A stretch of DNA of 64,000 nt, taken from the IMG/VR virus record IMGVR_UViG_3300021963_000050, positions 1-64,000 of that record. One strand, given 5' to 3'. The position numbers and the translations under genes are program-made. The notes under the pieces were generated by a model. The model was not told the origin of the DNA. It worked only from the letters and a program-made list of their open reading frames with translations, and searched no databases. Below, one piece after another: positions 1 through 64,000 of the stretch (its first letter is position 1; each line of letters starts with the position of its first letter). Source of the stretch: a virus.

Positions 1-2960
1 ACTGAACTAGTAACACTAGGTGTTATACTTGGTGTAACTGAACTAGTAGGTGTAACACTTGGTGTAACGCTTGGTGTTACGGATGAAGTAACCGAAGGTG
101 TAACTGAACTAGTCGGTGTAACACTTGGTGTTTCACTAGGTGTAACCGATGCGGTAACAGATGGTGTTACTGAACTAGTAGGTGTAACACTTGGTGTTTC
201 ACTTGGTGTGATTGATGGTGTTATACTTGGTGTAACGGATGATGTTGGGGTTACAGATGGAGTTTCACTTGGAGTTATACTTGGAGTAACCGACGGTGTA
301 ACTGAACTAGTTGGTGTAACAGATGGAGTTTCACTTGGTGTGATACTTGGAGTTATACTTGGAGTAACTGATGATGTTGGTGTGATAGATGGTGTAACTG
401 AACTAGTAACTGATGGAGTTACAGAACTTGTTGGGGTTATAGACGGAGTTTCACTAGGAGTGATTGACGGTGTTATACTTGGTGTAACTGATGAAGTAAC
501 AGATGGGGTTACTGATGGTGTTACTGAACTAGTGACACTTGGAGTAACTGAACTAGAGGGTGTAACCGAAGGTGTTGCACTTGGTGTTATACTTGGTGTA
601 ACTGATGATGTTGGTGTGACTGATGGAGTTACAGAACTAGTAACTGACGGAGTAACACTTGATGTTGGTGTAACACTTGGTGTTTCACTTGGAGTGATTG
701 ATGGTGTTATACTTGGTGTAACGGAACTAGTAACACTAGGTGTTATACTTGGTGTAACTGAACTAGTAACAGATGGTGTTACCGATGGTGTTTCACTTGG
801 TGTTATACTTGGTGTAGCAGATGGTGTTACTGAACTAGTAGGTGTAACACTTGGTGTTTCACTTGGTGTAACGGAACTAGTAACAGATGGTGTTATTGAA
901 GGAGTTACAGAACTAGTGACTGATGGAGTTACTGAACTTGTCACACTTGGTGTAAGTGATGGGGTAACAGAACTTGTTGGAGTTACGGAAGGTGTGATTG
1001 ATGGTGTAACTGAAGGTGTTCTTGAGGGTGTTAAACTTGGTGTTACAGATGAACTTACAGATGGAGTAACCGAACTTGTAACCGAAGGGGTTACGGAACT
1101 AGTTGGTGTTACGGAACTAGTAACAGATGGTGTTATTGAAGGAGTTACGGAAGGTGTTAATGATGGTGTTACAGATGATGTTACAGAAGGGGTTACCGAA
1201 GGTGTTACAGAAGGTGTAACTGATGACGTTGGTGTTACGGAACTAGTAATCGATGGGGTTACACTTGAAGTAACAGATGGTGTAACTGAACTAGTAACTG
1301 AAGGTGTTAATGATGGTGTTCTTGATGGTGTAACAGAAGGAGTTACGGATGAGGTTGGTGTAACCGATGAGGTAACCGATGGTGTAACCGAACTAGTAAC
1401 TGAAGGGGTTACCGAGCTCGTTACTGATGGAGTAACACTTGAAGTTACAGAAGGAGTTACGGAAGGTGTTATACTCGAGGTTGGGGTTACTGACGGTGTC
1501 AATGATGGTGTAACGGAACTAGTGACCGAAGGTGTAACCGATGGTGTAACTGATGGAGTGACACTTGGTGTAATCGATGGGGTAACAGATGATGTTGGGG
1601 TGACTGACGGTGTTATACTTGGTGTAATTGATGGGGTTACCGATGATGTAGGTGTTACTGAAGGTGTTACCGATGGAGTGACACTTGAAGTAACTGACGG
1701 TGTAACGGATGGTGTTACACTTGGAGTCAATGAACTTGTAACTGATGGTGTTACAGATGATGTCGGAGTTACTGATGGAGTAACAGAGGGTGTAACAGAA
1801 CTAGTAACTGATGGTGTTACTGATGGTGTTAGTGATGGTGTAACTGAACTTGTAACAGAAGGTGTTACCGATGGTGTAACTGAACTAGTGACCGAAGGTG
1901 TAACCGATGGAGTTACAGACGAAGTTGGGGTTACACTTGGTGTGATTGACGGGGTAACCGAAGGGGTTACAGAACTAGTAACACTTGGAGTTACGGAACT
2001 GGTAACAGATGGTGTTACCGATGGAGTTACAGATGATGTTGGTGTTACTGAAGGGGTTACTGAACTTGTTATCGATGGTGTTAATGATGGGGTTACTGAA
2101 CTTGTTGGTGTTACAGAGCTTGTAACTGACGGTGTAACACTTGAAGTAATTGATGGTGTAACACTCGGAGTTACGGAACTTGTTGGAGTTACAGATGGTG
2201 TGACTGATGGTGTGATAGATGGTGTAACCGAACTAGTAGGTGTAACTGATGGAGTTACTGAAGCGGTTATAGATGGAGTCACTGAACTCGTAACAGATGG
2301 TGTAACGGAACTTGTTGGGGTTATAGATGGTGTTAAAGACGGAGTAACCGATGGTGTAACTGATGGAGTTACTGAACTTGTTGGTGTAACAGAACTAGTA
2401 ACAGATGGTGTTACTGAAGAAGTTGGTGTAACAGATGTGGTAACCGATGGTGTTACTGAAGGTGTAACCGACGAAGTTGGTGTTACAGACGGAGTCTCAC
2501 TTGGAGTTAACGACGGTGTTAAACTTGGTGTTACTGAAGAAGTTGGTGTAACAGATGTGGTAACCGATGGTGTGATAGAAGGAGTAACTGATGGTGTAAC
2601 ACTTGGAGTAACTGAACTTGTTGGTGTTACACTTGGAGTCTCTGAAGGTGTAATAGATGGAGTTACAGAACTAGTGGGTGTGATTGATGGTGTAATCGAG
2701 CTAGTTGGAGTTACAGAAGGTGTAACTGATGGTGTAACATCTGGTGTTCTTGTTGGTGTAACCGATGGGGTTGGGGTAATTGAACTCGTTGGAGTAACTG
2801 ATGGAGTCACTGATGGAGTTGAAGTTACTGATGGGGTTGTTGTGACAGTTGGTGTTACTGAAGGTGTGGTTGTGACAGTTGGTGTAACAGGAGGTGTACT
2901 TTGTGGTGTTGGCGTTAAACTTGGTGTAACAGAAGGTGTAATTGAAGGTGTTGGGGATGG
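1..2960 (-). repeat. degenerate 12-base coding repeat (Pro-Ser/Thr-X-Thr stalk)
   Basis: The stretch is built from variants of a 12-base unit (ggtgtaactgat and relatives on the plus strand), each encoding four residues such as T-P-S-V on the minus strand. Copies differ mostly at synonymous positions or by V/I/L/E swaps, so the protein pattern is held while the DNA drifts. There are no unique spacers of constant length. The repeats start directly after the unique head of the fibre protein and run off the window edge. Confidence 0.9.
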
Positions 2961-3155
2961 ACAATTAATTGCCGCGTAACATGTTTTGTCATGCGATGGA
3001 AAATAAACTGAATAGGTTCCTAAGTAATAAGTTGTGTCGTAATAATACGGCATCACAACAGTACCTAAATTAATGGTACCGCCAGTACAGGGATAAAATG
3101 TGATAACACCAATTTCACCATCAAAATTACCTGTGTTTATCTTTATTAATGCCAT
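1..3155 (-). CDS. giant Thr/Pro/Ser-repeat fibre protein (partial)
   Basis: The frame is open from an ATG at 3155 to the window edge, over 1050 codons, with no stop. Residues 1-65 form a unique head ([41 protein letters not shown]). From residue 66 the chain is only short units such as [16 protein letters not shown] and PSET, about 985 residues so far. There are no membrane segments. The head matches the N-terminus of the protein at 55657-56691, which also continues into Pro/Thr repeats and ends in a PA14-like domain. I infer a virion fibre: the head anchors it, the repeats form a long extended stalk, and a binding tip probably lies outside the window. It follows the baseplate gene at 3249-7490 on the same strand. 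Function is inferred from architecture and paralogy only. Confidence 0.8.
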
Positions 3156-3193
3156 TTAAATCTACAGTCTTATCTATATCTATTTTTATTATA

Positions 3194-3225
3194 AAAATAT
3201 ACTCAATTTTTAGGGGTTTGTCAAC
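3194..3225 (-). promoter_or_regulatory. possible promoter of the repeat fibre gene
   Basis: On the minus strand GTTG is followed after 20 bases by TATATTTT, ending 38 bases before the ATG at 3155. This is a weak version of the TTTG-N19-TAnnTTTG pattern seen at four other places in the window. The alternative reading TTGACA-N17-TATATT is equally possible. No exact TATTTAT element lies here. Confidence 0.3.
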
Positions 3226-3248
3226 GTCTATTTTTATTGTTTTTATCA

Positions 3249-6200
3249 TTAGCAATCAAAAATGGAACTACTTAATTCTACATTGGTTGGTTCTGTAGAA
3301 CAATAATTGGCGTCGATATAATATTGACCGAGATTAAATCCGATGTTTGGATGTTTATTGTATTTGTGTTTCATTAGGATTTGTTCGTCCGTATTTCCGT
3401 TGAAAACGACAACAAATTCATCTGTTAGTGGTGTGTTGTTTAATTCGAAATTTAAATTAAAGTACAATCCTGATTCACAGTAATTTAAATCTACATCAAT
3501 AACTTCTATTATGTCACCATATTGGTTTATTAAATAATCTCCATGATTATATAATTCTTTAGGGTGGTCACAACAAGGTTCTATAAAATCCGTTGGTTTC
3601 TTTTGTAATTCTTCAGGGAAACGGTCATCAAAGAAATAGGTACTATTTGTTGGTGTACCAAAATCTTCAACTATTCTGTTTGTATAGACTCTTAATTGTG
3701 TTGTCGGTAAAACTTCAAAAACTTCATAAGTGTTATTTAAAGTCAATCCGGTAATAATACTTTTTTTAACTGAAGCCAAACATTCGATATCGGTAATTTC
3801 AAGTTTTTGGTAATTAAATGTGAAAGAGTAACCCGAAACAGGTCCGTTTACAATCTGTTGGTTTGTGTATCCTGAACATGGTTTATATGATGCAGATAAA
3901 ACGAATTCACCAACATTTAAATCACACACATTTTTCTCTACAATAGAACCATTACCTATGTATGTTTGAACATTCGCTTCTGTGGTTTGATTATTAATGG
4001 TTAATCCACTATTAACCGCTAAAACTATGGAATCACATTTTAAACCGTAATTGAAAATTGATTTATATTCAACTTTAGGTTGTATTGTGTAACCCGTGTA
4101 GTTATCACAATATGTTGCACCTGAAATAACAGAAATTGGGTTCGATATTGACCCTTGGTAACCAACAATATTGAATAATTCTACGTGACTTTTACCATTA
4201 GGTGTTGGACATGGGTCGTGTTCTATCTTTCCTTGTAGTCCATCAATTTTAAAGTTAACTTCCTTATTTGCTGCGTCAACAATATTAAAATTAATTACGT
4301 CATTTTCAGATACACCTGTTAGTTTGTACACACAATCACTAACTTTTTCAATGTGTACGTCCGCATTCTCATTTGTTCCACTTACACAGTTAGCGTAAAT
4401 GTGGAATGGCCATGTAGAACCTTGTTGTACACCTGTTTTATATCCAATAACCTCGAAAAATACGTCACTTACTAATGTACATCCACTAGGTGTGTCACAA
4501 AAAGCTTCATTATCGGTGTAAACTTTAACACTGATACCGTTTGTGTTTTTAGTTACGTTATAATCGGCTTCAAATCGATAATCAAAATAATCAGTAACGG
4601 AACATTCATTTGGACCTAATTTTACAGATGAAAATTTAACCTTTTCAACGTCATTTTCGTCAATAAATGTTTGGTATTTTATTAAAGGTATTGTCTCAGA
4701 AAAATAAGTTTGTCCTGTGGTTCCCGTAAACGCAGAATATGGTACATAACCAGCACTATTTCTTGTTATAGTGATGTCTGATATTAATTCAGATAATGCG
4801 TTTAACCATAAACTTTTGATTTGAGTAACATTAGGTTCAAGATAGGTTTTGTAATCACAAATTAGAGATAAATTAACTGTGTCTCCACTTGTTACACCAC
4901 TTGTACAACCTGTAAATGGTTGTGGGTCGAATAATTTAGCACTGTTAGAGGTGTTACTTGTTCCACTTAAGATTACATACATTGAAGATGTTAATCCAGT
5001 GTAGTCTGCACCGCCGTAAATTGTCCCATCTATTTCAATAATAGGGTAGTAGGTTACTCCAGTTAAGTTTATTAGCCCTCTAAAATTATTTTCTTCACCT
5101 AAAATATTTTCTAAATCCTCTTCAATAATAGTTTCAAAGTCAGGATAAAGTTCTTCAATAAATTCTAATGGTTGACAATCGTATCTATATTGATATTTTG
5201 GTCTACCGAATATATTATTTTCAATTAAATTACCACCTGTCCATAAAGTCGTTGATGGTACTAATTGTTCAACTAATTGTGGCCAATAAGGTGATAATTT
5301 GTTTACAAATTCAATAACATTTATTTGATTATAAGGGGTAAAACCTGTGGTTTGTGAGATATAATCTTGAAAAACATCTTCTAATTGTATGTAATTCTTT
5401 TTGTATCGAATTTTATTTGAATTTGTTACAAGACCATGGATAAATGTGTCTAAAAATTCCGCAAATGTTTTACCTGTTTGTGGTAATAAAGTATTTGAAC
5501 CGAAACTTATTAATAATTCCCTACTTTGTCTATAGATATCGTAGTCAATACCTCTTGCTGGTGATATGTATATACCAATATTTTTTCTATTTAAGATTAA
5601 TAGATAATCATCCTCAATCGGTTTACCGTTACCATTATCAATATCGGGAACTAACTCATATCCTGTATCTAATCCAGGTAGTGTTCGGTACAGATTAAAA
5701 TAATCTTCACCATATGTGTAACCCTTGTTTTTTGTTTTAATTGATTTTGTTGTTCCCGTTAATGTTGAATTTTCAGAATCCAAAACAAGGGGAGAACGAT
5801 GTGATAAAGTGATATCGTACCAACCAGAACCTTTTTCAAAAAATATTCCTTCGGTTGCATTAAACGCTCTTCTTGGTAAACCTGTTAATTCATCAACAGG
5901 GTAACCATCTCTATCAAAAGTTGTTGACGCGGAGTATGTAACATTGGTATATGTGTAACCTGTTGTATCAAAAGTTGCGTATGAATACGTTTTGTTACCT
6001 TGAATCGCGTCATATATGTCTTGTTGTAAATCAAAACTAGCAGGGATTGATGTTACTTTATAAACGTATTCATCAATTCTAATTAAAGGTTCGGGCGCTC
6101 CTAAGAATTTTAAAAAGAAATCAATAGAAGACCTAGTACCTTTTGATTTATAAATGTGAGCTAAGTTTATTAATAATCTTCTATAAAATTCATATTCGGC

Positions 6201-7490
6201 TTCAACTAAATTTGTACCTGTAGATACTCCGTTGTAATTTGAATCTAATCTTGAATATAGAACATCATTCAAACTATTTTCGTCAAATAAATTTAGTGTT
6301 GATAATCCTAAATTCTCTGCTAAATTCTTTAAAAGTACATCTGGTAAATTATTGATGCCGTCATAACTAACATTTCTCATGTAAGCTATGTTGTCAATAT
6401 ATTTTTTTACACTATCAAAACTTTGTCCATATAATTGGAAAACACTTTCGGCTCTTTTGTCCTCGGTGTCAAATTCAAATAACTGAGGTGCTGCCAAAAA
6501 TCTAACCATTAAATTAGATTTATAACCATCTATTTCATCCGCAATATCTTTTAAGTGGTTCACATAGATGTCATAATCAAATCCTGTGATTTGTATATTA
6601 TAACCATCACTTGAAATCGGCCAAGTTAAAACAACATCAACCAAGGACGTTTTTGTATTGTCTTGGGTGTCTCTTGGAACTTTAAATGTTGAGGTGTAAA
6701 TTGGATTTGTATCTCTATTTAAAAGAGATTCCTCTAAATCATCTAAACCTTGGAAGAATTCTTCCACTAAACCGTCATTGGGTCTTATTAAAAGATTACT
6801 TGAATAAGTTGAACCCGTGAACGGTTTACCATATACCCTTAATAAAATTTTATTATCCGTGTTTGGTTCGGTGTATTCTAAAATAGGGTATGGTGTGTTG
6901 TCTGTAACAACAACATATTTTGTGTAAGAAGAGTAAAAATTTCTTAATTCATTTTCGGTCTCTGGTTTAATTACCGAATTCGGTTCAACAAAAACTAATT
7001 CAAATGGATTAAAGATTTTACTTCTCTCAATATAAAAAGTTGTGGTATTGGTACTATCGTTATATGTAATTCCACTCGCACTAAAATTCGATACACCTAT
7101 TGGACTATCTGCCAATATGGAAATAGCACCGGGGAATTTATTAATAATTTTAGTTAATGAAACTAAGATTCTACTTCTTAAAGAACCAAATAATGATTTA
7201 TCAGCATATTTTTTATTTCCCTTAAATCTTACCTCATCCGTTCTTTTTTTTCTTGGAGTTGGGGATGTTGTTTGTATGCCCTCAACCTCTTTTAAAGTAT
7301 CTAAAGTTAAAAATTGAGAAAATGGATTAGATGTAAAATTCTTAGAATCTTTGTCAGGAATAGACTTGTCGAGCGCAAATACGGTGTTGGTTAGAGCGGA
7401 CGACCCATCGGTTATCTGTCTACCAACTAAGAAATCACTAAATGTTTCCGCCCCGCTTGACGCTTGACTTGGTACTTTCCTTTTTGCCAT
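3249..7490 (-). CDS. large baseplate/fibre-attachment protein with gpI-like region
   Basis: A 1413-residue virion protein. Around residues 440-490 it carries a stretch (YRRLLINLAHIYKSKGTRS followed by DFFLKFLG) like the P2 gpI / tail protein I family, whose members link the baseplate wedge to fibres and show the same K-G-T-R block before a short helix ending in LG. The rest is rich in Thr, Gly, Tyr and Asn with many TGYT-type turns, as in beta-rich virion proteins. It is the last of a chain of five genes joined by shared stop/start bases or tiny gaps, downstream of gp25 and gp6, which places it in the baseplate periphery. The C-terminal 900 residues are unrecognised and probably a fibre-like extension. 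Confidence 0.6.
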   Translation of the reverse strand: MAKRKVPSQASSGAETFSDFLVGRQITDGSSALTNTVFALDKSIPDKDSKNFTSNPFSQFLTLDTLKEVEGIQTTSPTPRKKRTDEVRFKGNKKYADKSLFGSLRSRILVSLTKIINKFPGAISILADSPIGVSNFSASGITYNDSTNTTTFYIERSKIFNPFELVFVEPNSVIKPETENELRNFYSSYTKYVVVTDNTPYPILEYTEPNTDNKILLRVYGKPFTGSTYSSNLLIRPNDGLVEEFFQGLDDLEESLLNRDTNPIYTSTFKVPRDTQDNTKTSLVDVVLTWPISSDGYNIQITGFDYDIYVNHLKDIADEIDGYKSNLMVRFLAAPQLFEFDTEDKRAESVFQLYGQSFDSVKKYIDNIAYMRNVSYDGINNLPDVLLKNLAENLGLSTLNLFDENSLNDVLYSRLDSNYNGVSTGTNLVEAEYEFYRRLLINLAHIYKSKGTRSSIDFFLKFLGAPEPLIRIDEYVYKVTSIPASFDLQQDIYDAIQGNKTYSYATFDTTGYTYTNVTYSASTTFDRDGYPVDELTGLPRRAFNATEGIFFEKGSGWYDITLSHRSPLVLDSENSTLTGTTKSIKTKNKGYTYGEDYFNLYRTLPGLDTGYELVPDIDNGNGKPIEDDYLLILNRKNIGIYISPARGIDYDIYRQSRELLISFGSNTLLPQTGKTFAEFLDTFIHGLVTNSNKIRYKKNYIQLEDVFQDYISQTTGFTPYNQINVIEFVNKLSPYWPQLVEQLVPSTTLWTGGNLIENNIFGRPKYQYRYDCQPLEFIEELYPDFETIIEEDLENILGEENNFRGLINLTGVTYYPIIEIDGTIYGGADYTGLTSSMYVILSGTSNTSNSAKLFDPQPFTGCTSGVTSGDTVNLSLICDYKTYLEPNVTQIKSLWLNALSELISDITITRNSAGYVPYSAFTGTTGQTYFSETIPLIKYQTFIDENDVEKVKFSSVKLGPNECSVTDYFDYRFEADYNVTKNTNGISVKVYTDNEAFCDTPSGCTLVSDVFFEVIGYKTGVQQGSTWPFHIYANCVSGTNENADVHIEKVSDCVYKLTGVSENDVINFNIVDAANKEVNFKIDGLQGKIEHDPCPTPNGKSHVELFNIVGYQGSISNPISVISGATYCDNYTGYTIQPKVEYKSIFNYGLKCDSIVLAVNSGLTINNQTTEANVQTYIGNGSIVEKNVCDLNVGEFVLSASYKPCSGYTNQQIVNGPVSGYSFTFNYQKLEITDIECLASVKKSIITGLTLNNTYEVFEVLPTTQLRVYTNRIVEDFGTPTNSTYFFDDRFPEELQKKPTDFIEPCCDHPKELYNHGDYLINQYGDIIEVIDVDLNYCESGLYFNLNFELNNTPLTDEFVVVFNGNTDEQILMKHKYNKHPNIGFNLGQYYIDANYCSTEPTNVELSSSIFDC

Positions 7491-8407
7491 TATTCTGTTA
7501 TAGTATCAAAGTTTAAGGTTTCATCTACATCATTTCTTTCTTCACGAATCTCATATAATGTCTCATTAAATTCGTCTTTAACTTCGTAAAGATTGTATTG
7601 TCTATAGATATTATTGTTGTTGTCATAAATGGTATAGATACCTTGTGAAACCGCCTTACTTTGATTACCATACAGAGCGTGTGCCAGTGTTGAAGCGTCG
7701 TGTTCAACCATTTCAATCTCTATCGTGGTTGGATTTAAATATGTGTTTGTTAAAATGATTTTTTGTGATGGTACACCAATAAATGGTACTGTATTTGGCT
7801 TGTTAGTGGGGGCTGAAGATGGTGTTACCGTTAGGAACATTAAATTCGTTGCTTGTTCACTATATTGATATCTAATCGCTTTTTGTGACGTACTTGTTAA
7901 ATTTGAAACGATTGGTGTACAGTAGAAAGATGATGTAACAATTCTATAAAAATTTGGTATTTTTTTATTGTCAGAAGAATTGATGTATTCTATTCTATAT
8001 CCGACTAATCCTTGTGGTGTAAATTTGTTTCTATCGTCAGCAGGGACGTTTGATAAATCGATAACCAAACCTCTAACTGAGGGTAATGATGCTAAAATTC
8101 CACAATCAGTAATACTTGTTCTTATCTGTTTTGGTCGAATGTGTAAAGTATAAACACCTAAATCAGCAAAATCATCTGCGGTTAGTTTTAAATTATACAA
8201 CCCACCTAAAATTTCGACATTTGGTGCTGAGGTGTCTTCCGTAGTATCTGAATTATGATACACGGGTGTTAATACCTCAACTGAACTTAATTTTTTAAGT
8301 GTAACAGTTGACGTGCTATTTCTATCCGAAACATAGTGAAAATAAATTTCAACATCTTCCGGCGATACATCTGATGGTCTAATTATACCGTAACTACCTA
8401 CTGCCAT
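7490..8407 (-). CDS. virion protein of unknown function, baseplate block
   Basis: A 305-residue protein that I do not recognise. It has no membrane segment and no enzyme motif, and a mixed beta-type composition (repeated short V/I-rich strands with S/T/N turns). The last 40 residues are acidic and Asn-rich (NDVDETLNFDTITE). Its stop overlaps the start of the 1413-residue baseplate gene by one base (TAATG), so the two are probably translationally coupled. A TATTTAT element sits 11 bases before its ATG, giving it its own late-type start. Position suggests a baseplate or fibre component. Confidence 0.55.
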   Translation of the reverse strand: MAVGSYGIIRPSDVSPEDVEIYFHYVSDRNSTSTVTLKKLSSVEVLTPVYHNSDTTEDTSAPNVEILGGLYNLKLTADDFADLGVYTLHIRPKQIRTSITDCGILASLPSVRGLVIDLSNVPADDRNKFTPQGLVGYRIEYINSSDNKKIPNFYRIVTSSFYCTPIVSNLTSTSQKAIRYQYSEQATNLMFLTVTPSSAPTNKPNTVPFIGVPSQKIILTNTYLNPTTIEIEMVEHDASTLAHALYGNQSKAVSQGIYTIYDNNNNIYRQYNLYEVKDEFNETLYEIREERNDVDETLNFDTITE

Positions 8408-8418
8408 GTTTTTTAATA

Positions 8419-8425
8419 ATAAATA
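8419..8425 (-). promoter_or_regulatory. TATTTAT element, 11 bases before the ATG at 8407
   Basis: Minus-strand TATTTAT followed by T. It is one of fifteen copies that precede virion genes and is a candidate late promoter element. Confidence 0.5.
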
Positions 8426-8431
8426 TAAAAT

Positions 8432-9598
8432 TTATTGTTTTCTAATATTAAAATATCCATTTCCGTAAATTGATAATTCTCCTGTGTTATCAATTTCGGA
8501 TAATCGTAATGTTTTTTCCATAACTCCTTGTTTACCTCTCTCTACGAAAATATCCGAATAAATTACCGGTTCGTCAATGAATCCTAAGAAATGTTCGTTC
8601 CTTGTAATAACTTTATTTATCACCTCTTCTTTAGTGAAACCTGAAGTTGTACCTGTAATTGTTGTAATTCCATCCGCAAAATCTTGATAATATAAATTGT
8701 CAATGGTGTAGGCACTGTACGAAACACCGTTTGTGACACCAGTGGTGACACCTGAGTAGGTGTTTGTACCATATAATTTTAATTCACTGATTTTACTCTT
8801 ACCTATAGCAGCATATGTAAATGTGGTGTAACCTGTATTCAAACCTGAGTAATCCAAATCATTTAGATAATTTTGTGTTTGACCTGTAATATTTGTATAA
8901 GGTATTGTGAATCCTGAGAAAGTTCCAAGTGGATTACTTACAGTGGTGTTGGATGGTACTTGTACCTTTTTCTTTGTTTCAAACTGACTCCAAGGAGTGT
9001 TGATTGATATTGATATCGTCGTCTCACCTGTTGATGAGTAAGTTTTTGACGCGGTGATACCTGTTGTTGATAAAATACTTGTTGTGCCATCACCCCAATC
9101 CACAGTAAAGTCAATAAAGTGTATTTCGGAAACTTTAGTTGTGTCCACGGTATTGTAAACTTGAACTGTGTTACCTGTTTGTGTATAAGAAAAATTACAT
9201 ATCTGTTCAACTTGTTCTAAGTTACCGTCAAATCCAACCATAACACCCATTTCATCAATGTGAGTTTCCAAGAATATTGGTAACATATGTTCACCATATG
9301 CCTCACCTTTGGTGATGTTTTCCCAAGCGTACAATTCAAGGCTTAAATCACATCCCTCATCACCGTAAGAAGTTGTTGCAATACTATTACCTGTCCAAAC
9401 ATAGTACCCCGAAGAGACTGTTCCGCCGGTTACGTTATAAACAACAAATCCATCTAATGGGTCTAAATACTGTGATTCTGACCATGATATTAAACTACCC
9501 AAACTATTGTACCAATACGGTCCATCGTTTGAATACAATTTAACATTAGGAATATTCTTCCTAAGTATCTCGTATTTTGTGGGTGATTTAATATCCAT
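8432..9598 (-). CDS. virion protein with PKD/Ig-like domain
   Basis: A 388-residue protein. Around residues 168-200 it has a PKD-like core: FTVDWGDGTT, then a turn and KTYSSTGETTISISI, the usual D-W-G-D-G strand followed by a Y-x-x-x-G-x-Y/T-type strand. PKD and Ig-like folds are common decorations of phage fibre and baseplate proteins and often bind carbohydrate or protein. The remainder is Thr/Gly/Tyr-rich and unrecognised. Its start overlaps the stop of the upstream 276-residue gene by one base. No signal peptide is seen. The likely role is a structural or adhesion component of the baseplate periphery; the exact role is unknown. Confidence 0.6.
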   Translation of the reverse strand: MDIKSPTKYEILRKNIPNVKLYSNDGPYWYNSLGSLISWSESQYLDPLDGFVVYNVTGGTVSSGYYVWTGNSIATTSYGDEGCDLSLELYAWENITKGEAYGEHMLPIFLETHIDEMGVMVGFDGNLEQVEQICNFSYTQTGNTVQVYNTVDTTKVSEIHFIDFTVDWGDGTTSILSTTGITASKTYSSTGETTISISINTPWSQFETKKKVQVPSNTTVSNPLGTFSGFTIPYTNITGQTQNYLNDLDYSGLNTGYTTFTYAAIGKSKISELKLYGTNTYSGVTTGVTNGVSYSAYTIDNLYYQDFADGITTITGTTSGFTKEEVINKVITRNEHFLGFIDEPVIYSDIFVERGKQGVMEKTLRLSEIDNTGELSIYGNGYFNIRKQ

Positions 9599-10428
9599 TA
9601 TTGTTTTCTCTCATAAAAATTTATTGGTGCGGATGTGGTTCCTTTTCTCGTACCTAATGAACCATTATATGCGTAAACGATATAAGAATAATCCGTCCTA
9701 TCTATAATTACTTTATAATAAACATCTTCTTCTTCAACGTAAGGTGTCGTCGCGTTTACCGTTTTTGATTTATTAACAAAATCTATAACACTACCGTCTT
9801 TCGCATTGTAATATTTGGCGGTCATATAGAATGTGTTACCTGTGATATTGGTTTCACTAAATGGTGAATCATCAGCAAACCAAAAAAAGTACATATTTTC
9901 TGTATTTCTATAATTTGAACCAGTAAAAACTGGTACGTAGATAAAATCATTTAATGGTAGTGTTGCACCTGATGGAGTACCTGTATAATATATTCTTTCA
10001 CCTAAGGGTAGTGATAAATTTTTCGCAAAAACTAACCTTCTGTTTGTTTGGTTTGGTGATTGGTCATTGTTTGTTTTATAAAATTCTAATCTGAAAAAAC
10101 TTTCTGTTGATTGTTTTAACATTTTTGAATTTTCTTCCATGGTAATTGATACATCTTCATAATTTTGAGAGTAGTTACCAAGACTGTTTAAAAAATAAAA
10201 GTTATACCATATATCAGTTTGTTGATATGGAGTACCATAGGGTGGCATTTGTTCATACGAGGAATGTATATATCTTACGGTCTCGTAATTTTCTGTTGGG
10301 TTGATTATTTCATAAAGAATTTCTTGCTCCATTTCTTGGGCATTATCTGTCCATCCTAAATCAGTTTTAAACATCTGATTTGAAGAAATTAAAATGGATT
10401 GGTCGTTATTTTTAGCAAGAATTTTCAT
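9598..10428 (-). CDS. virion protein of unknown function, baseplate block
   Basis: A 276-residue protein with no recognised domain. It is rich in Tyr, Asn and Phe and has no Cys or membrane segment. A short fibre-like pattern of alternating hydrophobic residues runs through the C-terminal half, and the chain ends INFYERKQ, nearly identical to the ending NIRKQ of its downstream neighbour. It is spaced one base from the 586-residue gene upstream and overlaps the 388-residue gene downstream by one base. It occupies the stretch where T4 keeps gp8-gp12, so a wedge or short-fibre role is possible, but no sequence match supports a specific one. Confidence 0.5.
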   Translation of the reverse strand: MKILAKNNDQSILISSNQMFKTDLGWTDNAQEMEQEILYEIINPTENYETVRYIHSSYEQMPPYGTPYQQTDIWYNFYFLNSLGNYSQNYEDVSITMEENSKMLKQSTESFFRLEFYKTNNDQSPNQTNRRLVFAKNLSLPLGERIYYTGTPSGATLPLNDFIYVPVFTGSNYRNTENMYFFWFADDSPFSETNITGNTFYMTAKYYNAKDGSVIDFVNKSKTVNATTPYVEEEDVYYKVIIDRTDYSYIVYAYNGSLGTRKGTTSAPINFYERKQ

Positions 10429-10429
10429 A

Positions 10430-12190
10430 TTAACATTTAAACTTATTTACATTTTTAACCGCGTCTTGTTTATTTGTGTAAATGTTTTCATTTCGTAAAT
10501 AGAAATTGATGTCACTTTTTACATAATGAATATTGTTTATGAATGGATAGTTTGTCCCAAAACCCTCTGGGTCTATAAATCCATGGTCATATAAATCTCT
10601 CCATTTCCAAAGAGCTTCGTCTTCCATATATTTCGCATTCTGTGGTAATCCATAAACTTGGTTTGTTTTGGATGTTTCTATATAAGGGGAAAGTTGTCTT
10701 AATTTTACTCTGTGGTGTGGTTGATAAAACAACCCATACATGTTTGTAATTGAACCACCCGAAAAAGTACTTGTTGTACCTGTTTGTCCATAATCAAAAA
10801 CAAAAAGTGGGTTTGAAAATCTATGATATGCCTCACTTATTATTCTCTCTTGTAATTCTGTACGATTATACTCAACAAACGCCCCGTGTAAAACAGTGTT
10901 CAATGGTAAGTCTGTTCCTGATACAAAATTGTATGTTGTGGCACTAATTGTTCTACTAAATCCACTAGTTGTTATGGATGTTTCAGTTGAACCCGTTCCA
11001 TTAAAATGTTTATCAACCCAAGTATTGTGAAAATTAAATTTCCACCCAACTTTTGGTGGGTATTGAAAATATCCATTTCTGTTAGCTAATATGACTGTTA
11101 CATACAAATCTGTTGGTAGGTAACCTAAATTGTTTGTTAATCCTGTTAAAATAAATGGTTCTTTAAAATCATAAATTAAAGATTCCATCATGTTCCTCTC
11201 AACTAAAACGTCTGAAACTCCGGCACTATTTTCTAACAATAATTTTCTTTCGTTTTCCCAAATTGATGATTCAAATCCAATCTTATCTAAGATATAATCT
11301 TCTCTTTCTGTAAGTGTTTTATGTTTATGAACGTAGTAACTCGATGTTGAACCTGTGATGTTATTCCTATCAAGACATCTTTTACCAAAAACAACAGTCG
11401 ATAGTGTTGTTCCCGATGGTAATTCGGATTTTGATATTTCTAAAACATATTTTTCAGAATCATATATTGAATCCCCAACACTTATAATACTAAATGTTCT
11501 ACCTGTAACATTTACGGTATTGTTGAAACTTCCACCACTAAGTGTAATGAATTCACCTGATGACATTCCATGTTCAACGGGACTAGTAAATTTATAAGAA
11601 TTAGGTAAACTTTCGACTCTAAATGGTATACCGTCACCAGCAGTAAAACTAAATGAAGTCCCACCACTTAAAGTATATTTCATTGGATAGGTACTGTCCT
11701 GACCATACACATAGGATAAATAAACATTCCAATTGTGGTAAGGAGCATCTATACTTGTTATCGTGACATGTTCAGTTTCACCAGAATAAGTTATAACGGG
11801 TGTGTATGTTGTTAAAGATGATACCGTTTGTATGGTGTTCACTTGTCTGAATACATCTTTTCTTAGGAACGCAAATTCTTGATAAGGTAAAAACCCATCA
11901 AAATTATTATTACTACCATCTCCAACTAAATAAAGTCTCTTTAAAAGTGGGTTATATTCAGATGACCCACTATAAAGATTCCTAAAGACCATTTTTAATT
12001 TACCATGTATCTTATAATTGGTGCTCTCGTTCCTTTCTTTATTGAATAATTCGGCATTATTTAAGATTATCGTTCTATCACCTTCTCTTAAAAGATTTTC
12101 GGTTTCCTCTAATCCAACTCGAATCGTTTGGTCTTCATTAATTGAGCCAAAAAACTTTTTAGATGGTAATATGATTCTTTTTTTATCCAT
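10430..12190 (-). CDS. virion protein of unknown function, baseplate block
   Basis: A 586-residue protein starting with a basic segment (MDKKRIILPSKKFFGS). Thr/Ser/Gly-rich segments alternate with aromatic ones (for example NFHNTWVDKHFNGTGS). The length is close to T4 gp10 (602 residues), but I see no motif that identifies it. Its start shares one base with the stop of the 1377-residue gene, so expression is probably coupled to that gene. The C-terminus is hydrophilic and Asn/Lys-rich. I call it structural from context only. Confidence 0.5.
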   Translation of the reverse strand: MDKKRIILPSKKFFGSINEDQTIRVGLEETENLLREGDRTIILNNAELFNKERNESTNYKIHGKLKMVFRNLYSGSSEYNPLLKRLYLVGDGSNNNFDGFLPYQEFAFLRKDVFRQVNTIQTVSSLTTYTPVITYSGETEHVTITSIDAPYHNWNVYLSYVYGQDSTYPMKYTLSGGTSFSFTAGDGIPFRVESLPNSYKFTSPVEHGMSSGEFITLSGGSFNNTVNVTGRTFSIISVGDSIYDSEKYVLEISKSELPSGTTLSTVVFGKRCLDRNNITGSTSSYYVHKHKTLTEREDYILDKIGFESSIWENERKLLLENSAGVSDVLVERNMMESLIYDFKEPFILTGLTNNLGYLPTDLYVTVILANRNGYFQYPPKVGWKFNFHNTWVDKHFNGTGSTETSITTSGFSRTISATTYNFVSGTDLPLNTVLHGAFVEYNRTELQERIISEAYHRFSNPLFVFDYGQTGTTSTFSGGSITNMYGLFYQPHHRVKLRQLSPYIETSKTNQVYGLPQNAKYMEDEALWKWRDLYDHGFIDPEGFGTNYPFINNIHYVKSDINFYLRNENIYTNKQDAVKNVNKFKC

Positions 12191-15100
12191 TATTCTTGAG
12201 TCGGGAATGCACCTTTCGGTCCAAATAATTTTATGAATTTATCAATAGCAGTTGCTCCCGGTCTTAATCCAAAATAGAATAAGAATGGTGTGGAAAGAAT
12301 TTGTTTAGTACCTGTATAGTTTACGTCTGTTGGTTTTAATATAAAATCAACATCGAAATTCCAAGGTTTTGATTCCCAACCACCTAATTCACCTACTCTA
12401 ATCCATAAAGTACCACCTAATGGAGTCGCGGTGGTTCCTGATGTAATATGTAAAACGGTAAAACCTTCTTCTTGATTATTATAGTTCAAGTGAACGTCCG
12501 TGGTATCTTCTACATCAAATGAACCATCATTAACATCCGCACCTGCAATTGTAAATGTGTTACCCGAATAATCTTTAGTCATTGGGAACAACAAGTAATT
12601 ATAAGTGGTATCACCAGTGAATGCATAGTTATATGTCATCCCTTGTAATCTTTGAGAAACCACTGTTGAGTAATCCCATGATTGACCATATCCTTCACCA
12701 AATCCTTGACCTTTTTTGTCCCAATAAAAGAATGGAACTATTTGAGAAGATTCTGTTAATCTACCTGGTTCATTTAAACAAACTCTTACTCTATAACCTT
12801 CATCATCAAAAACAAAATTTATCGGCATCGGTCCATTTGCAGAACCTGATTGTGATTTGAATAGTTGTTGATAATCATCGGGGTCTAATATTGTTGGACT
12901 GTATTGACCGTAATATCTATTTTGTAAATCAAATTCTTCAATACCAACTTCGTTATTAATTGAAATAAGTTGTGTCACATCACCGTTTAAAATCTGTTTG
13001 TATGTGTTAAACGGATATGTAGACGTATACCCCGTATTTGAAAAGAAATCTTTATACCCAAACTCCGCATTTGTGTCGAGTCTATAATTGATATACAATC
13101 CCAACATTTCTTTAAAGTTTTGATATGAAGTTGGTCCTATATTTCTTACAACAGAACAATTAGGGTCTAGAGTTGGGTCAACACATATTTCTTTTATAAA
13201 CTCATCTCTCGGACCTAAATCCATAATTGTTGTTGGGTGTCTTAAAGTACTAAACTGCGAACCTGATGATGTTTTTTGAAAAATCGAACCATTCCATTTT
13301 GTGGACCTGTAGTAAAATCTTTTTACCGGTTCATTGGATGTTTTTTCTTTTACTTTATAGTAAACTAAGTTTTCACAATAATTTGTTCCTCTTACATTCA
13401 AATCTAAATTTTCTTCATCATCCCATCTCACTCTCGCTTTAAATGGGAACATATACAACGAACCCGCTAACCAATTATCAAAAAATGAATAATTTGCAAT
13501 ACCCTCACAGAATACTTTATTGACTAATTTTCTTCTAGCATATTCTCTAATTAATTTGAATTGCACGGGTCTATTGTCACCATGTGCAGCGGGTATTACT
13601 GTATAAACACCAAATCTAAATTCGGAAAATCCACTTCTAGTATCACATGGTGGATTTTTACAAGGATTTTTAGATAGGTTATTTGCTGCAACTTGACCAA
13701 CAATCATTAAATTTAAACTGTTACAATTAGTTCCGGGATTTGCGATAACTTGGGAAGTATTATTATAATCCGCGGTCACTCCTGACGCACAATAGGTTAA
13801 TGGTACTATACCACTATCATCATAGATTGTATTTTGAGATAAACACCCTTCTGGTAATGCACTACTATCAAATGAACTGATTGATGAGCCCGTGAAAGGA
13901 TAGTAGTTATCGTATATTTCATATGTAAAACCTGTCCAAACATAATCTTTTGGTATCGATTGGTTTCTCCAACTTAAATACGAACCAGTATCTTGAGCAA
14001 CATAACCCGTGGTTGAACCAGATACATATGTTGATAGATTTAACTCAAAGGTTGTACCGGTGGTTAATGTCCCCAATGTTGTTATGTCTGAACTTTGTGC
14101 GTAAGGGTTGGCGATATAGTACAATAACTTAACATAATAAGTTCTACCTGTGGCACTACCTGAGAGGTAATTGTTGTATATAGTTGTTAATGACTGACCA
14201 TAGGTGTATCCCGTGTAATTGTATTGGGTCAAACCTGAAGATGGTAATTCACTTAATATATATTCATCAATATTACTAATTGGGTCTGCAATGTAAACAT
14301 CAGTAACCGTACTATCGCAAGTTCCAACTACTGACGGAACAGCATCACCACCCGAATAAGCCATTGAACCATCTCTAGCACAGATTCCACTTGTTGGGGA
14401 ACCACTAAATGGTATTGAAACACTTTGTGGTGTGTTTGTTGTACAATCAATCCAATTATATGTTGTTGTACCTGTTGTTGGTACATTTAAATTATATGTT
14501 GTACAGTTTACTAAAAATCTTAATTTATCCCTAACCGCTCTACCCGAACCAACTTTTTGATAAATTAAAGACGGGTCACTTTCGGTTGGTGGGTTTTCAT
14601 TAAAAACTTGTATTTCATCACACGATTCACACTCGGGATAAACTACAGTACTAAGATGAACGGTACCCAAAGCTTGTAAAGGTTCAATGACCACACTATC
14701 GAAAAAATTAAATGGTCTCCAATTTATAATTGTAGCACCTAATGCTCGTATGTAAATACGAAAATCATACAGGAATTGAAATGGTATAATTATGATTTGT
14801 ATTGCACCAACAAAAGCGGTGTATATTACCCTTTCAAATACATTAATTATAATTGCCAATAAAATAGCAAAACTAAACTTTCTCCACGCGTAATTAATTG
14901 GTGGTGTAACTACACTTGATTCACAATCCTCTTCGGCTTTTGGTGCAATATCTTTAATACCTAAGAAATTATCTTTTTCACCTATAAAAAAGTGACCACT
15001 TCTATAAGAAGTCACCGAATATACCTTATTGTATGAGAATCTATAGAAATAATCTTCAGGGAAATAACTTCCATAAGTTTGGTTAAAAATAACCGAAGAA

Positions 15101-16323
15101 CTTGTTGCCGAAGTTGGATAGTCATCCCAATCTAATGAGAAGGCGTATGAACCATCAACATCAGAATTGTATTCTCGTATATTTGGGAGTAAATAACTAG
15201 CAACATATCTAACTCTACCTAAAGTTTGGTTTTTACCTGATATTCTAAATCGATAACACGCGGAAGTTGGGATTCCTTTGTTTGGGTCGTTTGTGATTTC
15301 GTTTTCACCAAATTCGTTTGTGAATATAAAATCCATATTCATAGGTAATGGAACCACGAATGAACCATCTTCCTCTATGTCTTCTTGAATTTCATATCTT
15401 TCTAATATAGGTCTACCCTTTGTATCTTTATTTGGTGTGAATCTTATTATTTCAATTGTTGCATCAAATGTTGTTAAATCACATTTTCGACCCATTTCAC
15501 CCCGAGGTCTACAATTTTTATTGAGTGTATTTTTACCTTTGTCTGAATAAATCGAACCTAATAGATATGCTTTAGGTTCAACCTTAACACCCTTACTTGA
15601 TAAATCAAAGTCGGTTCTGGTTAATCCAATCTCACATAAATCTTCGTTACCCCAAAAAGGATAAACCTCTACTGTTTGATTGAATGAAACAATTTGAGGT
15701 AAAGTATCTAAATCGTTTGATGATTTGTAAGAATATGTATTTTTGAATTTGTCAACCCCAAGTCCTTGTCTAATAAAATCATCAGGTCTTAATGAAAAAC
15801 AACCAATATCTGATAAATCAACATCAACATGTATTGTTTGTATACCAACAGGTACACCCCAAATCATGAAGTCACCAGCATCGTTTGTTTTAACGGTGTA
15901 CTTGTAATATTTTTCATACACTTCAAGTACTTCTTCTCTTGTTAAAATATCTTTTTGGTCAGGAAACGTACCGGTTGGTTCATGTCCTCCGTGTTGTTTT
16001 CTACTCGGTAATAAATTATAACGATAACCATTCTCATTCCTATCGTCAACTGTTGTAAACGGATAAAGAGCCGATATTACAGGGTCGTTAGAGTCCTCTT
16101 CGGATATTGGAATAAAAATCGAGACTCTGGCGTTTGGTACACCAAAACCGTTATTTACAAAAATTCGACCGCAGACAACACCGTAATCCGCACACATTGA
16201 CGAATACGCTTCGGTTTGTGTAAACTTAAGAGATAAAATCTCCAATAAATCGAAGTCGTTTTTAAGTTCGACTACGACTTTTTGGTCTTTACCTATATTT
16301 GTGGAAATTCTATGTTTCTGCAT
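12190..16323 (-). CDS. large baseplate protein with carboxypeptidase-regulatory-like domain
   Basis: A 1377-residue protein directly downstream of gp6, the position T4 gives to wedge protein gp7 (1032 residues). Residues about 45-190 look like one or two carboxypeptidase-regulatory/SpaA-type beta-sandwiches: VCGRIFVNNGFGVPNARVSI, later KTNDAGDFMIWGVPVGIQT, the usual G-x-V plus T-D-x-x-G-x-F/Y-x-x-x-x-V-P-x-G pattern. Residues about 480-535 are strongly hydrophobic (FAILLAIIINVF, VGAIQIIIIPFQFLY), unusual for a virion protein. The C-terminal half is Thr/Gly/Tyr-rich. A TATTTAT element lies 8 bases before the ATG. The gp7 analogy is positional, not based on sequence. Confidence 0.6.
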   Translation of the reverse strand: MQKHRISTNIGKDQKVVVELKNDFDLLEILSLKFTQTEAYSSMCADYGVVCGRIFVNNGFGVPNARVSIFIPISEEDSNDPVISALYPFTTVDDRNENGYRYNLLPSRKQHGGHEPTGTFPDQKDILTREEVLEVYEKYYKYTVKTNDAGDFMIWGVPVGIQTIHVDVDLSDIGCFSLRPDDFIRQGLGVDKFKNTYSYKSSNDLDTLPQIVSFNQTVEVYPFWGNEDLCEIGLTRTDFDLSSKGVKVEPKAYLLGSIYSDKGKNTLNKNCRPRGEMGRKCDLTTFDATIEIIRFTPNKDTKGRPILERYEIQEDIEEDGSFVVPLPMNMDFIFTNEFGENEITNDPNKGIPTSACYRFRISGKNQTLGRVRYVASYLLPNIREYNSDVDGSYAFSLDWDDYPTSATSSSVIFNQTYGSYFPEDYFYRFSYNKVYSVTSYRSGHFFIGEKDNFLGIKDIAPKAEEDCESSVVTPPINYAWRKFSFAILLAIIINVFERVIYTAFVGAIQIIIIPFQFLYDFRIYIRALGATIINWRPFNFFDSVVIEPLQALGTVHLSTVVYPECESCDEIQVFNENPPTESDPSLIYQKVGSGRAVRDKLRFLVNCTTYNLNVPTTGTTTYNWIDCTTNTPQSVSIPFSGSPTSGICARDGSMAYSGGDAVPSVVGTCDSTVTDVYIADPISNIDEYILSELPSSGLTQYNYTGYTYGQSLTTIYNNYLSGSATGRTYYVKLLYYIANPYAQSSDITTLGTLTTGTTFELNLSTYVSGSTTGYVAQDTGSYLSWRNQSIPKDYVWTGFTYEIYDNYYPFTGSSISSFDSSALPEGCLSQNTIYDDSGIVPLTYCASGVTADYNNTSQVIANPGTNCNSLNLMIVGQVAANNLSKNPCKNPPCDTRSGFSEFRFGVYTVIPAAHGDNRPVQFKLIREYARRKLVNKVFCEGIANYSFFDNWLAGSLYMFPFKARVRWDDEENLDLNVRGTNYCENLVYYKVKEKTSNEPVKRFYYRSTKWNGSIFQKTSSGSQFSTLRHPTTIMDLGPRDEFIKEICVDPTLDPNCSVVRNIGPTSYQNFKEMLGLYINYRLDTNAEFGYKDFFSNTGYTSTYPFNTYKQILNGDVTQLISINNEVGIEEFDLQNRYYGQYSPTILDPDDYQQLFKSQSGSANGPMPINFVFDDEGYRVRVCLNEPGRLTESSQIVPFFYWDKKGQGFGEGYGQSWDYSTVVSQRLQGMTYNYAFTGDTTYNYLLFPMTKDYSGNTFTIAGADVNDGSFDVEDTTDVHLNYNNQEEGFTVLHITSGTTATPLGGTLWIRVGELGGWESKPWNFDVDFILKPTDVNYTGTKQILSTPFLFYFGLRPGATAIDKFIKLFGPKGAFPTQE

Positions 16324-16331
16324 TCTTCTAT

Positions 16332-16338
16332 ATAAATA
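16332..16338 (-). promoter_or_regulatory. TATTTAT element, 8 bases before the ATG at 16323
   Basis: Minus-strand tcTATTTATATag just before the 1377-residue baseplate gene. Same candidate late element as elsewhere. It lies in the 54-base gap after gp6 and would allow this five-gene chain to start independently. Confidence 0.5.
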
Positions 16339-16377
16339 GAAAATTATGGATTTCCAGAAAAATAAATAAAAATTAAA

Positions 16378-18210
16378 TTAGAATGTAGTCGTTCCTAAGG
16401 TTTTTACTCTAACTTTTATATCTTTCTGTGGAAATCTTATTTGATATATTTGGTTAGATTTCATGTATATGGTCATATCTGATTGTGAAATTTCTTTTGT
16501 GTTAGCATCAACATAAGCTTGGGCAACTTCAGAAGATGAATATTCACCACCGATATTATTGAAAACCCTAATATCAACAGCGTTTACAACACCATTTACT
16601 TCACCTATTGTTTTGTATAAATCACCAACGAATAATGGGTCTCCCATTTTTCTTTTTTCTATTGAAAAATAACTCACTGTATCCTCGATAATTGTTTTAA
16701 CAATTTCTGTTTGGTTTCCGTTTTTATCGATTACAACATCAATTTCTAATGTGAAATCAACAACTTCACCACTCTCAACGTCTAAGAAGTCATTGACCAT
16801 TCTATATTCAGCCAAATATGTAAGTATATTATTTTTTAGTGTGTTGGAAACAGTATCAATTAAATTACCATTTTCATCATAAGACAGTAATTTAATTTTA
16901 ATCTTATTGTCTTCTTCCATCACATTAACTTTAGCTGGTGCACCATAAGTAGATGGCATTGTTTCAATTAAAGACTTATAGTCATTAAGTGTAACCGCTC
17001 TGTTTTGTGCTGAGAAGTTATATGCAATCATGTTTCTAACTTCTTCAATACTTGGTTGGTCAGCTCCACCCACTGCGGGAGTTACGTTGGTAACGGTTAA
17101 AGAATTCTGTACTTGTGTATTTGTATTTGAATTTGGTCCACCTACAACAAATTCTACGTTATCAACACTCGTAATAACATCAATACCAATGTTACTATCT
17201 TTTCCACCACCTATTCTATATTTTACGAATAAAGTGGTGTTTGATTTTGGTAATGCCCCAAGTGATAGGTTGTTAAGGTAAGTACCAAGACTTACTCTTA
17301 AACTACCTTGATTGTAGTTATCTAAATTATCCAAAGGATTCACATTGCCAGAACCGAATGTTACCGAAAAATAATTTTCAGGTGTGTATTCTGTGATAAA
17401 TTTATTTGTTACAGGTACATAAGTTCCTGATATAAAATTATCACTATCTGAAGCCGATGTTGGGTCAGGGATAAAAACTTTATCTTGTATTAAAGTTTTT
17501 ACTTCATACCATTTGTTTTCTGAACTTAAAAATTCAGAATTAGTAGGGTTATTTACGAAGTTTGTACCTTCTTTATGGATGACACCACTAACACCTAAAA
17601 TATTTTGTTCGGGTAAATAAATTTTTAAAAAGGGTTTTTGGTCTACTTCTGTAATAACTTTTCTAAAGATTCTCGTAACCCCATTAACAACCGCTTCTCT
17701 CTTTACAATCGAATATGAAATTAATCTATTATTACCATCAAAATTAGGAATTTTTAATCTGTTAGGTTCCCCTCTTTTGTTGAATGGGTTTGAGAAGTCA
17801 ATGTCCTCTATGGTTTCAAAAACTTGTCCTCCACCAGAAACTTGTGCCCCCGATTTAATTGTACCTAAATAACGTTCATCTTCCTTATCACCTCTAACAG
17901 GTACTTGTATTGTAAAATCACACAAAGCAACTGATGGTCGGTTTCCTGGTATTCTCATACCGTATGTCTTAGCAATATGATATAAGGATTGTCTTTGTTG
18001 TGCAAAATCCAACATGGTTTCTTGCCAAACCCTATCAATATGAAAGTGTAAGTTATCTGTTACAGCGGCGTTTAAATCCAATAATACAGAATATATTGAC
18101 GCGTCATTTGTGTTTTTAATTAAATCAGGATAATATTCCCTTGTAAGATTGACTAATTCCTGTCTTAAACTAGCAAAGTCTCTTACGGCATATGATATTT
18201 TTTTAGCCAT
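16378..18210 (-). CDS. gp6: baseplate wedge protein gp6 (baseplate J family)
   Basis: A 610-residue protein, close to T4 gp6 (660). The N-terminus (YAVRDFASLRQELVNLTREY, then DASIYSVLLDLNAAVTDNL) is the typical gp6/J start that forms the wedge dimer. The middle contains the J-like core, with the FGSG element (FSVTFGSGN) and the N-R-A-V-T-x-x-D-Y-x-x-L-I block (QNRAVTLNDYKSLIETMP) at about residues 405-425. In T4 gp6 forms the continuous ring that joins the wedges and triggers sheath contraction. It sits one base after gp25, its physical partner, and before the large gp7-position protein. Family assignment is firm. Confidence 0.9.
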   Translation of the reverse strand: MAKKISYAVRDFASLRQELVNLTREYYPDLIKNTNDASIYSVLLDLNAAVTDNLHFHIDRVWQETMLDFAQQRQSLYHIAKTYGMRIPGNRPSVALCDFTIQVPVRGDKEDERYLGTIKSGAQVSGGGQVFETIEDIDFSNPFNKRGEPNRLKIPNFDGNNRLISYSIVKREAVVNGVTRIFRKVITEVDQKPFLKIYLPEQNILGVSGVIHKEGTNFVNNPTNSEFLSSENKWYEVKTLIQDKVFIPDPTSASDSDNFISGTYVPVTNKFITEYTPENYFSVTFGSGNVNPLDNLDNYNQGSLRVSLGTYLNNLSLGALPKSNTTLFVKYRIGGGKDSNIGIDVITSVDNVEFVVGGPNSNTNTQVQNSLTVTNVTPAVGGADQPSIEEVRNMIAYNFSAQNRAVTLNDYKSLIETMPSTYGAPAKVNVMEEDNKIKIKLLSYDENGNLIDTVSNTLKNNILTYLAEYRMVNDFLDVESGEVVDFTLEIDVVIDKNGNQTEIVKTIIEDTVSYFSIEKRKMGDPLFVGDLYKTIGEVNGVVNAVDIRVFNNIGGEYSSSEVAQAYVDANTKEISQSDMTIYMKSNQIYQIRFPQKDIKVRVKTLGTTTF

Positions 18211-18211
18211 G

Positions 18212-18664
18212 TTATATGTTAATAATTATAAAATCAGACGAAACAAAAGGTTCGTTATTTATGTCATAGTCAATCCTAACTTTAGCGGTATATGGTTTTG
18301 TAGAATAATCCGAAACTCTAAATAATCTTGAATCTTCATCTTCTTGAGGACTTGTTGGTTCCTCAGGGTCTTGGTCTGCCGCAGTTACTCTAATTGATTT
18401 AATTTCCAAATTGGGTATGTAAGTTTTTACTGAAGTTCTAATCTCATCTTCAATCTGTCCCCACGTAACCGCGTCGTTTGGTTCAAAAATAAATTCATAT
18501 AATCTAGTACCAAAATCAGGCAAATAATATCTTGAACCTTTTCTTGTTAATAATAAATGAATTAGGTTCGCACGAATCTCTCTTTCAGGTGTTTCGGTCA
18601 TCACCAAAAAATCACCTTTGGGACTAATTCTAAATGGAAAATCTATACCATACGTTATCGCCAT
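18212..18664 (-). CDS. gp25: baseplate wedge protein gp25 (sheath initiator, lysozyme-like fold)
   Basis: A 150-residue protein from the ATG at 18664 (MAITYGIDFPF). The gp25 signature is clear: ISPKGDF, then EREIRANLIHLLLTRKGSRY, the conserved PDFGT/L block (YLPDFGTRLYEFIFEP), and a C-terminal beta strand of the type that seeds sheath assembly. The family folds like a lysozyme but has no lytic role in phages of this kind. The frame is open 34 codons further upstream, but that extension runs through a UUCG terminator hairpin and two TATTTAT elements and reads as low-quality hydrophobic sequence, so the start at 18664 is right. It is followed after one base by gp6. Confidence 0.9.
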   Translation of the reverse strand: MAITYGIDFPFRISPKGDFLVMTETPEREIRANLIHLLLTRKGSRYYLPDFGTRLYEFIFEPNDAVTWGQIEDEIRTSVKTYIPNLEIKSIRVTAADQDPEEPTSPQEDEDSRLFRVSDYSTKPYTAKVRIDYDINNEPFVSSDFIIINI

Positions 18665-18668
18665 ACTA

Positions 18669-18702
18669 ATAAATATAACTAAAGAAGAAATACTTATAAA
18701 TA
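18669..18702 (-). promoter_or_regulatory. gp25: two TATTTAT elements before gp25
   Basis: Minus-strand TATTTAT occurs at 18702-18696 and again at 18675-18669, the second only 4 bases before the ATG. The upstream copy is fused to the U-tract of the nrdA terminator. This gives the gp25-gp6 block a fresh start right after the replication cassette ends. Confidence 0.5.
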
Positions 18703-18727
18703 AAAAATCCCAACCGAAGTTGGGATT
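18698..18727 (-). terminator. rho-independent terminator of the replication operon
   Basis: On the minus strand a perfect 9-bp stem AATCCCAAC / GTTGGGATT closes a TTCG tetraloop and is followed by TTTTTATTTAT. It lies about 90 bases after the nrdA stop and ends the gp32-to-nrdA run. Confidence 0.88.
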
Positions 18728-18736
18728 GTGTATATT

Positions 18737-18816
18737 GTTTGATTTTTTTGCTCCTTTTATAATCAAACAAAGTAGATGTTTGCGGTAGGTCGCGAACTAT
18801 TATTGGAGCCATCTAC
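18737..18816 (-). ncRNA. candidate structured RNA in the nrdA 3' leader region
   Basis: Between the nrdA stop and its terminator the minus strand can form two further hairpins. Hairpin 1 has arms GTAGATG (18816-18810) and CATCTAC (18778-18772), with a 31-base loop holding the palindrome TTCGCGA. Hairpin 2 has arms GTTTGATT (18768-18761) and AATCAAAC (18744-18737) with a 16-base loop. The loop of hairpin 1 starts with GCTCC (18809-18805) and the loop of hairpin 2 carries the complement GGAGC (18754-18750), so a loop-loop contact is possible. The element could be a small RNA, a 3'-end stabiliser or a processing signal. No known RNA family was recognised. Confidence 0.4.
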
Positions 18817-18818
18817 AG

Positions 18819-21251
18819 TTACGAGCCACAACCTTCACATTCAAAAGGAGAATCTGTTGGTCTTGATGGTAACGCCATCTCAACAACTTCCTCTTCTTGT
18901 TGTTTATTTTGGTTGTATGAAGTGTTTTGTACTTCGTTGGCTTCAACTGTAGGTTTCGCTGTTGAGGTATCAATACCTAAACCCTTGATTGGGTCAACAG
19001 CCGCTCTAGTTCTGAGATAGTACATCCCAGTTTTCAAACCAAGTTTCCATCCATAAAGATGTGCTGCTAAAACTTTGGTTTTGTTCGCGTTGTCAATAAA
19101 TAAATTTAATGATTGTGATTGGTCAATATAAATCGACCTATTCGCAGCCATGGTCAAAATTCTTTTTTGAGACATTTCCCAAACTGTCTTGTATACCTCT
19201 TTTACTTCAACAGGTATTTCGGGAATGTTCTGTACGGAACCATTTTCCATGATTAGTTTTTTCTTCAAATCATCTGACCATAAACCTCTTTCAAGTAATT
19301 CATTTACGAGGTGTTTATTGATAACAATAAATTCACCACCTAAAGTTCTTCTTGAATATAAATTAGATGTAAACGGTTCAAACGCTTCGTTATTACCAAG
19401 GATTTGTGCAGTAGACGCTGTTGGCATCGGAGCAACTAACAAAGAATTTCTTACACCGTGTTTTACGATTTCTTTTCTTAAAGTCTTCCAATCCCATCTT
19501 CCGCTTGTGTCTTTATCGGTTTTACCCCACAATTCATATTGAAGTATACCTTTAGATAATGGAGAACCTTCAAATGTTGAATAATGACCGTGTTCAATTG
19601 CCAAATCTTTAGACGATGTTAATGCCGCAAAATAAATTGTTTCAAAAATTTCAACTTGTAGTTTGTCGGCATTTTCACTTTCAAAAGGTAATCTTAACAC
19701 ACAAAAAACATCTGCCAATCCTTGTACACCTAAACCAACTGGTCTGTGTTTCATATTTGAAAGTTTTGTTTCCTCTGTAGGATAAAAATTCAAATCAATA
19801 ACGTTGTTTAGGTTTTTTACCACTTGGTACACATATTCATAAAGTAATTCGTGGTTGAATTCTTTATTAATAATGTATTTTGGTAATGCAATTGATGCTA
19901 AATTACAAACCGCCTGTTCTTCAGGACTTGAATACTCGATAATCTCAGTACACAAATTTGAGGATTTAATCGTGCCCAAGTTTTTTTGATTTGATTTATA
20001 ATTTGCAGCGTCTTTATATAACATGTAAGGTGTGCCGGTCTCGATTTGTGCGGTCAAAATTGCATCCATCAATTTTCTCGCCTTCACAACTTTTCTGGCT
20101 CTACCTTCTTTTTCATATCTTTCATAAAGTTCGGTGAATTCTTGCGTAAATGAAAATGGGTCATCATATGCATCAGATAAACCCGGTGCTTCATCAGGTG
20201 AAAATAATGACCAATCACCATCTTCCTCAACTCTCTTCATGAAAAGATTTGGGGTCCACATTGCCAAGAATAAATCACGAGCTCTCATTTCTTCTTTACC
20301 GTGGTTTTTTCTTAAATCAATAAACTCAAACACATCTGAATGCCATGGTTCAAGATAGATAGCAAAAGAACCTTTTCTTTTACCACCTTGATTAATCCAA
20401 CGAGCAACTTCGTTGTATGTTTTCATCATTGGTAGTAATCCATCCGATTCACCGCCTGTCCCTTTAATGTACGACCCTTTACCTCTAACGTCGTGAACAT
20501 GTAGTCCAATACCACCAGCCCATTTAGAAATCTTTGCAACGTCTTTAATGGTGTCAAATAGACCATCAATATCATCTCCCTTGTTACCAATTAAGAAACA
20601 AGATGACATTTGTGGACGACGAGTTCCCGCATTAAATAATGTTGGTGTGGCATGAGTGTAAAAATGTTGTGATAGGTCGTCGTAGATTCTTAAAGCAGTC
20701 TCTAAATCACCATTACAAATACCAACCGCAACTCTCATGTACATGTATTGGGGTCTCTCAACAATTCGTTTACCGATTCTTAATAAGTAAGAACGTTCAA
20801 GTGTTTTAAAACCAAAGTAATCAAAATCAAAATCTCTTTCTTGTGCAACAGCACCATCCAATGATTCTCTATTTTGAATTACGAATTGATAAACCTCGTC
20901 AGATATCAATGAAGATTCTTTACCTGTTTTAGGTTCATTAAAAGAATATAATTCTTTAATACACTGTGAAAACTTTTTTGGTGTTGTTTTATGTAGGTTA
21001 GAAACCGCTAGTCTACCCGCCAATTTAGCATAATCAGAATGTGTTGTAACCATTGAAGCCGCGGTCTCCGCCGCTAATGTGTCTAATTCTGTTGTTGATA
21101 TACCATCATAGATTCCCTGCGTAACTTTAAGGGTAACCAATGTAGGGTCAACGTATTCTAAATTTAAATCATCACAAAAAAATTGTATTCTTCGTGTAAT
21201 TTTGTCATATCTCATTTCTTCCAATGAGCCGTCTCTCTTTTTTACTTTCAT
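18819..21251 (-). CDS. nrdA: ribonucleotide reductase large subunit, class I
   Basis: An 810-residue protein that reduces ribonucleoside diphosphates with its partner NrdB. It starts with an ATP-cone (KKRDGSLEEMRYDKITRRI, about residues 1-95), so allosteric control is probably kept. Active-site elements are present: the first redox Cys in MSSCFLIG (about 214), N-L-C-T-E-I (about 431-436) with the radical Cys and Glu, the second redox Cys in AVCNLASIAL, PMPTASTAQILGNNEAFEP, and the Tyr pair in GMYYLRTRAA. The C-terminal CEGCGS is the mobile Cys pair that is re-reduced by glutaredoxin or thioredoxin. It sits 6 bases after nrdB and is the last gene of the replication cassette. Confidence 0.97.
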   Translation of the reverse strand: MKVKKRDGSLEEMRYDKITRRIQFFCDDLNLEYVDPTLVTLKVTQGIYDGISTTELDTLAAETAASMVTTHSDYAKLAGRLAVSNLHKTTPKKFSQCIKELYSFNEPKTGKESSLISDEVYQFVIQNRESLDGAVAQERDFDFDYFGFKTLERSYLLRIGKRIVERPQYMYMRVAVGICNGDLETALRIYDDLSQHFYTHATPTLFNAGTRRPQMSSCFLIGNKGDDIDGLFDTIKDVAKISKWAGGIGLHVHDVRGKGSYIKGTGGESDGLLPMMKTYNEVARWINQGGKRKGSFAIYLEPWHSDVFEFIDLRKNHGKEEMRARDLFLAMWTPNLFMKRVEEDGDWSLFSPDEAPGLSDAYDDPFSFTQEFTELYERYEKEGRARKVVKARKLMDAILTAQIETGTPYMLYKDAANYKSNQKNLGTIKSSNLCTEIIEYSSPEEQAVCNLASIALPKYIINKEFNHELLYEYVYQVVKNLNNVIDLNFYPTEETKLSNMKHRPVGLGVQGLADVFCVLRLPFESENADKLQVEIFETIYFAALTSSKDLAIEHGHYSTFEGSPLSKGILQYELWGKTDKDTSGRWDWKTLRKEIVKHGVRNSLLVAPMPTASTAQILGNNEAFEPFTSNLYSRRTLGGEFIVINKHLVNELLERGLWSDDLKKKLIMENGSVQNIPEIPVEVKEVYKTVWEMSQKRILTMAANRSIYIDQSQSLNLFIDNANKTKVLAAHLYGWKLGLKTGMYYLRTRAAVDPIKGLGIDTSTAKPTVEANEVQNTSYNQNKQQEEEVVEMALPSRPTDSPFECEGCGS

Positions 21252-21257
21252 AATATT

Positions 21258-22235
21258 TTAAAAATCTATATCGTCAAATGATGTATCCATATCTTCGATG
21301 GATACGTTATTATTAACACCCGCTTTTTGGTATTCTGCCACTCTTTTTTCAAAGAAATTGGTTTTACCCTGTAATGCAATGTTTTGCATAAAGTCAAACG
21401 GATTTTCTGAATTATAGACCTTAGAACAATTTAAAGACACTAACAATCTATCTGTTACGAATTCCAAATATTGTGACATCAAATCAGAATTCATACCAAT
21501 TAATTTTACAGGTAGGGCCTCTAAAATAAATTCCTTTTCAATCTCTAAAGCCCCACAGATTATCTCTTTAATCTTTTTCTCACTTATTTTATTTTCAATG
21601 TGATTATTGAATAAGTGACAAGCAAAGTCACAGTGCATTCCTTCGTCTCTTGAAATGAGCTCATTTGAGAAGGTTAATCCTGGCATTAAACCACGTTTTT
21701 TGAGCCAGAAAATGGAACAGAATGAGCCAGAAAAGAAAATACCCTCAACAGCAGCAAACGCCAACAACCTTTCCACAAAAGATTTTGAATTAATCCATTT
21801 GATTGCCCATTCCGCTTTTTTCTTAATTGCAGGTACGGTTTCAATTGCATTAAACAATTTGTTTTGTTCTTGTTTGTCTTTGATGTAGGTATCAATCAAA
21901 AGTGAATAGGTTTCACTATGAATATTTTCCATCATGATTTGAAAACCGTAAAACATTTTCACCTCAGTGTACTGAACTTCATTGACAAAGTTCATTGCCA
22001 AGTTTTCATTCACAATACCGTCTGAAGCTGCGAAAAACGCTAAAACGTGTTTAACGAAATGTTGTTCATCCTCGTTCAATTTGTTTTCCCAATCATAGAT
22101 GTCTTGTGCCAAATCAATTTCTTCGGCGGTCCAAAAACACGCCTCTTGTTGTTTGTAAAGTCTCCAAATGTCGTGGTGTTCGATTGGAAAAAGGACAAAT
22201 CGTCCGGGATTTTCTTTTAAAATCTTTTCTGTCAT
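21258..22235 (-). CDS. nrdB: ribonucleotide reductase small subunit, class I
   Basis: A 325-residue R2 subunit housing the di-iron centre and radical. Ligands appear in order: Asp in AASDG (about 70), E-x-x-H-x-x-x-Y in [12 protein letters not shown] (about 102-109, with the radical Tyr kept), Glu in [11 protein letters not shown], and the E-x-x-H of [13 protein letters not shown]. The wording of these motifs is closer to eukaryotic and Bacteroidota-type R2 than to E. coli NrdB. The C-terminal acidic tail DTSFDDIDF is the docking peptide for the large subunit. It is followed by nrdA after 6 bases and preceded by the helicase gene after 11. Confidence 0.96.
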
Positions 22236-22246
22236 GGTGTTTATTA

Positions 22247-23623
22247 TTAATTTCTATTTAATGTTTCTTGTCTTTTCATAAACGCATCCTTAATTCTTTC
22301 GGAATTGTTTTTTTGTTTTTCTTCCTTGTGACCAAGTAGTGTAGTTTGTGACTCGGTATCAATAACCAAAAGTCGGTTGTCAAATTTACAATTTTGCCAT
22401 ATGATACCATCTCTACCAATTCTTGATTTAAGTAATGTCATGGTTGCTAAATTGTGTTCTTTTTGTTCAATAGTTTTACCTATTGATAGAATAACGTGTG
22501 CAATTTGAGCTTTCTTAATTGAACCACCCATTTGGTCGCTATTAACAACTTCGGATGAAATTGATTCTCTGTTACCTTGTGTTGCCGTCCAAATAACGAT
22601 TCCAAATTCACTTGTCATCGCTTCTAAACTTCTCATTACTGAACCTTCACCTTTCCATTCTTCACCGAATTGTGATTTGTCAGGACTGATACAGTCAACG
22701 TAGTCGATAACAAGTAGGTCAATTTTTTTACCCTCTGAATTTCTTTTTCTTAATCTCGATTTGATTTCAGAGATTGTAACAGAATCACTTGGTAATTTCA
22801 AAATGTCCAAAGTTCCTTTACTTTGTGTTTGAACTTCGTTGATTTTTTCTTTTACGAAATCTTTATTTTCAGGTTGTTCATCGGGGGCAATTCCTGACCA
22901 AATTGTATAGTGTTTCTTTTTAATGTTATCCGGATTGTCCTCAAAGAATATTTGAAGGACGTTGTAATCGTGTAAGTAAGCGGTATTCGCAAATAAAGAT
23001 AATATTGTAGTTTTACCCGTTCCTGTTGGAGCCAAAACAACACCAAGTTCTCCAGTCCCTAAACCACCCTTCAAAGCTGAATCAAGACCTTCAATTCCCG
23101 TTGGAATCGGTTGTCTATTATCCTTCTCTAAAGCCTCATCGATATTGTGGAAAACATCCATACACTCTTCAGGTGGTAACCCAACCTGTAGGGCCTTTTG
23201 TATAATACCCTCAATTTTATGGTACTCTTGGAATTTACCATTTTCAATAATGGTAGTAACCATTTTGAGTTCCTTCTTCAAATTTTGTTGTTTACAAAAA
23301 TTTAAAGCTTCTTCTCTAACCATTGGGTCATCCACGGTATTTTCTTTAATATCGTGGATAGTGTCCAAGTGTATTCTTGCGGTCTCTTGAGAACCTAATT
23401 CAAGAATTATGGTTTGACATAGACTTTGATAATCAGGTATCTTACCATATTTCTGATAGTATTCTTTAATGTGAGCAGTAATGAATCTAAAAGAACTATT
23501 ATCAAAATATTTGCTCTCGATTACATCAATAATCTGTTCACCGTACTTTTTATCCTCTACTATTGATTTAATTAATGTTTGTTGGAATGATGCTCCGAGA
23601 AATCCAAAATTTTTTTCTGACAT
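22247..23623 (-). CDS. gp41: replicative DNA helicase, DnaB/gp41 family
   Basis: A 458-residue hexameric 5'-3' helicase. The N-terminal 160 residues form the helical DnaB-like primase-interaction region ([16 protein letters not shown]-type helices). The RecA-like motor follows: Walker [10 protein letters not shown] (about 194-202), the acidic [12 protein letters not shown] strand, Walker [15 protein letters not shown], and [13 protein letters not shown] as the DNA-binding/sensor loop. The length matches T4 gp41 (475). No separate gp61-like primase gene is seen in the window. It lies within the gp32-uvsX-rnh-gp41-nrdB-nrdA run and is transcribed with it. Confidence 0.92.
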
Positions 23624-23637
23624 AGTTTTTTTAGTTT

Positions 23638-24081
23638 TTATAATTTGTAATTTAAATACGTTGTTTCCAAATCTTTAGATGATAAGATGTCAGTTAAGTC
23701 TGACAAATACCTCTTCAAATATGGGCGAATATCTACCGTATATCTTACCTTAGGGTGGTAGACATTAGCGGAAAACATCCTTTGAATAAATACATCGTCA
23801 CCCATCTTAATCTCGAGTAAGAAATACTCTTTTTCATTTTGTTCATCAGTTTCTGCAACCTCTAAACCGTAAAAATAATCACGATTTTCGTGTAGATAAT
23901 CCAATGTTTTTGTTTTTAAATCATCACTAATATCGCTACAAATATTTTTAACGTAGTAGTGTAAATCCATTGAACGTCTAGATTTGGAGTTATGCTCTCT
24001 AACGTTAAAGAATCGTTGGCAGATAATGTTTCCTTCTAAGGTCAAAAGGAACTCGAACTTTGTTACATCTTGATTACTCAT
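23638..24081 (-). CDS. unknown protein with internal duplication, replication cassette
   Basis: A 147-residue protein, not recognised. Two halves look alike. Residues about 11-65 (FEFLLTLEGNIICQRFFNV ... MDLHYYVKNICSDI) and about 83-145 (YFLLEIKMGDDVFIQRMFSA ... VDIRPYLKRYLSDL) share FLL, (I/F)xQRxF, D(L/I)xxYxK and a closing Leu/Asp-rich helix. The start overlaps the end of rnh by 8 bases, so they are co-translated. Its place between rnh and gp41 suggests a replisome or recombination accessory such as a helicase loader or an RNase H partner, but no sequence evidence supports one choice. Confidence 0.7.
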   Translation of the reverse strand: MSNQDVTKFEFLLTLEGNIICQRFFNVREHNSKSRRSMDLHYYVKNICSDISDDLKTKTLDYLHENRDYFYGLEVAETDEQNEKEYFLLEIKMGDDVFIQRMFSANVYHPKVRYTVDIRPYLKRYLSDLTDILSSKDLETTYLNYKL

Positions 24082-25096
24082 TGTCTCTAATTTTAATTAA
24101 TTTTTTATTTTTTTCTTTTCTTGTTAATCTTAAAAAAGGATTTAGGAAGTTTATCCACGCGTCATCTGATTTTGGTAGAAGTAAGAATATACCATCTTCC
24201 ATCATCATCTTCATCGTGTTTTTATATGAACGACCCTCAGGGTCAATCAAATCGTTTATAAGTGAATTAATAGATTCTTTTGCATCATCTGTTAAAAAGG
24301 GATTTTCAAGACTTACTATTCGACTATTCACATCAAAGAATTCTTCACCAAGTATTCCATATTTTGTTACACCTGTCAATAAATTTTTAACAATGTTATT
24401 GTCATTGTCTTGTTCAAAAAGATTGTTGAATCTTTCCAATACAAATTCTATAGAAATTTCCTCGGTTTTAACTTCAGGTACCATTGAGACTAATCGTCTA
24501 ACACCTAAGTTTTTAATACCCGCAATATTATCAGACGGGTCACCACAAATCATTTTGACAATTTTAATGTTTTGTATTAAAATCTGTTCATGGTCATATA
24601 CGAACATATCATTAGGTTGATATATTTTACTGTGTGAGGGATTGTATAATCGAGTGTTTTCTGATACTAATTGTGTTAAATCACCATCCGAAGAAAAGAT
24701 AATTTTATCTTCTTTTGGTGAATTTTGACTGTAGTATGCAATTGCGTCGTCAGTCTCACAAAATTCGTATTCTCCTTGTCTAACAAAAAGTTCTTCGAGA
24801 TATTGTTTGACTCTGTTTCTCTGTTTTCCATACGAATGAATCTCTTCTTCACTGCGTATTCTAGATTTACGATTCTCTTTGTATTGATGATAGAATCTTT
24901 TTCTTGTTAAAGAACCATCTTGACCGTCCCAAAAAACGACAATTTTATCTAAACGATGTATCTCAATTGTCCTTCTTAAAGTATTGATAAAATGGTAAAT
25001 TCCACCAATATGTTCTCCCTTATAAAAGTGATTTTTTAATCCAAAAAAACCAATAGTAAGTAAATTGTCTCCATCTACTAATAATACATTAGGCAT
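24074..25096 (-). CDS. rnh: RNase H / 5'-3' exonuclease (FEN family)
   Basis: A 340-residue flap-nuclease-type enzyme, close to T4 RNase H (305). The catalytic acids fall in the expected order: LLVDGDNL near the N-terminus, VVFWDGQDG (about 55), ETDDAIAYY and IIFSSDGDLTQLV (about 115-145), and KMICGDPSDNIAGI with the helix-hairpin-helix following (NLGVRRLV). In T4 it removes lagging-strand RNA primers together with gp32. It lies downstream of uvsX after a 31-base gap and overlaps the next gene by 8 bases. Assignment is firm. Confidence 0.92.
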   Translation of the reverse strand: MPNVLLVDGDNLLTIGFFGLKNHFYKGEHIGGIYHFINTLRRTIEIHRLDKIVVFWDGQDGSLTRKRFYHQYKENRKSRIRSEEEIHSYGKQRNRVKQYLEELFVRQGEYEFCETDDAIAYYSQNSPKEDKIIFSSDGDLTQLVSENTRLYNPSHSKIYQPNDMFVYDHEQILIQNIKIVKMICGDPSDNIAGIKNLGVRRLVSMVPEVKTEEISIEFVLERFNNLFEQDNDNNIVKNLLTGVTKYGILGEEFFDVNSRIVSLENPFLTDDAKESINSLINDLIDPEGRSYKNTMKMMMEDGIFLLLPKSDDAWINFLNPFLRLTRKEKNKKLIKIRDNE

Positions 25097-25127
25097 TAAT
25101 CATCACTCTTATAGGGTTAAACAAATA

Positions 25128-26126
25128 TTAATCTTCTTCTTCGTAATCAAAAGTTGTTGATTCGGCTAAATCAAAATCCGTAGACCCTAATTTATCTCTC
25201 CAAAAACTTGAGTATTCTTTTTTGTATCCTTCCAACGCCTCTTTGGTGTCAGCGATATATCCATTGTGAACAACGATAACTTTACCGTCTTTGTATCCTA
25301 AACCATTGACGTGATTCTTGAGGATAGAGATTTTAGTTCTTACAGCGTAAACAACTTTTCTACCATCTTTAGTTGCATCAATGTGGTTGATACCTGATTT
25401 CTTTTGGTTACCGAACAAAAAGATTAATGACGACGCCAATTTTAACGCTTCACCACCTTTTGGTTTGATTTCAGGTTGACCCATAGGATTATCGGGTAAT
25501 TCTACCCATGGTTGGTTTACAACAACCATTGTTAGGTAATATGATGAATCTTTAGATGGGTAGTCTTCTTTTTTGGATTTGGTAATTCTTGAGTGAATAC
25601 CCATACCAATTTTGTCAGATAAAACACTTGCGTTGTGTTGTTTACCACCTTTACCATCAAAGGTCATCTTACATGGTATTGAACCGATAGAGTCCCAACA
25701 GAACAAAATGTGTCTTGGGATTTCACCTTTCTCATGTGCGTTGATAATATCGTTTATGAAATCGGTTGCTTGTTCAATATAGTCAAAGGAATCATTGAAG
25801 ATAAAATCTCCCGTCCATTCACCATTTGAATCTTTTTCAGCTTGAAATCCTAATTCAATTGCGTGTTCCCATTTCCATTTTCTCTCCGTAATAAGTAGTA
25901 CAGGTAGATGCCCTTTCTTTTGTGCATCAACCGCCGCTAAAATCATTGCGGTAGTTTTTGAAGAGTTAGTATGTCCTAAAAACATATTAATCCCACCCAT
26001 TACAGGTCCGGGTAATCCACACGCATTGTTAAATGCCTCACCACAATAATAGAAGTTTTCGTCCTTGTATTTTGTTTTAGATGAGAATTTGGATATATAA
26101 TCAAATTCTTTTTTCTTGATTGCCAT
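25128..26126 (-). CDS. uvsX: RecA-like recombinase UvsX
   Basis: A 332-residue RecA-fold strand-exchange protein. The P-loop is GHTNSSKTT (about 50-58), a G-x-x-x-x-x-K-T form less standard than GESGTGKT but typical for phage recombinases. Walker B is FCWDSIGSIP. The DNA-binding loop region with MVVVNQPWVEL and GGEALKLASSLIFLF follows the RecA order. The C-terminus is very acidic (DYEEED), like RecA and UvsX tails that tune DNA binding. It works with gp32 just upstream. No uvsY is recognised in the window. A terminator between gp32 and uvsX probably lowers its level relative to gp32. Confidence 0.9.
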   Translation of the reverse strand: MAIKKKEFDYISKFSSKTKYKDENFYYCGEAFNNACGLPGPVMGGINMFLGHTNSSKTTAMILAAVDAQKKGHLPVLLITERKWKWEHAIELGFQAEKDSNGEWTGDFIFNDSFDYIEQATDFINDIINAHEKGEIPRHILFCWDSIGSIPCKMTFDGKGGKQHNASVLSDKIGMGIHSRITKSKKEDYPSKDSSYYLTMVVVNQPWVELPDNPMGQPEIKPKGGEALKLASSLIFLFGNQKKSGINHIDATKDGRKVVYAVRTKISILKNHVNGLGYKDGKVIVVHNGYIADTKEALEGYKKEYSSFWRDKLGSTDFDLAESTTFDYEEED

Positions 26127-26148
26127 TGTATATTTTATAATTTTTTTG

Positions 26149-26192
26149 AAAAAAAGAGCATGGACATCATGTTAATTCACGTGTCCATGCTC
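26149..26192 (-). terminator. terminator between gp32 and uvsX
   Basis: On the minus strand an 11-bp stem GAGCATGGACA / TGTCCATGCTC with a 15-base loop is followed by TTTTTTT. It starts 7 bases after the gp32 stop. Since uvsX has no clear promoter of its own, this is probably a partial terminator that sets a high gp32:uvsX ratio. Confidence 0.85.
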
Positions 26193-26199
26193 GTATTGA

Positions 26200-27057
26200 T
26201 TAAAATGGTAAATCGTCGTCTCCTTCAGCGTCTTCTTGTGGGTCAAACTCAGGAGCTGGTGATTTCTTAACGGGTGTTGATGGTTTCGCAATCTCAAACT
26301 CTTCTGTAGAATTTGATACGTATTTACCAGTTGTAGTATCCCATCTTGGAACTTCACCTCTTGCAACCATTTCCAAATATTCTTCAGGTTTTTTAGAATA
26401 TACATCAGACCAAGTCAATTCATCTTTTAACCAAGTTGACGCAACATCTGAATCTGTGTGTAATGGAGATTGGTCTTCAGGGATGATAGATGTGATTGTA
26501 GTATATTCTCTACCATTACCAGCTTTGGTAAGGTTAAGGTTGATGATTAAATCTCTACCTTTTTGTGGGTCGGTGATATCACCTTTGTTTTTGAAAAGAG
26601 GGTAGATTTTATCCAACACACCTTCATTTTTGGTGTTGTGTTTAAATCTCCAAAATTTAACTCCATCTTGTTCTCTTTCTCGGTCGATAACTTTCACAAT
26701 GTAAAATTTACGTGAACGATACTGACGAGCCAAAACCTTGTCTTGTTCATCACCCGTCATAATCAAACCTTCATAAACCTCATTTAAAGGTGAACGTTTT
26801 CCGTCTTTGCTCGGGTCGTAAAGTTTTACCCAATTACCATCTATTTGTACTTCATGGAAGTAAGCTTCTTTAAATGGTGAACCACCATCGTCAGATGGAA
26901 GGATTCTAATTCTTCTTTCACCACTTCTCTCACCCTTAGGTAAAACGGTGGTAAAATACTTTTTCATTCTATCCTCTTGGGATACCTTGTTTGCACTGCC
27001 GCCTGCGGCTTGTTTGTTCTTTTCGTACTGTGCCAGTACTGATTCTACTGTTGACAT
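26200..27057 (-). CDS. gp32: single-stranded DNA-binding protein gp32
   Basis: A 285-residue helix-destabilising protein. The N-terminal segment (VESVLAQYEKNKQAAGG) corresponds to the cooperative domain. The OB-fold core contains RRIRILPSDD, FHEVQIDGNWVKLYDP, DREREQDGVKFWRFKHN and the long lysine/arginine loop strands. The C-terminus EDAEGDDDLPF is the acidic tip typical of gp32 and bacterial SSB, used to recruit partners. The protein contains no cysteine at all, so the zinc module of T4 gp32 is absent. It is the first gene of the replication operon, behind a host-type promoter and before a strong terminator. Confidence 0.92.
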   Translation of the reverse strand: MSTVESVLAQYEKNKQAAGGSANKVSQEDRMKKYFTTVLPKGERSGERRIRILPSDDGGSPFKEAYFHEVQIDGNWVKLYDPSKDGKRSPLNEVYEGLIMTGDEQDKVLARQYRSRKFYIVKVIDREREQDGVKFWRFKHNTKNEGVLDKIYPLFKNKGDITDPQKGRDLIINLNLTKAGNGREYTTITSIIPEDQSPLHTDSDVASTWLKDELTWSDVYSKKPEEYLEMVARGEVPRWDTTTGKYVSNSTEEFEIAKPSTPVKKSPAPEFDPQEDAEGDDDLPF

Positions 27058-27095
27058 ATTATTTGTTTTTAAATGTTAGAAATGTATTTCTATGT

Positions 27096-27126
27096 AAAGT
27101 ATAGACAAAAAAAGTCAGATTACAAA
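27096..27126 (-). promoter_or_regulatory. gp32: Bacteroidota-type promoter of gp32
   Basis: Minus-strand TTTG (27126-27123), exactly 19 bases, then TATACTTT (27103-27096), ending 38 bases before the gp32 ATG. The spacing and both boxes match the known Bacteroidota TTTG-N19-TAnnTTTG pattern with one mismatch. The TTTG box sits in the hairpin of the preceding terminator. Confidence 0.75.
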
Positions 27127-27134
27127 ATCTGACT
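27107..27134 (-). terminator. terminator before gp32, possibly bidirectional
   Basis: Perfect 9-bp stem AGTCAGATT / AATCTGACT (27113-27121 and 27126-27134) with a 4-base loop. On the minus strand seven T residues follow; on the plus strand CTCTTTTTTTT follows. It ends the late transcript of the small-protein genes at 27165-28361 just before the gp32 promoter. Confidence 0.85.
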
Positions 27135-27164
27135 CTCTTTTTTTTAAAAAATGTTTTTAGGGGG

Positions 27165-27539
27165 TTACTCTAAAGTTAGAAGATACAATAATTTATTCAA
27201 TAAACCAAGTATCTCGTCTCTTAAATTTAATAAGTCGGTATCAACCCTGTCGTCCAAGTCTTCAGAAAACTCTATTAAGGCTTCAGTACAAACTTTAATC
27301 ATATCGGAAGGATTTACATCCGAAAGATTAACCATTTCAATTTTTTTGGTTTCCTCGTCTAATACGAATCTACCATATTTACCCATTGATATTTCAACAA
27401 ACTCATCAATAAGACCTGTTAAATCATCATAGGTTTTACCAAAAGCTTCGTGTCTAGCAATACCTTTTGTTTGCCAATGGTTTATTTTCATTTGTATTTG
27501 TAAACCCAATAAAAAGTTTACCTTAGAACTTAAATTCAT
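27165..27539 (-). CDS. DUF5856-like small helical protein
   Basis: A 124-residue all-helical protein. The N-terminal block LGLQIQMKINHWQTKGIARHEAFGKTYDDL resembles DUF5856, a family widespread in phages of this type (its H-W-Q-T-K and R-H-x-A-x-G signature is present). The same H-W-x(6-7)-H arrangement recalls the first helix of Dps/ferritin-like proteins, so a four-helix bundle is plausible; metal binding is unproven. It overlaps the 209-residue gene upstream by 17 bases and belongs to the late transcript starting at 28361. Function is unknown. Confidence 0.6.
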   Translation of the reverse strand: MNLSSKVNFLLGLQIQMKINHWQTKGIARHEAFGKTYDDLTGLIDEFVEISMGKYGRFVLDEETKKIEMVNLSDVNPSDMIKVCTEALIEFSEDLDDRVDTDLLNLRDEILGLLNKLLYLLTLE

Positions 27540-28152
27540 CTTCTTCTGTTTCTGGATTAAATGTGTCTCTTATTGTATCTCTTGAGTAATCTTCAATATC
27601 TTGTTTAGTTAAAACGTACTCGTTTTTACCACTTTGTTGCATTTCACCTTGTTTTTGTGCAAAGAACTGTTGTGGGTTCATATTAAATGGATATGAGTCT
27701 AAAGAACGTAACTCCAATTTCTCTTGTGGGGTTTTTTCTTTCATTGACTCAACTTTGTTTCCAAGTTCGTCAATTTTATTCATGACTGAGTCCATCTGTG
27801 ATAACTTTTGTTCCAAATCGTTCAGTTTACTAAAGACTGTCTCCATCTTATCAACAACAGCGGTGTTGTCAGATTTATTATCATCCAAATCTTTTTTAAT
27901 TGATTTGGTCATGTTAACTAAATCAGTGATGTCAATTTCTTCAGTATCTGTTGCTGCGGGTACATCACCCGTTGGTGGTGGAACATCCGCAGGTGGTGGA
28001 ACATCTGTTGGTGGTACAGCAGGTTCAATTGGCGGTGCATCCATAGGTGGTGGAGGTGGAACCTCACCTTGTTCCATCAAAGTTTTTGCATATTTATTAA
28101 TCGCATTGTATCTTGCGAGTTCTTCCATTAATGATTTTTCTAGTTTTTTCAT
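27523..28152 (-). CDS. proline-rich coiled-coil protein, probably virion-associated
   Basis: A 209-residue protein with three parts: a short helical N-terminus; residues about 32-68 almost wholly proline-based (EVPPPPPMDAPP, PPTDVPPPADVPPPTGD); and a coiled coil at about 78-140 (heptads of I/L/V/M, for example VVDKMETVFSKLNDLEQKL). The tail is acidic (EEDEFKF). I do not recognise a family. It lies two bases after the 68-residue gene and overlaps the DUF5856-like gene, in a late-type transcript with tail genes upstream, so a structural or scaffold role is the best guess. Confidence 0.6.
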   Translation of the reverse strand: MKKLEKSLMEELARYNAINKYAKTLMEQGEVPPPPPMDAPPIEPAVPPTDVPPPADVPPPTGDVPAATDTEEIDITDLVNMTKSIKKDLDDNKSDNTAVVDKMETVFSKLNDLEQKLSQMDSVMNKIDELGNKVESMKEKTPQEKLELRSLDSYPFNMNPQQFFAQKQGEMQQSGKNEYVLTKQDIEDYSRDTIRDTFNPETEEDEFKF

Positions 28153-28154
28153 AG

Positions 28155-28361
28155 TTAGTCTTGTAAAAGTTGTCTACCGTCTTCGGTTATAAATTTTTTG
28201 TTTATTCTTTCAACTATACCATCTTTAGACCTGATTACATAACATTCACCAGTTTGAAGGTCACATTCTTCTCTTTCCATCCCATCATTTGAAACGGACT
28301 TAACGTGTTTTGGATTTTCCATATAGTTATCCAATGTTTTATTTAATTTTTCGTTGTTCAT
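28155..28361 (-). CDS. small protein of unknown function
   Basis: A 68-residue charged protein with one close Cys pair (EECDLQTGECYVIRSKDGIVE, Cys about residues 33 and 40). The second half looks like a small beta-hairpin (YVIRSKDG..ERINKKFI..DGRQLL). No family is recognised. A TATTTAT element sits 13 bases before the ATG, and the gene leads a three-gene late-type unit ending at the terminator near 27.1 kb. Confidence 0.6.
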   Translation of the reverse strand: MNNEKLNKTLDNYMENPKHVKSVSNDGMEREECDLQTGECYVIRSKDGIVERINKKFITEDGRQLLQD

Positions 28362-28374
28362 GGTACTTTCTTTA

Positions 28375-28381
28375 ATAAATA
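28375..28381 (-). promoter_or_regulatory. TATTTAT element, 13 bases before the ATG at 28361
   Basis: Minus-strand agaTATTTATT, a candidate late promoter for the three small genes at 27165-28361. It lies in the 45-base gap after the 2007-residue gene. Confidence 0.5.
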
Positions 28382-28406
28382 TCTAAAAAACTTAAAAACT
28401 TATATT

Positions 28407-31400
28407 TTAATCCATTTTAAAATAAACCACATCCCCATCGTATAATCCTAATTCGGACATTAACTTTGGTGACATACCCATACCTATAGTTGTAGACGAA
28501 GGCCCAACACTAATAGGTCCCTCAACTACAATCTGTCCAACGTTCTTATCTAATTGATAACTCGGGTTCAATGTAAGAGTTTTACTGTTTTTAGGATTCT
28601 TAAAAGTTGTTTTAGCAGTTTTAATCACATCAACGGTGATACTTTTTGATAACTGAAAATAAACATTGTAAAACTTATAGTCTGTCGATTTAATATCTGA
28701 CCATTTTATACCGTTAGCAATGTTAAATCCTTGGTCATCGTCTATTGCATATTTTTCACCACCCATTTTGTATACAACTGTTCGTAACCATTCCTCGTTA
28801 CCATTCTTTACCTTTTGTATTAATCGAGTCTCGTTGTATCCATTGTATGGAACGCCGAATCTATTTATACCAACGTCTTGAACTATAGTTTCACCTTGTA
28901 CGTTCTTACCTTGTCTATCTGTTATGTAAGGTATTTTTTGATAAATAACCGTGTCTTGAGTATCGGTACGATTAGATTCTCTTTGTTTGATTTTAGCAAT
29001 CGCTTTCGATTGAATCTTATCAAATAAGATTCTGTAACTAGCAACAAACGAATCTTTTGGGTCAGGTAATGATGTATATGGTATCCTTGTTCCTGAGAAA
29101 TTTGTTGAAATAACGTTACCTCTAATTTGATGGGAAACCTCTGTAATCCAATAAGAACCTCTGAACATCGGTATGTTTTTTAAATAGAAAAACATTGTAG
29201 GTTGAATCATTACATTACCCATAGCACTAACTCCACATTTATATGAAGCTTGTTTATAGTAATCAAACAAACTAACGTCAACATTATGAACACCAGCACC
29301 TGAAGCTGACCTTGATAGGTCTTCCAATACTTGGAAAGATTCAGAAGTATTTTTAAGTGAGGTTTGGTCAAGTGTTACACCTTTGAATATTCCTTGGTTT
29401 TGGTCACCAAAGCTAACCTCAAAAGCAACAACCCTATTGGACTTTGACAAATCGTTTTGTGAAAAACTATCTAAAGAAGTAATCAGTAGGGGATTAGGTG
29501 TTTGACCTCCAATATAGAAACTGTCATCGTTAAATTTATATGCTTTACTGTTTGACATGTCAACCCTCTTTGATGTTTGACCAACTAATTGAATAATAAC
29601 TTTTGGTGTTGCTTCTTGATAATCAACTTCTAAAAAGGTTCCGAATAAAGTAGATGCCACTTTTTTAGATGGTGTAATCTTATTTCTATTTGTTAAATTG
29701 TTTCCATAAAAATTAATATAAGCTGGAAGAGCCCTCATGTCTAATCCAGTACCTTGAATTATCATAGATATTGCACTATACAAAGAAAGTTTGGAATTTC
29801 TACTATCGAGTAGTGGAGTAAATTTATCTATGTTAAGATAAAATTTATCACCAATGTCTCTGTTTGCTTTATCCAAGAATAAAAATTCTTCAAGTAATAA
29901 TCTTTGACCAATTGAGTTACCGGCAGTCCATTTATCATTAAATGATTTGAATGTGTTGTAAAGTTCTAATTTAGTTTGTGTTGAGTTATAACCCCTGAAC
30001 ATATCAATACTTGCCGCAGGATTTGCGTTGGTATTACTACTTAGTTTTGAAAATTGTGGTAATAATGTATTTAAAAATAATGCAAGTCTTGCCTCTGCAC
30101 CATTTCCAACAATCTTACCATCGTTATTTTTTATTAAAATAGAATTTTGTAAATAGGTTATAAACGCGGACTTGGTGTTTGTTCCACCCGCTTTTCTATA
30201 ACCACCATATATGTGTGCTAAAGGTCTATGTCTTTTTATGTTGTCTTCTGTCAATTTAATATCCATTAAACTAAAGAAATTAACATAGTAACTATCTATA
30301 TCTTCACCTATATATAGTTTTATTAAATTTAAATTTGTTGATGTTAAATCAACAGCACTAAATGGTTGTGGACCATATGTTGTGAAACTTCCATATGGCT
30401 CTATTTTTGTAAGTCCATATAGTGAATACGCATCAATTTCTTTTGGGTTAGCTAATGTGAATTTTATTAAATTACTTGAACTTAAGATATCATTGGTAAT
30501 TGTTTCAGCGTTCTTTTTTTGTCTCTCTTTTAATGTTGTCTGAATTAACAAATCAATATCATTACTATCGTCGTCTTTCTTTTCAACAACGGACAATTTC
30601 TTTAATAAATCTTGGAATTTAGGGTAACTAACGTTTCTAAAGATTCTATATGGTATTTCTTCGTTTATTTTTTCACTGGCAAAATCAAGGAAGAAACTTT
30701 CCATGTATTCAAGTATTTGAGGACTAAAAGTACCAATAAGGTCTAACGCCTTTTTGTAGTTTGAAGATACTGAATATGTGTTTCCTGTTGTTCTAAAATA
30801 ATCATATGAACTTGGGAATGTTTGTCCACTAAAACTTGTTGACAGGGTATCATCCAAATACCAAATTGATTTAAAACTTAATTCTTCAGCCAAATTAAAT
30901 GAATTACCATCTGAGATAGAATTGGTTTGGTGTCCACCTACTGATGGTAATAATGTATAGTTTTTATCAGAACTTATGTATTTGGAATTATCCATAACAA
31001 CATCCCAATAATTCATTCCACTTTTAGTTCTAACTCTATGAAGGATTTTACCTGATTGACTTGTTGATGAATATGATGTGTTACCCAAACTTATGTCATA
31101 AGTGGAGTAATCATTAACTATTTGACTGTAAACCGCCTGATAGAATGGTTTAATACCAGCATGTGTATATCCTGTATAAGTAACTCCCGTAGTTGTACCA
31201 GATGTTGTGGATATTCTTGGAATAACATCAAAAGTCACGTATTCATCATAAACCGCAAAAATGGTCGCCCCCGTTAATCCTGTTAATGGTGATTGAGAAA
31301 TCGTGAATCCTGTAGTACTTGTAACGTTTGTTATAAAAGTATTTGGTGCGGTTTGTCCTGTTCCCGCAATAACGGTAACTGTCATTCCCGATTGTAATCC

Positions 31401-34400
31401 AACTGTACTTGGTACATTGATGGTTGTTCCACTACTTGACGCGTTGGTTGCGGTATAAGTAATTAAAGCACCATTGTTGTCAAACAATGTTTTTCCTGTT
31501 AAAGGTCTGGTTATATAACTTGGGTTTATACAACCATCTAATATATCATAACCATCAATTAAATGTGTTTTATATCTATGATAGATTGACCCCCATTTTA
31601 ATAATAAATGATATGGTATAAAGTGAGTTGCAGATACTTCTCTAAATAATGATGATGTTAGAATTGATTTCCCGTCGAAAGTGATTTGGTCGTCTAAATC
31701 AATAAATGGTAAAGAATTTAATAACAAGTAAGAAGAACCAACATACTTACCTTTTAATGTTGATTTATTAAAATCTGAAAATAATTGATTGTGGAAATAT
31801 GGGGTGTTAAGTATTGATGTGGTGTTCCCTGATACTTTAACAGTATTTGTAAAAAAATCAGTAGTACTTGATGATGGTTTTACCCAAGATTTTGAATTGA
31901 TTGGTGAACAAATAAAACCTTGTGAGCTATTAACTTTTAAGATTCCGTTGAATTTAAAGTTATCTCGACTAAATGATGTTTTACCTAAATAATTTAAATA
32001 CGTGGTAGAATTGAAGGGGTAGATATCTGTTCTATATGTTTCAGGTTCGTAATCAATTAGAATCTTATTAAGATTATCTTCTTCTAAATCACCTGTTGGG
32101 TTTGTTGACGCTTCATCATATTTGTCAAATTTGAATGGTTCATCAATTACATCACTTATATAATTAGTTGTTGGTAAATGGTCTTTGTAATAGTTAAACC
32201 TTTCATATGGTGATAATCCGGGTAAATAACCACCGTATGTTGTTGCAATTTTTGGGGTACCATCAGTGTTTTTCTGAATAACACCATTCTCTTTTAATTC
32301 TGTGGTTGACACAGGTGCAATCAATGCGTTTTTATTTGTAATTTTTTTGGCTAATTCAATTATGTCAGTATCTTCTTTTATTGATTCTTGTATGTTTTTA
32401 AATTCTTCATTAGCCAATTGTATAATCATTTTGTCATTAAATGAATCAAACAATGTCATATAAAGAGCTCTCTCATAAAGTTCATAAACAAAGCCAGCAT
32501 AACTTTTATCAACAAATGGTATTGATTCGTTTATAACATCAATACCTGAAATATCTTCGATTTTTTGATTTTCTGTGTTTGAATCAAAAACGTAATTAAC
32601 GTCATTCCTTGTTGGTTCATTATTAACATTTGTCTCAACCCTGTTTGTTGCAATTTTAATATACTCTTCAACAAAATCAACTTCAGGCCATAAGGTCTTA
32701 TCATATGATTTTAATTTATGTACCAATTCTTCATCACCGGGATATGAAACAACATTTTGTTTACCACCTGTTTGTGGTTTTTTTACTTCAGGCCATGGAT
32801 ATATGTTTTCACCTTTTGACTCTTTTGATAAATTAGTTAAAACTTTTTTTCTGTTATTAGCAGCATCGAACGCCTTGTTGTGAACATCTTTCATTAATCT
32901 GATGTAAACCTCAGCATTGGCCAATAATACCGCAAACATGTTTCTGATTGTCGGTTCAAAACCAAAACCATATTCTTTACTTTTGATGACCTCATTCATT
33001 TTTGTCTCAACGTCATCCTCAACTTTTTTTCTTTGTTCTTCAAAAGATTTTCTTATTTGGAATATGTCTTCAAATAATCCATCAATGTATACCGCAACCT
33101 TTTTATCATTCAGTATTTTATAATATGATTGGACATCTTTAACATTCCTAATTGAAATTCTCTTAAAGTCGCCGCCAGTCTCGTTTAATAAATTTTGAGT
33201 CAATAGTTTGGATTTATTCATCGCACCGTTAAATCCTTTTAATAAAAGTTCAAGAGCCCCCGGTCCGTTACCAAGAATATGTTTTGTTTCGGTCTTATCT
33301 TTTGCGCTCAAATAAAACCATAAATCACTAACAGTTTCGTCGGTTGTTGCGGTTCGATTAAAAGATGTGTATTCTTGTGATAGATATTGTTTTCCCCAAG
33401 CTTTTATTGAATTTTCAAAATCATTTATTATACTATCAATTTCTTTTATACCTGAAAAAACATCCATGCTCACTTTACTGAATACTTGTTGTTCAAGTAT
33501 TTTATCAAGACTTTCGGCTATATAACCAACTTCTTTTAGTGTACGAACAGGGAAACCTTTCGGTATTAAACCCTTTTGTTCATATTGTCTATATATTGAT
33601 TTTAAGATTGTGTATCCTCTTGAAGACTGTTTGAGTGTCTTTTCGTATAAACCTGTTTTTTCATTAAACTTGGAATTTTTAGATTCTTCAACTAAAAACA
33701 TGTAAGGACAATTTATAATTGCCGATAATGGAATGTCATTTAACCAAGCAAATGTGGAACCAACAAATTTTGTTGTTATTTCAAAATTACCATTAGAATC
33801 ATTAAATCTTGATTTAAAATCAGTCATGTGCAATCTGTATCTGATTGCTTTACCGTAATAACCTTTTACTGTTAGATAAAAAATGGGCCACGGTAAATGA
33901 AAAAACGCTCGGTATGGTGAATTTTCTGAAGATTCAAAAAGTGTCTTTCCCCTAACATCAACAAAATTGATTGAAACTTGGGGAACAAAGTTCGCACCTT
34001 TAACGTCAATTGTTATTGAATCAATACCGAATGATTGACCTGTTGGGTCTTTAAATTGGTCTTCACCAAACGTTACGTCATAACCATCTTTGTAGGTTGA
34101 TTCTTGACCCTGTATTGGTTTGGGTACAAACGCATCGGTCCAAGTAGCGTCAAAGTTTCCATCGCCACTGGCGTTTCTTAAGAAATTTAAATTTCCTTTT
34201 GCAATTTGTGTTAATGTGTTTCCAACGTTATCATCGGCAATAAGAGTTGTCCTCGGAATCAAATCTGCTTCCAAGTTAACATACATTACTAAGTTTTCCT
34301 GTTTATGTCCTCTTGGTTGTACTTCTCCATTTGAATCAACAACACTATTTGGGTCAACATAAATTAAATTGTTTTGGTCAACTTTTACAAGTATGTTCTC

Positions 34401-34430
34401 ATTATTTGGGTAATCATTATTGCTCGCCAT
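28407..34430 (-). CDS. giant baseplate hub-like protein
   Basis: A 2007-residue protein, the largest complete one here. The N-terminal region (about 100-250: VPQVSINFVDVRG, FHLPWPIFYLTVKGYYGKA, RYRLHMTDFKSRF) reads like the start of a tube-cap or hub protein. Residues about 1738-1764 (QPTMFFYLKNIPMFRGSYW, then ITEVSHQI) match the conserved strand pattern of gpD/VgrG-type hub proteins of contractile systems. Between them lie long Thr/Ser/Asn-rich and helical insertions. The C-terminus (SPKLMSELGLYDGDVVYFKM) looks like a double-psi-barrel-type strand. It lies directly after the gpX/LysM-like gene (14-base overlap). The hub role is inferred from motif and position; T4 gp27 and gp5 were not identified separately. 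Confidence 0.6.
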   Translation of the reverse strand: MASNNDYPNNENILVKVDQNNLIYVDPNSVVDSNGEVQPRGHKQENLVMYVNLEADLIPRTTLIADDNVGNTLTQIAKGNLNFLRNASGDGNFDATWTDAFVPKPIQGQESTYKDGYDVTFGEDQFKDPTGQSFGIDSITIDVKGANFVPQVSINFVDVRGKTLFESSENSPYRAFFHLPWPIFYLTVKGYYGKAIRYRLHMTDFKSRFNDSNGNFEITTKFVGSTFAWLNDIPLSAIINCPYMFLVEESKNSKFNEKTGLYEKTLKQSSRGYTILKSIYRQYEQKGLIPKGFPVRTLKEVGYIAESLDKILEQQVFSKVSMDVFSGIKEIDSIINDFENSIKAWGKQYLSQEYTSFNRTATTDETVSDLWFYLSAKDKTETKHILGNGPGALELLLKGFNGAMNKSKLLTQNLLNETGGDFKRISIRNVKDVQSYYKILNDKKVAVYIDGLFEDIFQIRKSFEEQRKKVEDDVETKMNEVIKSKEYGFGFEPTIRNMFAVLLANAEVYIRLMKDVHNKAFDAANNRKKVLTNLSKESKGENIYPWPEVKKPQTGGKQNVVSYPGDEELVHKLKSYDKTLWPEVDFVEEYIKIATNRVETNVNNEPTRNDVNYVFDSNTENQKIEDISGIDVINESIPFVDKSYAGFVYELYERALYMTLFDSFNDKMIIQLANEEFKNIQESIKEDTDIIELAKKITNKNALIAPVSTTELKENGVIQKNTDGTPKIATTYGGYLPGLSPYERFNYYKDHLPTTNYISDVIDEPFKFDKYDEASTNPTGDLEEDNLNKILIDYEPETYRTDIYPFNSTTYLNYLGKTSFSRDNFKFNGILKVNSSQGFICSPINSKSWVKPSSSTTDFFTNTVKVSGNTTSILNTPYFHNQLFSDFNKSTLKGKYVGSSYLLLNSLPFIDLDDQITFDGKSILTSSLFREVSATHFIPYHLLLKWGSIYHRYKTHLIDGYDILDGCINPSYITRPLTGKTLFDNNGALITYTATNASSSGTTINVPSTVGLQSGMTVTVIAGTGQTAPNTFITNVTSTTGFTISQSPLTGLTGATIFAVYDEYVTFDVIPRISTTSGTTTGVTYTGYTHAGIKPFYQAVYSQIVNDYSTYDISLGNTSYSSTSQSGKILHRVRTKSGMNYWDVVMDNSKYISSDKNYTLLPSVGGHQTNSISDGNSFNLAEELSFKSIWYLDDTLSTSFSGQTFPSSYDYFRTTGNTYSVSSNYKKALDLIGTFSPQILEYMESFFLDFASEKINEEIPYRIFRNVSYPKFQDLLKKLSVVEKKDDDSNDIDLLIQTTLKERQKKNAETITNDILSSSNLIKFTLANPKEIDAYSLYGLTKIEPYGSFTTYGPQPFSAVDLTSTNLNLIKLYIGEDIDSYYVNFFSLMDIKLTEDNIKRHRPLAHIYGGYRKAGGTNTKSAFITYLQNSILIKNNDGKIVGNGAEARLALFLNTLLPQFSKLSSNTNANPAASIDMFRGYNSTQTKLELYNTFKSFNDKWTAGNSIGQRLLLEEFLFLDKANRDIGDKFYLNIDKFTPLLDSRNSKLSLYSAISMIIQGTGLDMRALPAYINFYGNNLTNRNKITPSKKVASTLFGTFLEVDYQEATPKVIIQLVGQTSKRVDMSNSKAYKFNDDSFYIGGQTPNPLLITSLDSFSQNDLSKSNRVVAFEVSFGDQNQGIFKGVTLDQTSLKNTSESFQVLEDLSRSASGAGVHNVDVSLFDYYKQASYKCGVSAMGNVMIQPTMFFYLKNIPMFRGSYWITEVSHQIRGNVISTNFSGTRIPYTSLPDPKDSFVASYRILFDKIQSKAIAKIKQRESNRTDTQDTVIYQKIPYITDRQGKNVQGETIVQDVGINRFGVPYNGYNETRLIQKVKNGNEEWLRTVVYKMGGEKYAIDDDQGFNIANGIKWSDIKSTDYKFYNVYFQLSKSITVDVIKTAKTTFKNPKNSKTLTLNPSYQLDKNVGQIVVEGPISVGPSSTTIGMGMSPKLMSELGLYDGDVVYFKMD

Positions 34431-34743
34431 AATATAGGTTATACAATTCTACACTTCTTTTATAATCTTGTAAAGACGTTACTAATGGAAATGGAATCCT
34501 AATAACAAAATTATCGGGTATTTCAAATTCAACACTTCCCGCTGTTGGGTTGGCTTGTAATATTAACCAACCAAAAACTGGTGAACCATAATAATCTTGA
34601 GATAGTTTATCTAATCTATCTTTACCTCTTTTATAGAACATATATCTATCAGATGGTTTTATTGGTATCTCAATTCCGGGTACAATTCTAAATTTACCAT
34701 CTTCCACAAAAAACTGATATCTATCAAAATATTGTCTACTCAT
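34417..34743 (-). CDS. small LysM/gpX-like baseplate protein (gp53 type)
   Basis: A 108-residue protein. The core DRLDKLSQDYYGSPVFGWLI followed by LQANP has the L-x-x-L-a-x-x-Y-Y-G-x-x-x-x-W-x-I-x-x-A-N signature shared by P2 gpX, LysM-like baseplate proteins and the T4 gp53 family. Such proteins bind baseplate subunits or, as LysM, peptidoglycan. It lies 3 bases after the 1613-residue gene and overlaps the hub-like gene by 14 bases, so all three are probably co-translated. Which T4 protein it corresponds to is uncertain. Confidence 0.7.
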   Translation of the reverse strand: MSRQYFDRYQFFVEDGKFRIVPGIEIPIKPSDRYMFYKRGKDRLDKLSQDYYGSPVFGWLILQANPTAGSVEFEIPDNFVIRIPFPLVTSLQDYKRSVELYNLYYGEQ

Positions 34744-34746
34744 TTG

Positions 34747-37700
34747 TTATTCTGCTCTATAAAAATTTAATTTATCATCAACACTATTTGATGTTGAAAA
34801 TGTTTGATTTGCTTCACTAATTATGGTTGAGTTTGTTTCATCCACTGTGGATGCAATACCAAATTTTATGTCTTTACCACTTTTTCTACTTTTGAATTTT
34901 GATAATTTAAAATTCTTTTCTTTTGGTTTTTCAACAAATTTTTCTAATCTCTTTTTTAATTGGTTCTTTAATCCGTTTGAATATAACGTAGTATCTTTAA
35001 ATTCAGACATTAAACTATCTACACTATCTGATAATAATTCTTTCATTAAAAAGTCAAAATCTGCAGATTGTATAGTTGGATTTAAGAAGGTAATGTTTGT
35101 TGATAAACCCTCAAATAATTTTGATGTGTTTGTATCAATATAACTAATACATGTCTCATACTCATTATATAATAAATCAGACGTAAAACCACTCATAGTT
35201 ACGGATTTAACAACACCATCTGAAACTGTTGAGTCCTTACCATTTTTAATTACGAAGTTTACTTTATCTAAAGATGTAATTAATTGATTTCTTGACTTTT
35301 CTAAATCTGATAAAAGAGCGGTAGAATCTGTTAATTCATTTATTTTGTTTTCTATAATTTTTTCAGTAATGAATTTTTTTAATATTTTTTCATTTGTGTC
35401 CGTAAGAAGTGAACCTGTCATTTCTTTATTAAATGACAACATATCTACTAAGTACGTTGAAGAAGAGTTATTTACGAATGTCGCTAAAGCTGTTTTTAGA
35501 CCGGCAGTATAGACGTTTAATTCTTGTGTCTTTTTGTGTAGTCCAAACAGTGTCAATGTTTTACCTGGTGTGGGTGATGTCGATGTATACACATCGTACT
35601 TGTTTATAGGTCTGTAATCACCTTTTAATAACATGGTGGTTATGTCTTTACCATATTTGGTGTAAACTTTATTGTATGTGGTTGTAAATTTGGTAAAATA
35701 ATCCTCGGTTGATTTAAAAACAGAATCAATTAATTTTGTATAATTCATTGTGTTTCCGTTTTCTAACTCACCCATGTAAACCCCATTCTTAACATTATTG
35801 GTATTCTGAGTTTGTGAATTTTTATTTATCGAATTATTGTAGGTTTTATTCAAGTCTTCTAAAAATTCTCTCGTAAATTCTTCGGCCTTTTTACCACCAA
35901 TAGTTTCGTTTGTTGCAATAGACCTTTCATCGTACATTTCAGTGTTAGCAAAGAAATTAGATGAAAGTGCATTTTGCAGTCTTTCTACTGGTTTTGACAA
36001 ACCTTGACCACCAATAAAGTTTATTGATAACGATACAGATGCAATCATAGGTTGTACACCAATTCCTTCAGGATTTAAATCCCATAATATTTGACCACCA
36101 TCATCGAAAGAAATGTTAACATCTCTTATGACAATTTTTGAGTGATAAAAGTCCCCAACTCTCAATACACAAACAGGAGGTGGTCCAAATGATGTGTTTC
36201 GAGCTCTAACGTCTGAATCTTCAGATATTCCTTTTATTGGAATAGTGTCACCCGGTCTAATACATTGTTGTAAGAAAGTTAATCGAGCATTCAATCCTTC
36301 AGGTGTTGTCGAGTGGAAACCAGGGTGAAAATATTTTAATTTTTCTTTTAAAGACGAGAAAACTATTGGGTCGGTTTCTTCCAACTTTTTAAAGTAAAAA
36401 CATTCTGATAATGTTTTTGCAATAATTCTTTTTAAAGGGTCAATAGCCGGTCTACGTGTTGGTGGGTTAACAACAACTTCACCGTTTTCTTCAATTTTTG
36501 TAACAGGTTGAGGAGGTGGTGGTGTAGTTGGTTTTGGTTTTTCCGATTTTTTATTGTACTTCAAAGAAAACGCGGTTTGTCTACAATAAAAAGCAATTGG
36601 TGAGTACACTTTTAAATCAGGTATTTTAACAAAATCTTTATTTAAACAATCAACATCAGGATTTGTTCCTGTTAATGATTCACCATAGTTTACTGATTCA
36701 ATTACTATTTTAGTGTCATGTTCAAAACCAAAATCTTTGGTACTATATTCTTTAACAACTACGATAGGTTGTCCCCTTTGTATAACTTCCTTATCATTTT
36801 CGGAATTATTTTTATTTACTAAATTTAAACTAGTTGGCCATTTAATTTGCCATTCTTTTTTTCCACCACTAGCGGTCAATCTATCAAAAATATCTTGGAT
36901 AACTGAGTGACTTCTTCTTAACGCCAATCTTTCATTGTAATCAGTTGTGGCAACTGAGGAACAAGAAGATAGAATCTGAAATTTAATAGTGTCAGCGGTT
37001 TTACCCGAAATATCTGTAATTAAATTATTTAGTGTAGTTTCATATGTGTTGAATGAAGTCTGAGCGTCGTCAAAATATTGACCAATTTTCGTAACTTGGA
37101 AGTTAATATCATCTTGAGTTACGGCTTTGTTTTCATCACCAAAAATAAATGATTTTTCTTTCTTTACTTGTGGGTCCGTTTGTGTTAAACCTGTTAAAGT
37201 ATTTAAAGCAGAACCCAATTTTGTAATATAATCTTGTTTTCTAACTTTATATGTGTTGTAAAGTTCTGTGTAGTTTTTGGTCGTATCAAGGTCTAAACTT
37301 GGCCCCGGTCTATTGTTTTCGTATTTTAATTTAATTACAACCTCATCAACAGGTTTTGAATCGGCGTCATTACCTTGAGGTGTTGTATTTGTTGGTGTTG
37401 ATTCTACAGGATACTCTGTGGTAACTTTATATTGTTTTATAATCTCAGGATTTTGTCCTTTATTTAAAAACGATTGAATCAACTTAATGTCGTTTGTATC
37501 TAATTGTGCATATCTTCTAATTAATGAATAGAAATCTAATTCTTCACATCCCGCAAAAAATGCATTAATGTAGTTTTCAGATTCTTCATCTGACATTCCT
37601 TTGAAGTATTCTCTAACTAATAGGTTTAAAATACTTGGGTGGTCGACAACCACTTTAAATGAAAGTTGTCCACTTCTTGATGTATCCTGATATGTGTATA

Positions 37701-39588
37701 TCGGTTCGGGTCTACCTAAGAAAGTATTGTCTTGCCATCTGGCTTGGTTGTTTTCACTAACTTTTAAATCATATGGTGGGAACCACATAACTCTACCACC
37801 ATTAGGGCCTCTTTCACAGAATGGTAAATCATTGTATGTAAAACCAGGTGTGTTTGATGTTCTCCAAGCTAAGTTTTCAATTGAGAACATATATTTTTTA
37901 GCGTAAAATCCGTCACCCGTTGGTGATTCAAATATGTTTGTTGAGTTTTTAGCACCGAATGAATTTTTGAAACTATTTTTTGCATCATAGTTTCCACTTG
38001 ACATCGGAGCAATATTGATGTTCCAAGGTCTACTGTCACCACCTAATATACTATCATCAAATTTTCTGATGTTAGCAGTTCTTTTCATGGTGTCAGAATA
38101 ATTCATATATGACCTATCTTTTGTCCAAACACGACAATATTCAGCACCCGTTTCTTGTTTGTATTTATCGACAAATTTAATCGCTGAACCTCTTGATAAC
38201 ATTGATTCACCCTCTTTGAAAATTCTACTTGTTTGGTCAATAACGTTACCCACGTGAGTTCTGGTTGCTTGACCATCCTTAGGCATTGAATCCAATATTT
38301 CTTGGGTCTTACCTAAAATTGAATCTTCTCTAAATCCATATTTTGTTGAAATTGAACTATTATACGCATCACTTTCTCTTGATTGAAACTCTTGGTTCCA
38401 TAATCCAATTTTGTTTTGTGAATTTTTACTAATCCAAGTTAACTTTCCACTTATTGGTCCACCTTGAGATATATTTCTTTGTCTTTCAAATAAAGTGGCT
38501 TGTGCGGGGTCAAACATTAGACTCAAGAAATAACTACTCTTAACCATGTTGTCGTTAAAGTCAGACATGGTATATTTTACGTCTTCACTTCTATCGTCTC
38601 CAATATATGCAACACCTTTTGGTGCTTCTAAACCTAAAACGTTTTTGATTCCACCCGCAACACTATTTACAAAGTTGAAGATTTTGGATGACTGTTGAGA
38701 CCTTGCAACTGTTGTATAGTTTGGTGCATATGTTGAATAGGTTAATTGGTCAAATAAAATTTGTTTTTGACCTTCACCCATATATTCAATCATTAAATCA
38801 GAAGGTTTTCTTCCTAATTTTGGTCTTCTTTGTATTCCGACTAAACTACCTAAAACACCTGTAACATCTTGTAATATTGCACCGGCTTCAGTTTTAGGTG
38901 ATGGTCTATTAATAATTGGGTTTTTAGGGTCACTTAAATAATCACCCGGTATCTCACTAAAAGGTGATTCAATACCCGCAACTGTTTGAATAAAATCAAC
39001 ACCCTTTCCTAATAAACTTTTAGCGACGGTAATTTTGTAATTTTTTTCAACTAAAGGTTCTCTACCTGTTACAATATTGATTGCGGTGGCAAGATTACCA
39101 CCTAAAGCATCAAGAGCTCTAACTCTACCTAATGTAGCGGATTCAAGATTTTGTTGTAATCTAGCAAATACCGGTCCTTGTTTATTCTCTCTAATATTAG
39201 TTGTTGCGAATTTCATTAACCTCGAATCATTATCGAAGTTTTGGCCTCCCATAATACTAACTAAATTAGTTGTCTGTGGTTCAAATGAATTAAAATATCC
39301 GTCATATAAAATACCACCATTTAACAACGCTAAATTTGGTAGTGACGTATCAGTGTATTCTTCAATCGTACTGTTTGGTGGTAAATATAAATTGATAAAA
39401 TTTTGACCAAAGTAAACCGCCCAGTTTGTTTTAACATCACCCGGGTCAACGTTTGCAAAATTATTTAGGTTTTGAACAGCATAATTTGCATCAGTGAACG
39501 TCTGTGGTCCATTGGGTCTATTTAGAGTTTTTGATATTAAAAAATCTCTAAAAGTTTTCGTACTGTTAAAATCTAAATATGTTGGCAT
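34747..39588 (-). CDS. large baseplate/tail-tube-associated structural protein
   Basis: A 1613-residue virion protein. Residues about 1144-1194 form a conserved-looking block (VGDFYHSKIVIRDVNISFDD, WDLNPEGIGVQPMIASVSLS, INFIGGQGL) of the kind found in tube-cap or baseplate proteins of T4-related phages. Residues about 875-903 (SSCSSVATTDYNERLALRRS) resemble the Y-N-x-x-L-S-x-x-R-A helix of OmpA-type peptidoglycan-binding domains. A Pro-rich hinge (KPTTPPPPQPVTK) lies near residue 1020. It sits between the tape measure and the hub-like genes, where T4-like phages keep gp48/gp54. A TATTTAT element is 7 bases before the ATG. The exact counterpart is unknown. Confidence 0.6.
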   Translation of the reverse strand: MPTYLDFNSTKTFRDFLISKTLNRPNGPQTFTDANYAVQNLNNFANVDPGDVKTNWAVYFGQNFINLYLPPNSTIEEYTDTSLPNLALLNGGILYDGYFNSFEPQTTNLVSIMGGQNFDNDSRLMKFATTNIRENKQGPVFARLQQNLESATLGRVRALDALGGNLATAINIVTGREPLVEKNYKITVAKSLLGKGVDFIQTVAGIESPFSEIPGDYLSDPKNPIINRPSPKTEAGAILQDVTGVLGSLVGIQRRPKLGRKPSDLMIEYMGEGQKQILFDQLTYSTYAPNYTTVARSQQSSKIFNFVNSVAGGIKNVLGLEAPKGVAYIGDDRSEDVKYTMSDFNDNMVKSSYFLSLMFDPAQATLFERQRNISQGGPISGKLTWISKNSQNKIGLWNQEFQSRESDAYNSSISTKYGFREDSILGKTQEILDSMPKDGQATRTHVGNVIDQTSRIFKEGESMLSRGSAIKFVDKYKQETGAEYCRVWTKDRSYMNYSDTMKRTANIRKFDDSILGGDSRPWNINIAPMSSGNYDAKNSFKNSFGAKNSTNIFESPTGDGFYAKKYMFSIENLAWRTSNTPGFTYNDLPFCERGPNGGRVMWFPPYDLKVSENNQARWQDNTFLGRPEPIYTYQDTSRSGQLSFKVVVDHPSILNLLVREYFKGMSDEESENYINAFFAGCEELDFYSLIRRYAQLDTNDIKLIQSFLNKGQNPEIIKQYKVTTEYPVESTPTNTTPQGNDADSKPVDEVVIKLKYENNRPGPSLDLDTTKNYTELYNTYKVRKQDYITKLGSALNTLTGLTQTDPQVKKEKSFIFGDENKAVTQDDINFQVTKIGQYFDDAQTSFNTYETTLNNLITDISGKTADTIKFQILSSCSSVATTDYNERLALRRSHSVIQDIFDRLTASGGKKEWQIKWPTSLNLVNKNNSENDKEVIQRGQPIVVVKEYSTKDFGFEHDTKIVIESVNYGESLTGTNPDVDCLNKDFVKIPDLKVYSPIAFYCRQTAFSLKYNKKSEKPKPTTPPPPQPVTKIEENGEVVVNPPTRRPAIDPLKRIIAKTLSECFYFKKLEETDPIVFSSLKEKLKYFHPGFHSTTPEGLNARLTFLQQCIRPGDTIPIKGISEDSDVRARNTSFGPPPVCVLRVGDFYHSKIVIRDVNISFDDGGQILWDLNPEGIGVQPMIASVSLSINFIGGQGLSKPVERLQNALSSNFFANTEMYDERSIATNETIGGKKAEEFTREFLEDLNKTYNNSINKNSQTQNTNNVKNGVYMGELENGNTMNYTKLIDSVFKSTEDYFTKFTTTYNKVYTKYGKDITTMLLKGDYRPINKYDVYTSTSPTPGKTLTLFGLHKKTQELNVYTAGLKTALATFVNNSSSTYLVDMLSFNKEMTGSLLTDTNEKILKKFITEKIIENKINELTDSTALLSDLEKSRNQLITSLDKVNFVIKNGKDSTVSDGVVKSVTMSGFTSDLLYNEYETCISYIDTNTSKLFEGLSTNITFLNPTIQSADFDFLMKELLSDSVDSLMSEFKDTTLYSNGLKNQLKKRLEKFVEKPKEKNFKLSKFKSRKSGKDIKFGIASTVDETNSTIISEANQTFSTSNSVDDKLNFYRAE

Positions 39589-39595
39589 TTATATT

Positions 39596-39602
39596 ATAAA
39601 TA
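39596..39602 (-). promoter_or_regulatory. TATTTAT element, 7 bases before the ATG at 39588
   Basis: Minus-strand tcTATTTATAA between the tape measure stop and the 1613-residue gene; candidate late promoter element. Confidence 0.5.
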
Positions 39603-39616
39603 GAAACTTTTTATTT

Positions 39617-41563
39617 TTAATAGAATTTTGTTGGTAATGTAGTTGAGGTGTAATCAAGTTCACTCGGTAAAACAGTATTTGCAATATCATTAGCAATTGA
39701 TGGGTTATTAACTATTGCACGTGTTGTCGCGTCAACGACCGCATCGTTTGATTTAATATTTAGGTTAATGTTTTTTGTGGTAACTTGTTGTTCACCTGAC
39801 CCAATACTTTTTACACCCTTTAATGCCTCTTCACTAATTATACCACTTTTCTGTAATTCTTCAAAAGATTTTAACATGGGTGTCTTCGTGTTTAGACCAA
39901 CCTCTTTCCAAAATGCGCCAAGTTCTTCATTTCCTTGTAGTTCGGCTGTTGTTGTCTTTTTTAAATCTTTTCCAAGTTTTTCTTCTAAGTATTTATCAAC
40001 TTGAGATAAGGGTTCTCTTAGTCCACCAGCAACTCTAACCTTTGCTAAAGTCAATAATGCACTAACATCTTTTTGTATATTTTGTGTGGTTGTATACTGG
40101 TCTCTTGCAATATCCTCAACACTCATTTTTTCAAACGCCTGTTGATTTTCTATTAATCCTTTAGCTATAGCGGGACTCAATTCATCAAGTGCAACTTTTG
40201 TATCCTCTAAACCTAACTCTTTTGCCAAAGATTTTGGTACGTCAATTACCATTTGTCCACCTTCCATTTTAGAAATGTTGGTAAGGAACTCTTTTTCTTT
40301 TTCGTCGATTTGTAAACCTGATGATAGAAGAGCGGTAGCCGCTGAAGACCTTTCTGATGCCTTTATTGCGGTATTGGCCAATTCATCATAGTTCATACCA
40401 AGTTCACTGGCCAACGCTTTGGCTTTTCTTAAATTAGCACCCGATATTTCAAATTTCCCTAACTCACTATTATATGTTGTTAATGAACCCGCAACACCAA
40501 TTAACGCGTCTTGTAATCCGCCGGCATCATTTGTTGCCATATACATCAATTTGAGTGGGTCATTAAAATCTCCAATTGCACCACCTATTGCTTGTAATTC
40601 GGCGGACAACGCAATCGCTTTATCAGGGTCCATGGCGTCATCTGCAAGTTTTAATACTGTAGACATATTCAAGTTAAATTCAATGGATTTTTGAACCATT
40701 CTTGTTAAACCTTCCACACCATTTTTAAATCCATATGAATTTAATTTAGACATATTTTGGTCTAACTCAGATACGACTTTTCTTGCATTTAAACCTAAAG
40801 CCAATGAACTTTTACCCGCTTTATCAATTTCTTTAATTGCATCCTTAGCTCCAATACCGACTTTTTCAAATCCATCGATAGCACCCGCCAATTTATCCAA
40901 ATCACCATAAAAAGCTCTCGCTGTTTTTTGGGATTCCTGTAAAACATCGGCACCAAATGTGGTCATTTTACCTGTATTTTGTACTAATGAAACGGCGTAA
41001 TCACTAACGTCCTCAAAACCAAATGCCATTGCGGTTGCCGCTGGTAAGGTTTCTAATATATTGTTTCGAGCTTCTCTTGATAGCTCACCTGTTAAACCAA
41101 GTTGAGAATTTATTTTATTTCGTAATTCAACCTCTTGTTTTAAAACTTGTTGTACACCCTCCATCAATTTTCCGATACCCGCACCAGCTAAATTCATAAC
41201 CACATCGCCAACATTTTTTGATTGGTTCATTACATCAAATAAACCTTTAGAAACATCACTTAATTGAAATATGGTATCTTGAGTACTTTCCAATGATGAA
41301 TACTGATATCCAGCACCTAACCTACTAATGTCTTGAGTGCCAAGTAACCCTGTAACTGTTGATTGTGTGGTGGATGTAAGTTTATTAGTACTTCCGGTAT
41401 TTGAAGTTGTAGTTGTAGCGGTTGAACTATAGGCGGTCCAATAGTTATCGATTTGACCTAATAGACTGGGATTATTCTTTACCTCATCACAATCCATAAA
41501 CTCTTTCTTAAAATTACTGTAAGAAAGTCCTTGTTTAATATCACTAATTCTTGGTGCTGCCAT
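39617..41563 (-). CDS. tail tape measure protein
   Basis: A 648-residue, mostly helical protein. The first 100 residues are Thr/Ser-rich and low in structure. Then come long amphipathic helices with Ala/Gly/Lys-rich repeats (LAGAGIGKLMEGVQQVLKQE, DKAIALSAELQAIGGAIGDF), ending in a short beta tail. This is the usual make-up of tape measure proteins, which set tube length and are threaded inside it. No transglycosylase or peptidase motif is seen. Position supports the call: tube and sheath genes and the chaperone-like pair are upstream, the baseplate genes downstream. T4 gp29 (590 residues) is the counterpart. Confidence 0.8.
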   Translation of the reverse strand: MAAPRISDIKQGLSYSNFKKEFMDCDEVKNNPSLLGQIDNYWTAYSSTATTTTSNTGSTNKLTSTTQSTVTGLLGTQDISRLGAGYQYSSLESTQDTIFQLSDVSKGLFDVMNQSKNVGDVVMNLAGAGIGKLMEGVQQVLKQEVELRNKINSQLGLTGELSREARNNILETLPAATAMAFGFEDVSDYAVSLVQNTGKMTTFGADVLQESQKTARAFYGDLDKLAGAIDGFEKVGIGAKDAIKEIDKAGKSSLALGLNARKVVSELDQNMSKLNSYGFKNGVEGLTRMVQKSIEFNLNMSTVLKLADDAMDPDKAIALSAELQAIGGAIGDFNDPLKLMYMATNDAGGLQDALIGVAGSLTTYNSELGKFEISGANLRKAKALASELGMNYDELANTAIKASERSSAATALLSSGLQIDEKEKEFLTNISKMEGGQMVIDVPKSLAKELGLEDTKVALDELSPAIAKGLIENQQAFEKMSVEDIARDQYTTTQNIQKDVSALLTLAKVRVAGGLREPLSQVDKYLEEKLGKDLKKTTTAELQGNEELGAFWKEVGLNTKTPMLKSFEELQKSGIISEEALKGVKSIGSGEQQVTTKNINLNIKSNDAVVDATTRAIVNNPSIANDIANTVLPSELDYTSTTLPTKFY

Positions 41564-41567
41564 ACCT

Positions 41568-41574
41568 ATAAATA
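41568..41574 (-). promoter_or_regulatory. TATTTAT element, 4 bases before the ATG at 41563
   Basis: Minus-strand agTATTTATAGG immediately before the tape measure start. If it is a promoter box, the transcript would begin at or within a few bases of the start codon. Confidence 0.45.
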
Positions 41575-41718
41575 CTATTTAGGACTATTTTCTAATTCAA
41601 GAATATATTCCACATAATATCTACGTATAAAAATTGGCATCGTCAAAATATCACCATAACTAAAACCTTTTTTGATTAAAAATAAAATTTCATCTAATTG
41701 ACCTTTCTTATAATCCAT
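41575..41718 (-). CDS. small protein overlapping the chaperone gene; possible frameshift product
   Basis: A 47-residue protein from the ATG at 41718 (MDYKKGQLDEILFLIKKG), overlapping the end of the 249-residue gene by 11 bases in the +1 frame. The same frame is open further upstream to 41766, through a run of six U residues (41734-41729), so it could also be reached by ribosomal frameshifting, as happens in tail assembly chaperone pairs (gpG/gpGT) just before tape measure genes. Either way, a small second chaperone or a C-terminal extension is expected in this position. It ends 11 bases before the tape measure ATG. Confidence 0.6.
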   Translation of the reverse strand: MDYKKGQLDEILFLIKKGFSYGDILTMPIFIRRYYVEYILELENSPK

Positions 41719-42457
41719 AGAAAGGACGAAAAAACTCCACCCCGAAGCCGATTTCAACATCGACATCTTCTCCTGACGGGGTTTTTACTTTTTTTACTAA
41801 ATCTAATCCTGGTTTATTTTCTTTAACAAATTTTTTGAAATCTTGTGAATCTTTGATTGGGAGTCTTTCTACAAAGTTGTGAATGTTCATCATATCTCTA
41901 TTACCCTCAACAGATTTAATCATAATTTCTAATTGTTTAGTGACAATAGGTGCAACACCTTGTCCATTCCAACTTCGTTTTAAATCCTCTAAATCTTTTT
42001 CTTGTTTTGGTGTTAAAAACTTGAAAGTAATATGAACTTTAGATTTTTCCATAAAATATGGGTATTCACCATTTGTATCCGATTCTAAATTAAAATCTTT
42101 AAATTTTAATTCACTCATATCAACACTTGCCGTGTATTCCTTTTCTGTTTTTGGGTCTTGTAGATATAATTTATATTCAGGACCAAAAGCGGTATTTCTT
42201 AGGAAAATTAATATCGCTTGTCTATCTTCCTCTACAATATCTTCAACTTGAATGTCCCTATCTAAAACTTTTCTTTTTAATAGTTCCTCAATCACTCCAT
42301 TGGTGGCAATTAAATTCTGAGCTGATAAAATATTCTCATCCGCTGCTGTTAGATATGCAACCTTTAATGATTTCTTTTTATTTTGATAGTGTATACCTCT
42401 TGAAGGTAATTCAACAACATCATACGCAATTGTTGGGTCTACTCTAAATTCATCCAT
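41708..42457 (-). CDS. gp26-like baseplate/tape-measure assembly chaperone
   Basis: A 249-residue protein. The N-terminal half (VELPSRGIHYQNKKKSLKVA, ADENILSAQNL, ILIFLRNTAFGPEYKLYL) has the L-P-S-x-G-x-x-Y, D-E-x-x-L and I-L-x-x-L-R pattern of the T4 gp26-type base plate family. The C-terminal half is helical and highly charged (KQEKDLEDLKRSWNG). In T4 this family assists assembly of the hub and tape measure rather than staying in the virion. It lies after the tube terminator and just before the tape measure, with an overlapping small frame at its end. No exact TATTTAT box is seen; a weaker TTTTTATAAG lies about 40 bases upstream. Confidence 0.65.
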   Translation of the reverse strand: MDEFRVDPTIAYDVVELPSRGIHYQNKKKSLKVAYLTAADENILSAQNLIATNGVIEELLKRKVLDRDIQVEDIVEEDRQAILIFLRNTAFGPEYKLYLQDPKTEKEYTASVDMSELKFKDFNLESDTNGEYPYFMEKSKVHITFKFLTPKQEKDLEDLKRSWNGQGVAPIVTKQLEIMIKSVEGNRDMMNIHNFVERLPIKDSQDFKKFVKENKPGLDLVKKVKTPSGEDVDVEIGFGVEFFRPFYGL

Positions 42458-42507
42458 ATTTTTTTATTTTATAACTATTATAATTTACAAAAACTTATAA
42501 AAAAAGT

Positions 42508-42533
42508 AAAGGTCTCCTTTTGAGAGACCTTTT
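42508..42533 (-). terminator. terminator after the tail tube gene
   Basis: On the minus strand the stem AAAGGTCTC / GAGACCTTT (with TCAAAAG between) is followed by ACTTTTTTT. It lies about 25 bases after the gp19 stop, which fits a very highly expressed single gene being insulated from the next. Confidence 0.85.
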
Positions 42534-42557
42534 ATTGACAGATTTTTTATTATTTGA

Positions 42558-43046
42558 TTAGTAAACTAATATACATCTATCCATTCTCAATGAACAAGTG
42601 ATAGATGCAATATCATCTCTTGAATAGTCTAGTTCATTAAAGTTTAAGTCGGTGATAAAAGTACCTTGAAGTATCCATTTTTCAACCACAACCCCCGTTG
42701 GGTCTAACATTTCTAATTCAATGTCTTTTTTATAACCAGCAGCATAACCCATACGACCTGTAACTGATTCTGCGTGTAAACGGAACCACTCCATTAATGC
42801 CTGAGCGGCTGAAGGTCCAATTGGGTCTTTGAAGGTTACTCTTATTTCGTTCCATTCAAATCTACCAGCAACATATGTTGATGTGTTGATAAACGGAATC
42901 GCAACTGAATTAATTTTTGCACTTGGTCTAGCACTTGAGGTTACATACCATTCGTTGATACCCAATGATGAGGGAAATCTTAATATGAATCGGTTAACTC
43001 TCTTCGGTTCGTAAGGAACCGGCATTTTCATTAATAAATCTGCCAT
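42558..43046 (-). CDS. gp19: tail tube protein gp19
   Basis: A 162-residue protein, the same length as T4 gp19 (163). Hallmarks of the family are visible: the N-terminal YEPKRVNRFILRFPSSL, then the SSARPSAKI loop, the strands RFEWNEIRVTFKDPIGPSAA, and the C-terminal W-x-L-x-G-x-F/W-I-x-x-L-x-F-x-x-L-D-Y pattern (WILQGTFITDLNFNELDYS). Hexameric rings of it form the inner tube. It stands alone, with a promoter element 42 bases upstream and its own terminator, which suits a major structural protein. Confidence 0.93.
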   Translation of the reverse strand: MADLLMKMPVPYEPKRVNRFILRFPSSLGINEWYVTSSARPSAKINSVAIPFINTSTYVAGRFEWNEIRVTFKDPIGPSAAQALMEWFRLHAESVTGRMGYAAGYKKDIELEMLDPTGVVVEKWILQGTFITDLNFNELDYSRDDIASITCSLRMDRCILVY

Positions 43047-43088
43047 GTCAATATTTGTTTTTTATTTTTTTTATTGTTAATCTTTCTT

Positions 43089-43095
43089 ATAAATA
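43089..43095 (-). promoter_or_regulatory. gp19: TATTTAT element upstream of gp19
   Basis: Minus-strand ggaTATTTATAAG, 42 bases before the tube ATG; candidate late promoter giving a normal-length leader. Confidence 0.55.
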
Positions 43096-43169
43096 TCCTG
43101 TATCTGAAAAAACAAAAAAATCTTGTTCATCCCTTGATTATGTCAAAATAATTTCGTATTTTTTCCATA

Positions 43170-43245
43170 CTAGTACTAGATGCTAGTAAATATAGAACTA
43201 GATTAAATAAACTAGAATAACTAGAATCAAATAAACTAGAACTAG
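43170..43245. repeat. CTAG repeat cluster
   Basis: CTAG occurs at 43170, 43176, 43183, 43198, 43212, 43221, 43236 and 43242, most within the longer word aACTAGAa/t. The spacing is 6 to 15 bases, not constant. This looks like a set of protein-binding iterons. Confidence 0.6.
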
Positions 43246-43307
43246 AATACTGGTGCATATACTGGGTAATTTATAATTTTATTTTTTTTATATTTTAATA
43301 TTTTTCT

Positions 43308-43342
43308 GTGGAACAAATAATATCAACGTTTCACGTGGAACA
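43308..43342 (-). promoter_or_regulatory. parS-like site with a neighbouring partial copy
   Basis: On the minus strand 43342-43327 reads TGTTCCACGTGAAACG, 15 of 16 bases of the bacterial parS consensus TGTTNCACGTGAAACA. A partial copy, TGTTCCAC, lies at 43315-43308 in the same direction, 27 bases away. The site is non-coding. It could recruit host ParB. Confidence 0.5.
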
Positions 43343-43349
43343 TAAAATA

Positions 43350-43371
43350 GGGAGGGTTTCCCCTCCCCTTT
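43350..43371 (-). terminator. terminator after the tail sheath gene
   Basis: Perfect 7-bp stem GGGAGGG / CCCTCCC with a GAAA tetraloop on the minus strand, directly after the sheath stop and followed by TATTTTATG. On the plus strand CTTTTT follows the same stem. GC pairs this pure are unusual for the region. Confidence 0.75.
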
Positions 43372-43374
43372 TTA

Positions 43375-46230
43375 TTAGATATTGTCAAATGATGCTCCTG
43401 TTGGTGTGATTATGAACTCAACATCGATGAATTCAAGAGCTCTTGTTGGTTTAATATAAATTTTACCTCTCAAAGTATTAGCGTCAATGTCCTCAGGGTC
43501 GTTTGAAACCGTTACACGGAATTCATATAAACCTCTTTCTCTCTTGATTGCGTCTAATATTGGGTTTACCAATCTCAAGAACTCGTTACGAACTTGTTCA
43601 TCGTTTTGTTCAAATAGTAATCTAACTGCCACCGCTGAAATCAATTTTCTTGCTCTCAACAACAATCTTCTTACGTTAATTCTATCCAATGCTGATTCAC
43701 GAACTTGAAGAGTTTTATTACCCCAAATTATCGTTCCTGTATCTGCGAATGTTGCGATAGGGTTAATTCGAGCTTTGTATAGGTCATCTCTTTCATCCAA
43801 AGTTAATTTCTTGAAAGCTTTGATAGAGTTAACCAAACCTCTTGAGTAACCCGCTACTGCGAACCAAGGGAAGGATACGTTATCTGTTAATGCGATATTT
43901 CTTAATACTTCACCTGTTGGTGGAAGATATAGTTGTACCGCGTTATCCACGTCTCTAACTTGAATCCAAGGCCAATATGTTGCTGAATAGTTACTATCAA
44001 TTGCAACTCCGTCCAATGCGTCTATAATTTCGTCAGAAGTACCATAGTTTGGTGGTGATATCACATAAAGTGAATCTGCTCTGTCTTCTTCAATCATATC
44101 AATTGCGTATGATGTTAAAGAACTATGGTCGTAGAAGTTAATACCCGGTGTTGAGAATATATTGATGTCAACCGCCTCAGGGTTTGCAAAAGTGTCAATA
44201 CCTTGAGTATATGCGTAGTAGTCAGAGTTTCCTGATACCGTACTAAACACCCCTCCGTTTGTGGTATTACCACTTGTGTAGGTAGTTTTACCAAAGATAT
44301 AACCATCACCGTAAGTTCTTACGTTTCTGTAGATATCCCATCCATCAAATCCACCACCTGCGGCGAATGTGAATTTACGGTAGTTGATGTTTGTTAAAAC
44401 GTTGTTTGCTCCACCTGTTTGACCTTCTAAATCATATGATGTAGTTAAGAAGGTAGTACCTGTGATAGTAGATGCGTTTGTTGATAAGTGGAAACCTTTA
44501 GTTGTTCCCGCAGCTCCCGTTCCTTTGAATTTAAATAAATCCCTATCGTATGTTGATTTATTAACTGGACTTGATAAACCAAAGTAAACCTTTCTCACTT
44601 TATCTCCTGAAGATAAAATAGGTGTTCCGTCCGCTTCGTATCCTGTTGTATCACCCGCGTCATAGAATTCTGTTTTATACATTACTGAACCTAAAGTTTT
44701 AGTTCCAAATGATGTGTTGTTCACAAATCCTTTGAAACCGCCAGGGTATGCATCAATCGGGTGGTCATTGGCCATCGATAACATAATGTATCTTGAACGT
44801 AATTCGTATTCACCATCAGATGTACCAACTTTTTTAGCCACATAACCAGGTAGGTCAGGATTCATATTACATCTTGAATATTTTTCAAGAACCACAATAT
44901 TGTCGTCAGTATCATTGAAGTCACGAACAATTAAGTCGAAGTCACCAGTGTTTACATCTATATTGATGATTGAAACTTTTACTTCAAAGTTTGCACTTTC
45001 ACCATCAGATACGGTGATAACATCAAATAAATCATCAACCTCACCACCTCTAACTTCAGAAACAACAGTTGGTGTCATTGGTGTATCCCATGAGGTTAAG
45101 AAGTTGTTACCTTCTGTTTCATATACTTCAGTTAAACTTAAACCTCTAATGTATCCTTGTTCATATGCTCTTACGAGATAATTTGGATATGATTCATAAA
45201 CATAAATTGGAACTTCACTTTTTAGTTTGTCATAAACATCAACCCCAAATACTTTAGTTACATATTTTGAAGATGTGGTATCCATACTACAAGTGAATGA
45301 CTTAGCACCACTTGTTGAACCTGTAACACCTACGGTAAACTCAGCTAATGGGTTTGTGGTGATACCTGTTCCTGTAATTTGGAAATTAACGTCTGTGGTT
45401 GTTTCTAAATTTAATGTTTGACCATTATAAGAACCTCTTGGTCTAAACGCTAAAACTATTTGTCCATCGTATGCAGTATTCAATGTACCGTTATATGTGT
45501 ATTTGGTTACATTGAATCTACTTGTACCACTATTGTAAACAAATAAGTAAGAATAAACTTCTGAACCACTTGTGTTACAAAGTACGTTGTACCATTCTTT
45601 GTTATTGTTGTTACTTGCATTATCTAAACCTGTCAAAGGTGAAATTTCTTCAATTGATGCCGTTTGACCACTTGTTCCTGATGTTGGTACTTCACCCATA
45701 ACAAACCATTGACCATGGTTTGCAGAAGTGTTACCACTAAAATTCGCAACAATGTAGTCGGTGATGTAGTTACCATCAACTGATATCTTATTAGATAATT
45801 CACTATAAATTGTACTTGCAGTAATCGTAGTGGTTGTTGCTGACATTGTTAATCCGGTGGTTGTTCCACTGAATGTACCTAAAGTCACACCACCTATTGT
45901 TTGTATACCGAATGTTTTAACTGGTTTGTAACCTGTTAAACCTAAAATTCTTGTAACAAATAATTGATTAGATTCTTCTAAATAAGATTTTGCGAAGTAC
46001 GGTAATTCATATCTTGGGTTGTTATTGTTGTCCTTTAGTGGACTTGTTCCCCCAAAATATGACTTGAATTCGTCAAAATTTGTTATTAATACAGGTTCAA
46101 AAGCGGGACCTTTTAAGGTTTCACCCACCAAACCTAACGTGCTTACCCCAACACTTTGTGCTACGAATGTTAAGTCTTTTTCAGATGTATATACACCCGG
46201 AGATACAAATACTCTATTTGAATTTGCCAT
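43375..46230 (-). CDS. gp18: tail sheath protein gp18
   Basis: A 951-residue contractile sheath subunit. The N-terminus is diagnostic (VFVSPGVYTSEKDLTFVAQ, VGLVGETLKGPAF-type strand, then NFDEFKSYFGG), as is the C-terminal core (LNIRRLLLRARKLI-type helix, QNDEQVRNEFLRLVNPILD, YEFRVTVSNDPEDID, GKIYIKPTRALEFIDVEFII). T4 gp18 has 659 residues; the extra length is mostly Thr/Gly-rich insertions at residues about 115-330 and 560-680, likely surface-exposed domains on the sheath. A TATTTAT element lies 39 bases upstream and a tetraloop terminator follows the stop. Confidence 0.93.
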   Translation of the reverse strand: MANSNRVFVSPGVYTSEKDLTFVAQSVGVSTLGLVGETLKGPAFEPVLITNFDEFKSYFGGTSPLKDNNNNPRYELPYFAKSYLEESNQLFVTRILGLTGYKPVKTFGIQTIGGVTLGTFSGTTTGLTMSATTTTITASTIYSELSNKISVDGNYITDYIVANFSGNTSANHGQWFVMGEVPTSGTSGQTASIEEISPLTGLDNASNNNNKEWYNVLCNTSGSEVYSYLFVYNSGTSRFNVTKYTYNGTLNTAYDGQIVLAFRPRGSYNGQTLNLETTTDVNFQITGTGITTNPLAEFTVGVTGSTSGAKSFTCSMDTTSSKYVTKVFGVDVYDKLKSEVPIYVYESYPNYLVRAYEQGYIRGLSLTEVYETEGNNFLTSWDTPMTPTVVSEVRGGEVDDLFDVITVSDGESANFEVKVSIINIDVNTGDFDLIVRDFNDTDDNIVVLEKYSRCNMNPDLPGYVAKKVGTSDGEYELRSRYIMLSMANDHPIDAYPGGFKGFVNNTSFGTKTLGSVMYKTEFYDAGDTTGYEADGTPILSSGDKVRKVYFGLSSPVNKSTYDRDLFKFKGTGAAGTTKGFHLSTNASTITGTTFLTTSYDLEGQTGGANNVLTNINYRKFTFAAGGGFDGWDIYRNVRTYGDGYIFGKTTYTSGNTTNGGVFSTVSGNSDYYAYTQGIDTFANPEAVDINIFSTPGINFYDHSSLTSYAIDMIEEDRADSLYVISPPNYGTSDEIIDALDGVAIDSNYSATYWPWIQVRDVDNAVQLYLPPTGEVLRNIALTDNVSFPWFAVAGYSRGLVNSIKAFKKLTLDERDDLYKARINPIATFADTGTIIWGNKTLQVRESALDRINVRRLLLRARKLISAVAVRLLFEQNDEQVRNEFLRLVNPILDAIKRERGLYEFRVTVSNDPEDIDANTLRGKIYIKPTRALEFIDVEFIITPTGASFDNI

Positions 46231-46269
46231 TTTTAATTTGTTTGGTTAATTAATTTTATTTCTTTATCA

Positions 46270-46276
46270 ATAAATA
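46270..46276 (-). promoter_or_regulatory. gp18: TATTTAT element upstream of gp18
   Basis: Minus-strand agaTATTTATTG, 39 bases before the sheath ATG, in a gap shared with a divergent small plus-strand gene that has its own copy. Confidence 0.55.
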
Positions 46277-46353
46277 TCTTTGTTTTTGGGAAAGATTTCC
46301 TTGATTTTTTTAAAAATGATACTTATAGATACTAATTTATCTTTTAGTATCGA

Positions 46354-46360
46354 TATTTAT
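46354..46360 (+). promoter_or_regulatory. TATTTAT element before the small gene at 46368
   Basis: Plus-strand cgaTATTTATC, 7 bases before the ATG. Divergent from the copy at 46270-46276. Confidence 0.5.
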
Positions 46361-46367
46361 CTTTATT

Positions 46368-46544
46368 ATGGAAAAACCCTTTAAAAACATTAAGGTAGGT
46401 GAAAAACATCACGAAATTTTAAAAGAGTATTGTGATAAAAACGGATTGAAAATTTATAAACTAATTCATAAATGGATTGATGAAAATTGTAAATCTTCAA
46501 AACAAAATGATGGTCCTAAAAAAAAGGATATCTACGGGGATTAG
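46368..46544 (+). CDS. small lysine-rich protein
   Basis: A 58-residue frame (MEKPFKNIKVGEKHHEILKE, later KLIHKWIDENCKSS, ending KKKDIYGD) on the plus strand between the sheath and the gp15-like genes. Three points favour a real gene: a TATTTAT box 7 bases upstream of the ATG, a codon mix like its neighbours, and a sensible small helical sequence resembling short DNA-binding or regulatory proteins (YCDKNGLKIYKLIHKWI). Its last four bases overlap the end of the convergent 368-residue gene. No family is recognised. Confidence 0.6.
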   Translation: MEKPFKNIKVGEKHHEILKEYCDKNGLKIYKLIHKWIDENCKSSKQNDGPKKKDIYGD

Positions 46545-47647
46545 TTAAAAGTCGAACCCGTTGTAAAAGTGTATTCGTATTTTGACCTCCCTATCGTATC
46601 GATATTAACATTTTTAAATGATGTTGTACCCGATAACTGATTGTAATTTTCTGTAATAGTATATTCGGTCGTTCCCGATAATTGATTTCTCTCAATGAAT
46701 AATCTTACAGATTGCGTAATTGGGGTCCCTGTTGTAACTAAAGAATCGGTAAAAGTAATTTCTACAGTCTTATCAACTTTATATTGTGATGTTGCGGTGT
46801 AGTTTGCAATAATTGACCCATTAGTGTATTCACTTTGTATTGTGATATTATTGGTTTTTCTCTTAACAGGATATATTGTTCTTAAATCAGGTTCAACCAT
46901 TGTGATACTTCTATTGATTGCTGGTGAAACTTCAAATTCTTCATCATCAATTAAAAACCCTAACATGGTAAACCCATAATTTTGAATATAGAATCTTCTA
47001 CCATCGAGTGTATCCATTGGTGTGTTATCCTCAATTCTATCCATTACAATTGGAATGTAATGACCTTTAACTCGTGTATACGCTTGTCTTGATGAGAATT
47101 TTTGTAAAACTCTTTGATTGAATTTATTTATGTCCCTAAATTTTGTACATACAATTGTTACGTCAAAACTTATGTCTACCGCTATAGGTTGTGGTATTTT
47201 ATAAATGTCCGCACCCATTTGATTCCCATCCCAAGTAGGTACTGACGCATAGAAAAAATCTCTTCTATCTGGTATGGTTCTTTGTATGGATGGATTAGTA
47301 CCCAATTGTACATCGGGTTTTCTAACAACGGCAATAAAAGGTAATTTTAGATTACCATCTTCATCACTAAAAGACCAATTATTAGTATATTCAGACCATC
47401 TTTGAATTGTTAAAATTTTAGGAATCATTGGGATTTGTTCACCATCAGAAATTACTTTAAAATTTTCTTTAACAAATTCTAACATACCCAAGTCAAGGTC
47501 ATCGTGCAATATTGAATCAGGAAGAAAGGTATCAGATTTAATAATTTCTTCTAATAACTCTTTTCGTCTTCCTGTTATTGCAGGACCATCAGTGTTTTGG
47601 TTAACACCGTATACTTTGATATCATTTTTTCTTTTAGGTAATCCCAT
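46541..47647 (-). CDS. gp15-like tail terminator/sheath stabiliser
   Basis: A 368-residue protein (T4 gp15 has 272). The match is in the order of elements: a P-x-P-I-x-x-x-x-x-x-V-x-x-x-T-K-x-x-D strand-helix (KIPQPIAVDISFDVTIVCTK), a helix with NKFNQRVLQKFSSRQA, and the strands GRRFYIQNYGFTMLGFLIDD followed by EEFEVSPAI. gp15 caps the tail and joins it to the head. The C-terminal 90 residues (Thr/Ser/Asn-rich, beta type) are extra. It sits between a gp14-like gene and the sheath, exactly where T4-type phages keep gp15. Identity rests on pattern and position. Confidence 0.6.
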   Translation of the reverse strand: MGLPKRKNDIKVYGVNQNTDGPAITGRRKELLEEIIKSDTFLPDSILHDDLDLGMLEFVKENFKVISDGEQIPMIPKILTIQRWSEYTNNWSFSDEDGNLKLPFIAVVRKPDVQLGTNPSIQRTIPDRRDFFYASVPTWDGNQMGADIYKIPQPIAVDISFDVTIVCTKFRDINKFNQRVLQKFSSRQAYTRVKGHYIPIVMDRIEDNTPMDTLDGRRFYIQNYGFTMLGFLIDDEEFEVSPAINRSITMVEPDLRTIYPVKRKTNNITIQSEYTNGSIIANYTATSQYKVDKTVEITFTDSLVTTGTPITQSVRLFIERNQLSGTTEYTITENYNQLSGTTSFKNVNIDTIGRSKYEYTFTTGSTFN

Positions 47648-47649
47648 AA

Positions 47650-48162
47650 TTAAATTCCTCTAAATTCGGATTCTTGAGCAATAGCACAAGTAATTGTTCT
47701 GTAATGAGGTCTAAATCCAAACATATTGTGTTTATTATCTGAAGTTACTTTACCATCATTAACAACGGTGTAGTATCTAATTTTATCTTCAGATTCATGA
47801 TAACCGATAAAATCACCATATCTGATGTCAATATCCATTTCTTCCAAATGTTTGATGTAGACAGAAACAGTCATATTACCAGGTTCCAAATACCTATTTA
47901 CACCTTTTGTATATGAAGCGTTTTTCGGTTCTTCAATTTTAACTAAACCAAAAAATTCAGTCGGAGGTAAGAATTTGATTTGGTCCTTACCAACCTCTCC
48001 GTAAACATCGTCCGTGTCGGTCTTCTGTCTATCAACCCTAAATAGAACTAATTTCATACCCAAATCACCATGCAAGTATTCCTCCCCTAACTGAACATTG
48101 AAATCAAAATCAGTTTGAGAGAAAAATTTACTTAATCTTGTTATAGGTAGTTTATTACTCAT
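47650..48162 (-). CDS. neck protein, gp14-like
   Basis: A 170-residue beta-rich protein. Strands such as GMKLVLFRVDRQ, FFGLVKIEEPKN, GNMTVSVYIKHLEE, DIRYGDFIGYHE, KIRYYTVVNDGKV follow the order expected of the gp14 neck family (L/F-x-V-x-I strand, then P-x-x-G-D-x-I/V and Y-x-I/V-x-x-x strand). It is shorter than T4 gp14 (256). The downstream neighbour is the gp15-like gene (2-base gap). A TATTTAT element is 5 bases before the ATG. The gene starts next to the divergent SNF2 helicase. Confidence 0.5.
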   Translation of the reverse strand: MSNKLPITRLSKFFSQTDFDFNVQLGEEYLHGDLGMKLVLFRVDRQKTDTDDVYGEVGKDQIKFLPPTEFFGLVKIEEPKNASYTKGVNRYLEPGNMTVSVYIKHLEEMDIDIRYGDFIGYHESEDKIRYYTVVNDGKVTSDNKHNMFGFRPHYRTITCAIAQESEFRGI

Positions 48163-48167
48163 TTATT

Positions 48168-48174
48168 ATAAATA
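48168..48174 (-). promoter_or_regulatory. TATTTAT element, 5 bases before the ATG at 48162
   Basis: Minus-strand acTATTTATAA in the short gap between the gp14-like gene and the divergent helicase. Confidence 0.5.
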
Positions 48175-48198
48175 GTTCATTTATTGATTCTATTTTGG

Positions 48199-48206
48199 TA
48201 TATTTA
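48199..48206 (+). promoter_or_regulatory. weak promoter box before the SNF2 helicase
   Basis: Plus-strand TATATTTA, matching TAnnTTTG at 7 of 8 positions, ends 9 bases before the ATG at 48216. The expected TTTG at 19 bases upstream reads TTCA, so only half of the host-type promoter is present. Confidence 0.3.
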
Positions 48207-48215
48207 AGTTATTGT

Positions 48216-49970
48216 ATGCATAATAAGGTTCCTGAAATAGAGGCGAGGGAAATTTTATCTACTTACGAAGGTTTTAACAACCAATTAATCGAGTGGAAAA
48301 GAAAATTAATTGAATTAAAAGGTTTTCAATTAACAAGACCCCAAGCCGAGTATGTTTTAAAGTACCACGAGGTTGTTCCCCGTGTTGCTAAAAAATATAT
48401 TAATATTGTTGAGGGGTTTGGTGAAAAACTTATGGAATCTAAACACCTAACAAAACCACCTGAAAAAATTTGGTGTGAAAAATTGTTATGTGAAAGTGAA
48501 ATGGCATACCATATATGGGGTAAAGTTTTTGAAACTGAAAAAAATTACTCTATGTGGTTACCAAAATCCGCAATCATTCAAGAGGAAAAAAAATTAAATA
48601 GGGAGGTTGATTATTCTCCATATGATAAAAGACCACCGTTACCCCATCAAAAAGTTGCAATTGAAAAATTATTAGCCAATGATAAATTCATTTTGGCTGA
48701 TGATATGGGATTAGGAAAAACCACATCCGCAATTATTGCATCTTTAGAAAGTGGTGCAAAAAAGATTTTGATAATATGTCCCGCATCGTTAAAAATAAAT
48801 TGGCAGAGAGAAATTGAGAACTACTCAAATAGAAAAACATTAATTGTTGAGGGACGTAAATGGGGGTCAACTTTTGATTATTACATTATCAACTATGATA
48901 TTGTAAAAAATTATCATTCAACAGAAACACCCGAAATTGGTCAGGAAAATAACAATTCAATTATTAATGAAAAATTTGATTTAGCGATTGTTGACGAAGC
49001 TCATTACATTTCAAATACCACGGCACAACGAACTAAATTAATTAACGATATTTTAAAAAACATACCGAAAGTTTGGTTACTTACAGGTACACCAATGACA
49101 TCAAAACCAATTAATTATTATAATCTTTTAAGAATAGTTAATTCAAACGTCACATTAAATTGGCAGGGTTATGTTAGAAGGTACTGTGGTGGATATCAAT
49201 TTACTGTAAACAAAAAGAAAATTTGGAACACAGGCGGTGCAACTAATTTAGACGAACTTAGAATGAGAACTAAAAATCTTGTTTTAAGAAGAATGAAAAC
49301 CGATATATTGGATTTACCAGATAAAATTATCACCCCAATTTTCTTAGATTTAAAAAGTACATATTACGATGAAGAATTAGAAGATTTTTTAAGGATTACA
49401 AGTGAAGCGAAAAATAAAGAATCTTTGAGTATTACTATAAATCGTTTGATGAAAGTAAGACAAATTGTTTCACAGGAAAAAATTAATTATACCTGTGAAC
49501 TAATTGATAGATGTTTAGAACAAGGAAAAAAAGTAATCGTATTCACAAACTTTACCATGTCTTTAGACACGTTACATGAGAAGTATAAGAAAAACTCTGT
49601 AGTATTGGATGGTAGAATGTCTAAAGAAAAAAGACAACAATCTGTGGACCGTTTTCAAAATGAAGACAAGGTAAAGATATTCATCTCAAATATCGTAGCC
49701 GGTGGTGTTGGTATCACCTTAACCGCAGCTGAGGTTGTAATTATGAATGACTTATCGTTTGTACCCGCTCATCACAGTCAAGCTGAGGACAGGGCTTTCA
49801 GATATGGACAAAAGAAAAATGTATTGGTTTACTACCCAATATTTGAAAACACTATTGAGAAAATAGTGTACAATATGTTACAGAAGAAAAAGAATATTAT
49901 TGACCAAGTTATGGGCGACGGGGATTTCTCAGAGAGTTTTGCTCAATCACTTCTCAAAGAGATTCTTTAA
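48216..49970 (+). CDS. SNF2-family DNA helicase/translocase
   Basis: A 584-residue protein from the ATG at 48216 (MHNKVPEIEA); a TTG 21 bases upstream is less likely. The motor is complete: Walker A ADDMGLGKTT (about 161-170), IICPASLKINWQREI, DEAH box VDEAHYI (about 258-264), VWLLTGTPM, then the second RecA lobe with IVFTNFTMSL, VLDGRMSKEKRQQSVDRFQ, GGVGITLTAAEVVIM and QAEDRAFRYGQKKNV. This is the SNF2/SMARCAL1-like layout used for fork remodelling and annealing; in T4 the equivalent role is played by UvsW. The N-terminal 130 residues may bind DNA. Its end overlaps the convergent next gene by 24 bases. Confidence 0.9.
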   Translation: MHNKVPEIEAREILSTYEGFNNQLIEWKRKLIELKGFQLTRPQAEYVLKYHEVVPRVAKKYINIVEGFGEKLMESKHLTKPPEKIWCEKLLCESEMAYHIWGKVFETEKNYSMWLPKSAIIQEEKKLNREVDYSPYDKRPPLPHQKVAIEKLLANDKFILADDMGLGKTTSAIIASLESGAKKILIICPASLKINWQREIENYSNRKTLIVEGRKWGSTFDYYIINYDIVKNYHSTETPEIGQENNNSIINEKFDLAIVDEAHYISNTTAQRTKLINDILKNIPKVWLLTGTPMTSKPINYYNLLRIVNSNVTLNWQGYVRRYCGGYQFTVNKKKIWNTGGATNLDELRMRTKNLVLRRMKTDILDLPDKIITPIFLDLKSTYYDEELEDFLRITSEAKNKESLSITINRLMKVRQIVSQEKINYTCELIDRCLEQGKKVIVFTNFTMSLDTLHEKYKKNSVVLDGRMSKEKRQQSVDRFQNEDKVKIFISNIVAGGVGITLTAAEVVIMNDLSFVPAHHSQAEDRAFRYGQKKNVLVYYPIFENTIEKIVYNMLQKKKNIIDQVMGDGDFSESFAQSLLKEIL

Positions 49971-51101
49971 TGTATTCATCATAAAGTCAATGTCTTCTTG
50001 TTTTTTTGAGATGTTTTGAATTATCTCCACCCAAACATTGTAAATTTTTTGAATATCAAAATCTTCACTGTTTGAAGGTAGATTAACAATAACTTTATTT
50101 TCATCTTTAATAAAATTCAGATTCGTTTCCTCAGAAACTTCAAGTACAAACTCAACCTCATTTTTAGAACAATACATAAAAAACTCAAAGAAAATTTTTG
50201 AGTTAAACATGTCATCAATTTTTTCTTGCATCAATATGTTGTTTTTATTATATGTATACCAACCGTCCGATTGATTTATTATGGTATCTTCCTTTAGATA
50301 TAGAAAAATCATTTTATCAGGACTAACTGTATTGAATTTGAAATTGTAATTCAATGATACTAACACCAAAAAGTCAATACCTTTACCTATATAATCTTTT
50401 ACATCTATAATGTTTTTAAAACTGTTCCCTTGAAACTTTACAACTTTACTTTGTATTTTTTTTACTTTTGTTTCGTCTTCAATATTAACAGTAAACAAAT
50501 CACATCCATTAACCATATCAATTGACGAACCTCTAACTAAAGAGGTTCTATATATTTTAGCGGTCTTTATATTTTTTTTGAAATGATATTCAATACAAAG
50601 TTCACCATAAGTTCCTGAACCAATTGTCTTGGATGCAACATGAAAAAGTTCATAAAGAAAATCACTTGGGCCAAGTAACCTATGGTCAACAAACACTCTG
50701 TCTTTGTAATGTCTCAACCATTTAAAGTAATTCTTTATTTCCTTTTCAATATAATCAGGTGAATTATTTTCAAAAACAATTTCAGTTAATGGTTCACCAT
50801 TAAATTCATTAATCCCTTTTAAAAAATAATCTTGAAAAATCCATTCATTTAATTTTTCAACAATTTTTATATTAACAAAGTAATTTGTATTAAATTGATT
50901 TACTGGTGACCAAGAACCCTTTGAAGTTAGCACACCATAAGTTCTATTCTTTTCGCAGAATCCATACTGATTTATATTTCTATAACACTCCCGAAAAACC
51001 TCCCGCCATTCATCCATAAAAAGGTCTTTTATTGGACCTTTTATTGTACAAATTCTTTTTATATGGTTTTCAATGTTTCTTAGATTCCCGGTAGAATACA
51101 T
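49947..51101 (-). CDS. unknown protein, possible PD-(D/E)XK nuclease
   Basis: A 384-residue Lys/Phe/Asn-rich protein with no firm family. The middle shows a plausible PD-(D/E)XK core: an acidic helix YGELCIEYHF (about 162-171), GCDLF (Asp about 199) and KIQSKVVKF (Q-x-K about 216-218), in the usual E-x(n)-D-x(n)-Q/E-x-K order, preceded by the strand-turn RGSSIDMVN. I infer a nuclease fold. It is a lone minus-strand gene between two plus-strand genes, with the best Bacteroidota-type promoter in the window 21 bases before its ATG, so it is probably expressed early. Codon use is similar to the surroundings. Confidence 0.5.
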   Translation of the reverse strand: MYSTGNLRNIENHIKRICTIKGPIKDLFMDEWREVFRECYRNINQYGFCEKNRTYGVLTSKGSWSPVNQFNTNYFVNIKIVEKLNEWIFQDYFLKGINEFNGEPLTEIVFENNSPDYIEKEIKNYFKWLRHYKDRVFVDHRLLGPSDFLYELFHVASKTIGSGTYGELCIEYHFKKNIKTAKIYRTSLVRGSSIDMVNGCDLFTVNIEDETKVKKIQSKVVKFQGNSFKNIIDVKDYIGKGIDFLVLVSLNYNFKFNTVSPDKMIFLYLKEDTIINQSDGWYTYNKNNILMQEKIDDMFNSKIFFEFFMYCSKNEVEFVLEVSEETNLNFIKDENKVIVNLPSNSEDFDIQKIYNVWVEIIQNISKKQEDIDFMMNTLKNLFEK

Positions 51102-51121
51102 CAGTATTTAGAATATTAAAA

Positions 51122-51152
51122 CAAATATACAGATATTTATTGGTAAATCAAA
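51122..51152 (-). promoter_or_regulatory. perfect Bacteroidota-type promoter of the putative nuclease
   Basis: Minus-strand TTTG (51152-51149), exactly 19 bases, then TATATTTG (51129-51122): both boxes and the spacer match the TTTG-N19-TAnnTTTG consensus with no mismatch. A plus-strand TATTTAT element for the divergent gene lies inside the spacer. Confidence 0.8.
51134..51140 (+). promoter_or_regulatory. TATTTAT element, 15 bases before the ATG at 51156
   Basis: Plus-strand agaTATTTATTGG, overlapping the spacer of the divergent host-type promoter. Early and late transcription would therefore compete here. Confidence 0.5.
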
Positions 51153-51155
51153 ATA

Positions 51156-52274
51156 ATGGCAACAACTGTAATTTCAAATGCTGAAAAACAAAAACTTTAC
51201 ACTCAAGTTTTTCACTTATTAGGTTTACCGGTGAGAGGTGTTGAACTTACGGAGGAACAAATGGATACCTTTTTAGAATTAGCGGTATCGGAGTATGAAC
51301 AATATGTGAGTGATTGGTTAATTGAATCACAGTGGTCAGCACTCGCTGGATTAAATGTTGATACTCAATCTTTAACCAGAGCTTTTACAACAAGAAGTTT
51401 AGATTACGAAACACAATATACTCACTCTTATTCTAAAATCGTTGGTCTTCAAACAGGTGGTGATAGTGAATTAAAAAAAGATTATTTCTCGTTAACCGCT
51501 AACACTCAAACATATACAATTCCTGCTGGTAGAGAAATAAACGAATTATTATGGTTCTCAAGAGCGGAATTAACCGATTCTATCGTTGACCCATTTTTAG
51601 GTGGATTTGGTGGTCTTGGTGGTGTTGCGTTCGGTGGTGTCGGTGGTTTTGCACAACAAGGTTCTTCGGGTTCATACTTTATGTTACCCGCCTATGACTT
51701 ATTGTTAAGAATGGGTGATAGAAATATCAAAAACCGATTAATAGGTGGAGATTTAACATACAGAATTACCGCAGGACCAAATGGAACTAAAATAGTTCAC
51801 CTATATAACGTACCTGGCGGTCGATTTGATTTTGGTTCAATACAGAATAACAGACAAAAAGTTTGGTATTGGTACTATGATACCACATCTCTTGACACTT
51901 GTTTAGATAAGAATAGTGGTATTGTTAAACTACCATCAGATGTTGAAACTGAAGAGTTAACATGGGATATGTTAAATAAACCCGCACAAAACTGGGTTAG
52001 AAAATATCTTATCGCGTATTCAAAAGAAGGTTTAGGTAGAATATGGGGTAAGTTCTCAGGAGACTTACAAGTACCTGATAGTCCAATAAAACTTGATTAT
52101 TCATCTTTACTACAAGAAGGAAAAGATGAGAAATTAAAACTTGTTGAGGAGTTAATGAATAGATTAGAAAGATTAAGACCTGACAAATTATTGGAAAGAA
52201 AAGGAATGGAAGCTGAAAACCTAAATAAGGCTTTAAAGTACAGACCATTCCAATCCCCATTCAACGTAATTTAA
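51156..52274 (+). CDS. neck/head-completion protein, gp13-like
   Basis: A 372-residue protein. The N-terminus FHLLGLPVRGVELTEEQMDT and the following EYEQYVSDWLI fit the gp13 neck family start (L-G-x-x-x-x-x-V-E-L-x-x-E-Q-x-x). The middle has the DYFSLTANTQTYTIPAGREI strand pair and a Gly-rich loop (GGFGGLGGVAFGGVGG, about 150-165). The C-terminal helix pattern around WDMLNKPAQNWVRKYLIA and GLGRIWGKFSG also fits. gp13 and gp14 close the head after packaging. It is unusual that this gene is on the plus strand, 3 kb from the gp14- and gp15-like genes. Its end overlaps the polymerase gene by 4 bases. Confidence 0.5.
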   Translation: MATTVISNAEKQKLYTQVFHLLGLPVRGVELTEEQMDTFLELAVSEYEQYVSDWLIESQWSALAGLNVDTQSLTRAFTTRSLDYETQYTHSYSKIVGLQTGGDSELKKDYFSLTANTQTYTIPAGREINELLWFSRAELTDSIVDPFLGGFGGLGGVAFGGVGGFAQQGSSGSYFMLPAYDLLLRMGDRNIKNRLIGGDLTYRITAGPNGTKIVHLYNVPGGRFDFGSIQNNRQKVWYWYYDTTSLDTCLDKNSGIVKLPSDVETEELTWDMLNKPAQNWVRKYLIAYSKEGLGRIWGKFSGDLQVPDSPIKLDYSSLLQEGKDEKLKLVEELMNRLERLRPDKLLERKGMEAENLNKALKYRPFQSPFNVI

Positions 52275-55168
52275 ATGTTTGTTGCGTGGTACGCAAAATC
52301 ATTTCCATTTGTTTGAATTATTTCATCCTCATTACTTTTAATACTTTCGGCTTGAAGAGCGACAACTTTTCTATTTAAATCAACCCAATAAGGGTCTGCT
52401 AATTTTAAACTGTCTTCAACGTACATATAGAACGGGTCTCTGTTCACTCTATTCCAAAACAAGACCTCACTATCTGATAAGGTCATAACCTCATCGTATT
52501 TGTCTTGACCATCTTCTTTGAGTGGAAACCCACTTACTAACTCACATTGAGTCCTTGTAAAGTATTGTCTGTCTTCAGGTTTTTCAACCAAAATATCGTG
52601 ACGTATTTCAGGACTAAACACCACCAAAAGAGGTTCAATTCTTTTATTGAAATTTGTTAGATATCTCGCAACATTATAGTCACCCGTCATATCAGGATTA
52701 TTACTCAATTCTTTTTCGGATATCATGTAACAATTAATTTCAATATAATCAGGCGGTACTGGTTTATTGTATTTTAATAAAAATTCTTCTTGGTATTTTT
52801 TAGTCGGTTTACTTATCTTTTGAACATCACCATCTGATTTTTTTGTACCATTATTGATGTAATAAATTGTCTCACCTAAAGTTGCGGGATAGTTATTTTG
52901 TATAACCAGCTCCATGTGAGCTTGTCGAGACATTAAAGAACCTGCTTTTGTGGTCTTTTTGATGTGTTTTTTATAGTCTTCTACAGATTGTTTTACACGA
53001 GACTTATTCGCCATCTTAGACAATGGTATTTGTTTATTATAAATTTGTTGGACGTATCTATAATAAAGTTCAACGAAAGATAAACCATCACCATTTAATA
53101 AATGTTTCAAACCCTCATCCAAAAATTCAACAACATATTGTTGTAGTTTTTTAGATTTGATAGTATTACCGGTTAGTTTAATCTTTTCTTTTCCCTTCTT
53201 CAGAAGTTTAATGATGTAGTTCTTTCTTGATACGTTAATACACGCGGGTGCGGTATAGTCAATATCAAGACCCATTTCATTTCTCATAAAGGTATCATTG
53301 AATTCTGCAGTGTCCGCTTCGATTCCAATGTACTCTTTACCTTCTTCAACCAATTCGTTTAAACCTTTACCGATGTAAACATGAGTATCAATATCATCGG
53401 GGGTTGAAAAGTTCACACCGTCAGTATCCATAACCAAAGGTACATACCCCTTTTTCTCAAAGAACATAATCATCATACGAAGACATTGTCTTCCGGTACA
53501 AGTGATTGTCTCACCCATATTCATATCTCCCCACGGAAATACTTGAGGGGCGGAAAGTGAACCAAAATACGCGTTGATAAAAATCTTAATTGGTAATTGT
53601 TTTCTATCATACATCTCCGCTTCAATAGGATTTGTTTTAGACAATTCACCCGCAAGTCTTTTATATTTGATACGAATGTTTCGGAAATACTTTAACATCG
53701 ATTTCTGAACACCCATAACATCACATTCAGGGAAAACATCGTACACCAATTGAATTGATGGATAAAGAGACGCGTAGTCAAATTTTACAATGTTTTTTGA
53801 ATAACCAACGTTTAACAATCTTGATAAACCACCAGTAATTGCTCTCTTCTCATCTTTTGTTGGTATCGCCAATCCATTTTCATAGGACCAAGCCAACATG
53901 ATAATTTTCCAAAGAGTCGCAGTACCCATAGTTGCAATCCTTTCATAGGTTGTTGGTACCAATTTAGAAAGTAAAAAAGTTGATTGAGAGAAGGAATCAT
54001 CCACAATCATTGTTTCGTACAAGTCATCGTCAAGATATTGTTCTACAATTCTTTCACCTGGCCAAATTTCATACTTACCGGGATACTTGTCTAAAAGATT
54101 TTCCGTTCCCGGCTCACCTATCTTTTTATATTTACCTGTTTTAGGGTTGATGTAGTAACTATCATTTTCCAAATAAATTTTAGAAATGAATGCACCATCA
54201 ACATATACACGATTTGGTTTTTCTTTTTCCAAATACTGTGTAATATACTTCAAACCCCACGATTTAATTTCAGAGTTAATTGCTTGGGCTCTTCTTACAG
54301 CGTGTGCAATATCAACAATATTGTGTCCCCATATTATATGTTGGGTATAAGGTTCGACCTCATTTGCTAATTTAAGAACCCCTTCTTTTTGTTTAATACC
54401 ATCAGAGGTTAGAATCGCGGTACACTCTTCAATATCAACACCAAGAATTTCTGCTCTTTTAAGAATAAAAGGAAAGTCAAATGACGCTGAATTATAACCA
54501 CCAATAATTGTTGGTTTTAAATCCTTTATGATTTCAAAAAATTGTTCAATACATTTTTTTTCACCATCAGGACCAAAAGCTGGAATTGTTTTTTGTAAAC
54601 CACGATTGTCTTTTACTCCAATAAGAATTATCTCATTGGTTTCGGGTTCAAGACCCGTGGTCTCAATATCGAATACAAAACGATGAACACCCGAATAATC
54701 GTCAATACCCTTGAATAATCTTTTTTTCTTTTGAATCAGATATTGTTCAACAGGTGACAGTATCGTAAACAAATGTCTAAATTTTTCACCCCAAGGGTCT
54801 ATTCCACCTTGTTTAAAAAAGTTAATCAATTCTCGATAACCCTTTAGACTTTTAACCAAATAACACTGACCATTTTCAAGTCTTTCGTTACCATGGGTTT
54901 CAAGTTTATCGATTATGATACCATACTCCCCCATTTTTTTCTTTTGTAAGGACTTACTTCCTTGATAAAAATTGCAAGAACTTAAGTCACCCACCCAAAG
55001 AAATGGAGTTAATGAATCAGGTTTAACAACCTTACCCCTTACAGGGTCTTGAATAATTTTGTAGATTTTGTTGTGTTGATAATCGTATTCCACCCCAACA
55101 ATGAATTCTTCGGGGTCCCAACCATTTAAAAAGTTCTCGATTACCTCTTGAGAAATTACTTCTGACAT
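52271..55168 (-). CDS. gp43: DNA polymerase, family B (gp43)
   Basis: A 965-residue replicative polymerase (T4 gp43 has 898). Proofreading exonuclease: Exo I FVFDIETTGLEP (about 164-175) and Exo II IIGGYNSASFDFPF. Polymerase: motif A VKFDYASLYPSI (about 460-471), motif B KIFINAYFGSLSAP (about 526-539), and motif C VMDTDGVNF (about 578-586), where both catalytic Asp are kept although the usual S after DTD is G. The C-terminal region contains the thumb and a possible clamp-binding tail. It faces the gp13-like gene with a 4-base overlap and has a host-type promoter plus a perfect dyad upstream. Confidence 0.95.
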   Translation of the reverse strand: MSEVISQEVIENFLNGWDPEEFIVGVEYDYQHNKIYKIIQDPVRGKVVKPDSLTPFLWVGDLSSCNFYQGSKSLQKKKMGEYGIIIDKLETHGNERLENGQCYLVKSLKGYRELINFFKQGGIDPWGEKFRHLFTILSPVEQYLIQKKKRLFKGIDDYSGVHRFVFDIETTGLEPETNEIILIGVKDNRGLQKTIPAFGPDGEKKCIEQFFEIIKDLKPTIIGGYNSASFDFPFILKRAEILGVDIEECTAILTSDGIKQKEGVLKLANEVEPYTQHIIWGHNIVDIAHAVRRAQAINSEIKSWGLKYITQYLEKEKPNRVYVDGAFISKIYLENDSYYINPKTGKYKKIGEPGTENLLDKYPGKYEIWPGERIVEQYLDDDLYETMIVDDSFSQSTFLLSKLVPTTYERIATMGTATLWKIIMLAWSYENGLAIPTKDEKRAITGGLSRLLNVGYSKNIVKFDYASLYPSIQLVYDVFPECDVMGVQKSMLKYFRNIRIKYKRLAGELSKTNPIEAEMYDRKQLPIKIFINAYFGSLSAPQVFPWGDMNMGETITCTGRQCLRMMIMFFEKKGYVPLVMDTDGVNFSTPDDIDTHVYIGKGLNELVEEGKEYIGIEADTAEFNDTFMRNEMGLDIDYTAPACINVSRKNYIIKLLKKGKEKIKLTGNTIKSKKLQQYVVEFLDEGLKHLLNGDGLSFVELYYRYVQQIYNKQIPLSKMANKSRVKQSVEDYKKHIKKTTKAGSLMSRQAHMELVIQNNYPATLGETIYYINNGTKKSDGDVQKISKPTKKYQEEFLLKYNKPVPPDYIEINCYMISEKELSNNPDMTGDYNVARYLTNFNKRIEPLLVVFSPEIRHDILVEKPEDRQYFTRTQCELVSGFPLKEDGQDKYDEVMTLSDSEVLFWNRVNRDPFYMYVEDSLKLADPYWVDLNRKVVALQAESIKSNEDEIIQTNGNDFAYHATNI

Positions 55169-55198
55169 ATCGTATATTTTTGTTTTGACATATTTGCT

Positions 55199-55215
55199 TA
55201 CAACACCGTGTTGTA
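55199..55215. promoter_or_regulatory. gp43: perfect dyad (operator candidate) upstream of gp43
   Basis: TACAACAC-C-GTGTTGTA: 8-base arms around one central base, 31-47 bases before the polymerase ATG and 14 bases downstream of the promoter box at 55229. A one-base loop cannot form an RNA hairpin without opening the stem, so a dimeric DNA-binding repressor is a better guess than a translational operator. Confidence 0.5.
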
Positions 55216-55228
55216 GTTTGCCTTATAA

Positions 55229-55259
55229 CAAGTATACGAAATTACTACCAAATATCAAA
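55229..55259 (-). promoter_or_regulatory. gp43: Bacteroidota-type promoter of gp43
   Basis: Minus-strand TTTG (55259-55256), exactly 19 bases, then TATACTTG (55236-55229), one mismatch to TAnnTTTG. It ends 60 bases before the ATG. The TTTG box overlaps the end of the preceding gene. Confidence 0.75.
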
Positions 55260-55623
55260 ATATGGTAATAAATAATTTTTCCTTTATCGGAAGTATCAGT
55301 TTTGTTGTTGGATTTAAATTGGTATCTAAAAATTGTACGGTAATCTTACCCTCGTATTTACCAATTTTTGATGTTTGAGATTCTGTAAATCTGTGAGTTA
55401 TATAATACTCGTCAGTGGTTTGATTGTATTTTTTATCTCTAGTTGTTATTAAACAATCTGAATTTAATATTTCAGGTTCACCCGTTTTTGCATCGTACAT
55501 ATCAAATGTGATGTCACAACTTTCTAACAAATCATTAAATCCGGATTTGTCATTTTTACCATCATCAATTAACCTCATTTTAAGTATTGGGTCAGATGCT
55601 CCTTGTCGTATAAAAAATTCCAT
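55255..55623 (-). CDS. BppU-N-like virion protein
   Basis: A 122-residue beta-rich protein. The start FIRQGASDPILKMRLIDDG and the later KIGKYEGKITVQFLDTNL fit the BppU N-terminal / Ig-like fold found at the base of phage receptor-binding complexes (an R/K-x-G-D/S-x-x-P-x-L-x-x-x-L opening and a G-x-Y-x-G-x-x-x-x-x-F strand near the end). It lies in the adhesin cluster with the PA14-tip fibre gene upstream and a TATTTAT element 8 bases before the ATG. A baseplate-to-fibre adaptor is the likely role. Confidence 0.5.
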   Translation of the reverse strand: MEFFIRQGASDPILKMRLIDDGKNDKSGFNDLLESCDITFDMYDAKTGEPEILNSDCLITTRDKKYNQTTDEYYITHRFTESQTSKIGKYEGKITVQFLDTNLNPTTKLILPIKEKLFITIF

Positions 55624-55631
55624 ATTGATTA

Positions 55632-55638
55632 ATAAATA
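55632..55638 (-). promoter_or_regulatory. TATTTAT element, 8 bases before the ATG at 55623
   Basis: Minus-strand aaTATTTATTAA between the PA14 fibre gene and the BppU-like gene. Confidence 0.5.
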
Positions 55639-55656
55639 TTATTCTTTTTATTTTAA

Positions 55657-56691
55657 TTAAAATCCATTTGTTGAAGGATTATAAAAAACTAAACCTGTCA
55701 CATTTGTTGTTTTTGTTATGGTCGGCGATGAGTAACTAAATGTCATAACATCACCACCACCAATTTCACCAAATTGTATTCTTATTGGATAGTAATTTCC
55801 AGCAACTAATGAAAACGTAGCCGATACTTCCTGAACCCCATGAGCACCACCATTGTTTATATTTGAATTAGCGGTGGTAAAACCTGATAATGCATTTGCA
55901 CCAATCCAAAGATAAGAACCATCATCACTTGATAAGAAGAATGTATATGTTTCTGTTGTTGTTGCCTTAAAATACCCCAACCATTGACAACTAAAATCAG
56001 ACCCGTCATTACTTGATGGTTCAGTTATTGAAGTTGTTTGAACCGAGGTGGCAGGATTTGTACCAAAGGTCGTTGGGGTTGCAGTTGCGAAAAACGCCGG
56101 ATTTTCGCTATGATAACCAGAATATGTTGTTTTATATAAACCAGCACTAAACGCACTTGTTGGAGTTGGAGTTGGTGTTAATGTTGGGGTGATAGTTGGT
56201 GTTAATGTCGGTGTTATTGATGATGTTGGAGTGATAGTTGGTGTTATAGAAGGTGTTCTACTTGGTGTTAATGAAGGTGTGACAGTTGGTGTTGGTGTAA
56301 CTGTAGGTGTTAGTGAGGGAGTAACGGAACTTGTCGGTGTAATTGATGATGTCAACGACGGTGTGACCGACGAGGTAAGAGAAGGTGTTACCGAAGGTGT
56401 TCTACTTGGTGTTAATGAAGGTGTTATACTTGGTGTTGGTGAAGATAATACGGTAGACGGGGTTGTGGAACTTGTTGGTGTCGGTGAAGGTCCCGTTTCA
56501 ATAACATATAAAGTACATGTACTACCAAAAGCCGGAAAAAACAATGAATATGTCCCATAAAAATAAGGTGCAACATAATCGTATGGTAAAACTTGTGTAC
56601 CCAAATTAATAGTCCCACCCGTATCGGGATAGTATGTAATAACCGCCGATTGACCAGTATAATTTGTTGAGACTATTTTTAAAGTATCCAT
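55657..56691 (-). CDS. fibre/adhesin with Pro-Thr stalk and PA14-like tip
   Basis: A 344-residue protein in three parts. Residues 1-68 form a head paralogous to that of the repeat fibre at 3155 (shared [13 protein letters not shown] and FP, 32 of the first 59 residues identical by hand count). Residues about 69-178 form a Pro/Thr/Ser stalk of [12 protein letters not shown] units. Residues about 180-344 form a PA14-like domain: LYKTTYSGYHSENP, SCQWLGYFKATTTETYTFFL, SSDDGSYLWIG, the G-A-H-G loop and YYPIRIQFGEIGGGD. PA14 domains often bind glycans. It is the complete, compact version of the giant repeat fibre and probably binds the host surface. Confidence 0.75.
   Translation of the reverse strand: MDTLKIVSTNYTGQSAVITYYPDTGGTINLGTQVLPYDYVAPYFYGTYSLFFPAFGSTCTLYVIETGPSPTPTSSTTPSTVLSSPTPSITPSLTPSRTPSVTPSLTSSVTPSLTSSITPTSSVTPSLTPTVTPTPTVTPSLTPSRTPSITPTITPTSSITPTLTPTITPTLTPTPTPTSAFSAGLYKTTYSGYHSENPAFFATATPTTFGTNPATSVQTTSITEPSSNDGSDFSCQWLGYFKATTTETYTFFLSSDDGSYLWIGANALSGFTTANSNINNGGAHGVQEVSATFSLVAGNYYPIRIQFGEIGGGDVMTFSYSSPTITKTTNVTGLVFYNPSTNGF
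56158..56488 (-). repeat. Pro-Thr stalk repeat of the PA14 fibre
   Basis: Same kind of 12-base unit as at 1-2960, here about 110 residues long. The plus strand shows the matching GVTEGV-type frame, which is not a gene. Confidence 0.85.
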
Positions 56692-56723
56692 TTATTTAAA
56701 ATATAATATTTTGTTTAGTATTT

Positions 56724-58094
56724 TTAAAGTCCTACCATGCTATCCACACAATCTTCAACACATTCAATTATATCGTAATTTGGTTTAATATCAACCAAAT
56801 AATGATGTCTTACCCTTACGTAGTTTAATGGTTCTTGATAATATTGGACTCTTTTAAAATTAAAACAAGAGGTACCCATATTATGAATTCCACCTGAATA
56901 TTGAGTACCACCAGCCCATGATTGTATAAATGGTTGGTCACCTCTAGTTGATGGTATAACTTCTTCCCATCCTTTTAATTTATAGATTGTTCTGCCGTTT
57001 AAATAAATTTTTAAAGTACCCAATCTTCTATTTCTTTCTAACGCCCATTTCTTATTTAATTCTTCCGCAGTTGTATAAATAGTTGTTTGTGTTGATGTTA
57101 CTGCGGTGATAACAGTATCGGTATATGGAATAGTTTTTATTCCCGGTATTAAATCATTCCACCCACCATCATTTTCTAAATTACAATCCGTATAATACTT
57201 ATCTCGTTCAAAAGTAATTGTAACATTAAAATCTTTTGACGTACCACTAACACATAATACGGGTGTTTGACCCGATGAAGTATAATATGATTCTGTATAA
57301 CCACTATCGGTCACACAAACACCTGAATATCTAATTGCTCTCCATTGTATTCTACCATCATTTGTGAATGAAAATGATAGATTATTATCTGCGTAATTTG
57401 ATATTGAACTCTCATTTCTAACACCTAAATAATAAATCGTCCTTCCACTTGTCCAATTAGAACCATCTTTATTAAGTACCAAATCAATTGTCCAACCTTT
57501 TTCATTTCTTCTCTGTACTTTGTAAGAACAATTATCAGTTCCAGCACCATGATTTATTTGATATGCCCATGGTTTTGCGGTTGGAATTGGGTCTTGAGGA
57601 CAACAATTATCACTGATAATTTCTGTGACACAAGGATATTTGGCACCAATCCCATTAAAATTTGCAACATTTAGAGAATTTGGATTGGATGCGGGGTCAT
57701 TATAAATGTTCGCATTATGAACAAAATAATGTTTATAACCACTTCCATCGATGTATTCATAAACATCATTCTCTAAAATTAAATCTGAATTTTGTAGTTG
57801 GGTTGTAAATCCACTATAAGGTAAAACCCAAGACCAACCTGAAAATAATGAACCTGTTATATAAGAGGTTAAATTCACTTCAAGTAGGGATATAGTATCC
57901 CTTACACAATCAGTTCCGGTCATACCTGTTGTGTTAATAGTCAATCCTGTATATGATATACTATTATCCAAATCCAAAACCAAACTATCATAATCTAATT
58001 CAGTTTTAGAAATTTCGTAATCGTAATATTCCGAAGAATCGAGTTGTAAATCTAATTTACTCCCCCAAAATTTAAGTATGTTTTGACTATTCAT
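56724..58094 (-). CDS. virion protein with lectin-like (ConA/LamG) region
   Basis: A 456-residue beta-rich protein with many Tyr, Ser, Thr and about ten Cys. The middle (GWTIDLVLNKDGSNWTSGRT, FSFTNDGRIQWRAIRYSG) and the later TLKIYLNGRTIYKLKGWEEV followed by GGIHNMGTSCFNFKRVQYY follow the strand order of a concanavalin/LamG-like sandwich, a fold used for sugar binding in fibre proteins. It is the first gene of the three-gene adhesin cluster, with a TATTTAT element 8 bases before the ATG. A role in receptor binding or fibre structure is inferred. Confidence 0.6.
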   Translation of the reverse strand: MNSQNILKFWGSKLDLQLDSSEYYDYEISKTELDYDSLVLDLDNSISYTGLTINTTGMTGTDCVRDTISLLEVNLTSYITGSLFSGWSWVLPYSGFTTQLQNSDLILENDVYEYIDGSGYKHYFVHNANIYNDPASNPNSLNVANFNGIGAKYPCVTEIISDNCCPQDPIPTAKPWAYQINHGAGTDNCSYKVQRRNEKGWTIDLVLNKDGSNWTSGRTIYYLGVRNESSISNYADNNLSFSFTNDGRIQWRAIRYSGVCVTDSGYTESYYTSSGQTPVLCVSGTSKDFNVTITFERDKYYTDCNLENDGGWNDLIPGIKTIPYTDTVITAVTSTQTTIYTTAEELNKKWALERNRRLGTLKIYLNGRTIYKLKGWEEVIPSTRGDQPFIQSWAGGTQYSGGIHNMGTSCFNFKRVQYYQEPLNYVRVRHHYLVDIKPNYDIIECVEDCVDSMVGL

Positions 58095-58102
58095 GCTATT
58101 CT

Positions 58103-58109
58103 ATAAATA
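58103..58109 (-). promoter_or_regulatory. TATTTAT element, 8 bases before the ATG at 58094
   Basis: Minus-strand agaTATTTATAG in the 57-base gap between two divergent virion genes; it pairs with a plus-strand copy at 58127. Confidence 0.55.
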
Positions 58110-58126
58110 TCTTTCCTTTCTTTTGA

Positions 58127-58133
58127 TATTTAT
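58127..58133 (+). promoter_or_regulatory. TATTTAT element, 18 bases before the ATG at 58152
   Basis: Plus-strand tgaTATTTATAT, back to back with the minus-strand copy at 58103-58109. Confidence 0.55.
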
Positions 58134-58151
58134 ATTAAAAAAGATATTTGC

Positions 58152-58910
58152 ATGGATAAATACATTAAAAATATTATTGAGGAAACTTTTGCGTCCAAAA
58201 AACAACAAAGATTCTTTTATGCCAAGGCGAACGACAAATCAACATCAAAGAAAGAAAGAAACAAATGGTCCAAATGGGCTAAAGAATATTCTGACGATAC
58301 CGACTTTGAAAAAATACCAGAAAAGGTTGAAACTGAGGTAGATGAAATAGTTGACGAAAAAGGTAATATCGCTAGAAGAAAAACACCAAATACAAAATCA
58401 AGTAAAGGTGGTTCAAAATCAACGACTGACAAAGTGGTATACACTGGAGCTGGGTCAATGGGTATTCACGGTGTTCATGGTACTCACACATCTTTAAGAT
58501 ATTGGGCGGAATCTGATTTAAGTAAAGCTTTAGGTTATAAAAATACTTTGGGTCAAGATGAGGACATTGAAGATGCATATGAATATTTTGAAGATGACCT
58601 TGGTATGGGTGATGATGAAAGTAAAGAAAGATTATCATCATATGGTTACGATGAAAATTTAAAAGGTGATAAAGTAAGATTAATAGAAAACCCAAAAAAA
58701 TTTGTAAAAGATTACGTTGAAAGTGTCATAAGAAAAAAATCATCCTCAGAGGATTTGGTTAAAAAAGACCAAACCGAAGACATTAAGGGTGAATTAAATC
58801 CAATTATCAAAAGACAAATCACTTCTTTAAAAAATACTTTAGTTAAAAATAATTTGTCAGTTGAGGATGTAATTGACATTCTTAAATCAGAAGACGAAAC
58901 CGATGAATAA
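58152..58910 (+). CDS. unknown charged protein, first gene of plus-strand late block
   Basis: A 252-residue highly charged protein. The N-terminal ASKKQQRFFYAKAND motif is a short pattern shared by several small phage proteins. A glycine/histidine stretch (GAGSMGIHGVHGTHTSLRYW, about 98-117) may bind metal or form a turn. An acidic stretch (QDEDIEDAYEYFEDDLGMGD) and a helical tail follow. No family is recognised. It shares an 8-base overlap with the next gene, and a late-type element lies 18 bases before the ATG. A capsid-internal or scaffold-like protein is a guess. Confidence 0.6.
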   Translation: MDKYIKNIIEETFASKKQQRFFYAKANDKSTSKKERNKWSKWAKEYSDDTDFEKIPEKVETEVDEIVDEKGNIARRKTPNTKSSKGGSKSTTDKVVYTGAGSMGIHGVHGTHTSLRYWAESDLSKALGYKNTLGQDEDIEDAYEYFEDDLGMGDDESKERLSSYGYDENLKGDKVRLIENPKKFVKDYVESVIRKKSSSEDLVKKDQTEDIKGELNPIIKRQITSLKNTLVKNNLSVEDVIDILKSEDETDE

Positions 58911-59400
58911 AGAATTAAAAGGAAGGATTTTTGATATTCCTCAGGACATTTTAGATAAGATAAACCATACAGTAGTTGGTTTAAATAGTGAAAATGTGCG
59001 TGGTATTCAAAGAGCTAAAAAACTTTTAATCGATAAAAAAGTAAAATACGGTCAACTCAAGAGGATAATTCATGATATTCAAAACATGGATAAAATGAAT
59101 GAAAAAGTTAAATATGACTTATGCGGTGGAGATTTGATGGAAAAATGGGCTAAACAATTTTTACAAGGAGAAAGAGATTTAATAAGTAATAGGAAAGACT
59201 CCAAAAAAAGGGCGGATGATATAACATCAATGACTGGTGAGAGAAAAAACAGTCACTTGAAATCACACACAAAAAGATTTAGTTTCAAAGTCCCAATAAA
59301 TTTGGTTAAAAGTAATTCCCACAAAACCAGTGTTTCACCTTTAACATCTATGAAACTATTCGAAGAGATTGATAAAATAAAAAAATTAATTAGTTATTAA
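58903..59400 (+). CDS. unknown basic protein
   Basis: A 165-residue protein from the ATG at 58903 (MNKELKGRIFDIPQDIL), overlapping the previous stop by 8 bases. The frame is open 10 codons further up, but the overlap start fits the tight packing of this block. The protein is basic and helical (QRAKKLLIDKKVKYGQLKRI), with a Lys/Ser/His-rich middle (HLKSHTKRFSFKVP). It is not recognised. The neighbours are all virion-type genes, so a nucleic-acid-binding head protein is possible. Confidence 0.55.
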   Translation: MNKELKGRIFDIPQDILDKINHTVVGLNSENVRGIQRAKKLLIDKKVKYGQLKRIIHDIQNMDKMNEKVKYDLCGGDLMEKWAKQFLQGERDLISNRKDSKKRADDITSMTGERKNSHLKSHTKRFSFKVPINLVKSNSHKTSVSPLTSMKLFEEIDKIKKLISY

Positions 59401-59401
59401 T

Positions 59402-60067
59402 ATGCCAACACAATTAGAAATAATCGGAGACAGAGAAAGAAACCTTCTTGTATCAAGAAATGAATACAACTACGGGGATTTATATAGTTCAAGCAATACA
59501 GGTGCATTATCAGACGGTGACGAAAGAGGTAAGGGTGAATTAAGTGGTAGTATTGGTTCAAAAACCGATATCGGTGAAAGAACCTCATTACAATCCAAAA
59601 ACATTTATGGACCAACCAATCAGTACGGAAGTGGAAATGCTAACGCACTTTCGGATGGTGATGAAAAAGGTAAAGGAGAGTTAAGTGGTAATATAGGTTC
59701 TAAGACTGATATCACAGAAAGAAACACTCTTGTTGCTAAAAACGTCTACAATAATTCATTTCAATACTCATCAGGTAATCCTAACGCATTATCAGATGGT
59801 GACGAAAGAGGAAGAGGTGAAAACAATTCAGGTGGTGTTGGTACCTTAACCGATATCAATGAAAGAACCACTCTTATTGCTAAAAATATTTATAACAACA
59901 ATTTTGGTTACTCTTCTGGTAATCCCAATGCATTGTCAGATGGTGATGAAAAAGGACGAGGTGAAAACAATACAGGAGGTGTTGGTACTGTAACCGATAT
60001 TAACGAAAGAACTGTTTTAAAAGCAAAAAATAAATACGGTAGCACAAAAACATATCCCGATTTTTAA
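59402..60067 (+). CDS. four-repeat acidic protein, probable structural
   Basis: A 221-residue protein made of four tandem copies of a 47-48-residue unit; the word ALSDGDE begins at residues 35, 82, 129 and 177. Each copy continues (R/K)G(R/K)GE, a Gly/Ser/Thr stretch, TD(I)xER(T)xLxxKNxY and then a Tyr/Asn-rich linker. The regular length, acidic D-G-D loops and Gly content suggest a repetitive beta or calcium-binding-type fold. No family is recognised. It shares one base with the next start (TAATG) and is one base from the previous stop. Confidence 0.65.
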   Translation: MPTQLEIIGDRERNLLVSRNEYNYGDLYSSSNTGALSDGDERGKGELSGSIGSKTDIGERTSLQSKNIYGPTNQYGSGNANALSDGDEKGKGELSGNIGSKTDITERNTLVAKNVYNNSFQYSSGNPNALSDGDERGRGENNSGGVGTLTDINERTTLIAKNIYNNNFGYSSGNPNALSDGDEKGRGENNTGGVGTVTDINERTVLKAKNKYGSTKTYPDF

Positions 60068-60918
60068 TGATAAATTTCGAGTCAATATTAACAAACATTT
60101 TATCTGAAGCACCTTCGAGAGGAACACAAAAAACTCTTGAATATGCTATTAAGAATAGAATGCCCGTTTCTTTTGACTATAGAGGTCCAAGAGGTGAAGT
60201 ATTACCAGGAAGAAGAATTAAAACAGAATTAGTTGCGTCAGGCCTAACAAAAAAAGGAAACTTATCATTTAGAGGATGGGTTCAACCACCGTCGGTGTCT
60301 AAAAAGGGATTTAAAGAACATGGTTGGAGAACTTTTATACTGGATAGAATATCTGCAGGTTCAATACAAGTTTATGAAGATGAACAGTTTGATAATAAAA
60401 GACCGGGTTACAAAGAAGGTGATGATAGTAGTTTTTCCACTACATACGTAACAAGTGATTGGGGAACTACACCACCAGCACCACAAGAGAGAAAACCAAG
60501 TAAAACACCCGTACCTAAACAAGAACCCGAAAAACAAAAATTACCCGAACCAAAACCAAAAGAAAAACCATCAGCGTCACCCATTGAAGTACCAAAGAGA
60601 GAAATTGAAGTGTTTAACGATTTAAAAACCAAAATCAAAGTTGTTGACAATATTAAACAAATTAGTCCTGACGATTTTAAAAATGCAATTGACGATTTGT
60701 ACAAAAAGAAAATGGATGATTGGAAAAAATCACAAATCGATTTAGGTGGTAACACTAATGCCGGTGAGGGAACAAGAAGAAGAATTGAAAAGGATTCTGA
60801 ATCTGATTTGGACAGATTATTAAAACAAGATAATATCAAAATAGTCGAACCATCATCAGAAGAAACAGTGGAATTACAAGAACAATTAAATAGAATCAAG
60901 ACTTTAATTTTCTTTTAA
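60067..60918 (+). CDS. WYL-domain-like protein with proline-rich linker
   Basis: A 283-residue protein. Residues about 20-105 fit the WYL fold: LEYAIKNRMPVSFDYRGPRG, then GRRIKTELVA, LSFRGWVQP and WRTFILDRISAGSIQVY, the usual A-I-x-x-x-x-x-v-x-f-x-Y opening and R-x-F-x-L-D-R-I close. WYL domains bind ligands or nucleic acid in regulators. A Pro/Lys linker (about 135-175) and an acidic/helical C-terminus follow (EGTRRRIEKDSESDLDRLL). Here it lies among virion-type genes and lacks a helix-turn-helix, so it is not an ordinary WYL transcription regulator. Its job is unknown. Confidence 0.65.
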   Translation: MINFESILTNILSEAPSRGTQKTLEYAIKNRMPVSFDYRGPRGEVLPGRRIKTELVASGLTKKGNLSFRGWVQPPSVSKKGFKEHGWRTFILDRISAGSIQVYEDEQFDNKRPGYKEGDDSSFSTTYVTSDWGTTPPAPQERKPSKTPVPKQEPEKQKLPEPKPKEKPSASPIEVPKREIEVFNDLKTKIKVVDNIKQISPDDFKNAIDDLYKKKMDDWKKSQIDLGGNTNAGEGTRRRIEKDSESDLDRLLKQDNIKIVEPSSEETVELQEQLNRIKTLIFF

Positions 60919-60945
60919 AAATACTTATTTTATAAAAAAATCAAT

Positions 60946-61524
60946 ATGGAAAAAACAGGAACAGGGGTACTATCACAAAACGATTTGATGCAAAGATTAG
61001 TACAAGCGAAAAAAATTTTAAATAAAGTAGAAAATGGTGATTACGAAAGAGGTAATGTAAATGAAGATATATTAAGGACTAACCCTGAAGACCTCATGTC
61101 GACCGAAAATTCCGCACCAATAAGACAACCACAACAACCCAATTTTCAAAAAATACAAGAGTCTAAATTACCTGAAGCAATTAAAAGAGCAATGATTGAA
61201 AATCCCATACCTCAAATTAGTTTATCGGATTCATTGGATTTAAATTTTGTTGAAAAAACAAAAAAATTAATGGAGAACGAAGGTGTGTCAACTAAAAAAT
61301 CGTCACCACAAAAAGGTTCTTCAGTTGATAGTTCAGATTTAGTAAAACAATTAACCCCCATAATTGAAAACATTGTAAGAAAGACTGTTGTTGAAATTTT
61401 GGACAAGAAGTTAAATCAAATATTAACCGCACAACAAACCATGTCCATCAACGAGAACTTGGTTTTAAAAGTGGGTGACTCCGTTTTTAAAGGAAAAATT
61501 ACGGGTGTAAATAAATCAAAGTAA
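60946..61524 (+). CDS. unknown helical protein, end of the late block
   Basis: A 192-residue protein. A helical N-terminus (LMQRLVQAKKILNKVENGDY) is followed by a Pro/Gln-rich stretch (QPQQPNFQKIQ), then a coiled coil at about 130-165 (LVKQLTPIIENIVRKTVVEI) and a short beta end (LVLKVGDSVFKGKITGV). It is not recognised. It follows the WYL gene after 27 bases, completing the five-gene plus-strand block before the glycosyltransferase promoter. The composition is reminiscent of head-core or scaffold proteins. Confidence 0.55.
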   Translation: MEKTGTGVLSQNDLMQRLVQAKKILNKVENGDYERGNVNEDILRTNPEDLMSTENSAPIRQPQQPNFQKIQESKLPEAIKRAMIENPIPQISLSDSLDLNFVEKTKKLMENEGVSTKKSSPQKGSSVDSSDLVKQLTPIIENIVRKTVVEILDKKLNQILTAQQTMSINENLVLKVGDSVFKGKITGVNKSK

Positions 61525-61525
61525 G

Positions 61526-61556
61526 TTTGACTTTTCGAATTTTTTTCTTATACTTT
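61526..61556 (+). promoter_or_regulatory. Bacteroidota-type promoter of the glycosyltransferase unit
   Basis: Plus-strand TTTG (61526-61529), exactly 19 bases, then TATACTTT (61549-61556), one mismatch to TAnnTTTG. It ends 21 bases before the ATG at 61578 and drives the early-type run glycosyltransferase to dUTPase. Confidence 0.75.
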
Positions 61557-61577
61557 ATAAAAAAGGAAAGAATTTGA

Positions 61578-62798
61578 ATGTCAAAGATTAGAATTTTAGC
61601 AATACCACCCGATACCCATGGTGTAGGTAAATATAGAATATTAGACCCATATAAATTTATTGGAGACCATTACTCAGATGAGTTCCATATTGATATCGCA
61701 CTATCAGTTGAGAACAATGATAATTTCTTTAAGAACTATGACATCGTTGTTTTCCATAGTTTTATCCATCAAACAAGCCACGAAGAAAATATTTCAAGAA
61801 TTAAATGGTTAAAATCCCAAGGGATTAAGACCGTTATGGATATTGATGACCACTGGTCTCCTGACCATAGACACCCAATGTATTTTCATATCAAAGAAAA
61901 TGAATTGCCAAAAAAGAAGGTGGACATGATGAAGGAATCAGACTATGTTACATGTACCACTGAACATTTTGCGAACGGACTTAGAAAAAAACTTAATTTA
62001 AAAAATGTTTTGGTATTTCCAAACGCAATTGACCCAAATGAAAGTCAATTCCAACCAAAACCAACACAATCTGATAGACTTAGATTCGGATGGTTAGGTG
62101 GTTCAACACACTTACATGATTTAGAACAAATTAGAGGTGGTATCTCAATGATTGCAAATCAATATGATAACGTACAATTCGTTCTTTGTGGTTATGATTT
62201 AAGAGGTTCAATCACTGAAGTAAATCCACAAACCAACGAAAGAAAAACAAGACCAATCCAACCAATGGAAACGGTTTGGTACAAATACGAACAAATTTTC
62301 ACTGATAACTATAAAACTGTTGATGGAGACTATAAATCATATTTAATGAATTTCTCACCAACACCTGAAATTGACGTTAGTGATAAAAAATATAGAAGGG
62401 TATGGACTCAACCAATTGGTAGATATGGTGCAAATTATAATTTATTTGACGTATCTTTAGCACCCGTGATACCTTCAGAATTCAATTCATATAAATCACA
62501 ATTGAAAATAATCGAATCTGGTTTTCACAAAAAACCAATCATTGCTAGTGAAACGATGCCATATACCATTGATTTAAAAAACGCTTATAAAGAGGGTAAA
62601 TTACTGGATGATGGTAATGCTTTATTAGTACATGAAAATAAAAATCATAAACTTTGGGCAAAATACATGAAATTACTTATTGAAAACCCAAATATGGTTG
62701 AAGATTTAGGTAATAAACTCTATGAAACCGTAAAAGACAAATATTCTTTAGTTACGGTATCTAAAAACAGAACAGAATTTTTCAAATCAATAATTTAA
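61578..62798 (+). CDS. GT-B glycosyltransferase (GT4-like)
   Basis: A 406-residue enzyme with two Rossmann lobes. The first lobe has DIVVFHSFIHQTS and VMDIDDHWSP; the second begins RFGWLGGSTHLHDLEQI, typical of the GT4 linker, and contains FVLCGYDLRG. The sugar-nucleotide-binding region SQLKIIESGFHKKPIIASE (about 307-325) keeps the E-x7-E-like spacing of retaining GT-B enzymes. Substrate is not readable from sequence. Phage enzymes of this type modify either phage DNA bases or host surface sugars; no base-hydroxylating enzyme is in the window to support the first. It starts an early-type unit. Confidence 0.8.
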   Translation: MSKIRILAIPPDTHGVGKYRILDPYKFIGDHYSDEFHIDIALSVENNDNFFKNYDIVVFHSFIHQTSHEENISRIKWLKSQGIKTVMDIDDHWSPDHRHPMYFHIKENELPKKKVDMMKESDYVTCTTEHFANGLRKKLNLKNVLVFPNAIDPNESQFQPKPTQSDRLRFGWLGGSTHLHDLEQIRGGISMIANQYDNVQFVLCGYDLRGSITEVNPQTNERKTRPIQPMETVWYKYEQIFTDNYKTVDGDYKSYLMNFSPTPEIDVSDKKYRRVWTQPIGRYGANYNLFDVSLAPVIPSEFNSYKSQLKIIESGFHKKPIIASETMPYTIDLKNAYKEGKLLDDGNALLVHENKNHKLWAKYMKLLIENPNMVEDLGNKLYETVKDKYSLVTVSKNRTEFFKSII

Positions 62799-62811
62799 AA
62801 ACAAAAAAAAC

Positions 62812-63048
62812 ATGCATTACTTAGTTACAGTAGGTTACGAAACCGAAAATTTAGACAGAAATGGTAATCCAAGATTACAAAAAGTTAAGTACATCGTAGA
62901 AGCCGAGTCGGTTGAAGAGGCAACATTAGTTGTTTCAAAATACAGAGCGGGTGACATGCGTTCATCAGAAAGTTTGGCCATTGTTAAAATGCCAATCGAA
63001 TGTATTATTGACCCACAAAACACTCCTGAGTACTTTAAAAACAAATAA
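62812..63048 (+). CDS. DUF4494-like small protein
   Basis: A 78-residue protein. The strand-helix HYLVTVGYETENLDRNGNPR followed by KVKYIVEAESVEEATLVVSK matches the start of DUF4494, a family known mainly from Bacteroidota and their phages (x-V-x-Y-E, then V-x-x-x-Y-x-V-x-A-x-S-x-x-E-A). DUF4494 members are usually longer, so this is a short form. It lies 13 bases after the glycosyltransferase and 2 bases before the HD-like gene. Function is unknown; the family points to the host group. Confidence 0.5.
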   Translation: MHYLVTVGYETENLDRNGNPRLQKVKYIVEAESVEEATLVVSKYRAGDMRSSESLAIVKMPIECIIDPQNTPEYFKNK

Positions 63049-63050
63049 TT

Positions 63051-63617
63051 ATGATAACCGCAGAACAAATAGAATCTAACAAAAAAAAGTTTCTTGAGAC
63101 AAACTCAAAATACAAAATCTTTACAGATGAATTGTTAGATTTTTTGGGTGATGATTTCTTCATCGCACCTGCATCCACATCCCTAGACATGTACGGATGT
63201 TATCCCGGTGGATTACTTAGTCACTGCTTTAAGGCGGCCAAGTATTCTGTTAAAACAAATGAATTGTTACCCGAACCCATGAGAGTTCAGACATCATCAA
63301 TTCTCAAATGTATCTTTCTTTCACAAATTGGTAAAACATTTATGTTTAAACCAAATCCAAGTGAATGGCACAGAAAAAATTTGGGTAAGTTGTACGAATT
63401 CACGGAACAAGAAGTTTCAATGAAAGCCGGTGAAAGAGCGGTCTACTACGCAACCACAAATGGTGTTAAACTTTCTGAAGATGAATTCCAATCAATAATG
63501 AATTCAGATAAAGAATCGGATGACAAAATGGCTAAGTATCGTTCAGGAACATTGTCTAATGTAATAAGAGTCGGTTTTGAACTATCAATATTAGAAGAAA
63601 AAAATGGACAAAAATGA
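63051..63617 (+). CDS. HD-domain-like protein with degenerate active site
   Basis: A 188-residue helical protein. CYPGGLLSHCFKAAKYSVKT (about 53-72) corresponds to the first helix and His of HD phosphohydrolases, and ILKCIFLSQIGKTFMF (about 83-98) aligns with the h-h-x-H-D-x-G-K helix, but the H-D pair is replaced by S-Q. The remaining metal ligands are therefore missing and hydrolysis is unlikely; a structural or binding role is more likely. The gene overlaps dUTPase by 14 bases, so it may be tied to nucleotide metabolism. Confidence 0.55.
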   Translation: MITAEQIESNKKKFLETNSKYKIFTDELLDFLGDDFFIAPASTSLDMYGCYPGGLLSHCFKAAKYSVKTNELLPEPMRVQTSSILKCIFLSQIGKTFMFKPNPSEWHRKNLGKLYEFTEQEVSMKAGERAVYYATTNGVKLSEDEFQSIMNSDKESDDKMAKYRSGTLSNVIRVGFELSILEEKNGQK

Positions 63618-64000
63618 AATTGAGTCGTACATTAAACGACTTCAAGAATTAGAAAAAGAAATCCTAAATGAGGATTCTAACGACGAATCAATCATGGGGG
63701 ACTTAAATAAATTGTTATTTAGTCTCGGGGATGATATTAAAAATCAAGTCGAAGAACAAGTTAATCGATTTGAGGTAAAAATAAAAAAATTAAACCCAAA
63801 TGCGGTCATCCCCTCATACTCAAAAGAGGGTGATGCTGCCATGGATTTAACCGCGGTAGATGTTGAGTTTACCGACGATTATATTTCATATAAGACAGGT
63901 ATTGCAATTGAAATACCCAAAGGTTATGTTGGTTTAGTTTTCCCGAGAAGTAGTAATTCTAAAAAAGATTTACTATTAACAAATAGCGTTGGGGTTATTG
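63604..64000 (+). CDS. dut: dUTPase (partial)
   Basis: The frame runs from the ATG at 63604 to the window edge, 132 codons. The dUTPase trimer fold is clear: Motif 1 in YSKEGDAAMDLTA (S-x-x-x-G-D-A-A-x-D-L), then TGIAIEIPKGYVGLVFPRSS (motif 2, P-R-S-S) and motif 3 beginning LLLTNSVGVI. It hydrolyses dUTP to dUMP, matching the RNR subunits elsewhere. Residues 1-55 form an extra charged coiled coil (IKRLQELEKEILNEDS), absent from most dUTPases. Motifs 4 and 5 would lie beyond the edge. The start overlaps the HD-like gene by 14 bases. Confidence 0.92.
   Translation, partial: MDKNEIESYIKRLQELEKEILNEDSNDESIMGDLNKLLFSLGDDIKNQVEEQVNRFEVKIKKLNPNAVIPSYSKEGDAAMDLTAVDVEFTDDYISYKTGIAIEIPKGYVGLVFPRSSNSKKDLLLTNSVGVI

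Follow-up and report, generated by a model that had tools for sequence, protein, structure and literature searches.

The window analysed here, a 64,000-nucleotide stretch of viral DNA, carries a lone minus-strand gene (49947–51101) between two plus-strand genes. Its reading frame, the family alignments and an AlphaFold2 model point to a 384-aa PD-(D/E)XK nuclease with a fused small C-terminal domain. The slot that it occupies is the interval between two conserved flanks, an SNF2-type helicase (48195–49970; Pfam SNF2-rel_dom, 3.7e-26; phrog_62, 9.3e-109) and a head-tail adaptor (51156–52274; phrog_211, 1.3e-09), the latter used as an anchor (80 loci, 79–100% identity). The original prediction had described the lone gene between two plus-strand neighbours, and the 24-base overlap with the helicase that it reported is exact (49947–49970). 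Its placement of the gene between convergent genes holds for the helicase, whereas the gene and the adaptor (from 51156) are divergently oriented. Close relatives of the nuclease are encoded at 21 IMG/VR loci. We obtained dN/dS ratios of 0.06–0.15 in 16 of 17 pairs, i.e. in all those where dS could be estimated (it was saturated between the window and L048, which gives no value), and saw no positive selection between close alleles in this set. Given the related loci, the low dN/dS and the near-invariant GCD...QSK residues, the reading frame is a real, conserved gene under purifying selection.

The gene had also been credited with the strongest host-type promoter in the window. A TTG-N19-TATATTTG pattern does exist upstream, at 51151 (51122–51151, minus strand), yet chance alone would give 9.8 such patterns in the window, where 5 occur, and only 42 of the 98 related loci retain TATATTTG. 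The late-promoter-like element AATAAATA (51134–51141, minus strand) behaves differently: ATAAATA is found in all 98 loci, and lies upstream of 6 of the 41 ORFs of the window, where 0.63 would be expected. Hence, the ranking as strongest host-type promoter is not supported in that form, and the ATAAATA element seems the better promoter candidate.

We modelled the protein with AlphaFold2 from 48 sequences (pLDDT 91.9, pTM 0.90); an earlier model from nine close sequences was poor (pLDDT 52.1) and was left unused. The model places the border of an N-terminal domain near residue 146 (approximately residues 1–146; 50664–51101), followed by the core (approximately 147–294; 50220–50663) and the small domain (296–384; 49950–50216), all on the minus strand. 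In the core, a helix (148–177), three strands (181–185, 202–206 and 213–221), a helix (234–239) and a last strand (244–249) follow the alpha-beta-beta-beta-alpha-beta order of the PD-(D/E)XK superfamily. The best solved structural matches, which cover approximately residues 157–294, are restriction enzymes, resolvases and the homing endonuclease I-Ssp6803I. NhoI (Z 8.7), I-Ssp6803I (Z 8.6; rmsd 3.4, 112 aligned residues of 148) and Hjc (Z 8.3) are tied, with RecU/PrfA structures at Z 6.3–6.7; that the VIA-align list is without other folds carries no weight as evidence. With Foldseek, no PDB entry reached E 0.001 (first listed, BstEII, E 0.12). The restriction-endonuclease fold that had been proposed is thus the one predicted for the core.

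Conservation was counted over 65 intact family members, which share the conserved D and (D/E/Q)-x-K of the superfamily. The predicted metal ligand D201 (codon 50499–50501) and K219 occur in 65/65 and Q217 in 64/65, the latter two in the predicted Q-x-K motif (Q217-S218-K219, 50445–50453). Variation of these residues among homologues, which would have spoken against the call, is therefore practically absent. The proposed E...GCDLF...KIQSK order stands for its GCD...QSK part, but the Glu proposed for the active site varies (E167 in only 21/65 members). The N-terminal domain has its own W-x3-N-x3-T signature (W64 65/65, N68 63/65, T72 65/65), unmatched among the families searched. By modelled fold and invariant residues, the product is a PD-(D/E)XK nuclease and very probably a working enzyme; we infer that it cleaves DNA. 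The retention of the catalytic D and K in every intact copy implies that this activity is selected for something.

Searches of Pfam, PHROGs, NCBIfam and PADLOC with the nuclease and 34 family members returned nothing significant; matches of single members at E 0.004–0.01 were taken as chance, and the best PADLOC match (single members, E 0.0039) is of no note. Three of the 34 members matched DUF4365 below threshold (best E 0.0015), a family that we take to belong to the PD-(D/E)XK clan. No significant hit came from profile searches of the PDB, and I-Ssp6803I was without a sequence match. By tblastn, five members (window, L095, L076, L180, L119) had no match in the 'phages' collection, nor had the window protein in 'plasmids'. 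None of 185 pattern stretches in genome_contigs was confirmed as a relative, and a single-variant search with L108 retrieved L108 alone. Among the open-access papers listed by our searches, with subscription papers and preprints outside the scope, there was no description of the family or of a PD-(D/E)XK allele-swapping phage locus.

The comparison with relatives suggested in the original prediction covered 98 non-duplicate related loci. The slot carries the nuclease in 66 and lacks it in 32. It is fused to a small C-terminal domain in 47 loci, accompanied by a separate small gene in 16, and without a recognised small part in three (L104, L106 and L187, although the C-terminus of L187 resembles the small domain of L208). 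The 32 others have the small gene alone. A search of 49 records, up to 310 kb long, revealed no second copy of the nuclease. Its presence requires at least 12 changes on the tree of the flanks, and its alleles fall into 8 classes at 40% identity and 25 at 60%. Some relatives have broken copies, as expected of optional elements. The nuclease is thus an optional, hypervariable cassette at a single fixed slot in a lineage of uncultured tailed phages and resembles free-standing homing endonucleases in that conserved genes flank the fixed site of an optional gene.

Near-identical backbones carry different cassettes. For example, L119 and L120 encode identical adaptor and helicase proteins (100%). 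At the DNA level, the two match at 99.87% over 6,921 bp to one side of the cassette and at 95.5% over 4,528 bp to the other. The cassette is the sole break between these matching stretches, with sharp borders and identity right up to them: L119 has a nuclease and a small gene, L120 only a small protein, 55% identical. The backbones of L176, L193 and L196 are also near-identical and differ in the cassette, and L187 and L198 have flanks 99.5% identical but nucleases only 18.7% identical. In total, 16 pairs have flanks at least 95% identical and nucleases less than 50% identical. The converse also occurs (L095 and L208: nucleases 72%, flanks 80.5%), and small-only cassettes exchange without any nuclease (L166 vs L156/L160). 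Cassette exchange on near-identical backbones is therefore evident computationally, and inheritance is discordant with the backbone, another trait of free-standing homing endonucleases. Very probably, the nuclease is a cassette that these phages gain, lose and swap at a single fixed position.

We searched for a co-conversion footprint by gapped comparison of the bins beside the cassette with distal bins. In pairs with different cassettes, divergence in the near bins did not clearly exceed that in the distal bins (+2.4 points on the adaptor side and −0.6 on the helicase side, vs +3.3 and +1.2 in same-cassette pairs). No footprint would be expected from a donor whose flanks are nearly identical. 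The difference in divergence between left and right of the cassette was weakly larger in different-cassette pairs (11 vs 25 disjoint pairs, p = 0.046).

By tblastn, the C-terminal domain of the nuclease matches stand-alone ORFs of relatives, and a profile of nuclease-bearing proteins finds these small genes at E of about 1e-10 to 1e-14; by profile, the small protein is recognised at 95 of the 98 loci, with or without nuclease. Where there is a nuclease, the small protein nearly always accompanies it, as a fusion or as the gene just downstream, and the two change together. When flanks are at least 95% identical, small parts are 91% identical within the same cassette type, 53% between small-only and nuclease cassettes and 39% between different nucleases. 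Small-only loci encode mildly acidic proteins (mean net charge −5.4, range −9 to +3). Ten small proteins had no significant family match; one match to Erp_C (E 0.00094) was below the cut-off and was taken as chance.

Three roles had been offered for the gene: host-DNA degradation, anti-defence and selfish endonuclease. The presence/absence pattern and the swapping of cassettes on near-identical backbones favour the last, selfish or competitive, over the other two. Our best reading, held tentatively and at slightly less than even confidence, is an optional phage nuclease that replaces alleles in the manner of a free-standing homing or marker-exclusion endonuclease. During co-infection, the nuclease would cut a related genome whose slot holds another allele, or one that lacks a nuclease. 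Repair or recombination templated by the carrier's genome would then replace the cut allele and transfer the whole cassette, i.e. promoter tail, nuclease and small gene. Within this reading the proposed target, the coupling of cutting to exchange and what the small protein does are inferred; related phages may use the nuclease as a weapon against each other. Counting against it are the lack of a co-conversion footprint, the exchange of small-only cassettes and the tie of I-Ssp6803I with restriction enzymes and resolvases. The small gene travelling with the nuclease also counts against homing, because simple insertion beside a resident gene would not predict it. Near-constant joint exchange would be explained by a natural 'cleave-and-rescue' element, a rather unlikely proposal. 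The nuclease would travel with a diverged small gene of its own, in many cases as a fusion, in place of the slot's usual version; it would destroy the rival allele in co-infecting genomes and supply a resistant one; it would also represent a locus-restricted homing-type PD-(D/E)XK family with a W-x3-N-x3-T domain.

The occurrence of the small protein in nearly all loci and its co-variation with nuclease type could also reflect a nuclease-immunity module for competition between phages, in which the nuclease attacks DNA of the co-infecting phage (or host), the small protein protects the carrier and small-only loci hold orphan immunity genes. The mild acidity of small-only proteins fits this idea, which we consider unlikely. 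Against it, the small part is fused in a single chain in 47 of the 66 nuclease-bearing loci, while to our knowledge immunity proteins are not arranged in this way with their nuclease. In L104 and L106 no small part was recognised alongside the nuclease, and L179/L181 differ from L198 in the nuclease (42% identity) but have small proteins 83–91% identical.

A nuclease directed at host or mobile-element DNA, with alleles swapped as host defences differ, would account for the extreme allelic diversity, the purifying selection within classes and the conserved promoter-like element of its own. Against it stand the 32 loci that lack the gene, the PADLOC result and the lack of a second copy in the searched records, and a general host-DNA nuclease would need no exchange at one slot; we rate it a little below the immunity module. 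We find it improbable that the slot is simply tolerant to recombination and the nuclease uninvolved in its own exchange: sharp borders without footprint and the exchange of small-only alleles agree with such a passive cassette, but the invariant catalytic residues do not. Least probable is a housekeeping enzyme of phage DNA metabolism, i.e. a Holliday-junction resolvase or packaging-associated nuclease. Its core resembles Hjc and RecU/PrfA and its gene adjoins a helicase, but it is transcribed in the opposite direction, is absent from a third of close relatives (32/98) with no second copy in their searched records, and can be less than 20% identical on near-identical backbones.

If the allele-replacement reading is right, these uncultured phages exchange, at one locus, nuclease alleles that have diverged widely from each other, which offers a ready natural experiment on nuclease-driven allele replacement and on competition between co-infecting viruses. 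The backbones of L119/L120 and L176/L193/L196 make the question directly testable. The phage homing-type enzymes would also gain a little-represented fold, in a member whose chain includes the product of a resident phage gene.

Among known systems, I-Ssp6803I (PDB 2ost), an intron-encoded bacterial PD-(D/E)XK homing endonuclease, resembles the slot nuclease in its core fold. The match is not exclusive and has no counterpart in sequence, and I-Ssp6803I, with 148 residues, is too short to include counterparts of the N-terminal domain and the small C-terminal one. The role proposed here, attack by a phage nuclease on a relative in the same infected cell, is that described in the available text of PMC11620839 for Phi-PA3 gp210, an intron-encoded HNH homing endonuclease in an RNA polymerase gene that is used in interference competition. 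There, target and advantage were demonstrated experimentally, whereas those of the slot nuclease are proposed from sequence. In ICP1, as far as the accessible text of PMC10448857 goes, homing endonucleases and HEG islands lie at boundaries of genetic exchange, and distinct nucleases (approximately 30% identity, one with an in-frame deletion) occupy the same locus in surroundings that hardly differ, as in our slot. They belong to the T5orf172 and HNH families, with several per genome, and that text makes no mention of fusion to a resident small gene. A parallel in behaviour is found in T4-like phages, where the portion of PMC2988022 available to us describes free-standing homing endonucleases (SegF, SegG, MobE) with marker exclusion, distant cut sites and, for some, upstream late promoters. 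These too are optional genes between two conserved genes, exchanged among relatives and replaced in place by other nucleases (SegH/Hef in place of MobC/MobE, according to the title of a work cited in PMC2988022). In contrast to the slot, T4 homing leaves co-conversion tracts, the enzymes are GIY-YIG or HNH, and there is not the usual fusion to, and co-exchange with, a resident small protein. Both the PD-(D/E)XK fold and the fusion to the resident small gene are unusual for a free-standing homing or marker-exclusion role.

The nuclease gene (49947-51101, minus strand) encodes a protein of 384 residues, and its stop end shares 24 bases with the end of an SNF2-type helicase gene (48195-49970, plus strand). 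A head-tail adaptor gene (51156-52274, plus strand; phrog_211, 1.3e-09) starts on the opposite strand 54 bases from the nuclease start codon. The nuclease is convergent with the helicase and divergent from the adaptor, hence the original prediction, which placed it between convergent genes, was half right. The full virus record has 115,864 bases, and relatives of the nuclease with 74-99% identity are encoded at 21 IMG/VR loci. The nuclease dN/dS was 0.06-0.15 in 16 of the 17 pairs compared (dS is saturated between the window and locus L048), against 0.016-0.093 for the adaptor in the same 17 pairs. These ratios indicate that the protein is kept functional, yet evolves faster than the adjoining adaptor.

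Searches with this protein and 34 family members (Pfam, PHROGs, NCBIfam, PADLOC, and the PDB by profile) retrieved no recognised family; the sole hint from the family libraries was a sub-threshold match to DUF4365 in 3 of the 34 (best E 0.0015). Anchoring on the adaptor yielded much more distant relatives in the corresponding position. All 65 intact proteins share W64, T72, G163, G191, D195, G199, D201 and K219; Q217 is found in 64 of them, N68 in 63 and E167 in only 21. AlphaFold2 gave a pLDDT of 91.9 and a pTM of 0.90 with 48 family sequences (pLDDT 52.1 with 9 close ones). The predicted core consists of a helix (148-177), strands 181-185, 202-206 and 213-221, a helix (234-239) and a strand (244-249); in the model D201 precedes strand 202-206 and Q217-x-K219 sits on strand 213-221. 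This order of elements is, as modelled, the PD-(D/E)XK arrangement, and together with the conservation of D201, Q217 and K219 it supports the putative PD-(D/E)XK assignment originally made. Foldseek alone found no PDB match at E 0.001 or better; among predicted viral proteins it matched two from phages over some 300 columns, A0A8D9CCA0 (E 2.6e-12) and A0A6J5L953 (E 9.4e-10). When its PDB list was re-aligned, the top places went to NhoI (Z 8.7), I-Ssp6803I (Z 8.6; 112 of 148 residues aligned at rmsd 3.4), Hjc and a SPARDA complex chain (both Z 8.3); these scores are ties, and a Z of 7 to 8 is common as best value. The PDB matches cover about residues 157-294, and those ranked lower are mostly nucleases of PD-(D/E)XK fold.

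We then considered the slot between helicase and adaptor in 98 loci, those of 159 adaptor-anchored ones that are non-duplicate and extend to the helicase. None is empty. The nuclease is fused to a C-terminal small domain in 47 (including the deleted copies L046 and L100), precedes a separate small gene (63-82 residues) in 16, and lacks a recognised small part in three (L104, L106 and L187, the last with a C-terminus resembling that of L208); the other 32 hold a small gene alone (64-94 residues as called). A profile built solely from nuclease-bearing proteins finds the stand-alone small genes (E about 1e-10 to 1e-14), which shows that their products and the fused domain belong to one family. 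The same profile search found no extra copy elsewhere in 49 records (G000 and those of 48 of 80 adaptor-anchored loci), some 200-310 kb long and many others fragments. In L016, L037 and L046, a copy otherwise 98-99% identical to the window gene has an early frameshifting deletion, either natural loss or assembly error; in L016 its ends share 7 bases, and the net loss, judged from the two BLAST pieces, is about 209 bases. Relative to L101, L100 has lost 255 bp in frame, and with them the catalytic core of the nuclease, while the N-terminal and small domains remain.

Slot contents, or cassettes, change between close relatives. L119 and L120 encode identical adaptor and helicase proteins. At the DNA level, a 6,921-bp stretch running as far as the small-gene end matches at 99.87%, and another of 4,528 bp, which begins some 45 bp ahead of the adaptor start, at 95.5%. 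What lies between the two stretches differs: in L119 a 283-residue nuclease and a 67-residue small protein, in L120 only a small protein of 69 residues (55% identical to that of L119). Similarly, L193 (small only), L196 (nuclease plus small) and L176 (fused) have flanking proteins 98.6-99.8% identical, and L187 and L198 combine 99.5% identical flanks with nucleases at 18.7%. Sixteen pairs have flanks at least 95% identical and nucleases under 50%; L095 and L208 show the converse (nucleases 72%, flanks 80.5%). At least 12 changes in nuclease presence, and at least 20 among the four slot states, are required on a tree of 99 flank rows built with FastTree. The nucleases form 8 classes at 40% identity and 25 at 60%. 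When flanks are at least 95% identical, the small part is 91% identical between slots of one type (39 small-only and 51 same-nuclease pairs), 53% when only one of the two slots has a nuclease (15 pairs) and 39% between slots with different nucleases (10 pairs), these pairs being non-independent observations. Accordingly, the small gene moves together with the nuclease.

Further insertions occur nearby in some relatives. Some relatives carry a LAGLIDADG intein at the Walker A motif of the helicase (e.g. L086:4625-5680; Pfam LAGLIDADG_3 4.5e-08, Hom_end 7.9e-08; also L075, L079, L080, L098 and more loci); the window helicase has none. A family B DNA polymerase (L093, about 9752-13732, minus strand) has a candidate intein-like insertion of ~340 residues at its DTDG motif. 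Another optional insertion, about 600 bases between the adaptor and DNA polymerase genes, is present in L077, L086, L088 and L093 and missing from the window and most relatives.

The host-type promoter originally noted, TTG-N19-TATATTTG, is present, but its description as the strongest one is unsupported: the pattern occurs 5 times in the window versus 9.8 in Markov shuffles, and only 42 of the 98 loci retain TATATTTG. ATAAATA, oriented toward the nuclease or small gene, occurs in all 98, and TATAAATA in 66. Upstream of window ORFs, ATAAATA-type sites are over-represented (6/41 versus 0.63 expected). The T4 late promoter is TATAAATA, which the conserved element appears to resemble. ATAAATA sites also face both ways, as candidate late promoters, in the divergent pair 56724-58094 (minus) and 58152-58910 (plus), a layout like that at the nuclease and helicase; next to it, the product of 55657-56691 (minus) contains a long low-complexity repeat rich in Thr, Pro and Ser (PTPT/SLTPS units).

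The most likely reading, which we hold tentatively, is that the nuclease would act as a locus-restricted, free-standing homing or marker-exclusion enzyme, because it is an optional gene in one constant position, flanked by conserved genes, its inheritance is discordant while its active site is maintained, broken copies occur (L016/L046; L100) and its predicted core fold is like that of I-Ssp6803I. A nuclease-immunity module is unlikely, given that nuclease and small part are fused in 47 of the 66 nuclease-bearing loci. An anti-host or anti-defence nuclease seems slightly less probable still.

Homing usually carries flanking sequence along. In the first 100 bp beside the cassette, 31 different-cassette pairs showed no clear excess divergence over the rest (+2.4 points on the adaptor side, -0.6 on the helicase side; +3.3 and +1.2 in 84 same-type pairs), and small-only cassettes are exchanged too (L166 versus L156 and L160). 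Therefore, ordinary recombination between conserved flanks may drive the exchange, partly or wholly. The difference between left and right divergence is weakly larger in different-cassette than in same-type pairs (p = 0.046; medians of 1.62 in 11 disjoint pairs and 0.57 in 25). As a rival to homing or marker exclusion, passive recombination is improbable, and a resolvase-like housekeeping enzyme, which would have to be missing from 32 of 98 loci, is the least probable of all.

Parts of the homing or marker-exclusion reading have precedents. In T4-like phages, free-standing homing and marker-exclusion enzymes bias inheritance in mixed infection and replace one another (PMC2988022); those enzymes are GIY-YIG or HNH, whereas the window nuclease is predicted to be PD-(D/E)XK. 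ICP1 has distinct nucleases at one locus with nearly unchanged surroundings (PMC10448857), and gp210 of Phi-PA3 demonstrates that an enzyme of this type can be used in competition (PMC11620839). The homing endonuclease I-Ssp6803I has a core fold similar to our model, tied with NhoI and Hjc. A PD-(D/E)XK enzyme at a single locus, with small-gene fusion and co-exchange and eight deep classes, was not found in the open-access papers searched. Enzyme class and behaviour are each already known, and it is their combination that appears to be new.

Follow-up and report, generated by a model that had tools for sequence, protein, structure and literature searches.

In Bacteroidota, promoters of the primary sigma factor (sigma-ABfr) combine a -33 TTTG box with a -7 TAnnTTTG box, and a box spacing of about 19–21 is expected of them. 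Start-site maps of Flavobacterium johnsoniae give the -7 box as TAHHTTTG with a nearly invariant last G and a hardly visible -33 box, and place transcription starts 4–5 nt after the -7 box (PMC6847099); those of F. psychrophilum show TAnnTTTG variants (PMC9723704). In T4, the DNA polymerase gp43 represses its own synthesis by binding a hairpin located about 40 nt ahead of the gp43 start codon (PMC3014915). Our literature searches found no description of the early promoters of Bacteroidota T4-like phages. Here we analyse a T4-related phage of probable Bacteroidota, most likely Flavobacterium-type, host and conclude, with a probability of roughly 80%, that four sites proposed as promoters in it belong to one promoter class and that its gp43 leader carries a structured RNA, a candidate translational operator.

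The phage contig comprises 115,864 bases; bases 1–64000, hereafter the window, are the stretch in which the promoters were proposed, and the remainder served as unseen test data. The initial annotation had listed four host-type promoters in the window, and direct reading of the sequence confirmed all four at their positions. The sites and the genes behind them are as follows.

26200..27057, minus strand: gp32, single-strand DNA-binding protein (PHROG 1192, E = 1e-11)
27096..27126, minus strand: gp32 promoter, TTTG-N19-TATACTTT, read directly
49947-51101, minus strand: gene called a putative nuclease in the initial annotation, with the promoter 51122..51152 upstream
51122..51152, minus strand: promoter TTTG-N19-TATATTTG before gene 49947-51101, read directly
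52271..55168, minus strand: gp43, family B DNA polymerase, 965 aa (PHROG 262, E = 3e-57)
55229..55259, minus strand: gp43 promoter, TTTG-N19-TATACTTG, read directly
61526..61556, plus strand: glycosyltransferase promoter, TTTG-N19-TATACTTT, also written TTTGAC-N17-TATACTTT, read directly
61578..62798, plus strand: glycosyltransferase gene (PHROG 7162, E = 7e-41)

The claim that only early-type genes lie behind these sites is broadly true, with gp32, gp43 and the glycosyltransferase in the window and a Clp-like ATPase, a kinase/RNA-ligase module and a tRNA array preceded by the same promoter class outside it. The nuclease label is without support: Pfam, PHROGs and the PDB gave no match for gene 49947-51101, its AlphaFold model is poor (pLDDT 49), and a D...QSK pattern in the alignment is only suggestive, so the identity was dropped. 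The tRNA array holds 24 genes at genome 103689-109363 (L083:19689 to L084:5363), parts of which are preceded by host-type sites, TTG-N20-TATCTTTG at 103371 and TTG-N19-TATCTTTG at 106514. Adjoining gp43, at window 55657-56691, is a GLEYA and PA14 domain protein, possibly a carbohydrate-binding virion protein.

The proposed consensus, TTTG-N19-TAnnTTTG, survived in part. TTTG and the 19-base interval are present at all four sites, whereas the TAnnTTTG box is exact only at 51152-51122, which had rightly been described as without mismatch; 55259-55229 departs from it at one position and 27126-27096 and 61526-61556 at two each, and the -7 box ends in G in two of the four. Taken at face value the pattern occurs at chance frequency (two exact matches in the window, one of them intragenic, against 0.98 expected; 22 matches with one mismatch against 22.5) and was discarded in that form. 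What the four sites share is TTTG, 19 bases and a TATA(C/T)TT box. The refined pattern TTTG-N19-TATA[CT]TT[GT], which was tightened on the four sites themselves, has six matches in the 115.9-kb genome against 0.33 expected from dinucleotide shuffles, and the remaining two lie outside the window:

80894-80924, minus strand: refined-pattern match
105106-105136, plus strand: refined-pattern match

All six are intergenic in a genome whose noncoding DNA amounts to 6–7%. A literature-style weight matrix built on TAnnTTTG was also tried and set aside; it yielded weak enrichment, at spacers 19–22, because it over-rewards the final G.

The spacer is as reported in all four sites, but its being exactly 19 reflects how they were selected. 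Among noncoding, correctly oriented TTG...TATAYTT or TAnnTTTG sites of the phage's own genome, eight have a spacer of 19 and five of 20, with few at neighbouring lengths. Related contigs totalling 2.19 Mb contain, outside coding DNA, 35 distinct TATAYTT sites at spacer 19 and 37 at spacer 20, with 2–16 at others. With peaks at both lengths, the spacer of the class is therefore 19 or 20. The leaders of gp43 agree: of the 84 distinct ones with a -7 box, 34 carry TTG, at spacing 20 in 25 and 19 in 9, and never at 16–18 or 21–23. Within the 19–21 range expected of sigma-ABfr promoters, peaks thus occur at 19 and 20 only. Four noncoding TTG-N14-TATAYTT sites in the genome are unexplained by the promoter model and probably reflect chance or overlap with other sites.

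Each site was then followed in relatives of the gene behind it. TTT[GT]-N19-TATATTTG is kept in all six distinct sequences found upstream of the so-called nuclease gene in 21 relatives. In 53 distinct sequences upstream of gp32, TATAYTT or TATATTA is kept and a T tract nearly always lies just upstream; this tract forms the tail of a terminator hairpin, and in relatives the hairpin changes in sequence but keeps its pairing:

27113..27134, minus strand: terminator hairpin AGTCAGATT-loop-AATCTGACT with a T-run, ending the upstream gene, read directly

The TTTG of the gp32 promoter sits in the loop region of this hairpin, where TTT is conserved and G is not. For gp43 the -7 box is strongly conserved, and the upstream box varies between TTTG and T-rich sequence, with TTGAC(A/T) in distant relatives; decay of TTTG to TTT or a T-rich stretch is seen in gp32 relatives and in many gp43 relatives. 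Close relatives retain TTTGAC-N17/18-TATAnTT before the glycosyltransferase, as do L192 and L196, whose protein identity is about 47%; other distant relatives differ.

The same architecture recurs in Flavobacterium phage vB_FspM_immuto. There, TTG-N20-TATAYTT has 21 noncoding sites with 0–2 at every other spacer; spacer-20 sites of all kinds number 27, with TATATTTA as the typical box and A or T, never G, as the last base in all 27. The architecture TTG-N20-TATATTTA itself occurs about 25 times. The two phages share the boxes, the spacing class and a T(T)C directly before TATA, and differ in that immuto uses spacer 20, has a longer conserved downstream block (ggTAT), encodes family A polymerases and yielded no leader element. 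No clear 19/20 excess was seen in T4, Rhodothermus RM378, Pelagibacter HTVC008M, Synechococcus S-PM2 or Bacteroides crAss001, scanned for the TATATTT form only with coding and noncoding DNA pooled. Host-type TTG...TAHHTTTG sites in 33 Flavobacteriales genomic loci gave only diffuse peaks.

Together, genome-wide enrichment, the sharp peak at spacers 19 and 20, the conservation seen in relatives, and the conserved RNA (described below) whose start lies just downstream of one site make it well supported, at the level of sequence, that the four sites are early/middle-type promoters. The class itself exists, is intergenic, has a spacer of 19 or 20 and is conserved: TTG (often TTTG), 19 or 20 bases, TATA(C/T)TT, then G, T or A. 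It would drive early/middle genes, among them gp32, gp43, the glycosyltransferase and tRNAs, and the enzyme reading it would be host RNA polymerase carrying the primary sigma factor. Its relation to the sigma-ABfr consensus is close in several respects, namely a TTTG or TTG upstream box where this is kept, a TA..TT core, a spacing of about 19–20, AT-rich DNA between the boxes and no Shine-Dalgarno sites downstream. In contrast to that consensus, the phage box fixes positions 3–4 as TA and mostly has a final T or A where the consensus has an almost fixed G, and its upstream box and spacer are far sharper than those of F. johnsoniae. Compared with the published Flavobacterium consensus, the phage class is therefore similar and not identical, and because most boxes lack the final G, the description of the sites as host-type is only partly supported; of the proposed Bacteroidota primary-sigma pattern, the geometry agrees and the textbook consensus does not.

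These comparisons bear directly on how the class might otherwise be understood. On one reading the sites are simply the textbook TTTG/TAnnTTTG promoters of the Bacteroidota primary sigma factor, their spacer always 19 bases. This fits the geometry and the evidence for a Bacteroidota host, and TAnnTTTG does stand 19 or 20 bases from TTG at 51122, 92437, 103371, 106514 and 109885; it is nevertheless a doubtful reading given the chance frequency of the consensus as first proposed, a spacer of 20 about as common as 19, the missing G in most sites and in all 27 of immuto, and the diffuse peaks in the Flavobacteriales loci. We regard as unlikely, too, a phage-adapted (middle) class dependent on a phage factor, as T4 middle promoters depend on MotA. 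In T4, gp32 and gp43 are middle genes, and neither the conserved T tract nor TATAYTT(T/A)A follows the host consensus, although TAnnTTTG is retained at a smaller group of sites in this genome; yet no MotA-like PHROG match was found among the genes scanned, which were part of the gene set, and immuto has the class in front of many small genes in a region that looks early, where it would need to work with unaided host polymerase.

Generic sigma-70-type promoters of the TTGACA-N17-TATAAT family would make the sites uninformative on the host phylum. The glycosyltransferase site can be read as TTGACT-16-TATACT, and the upstream box of the more distant gp43 relatives, which have TTGAC(A/T)-N17-TATATT, also fits such a class. 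Against this, TTG...TATAAT has no spacer peak in the phages examined, TTGACA-N16/18-TATAAT-like sites are not enriched (70 in window 48000-64000 against 75.9 in shuffles), immuto has mostly TTGC or TTGG in place of TTGAC, and T4, the sole Proteobacteria phage checked, lacks the 19/20 peak, all of which renders this reading very unlikely. Our preferred reading is one phage class for the four sites, with 19- or 20-base spacers and a resemblance to the host consensus.

This early/middle class is distinct from a late class marked by TATTTAT, which precedes structural genes (26 upstream regions against 1.3 expected). As in T4-type late promoters, which carry TATAAATA and go with the gp55 sigma factor, a separate late-type motif stands before structural genes; it differs in that the coding-strand motif here, TATTTAT(A), is the reverse complement of TATAAATA. 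A gp55-like late sigma gene is weakly indicated at genome 67681-68379 (L082:3681-4379; PHROG 234, E = 0.0046). Genome-wide, the form (G)ATATTTAT(A/T) lies 4–44 nt before many structural genes, and one copy falls within the spacer of an early promoter:

56724-58152 and 43375-46368 of the window, and 14351-16395 of L082: examples of the late-type motif
51132..51141, plus strand: GATATTTATT, late-type motif belonging to structural gene 51156-52274 on the opposite strand and lying within the 51122 promoter's spacer

GATATTTATT inside this spacer is conserved in relatives of the gene formerly labelled a nuclease. At window 51122-51156, the minus-strand early promoter and the late-type motif serving the head-tail adaptor gene on the plus strand thus overlap face to face, an arrangement that relatives share.

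Inspection of the leaders of 80 gp43 relatives revealed, between promoter and start codon, a conserved block of the form AAGRC-WAAYT-stem-loop-stem'-AAGCNAAT-RY-GTCA, which corresponds to a structured RNA at the 5' end of the leader. Its parts in the window are as follows.

55186..55224, minus strand: conserved structured RNA with which the gp43 leader opens, from covariation
55222-55220 with 55189-55187, minus strand: helix P1, from covariation
55215-55211 paired with 55203-55199 (extending to 55210 and 55204, respectively), minus strand: helix P2, from covariation

The element is 35–39 nt long and has two helices and an asymmetric internal loop whose conserved segments are WAAY and AAGCNAAT. 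It begins 4–13 nt past the -7 box in all but one of the leaders with a recognised box and ends 16–21 nt before the gp43 start codon. In 59 distinct element sequences, standard pairs fill 99.4% of cells (shuffled mean 65.4%), double changes occur in seven of the eight pairs, and the covariation score is 0.923 as compared with 0.04–0.22 for slid structures. P2, the inner helix, covaries strongly within the close gp43 family. P1 occurs in three interchangeable types, GRC/GUC, GUA/UAC and GGU/ACC, which track clades whereas P2 varies within clades; the independent changes in P1 are therefore few, perhaps two. A first test had suggested that the element is missing in distant gp43s. That result was overturned when a scan with filters off and a reading of the leaders uncovered a diverged form with complementary P1: the distant leaders, which come from marine relatives of contig L372 and from further gp43s about 57–61% identical to it, carry the element with GUA/UAC or GGU/ACC in P1, and all 43 distinct elements extracted from them are paired. 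The folding energy of the window leader is unremarkable (z -0.35), so the case rests on covariation and not on stability.

The element was found in L002-L081, L371-L377, L398-L407 and L418-L431 and is absent before the gp43 homologues L410-L416 and L379-L383, so gp43 does not always need one. In L376 and L377 (gp43 in G015 and G014), where the leader element is present, the gene is a 1327-aa frame, and a possible intein interrupts it as an insert near query residue 580-597. A pattern scan of a viral collection of 2.9 million contigs gave 55 matches, every one of them ending 17–19 nt before a gp43 start, with a pattern that was derived from gp43 leaders and does not itself require gp43 for a match. 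A covariance model detected the element once in the 115.9-kb genome. In 16 Bacteroidota genomes its lone match was weak, lay inside a transporter gene and was rejected as not credible. Rfam 15 has no gathering-score match in the window and nothing meaningful over the leader at E up to 10, and our literature searches turned up no published gp43 leader RNA of this type. Covariation thus shows the structure to be real; within the searches made it is specific to gp43, and Rfam does not contain it.

The gp43 transcript is predicted to start a few bases past the -7 box, at or just before the RNA element. If starts are spaced from the box as they are in F. johnsoniae (PMC6847099), the mRNA would begin almost directly with the element, and this position lends independent support to the promoter assignment. 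As to its function, we give roughly even odds, arguing by analogy, to a cis-acting translational operator that would most simply be bound by gp43 itself: polymerase in excess would bind the leader element and block ribosome entry. With its end 16–21 nt short of the start codon, the element would place any bound protein across the site where ribosomes land on this SD-less leader, and this overlap and the T4 precedent favour autogenous control; a protein other than gp43 is one alternative binder. The likeness to the gene 43 operator of T4 and RB69 extends to the same gene, a hairpin about 40 nt before the start (that of P2 is centred about 39 nt before the gp43 start codon) and an early/middle transcript. 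The T4/RB69 operator differs in being one hairpin with a conserved UAAC loop, whereas here there are two helices with a conserved internal loop and no Shine-Dalgarno sequence to occlude, and binding by gp43 is predicted by analogy. The T4 operator loop (UAAC/UAAA) is not present in the element, whose hairpin loop is variable; hence we propose operator-like working and not membership of the T4 operator family.

A compact single architecture, a conserved internal loop (AAG...AA...AGNNAAT) and a place at the very 5' end of the transcript would also suit a metabolite-sensing riboswitch or a 5'-end mRNA stabiliser in place of a protein-bound operator. Such a role seems unlikely to us, for the element was found only before gp43, the 16 Bacteroidota genomes hold no credible match, and the T4 precedent is protein binding (PMC3014915). 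It is more improbable still that the element represents a cis-regulatory RNA of a phage class not described before, one that responds to the state of replication or to a ligand such as a nucleotide and thereby sets polymerase synthesis right where an early transcript begins. The translational operator remains our preferred interpretation of the leader element.

The promoters had been put forward as the best evidence for the host phylum; better evidence comes from protein relatives and missing Shine-Dalgarno sites, both independent of the promoters. Above threshold among 50,697 phage records, the only gp32 homologues were those of Flavobacterium phage immuto and phage Mel-JY01; immuto is also among the nearest relatives for the major capsid and sheath proteins, and the nearest records to gp43 are Salinibacter phages. 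SD-like motifs precede 3 of 96 genes, compared with 2 of 96 in a control interval. These two lines independently suggest a Bacteroidota host. Because the promoter architecture is found in immuto and has no peak in the five unrelated phages, such a host is likely on sequence grounds. Relatives of gp43 in bacterial genomes were sought and none was confirmed, so there is no direct, prophage-based host assignment. Mel-JY01, recorded as a Microcystis phage (PP395634.1), is near in capsid, sheath and gp32 alongside Flavobacterium phages, and its host label may deserve a check.

The class provides a testable promoter definition for T4-related Bacteroidota phages, on whose transcription we found little in the literature searched, and it offers expression parts for Flavobacterium laboratory strains. 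The leader element shows that structured leader RNA on gp43 extends far outside the T4 group, where it takes another fold. If the element is an operator, autogenous control of the replicative polymerase would become comparable across phages.
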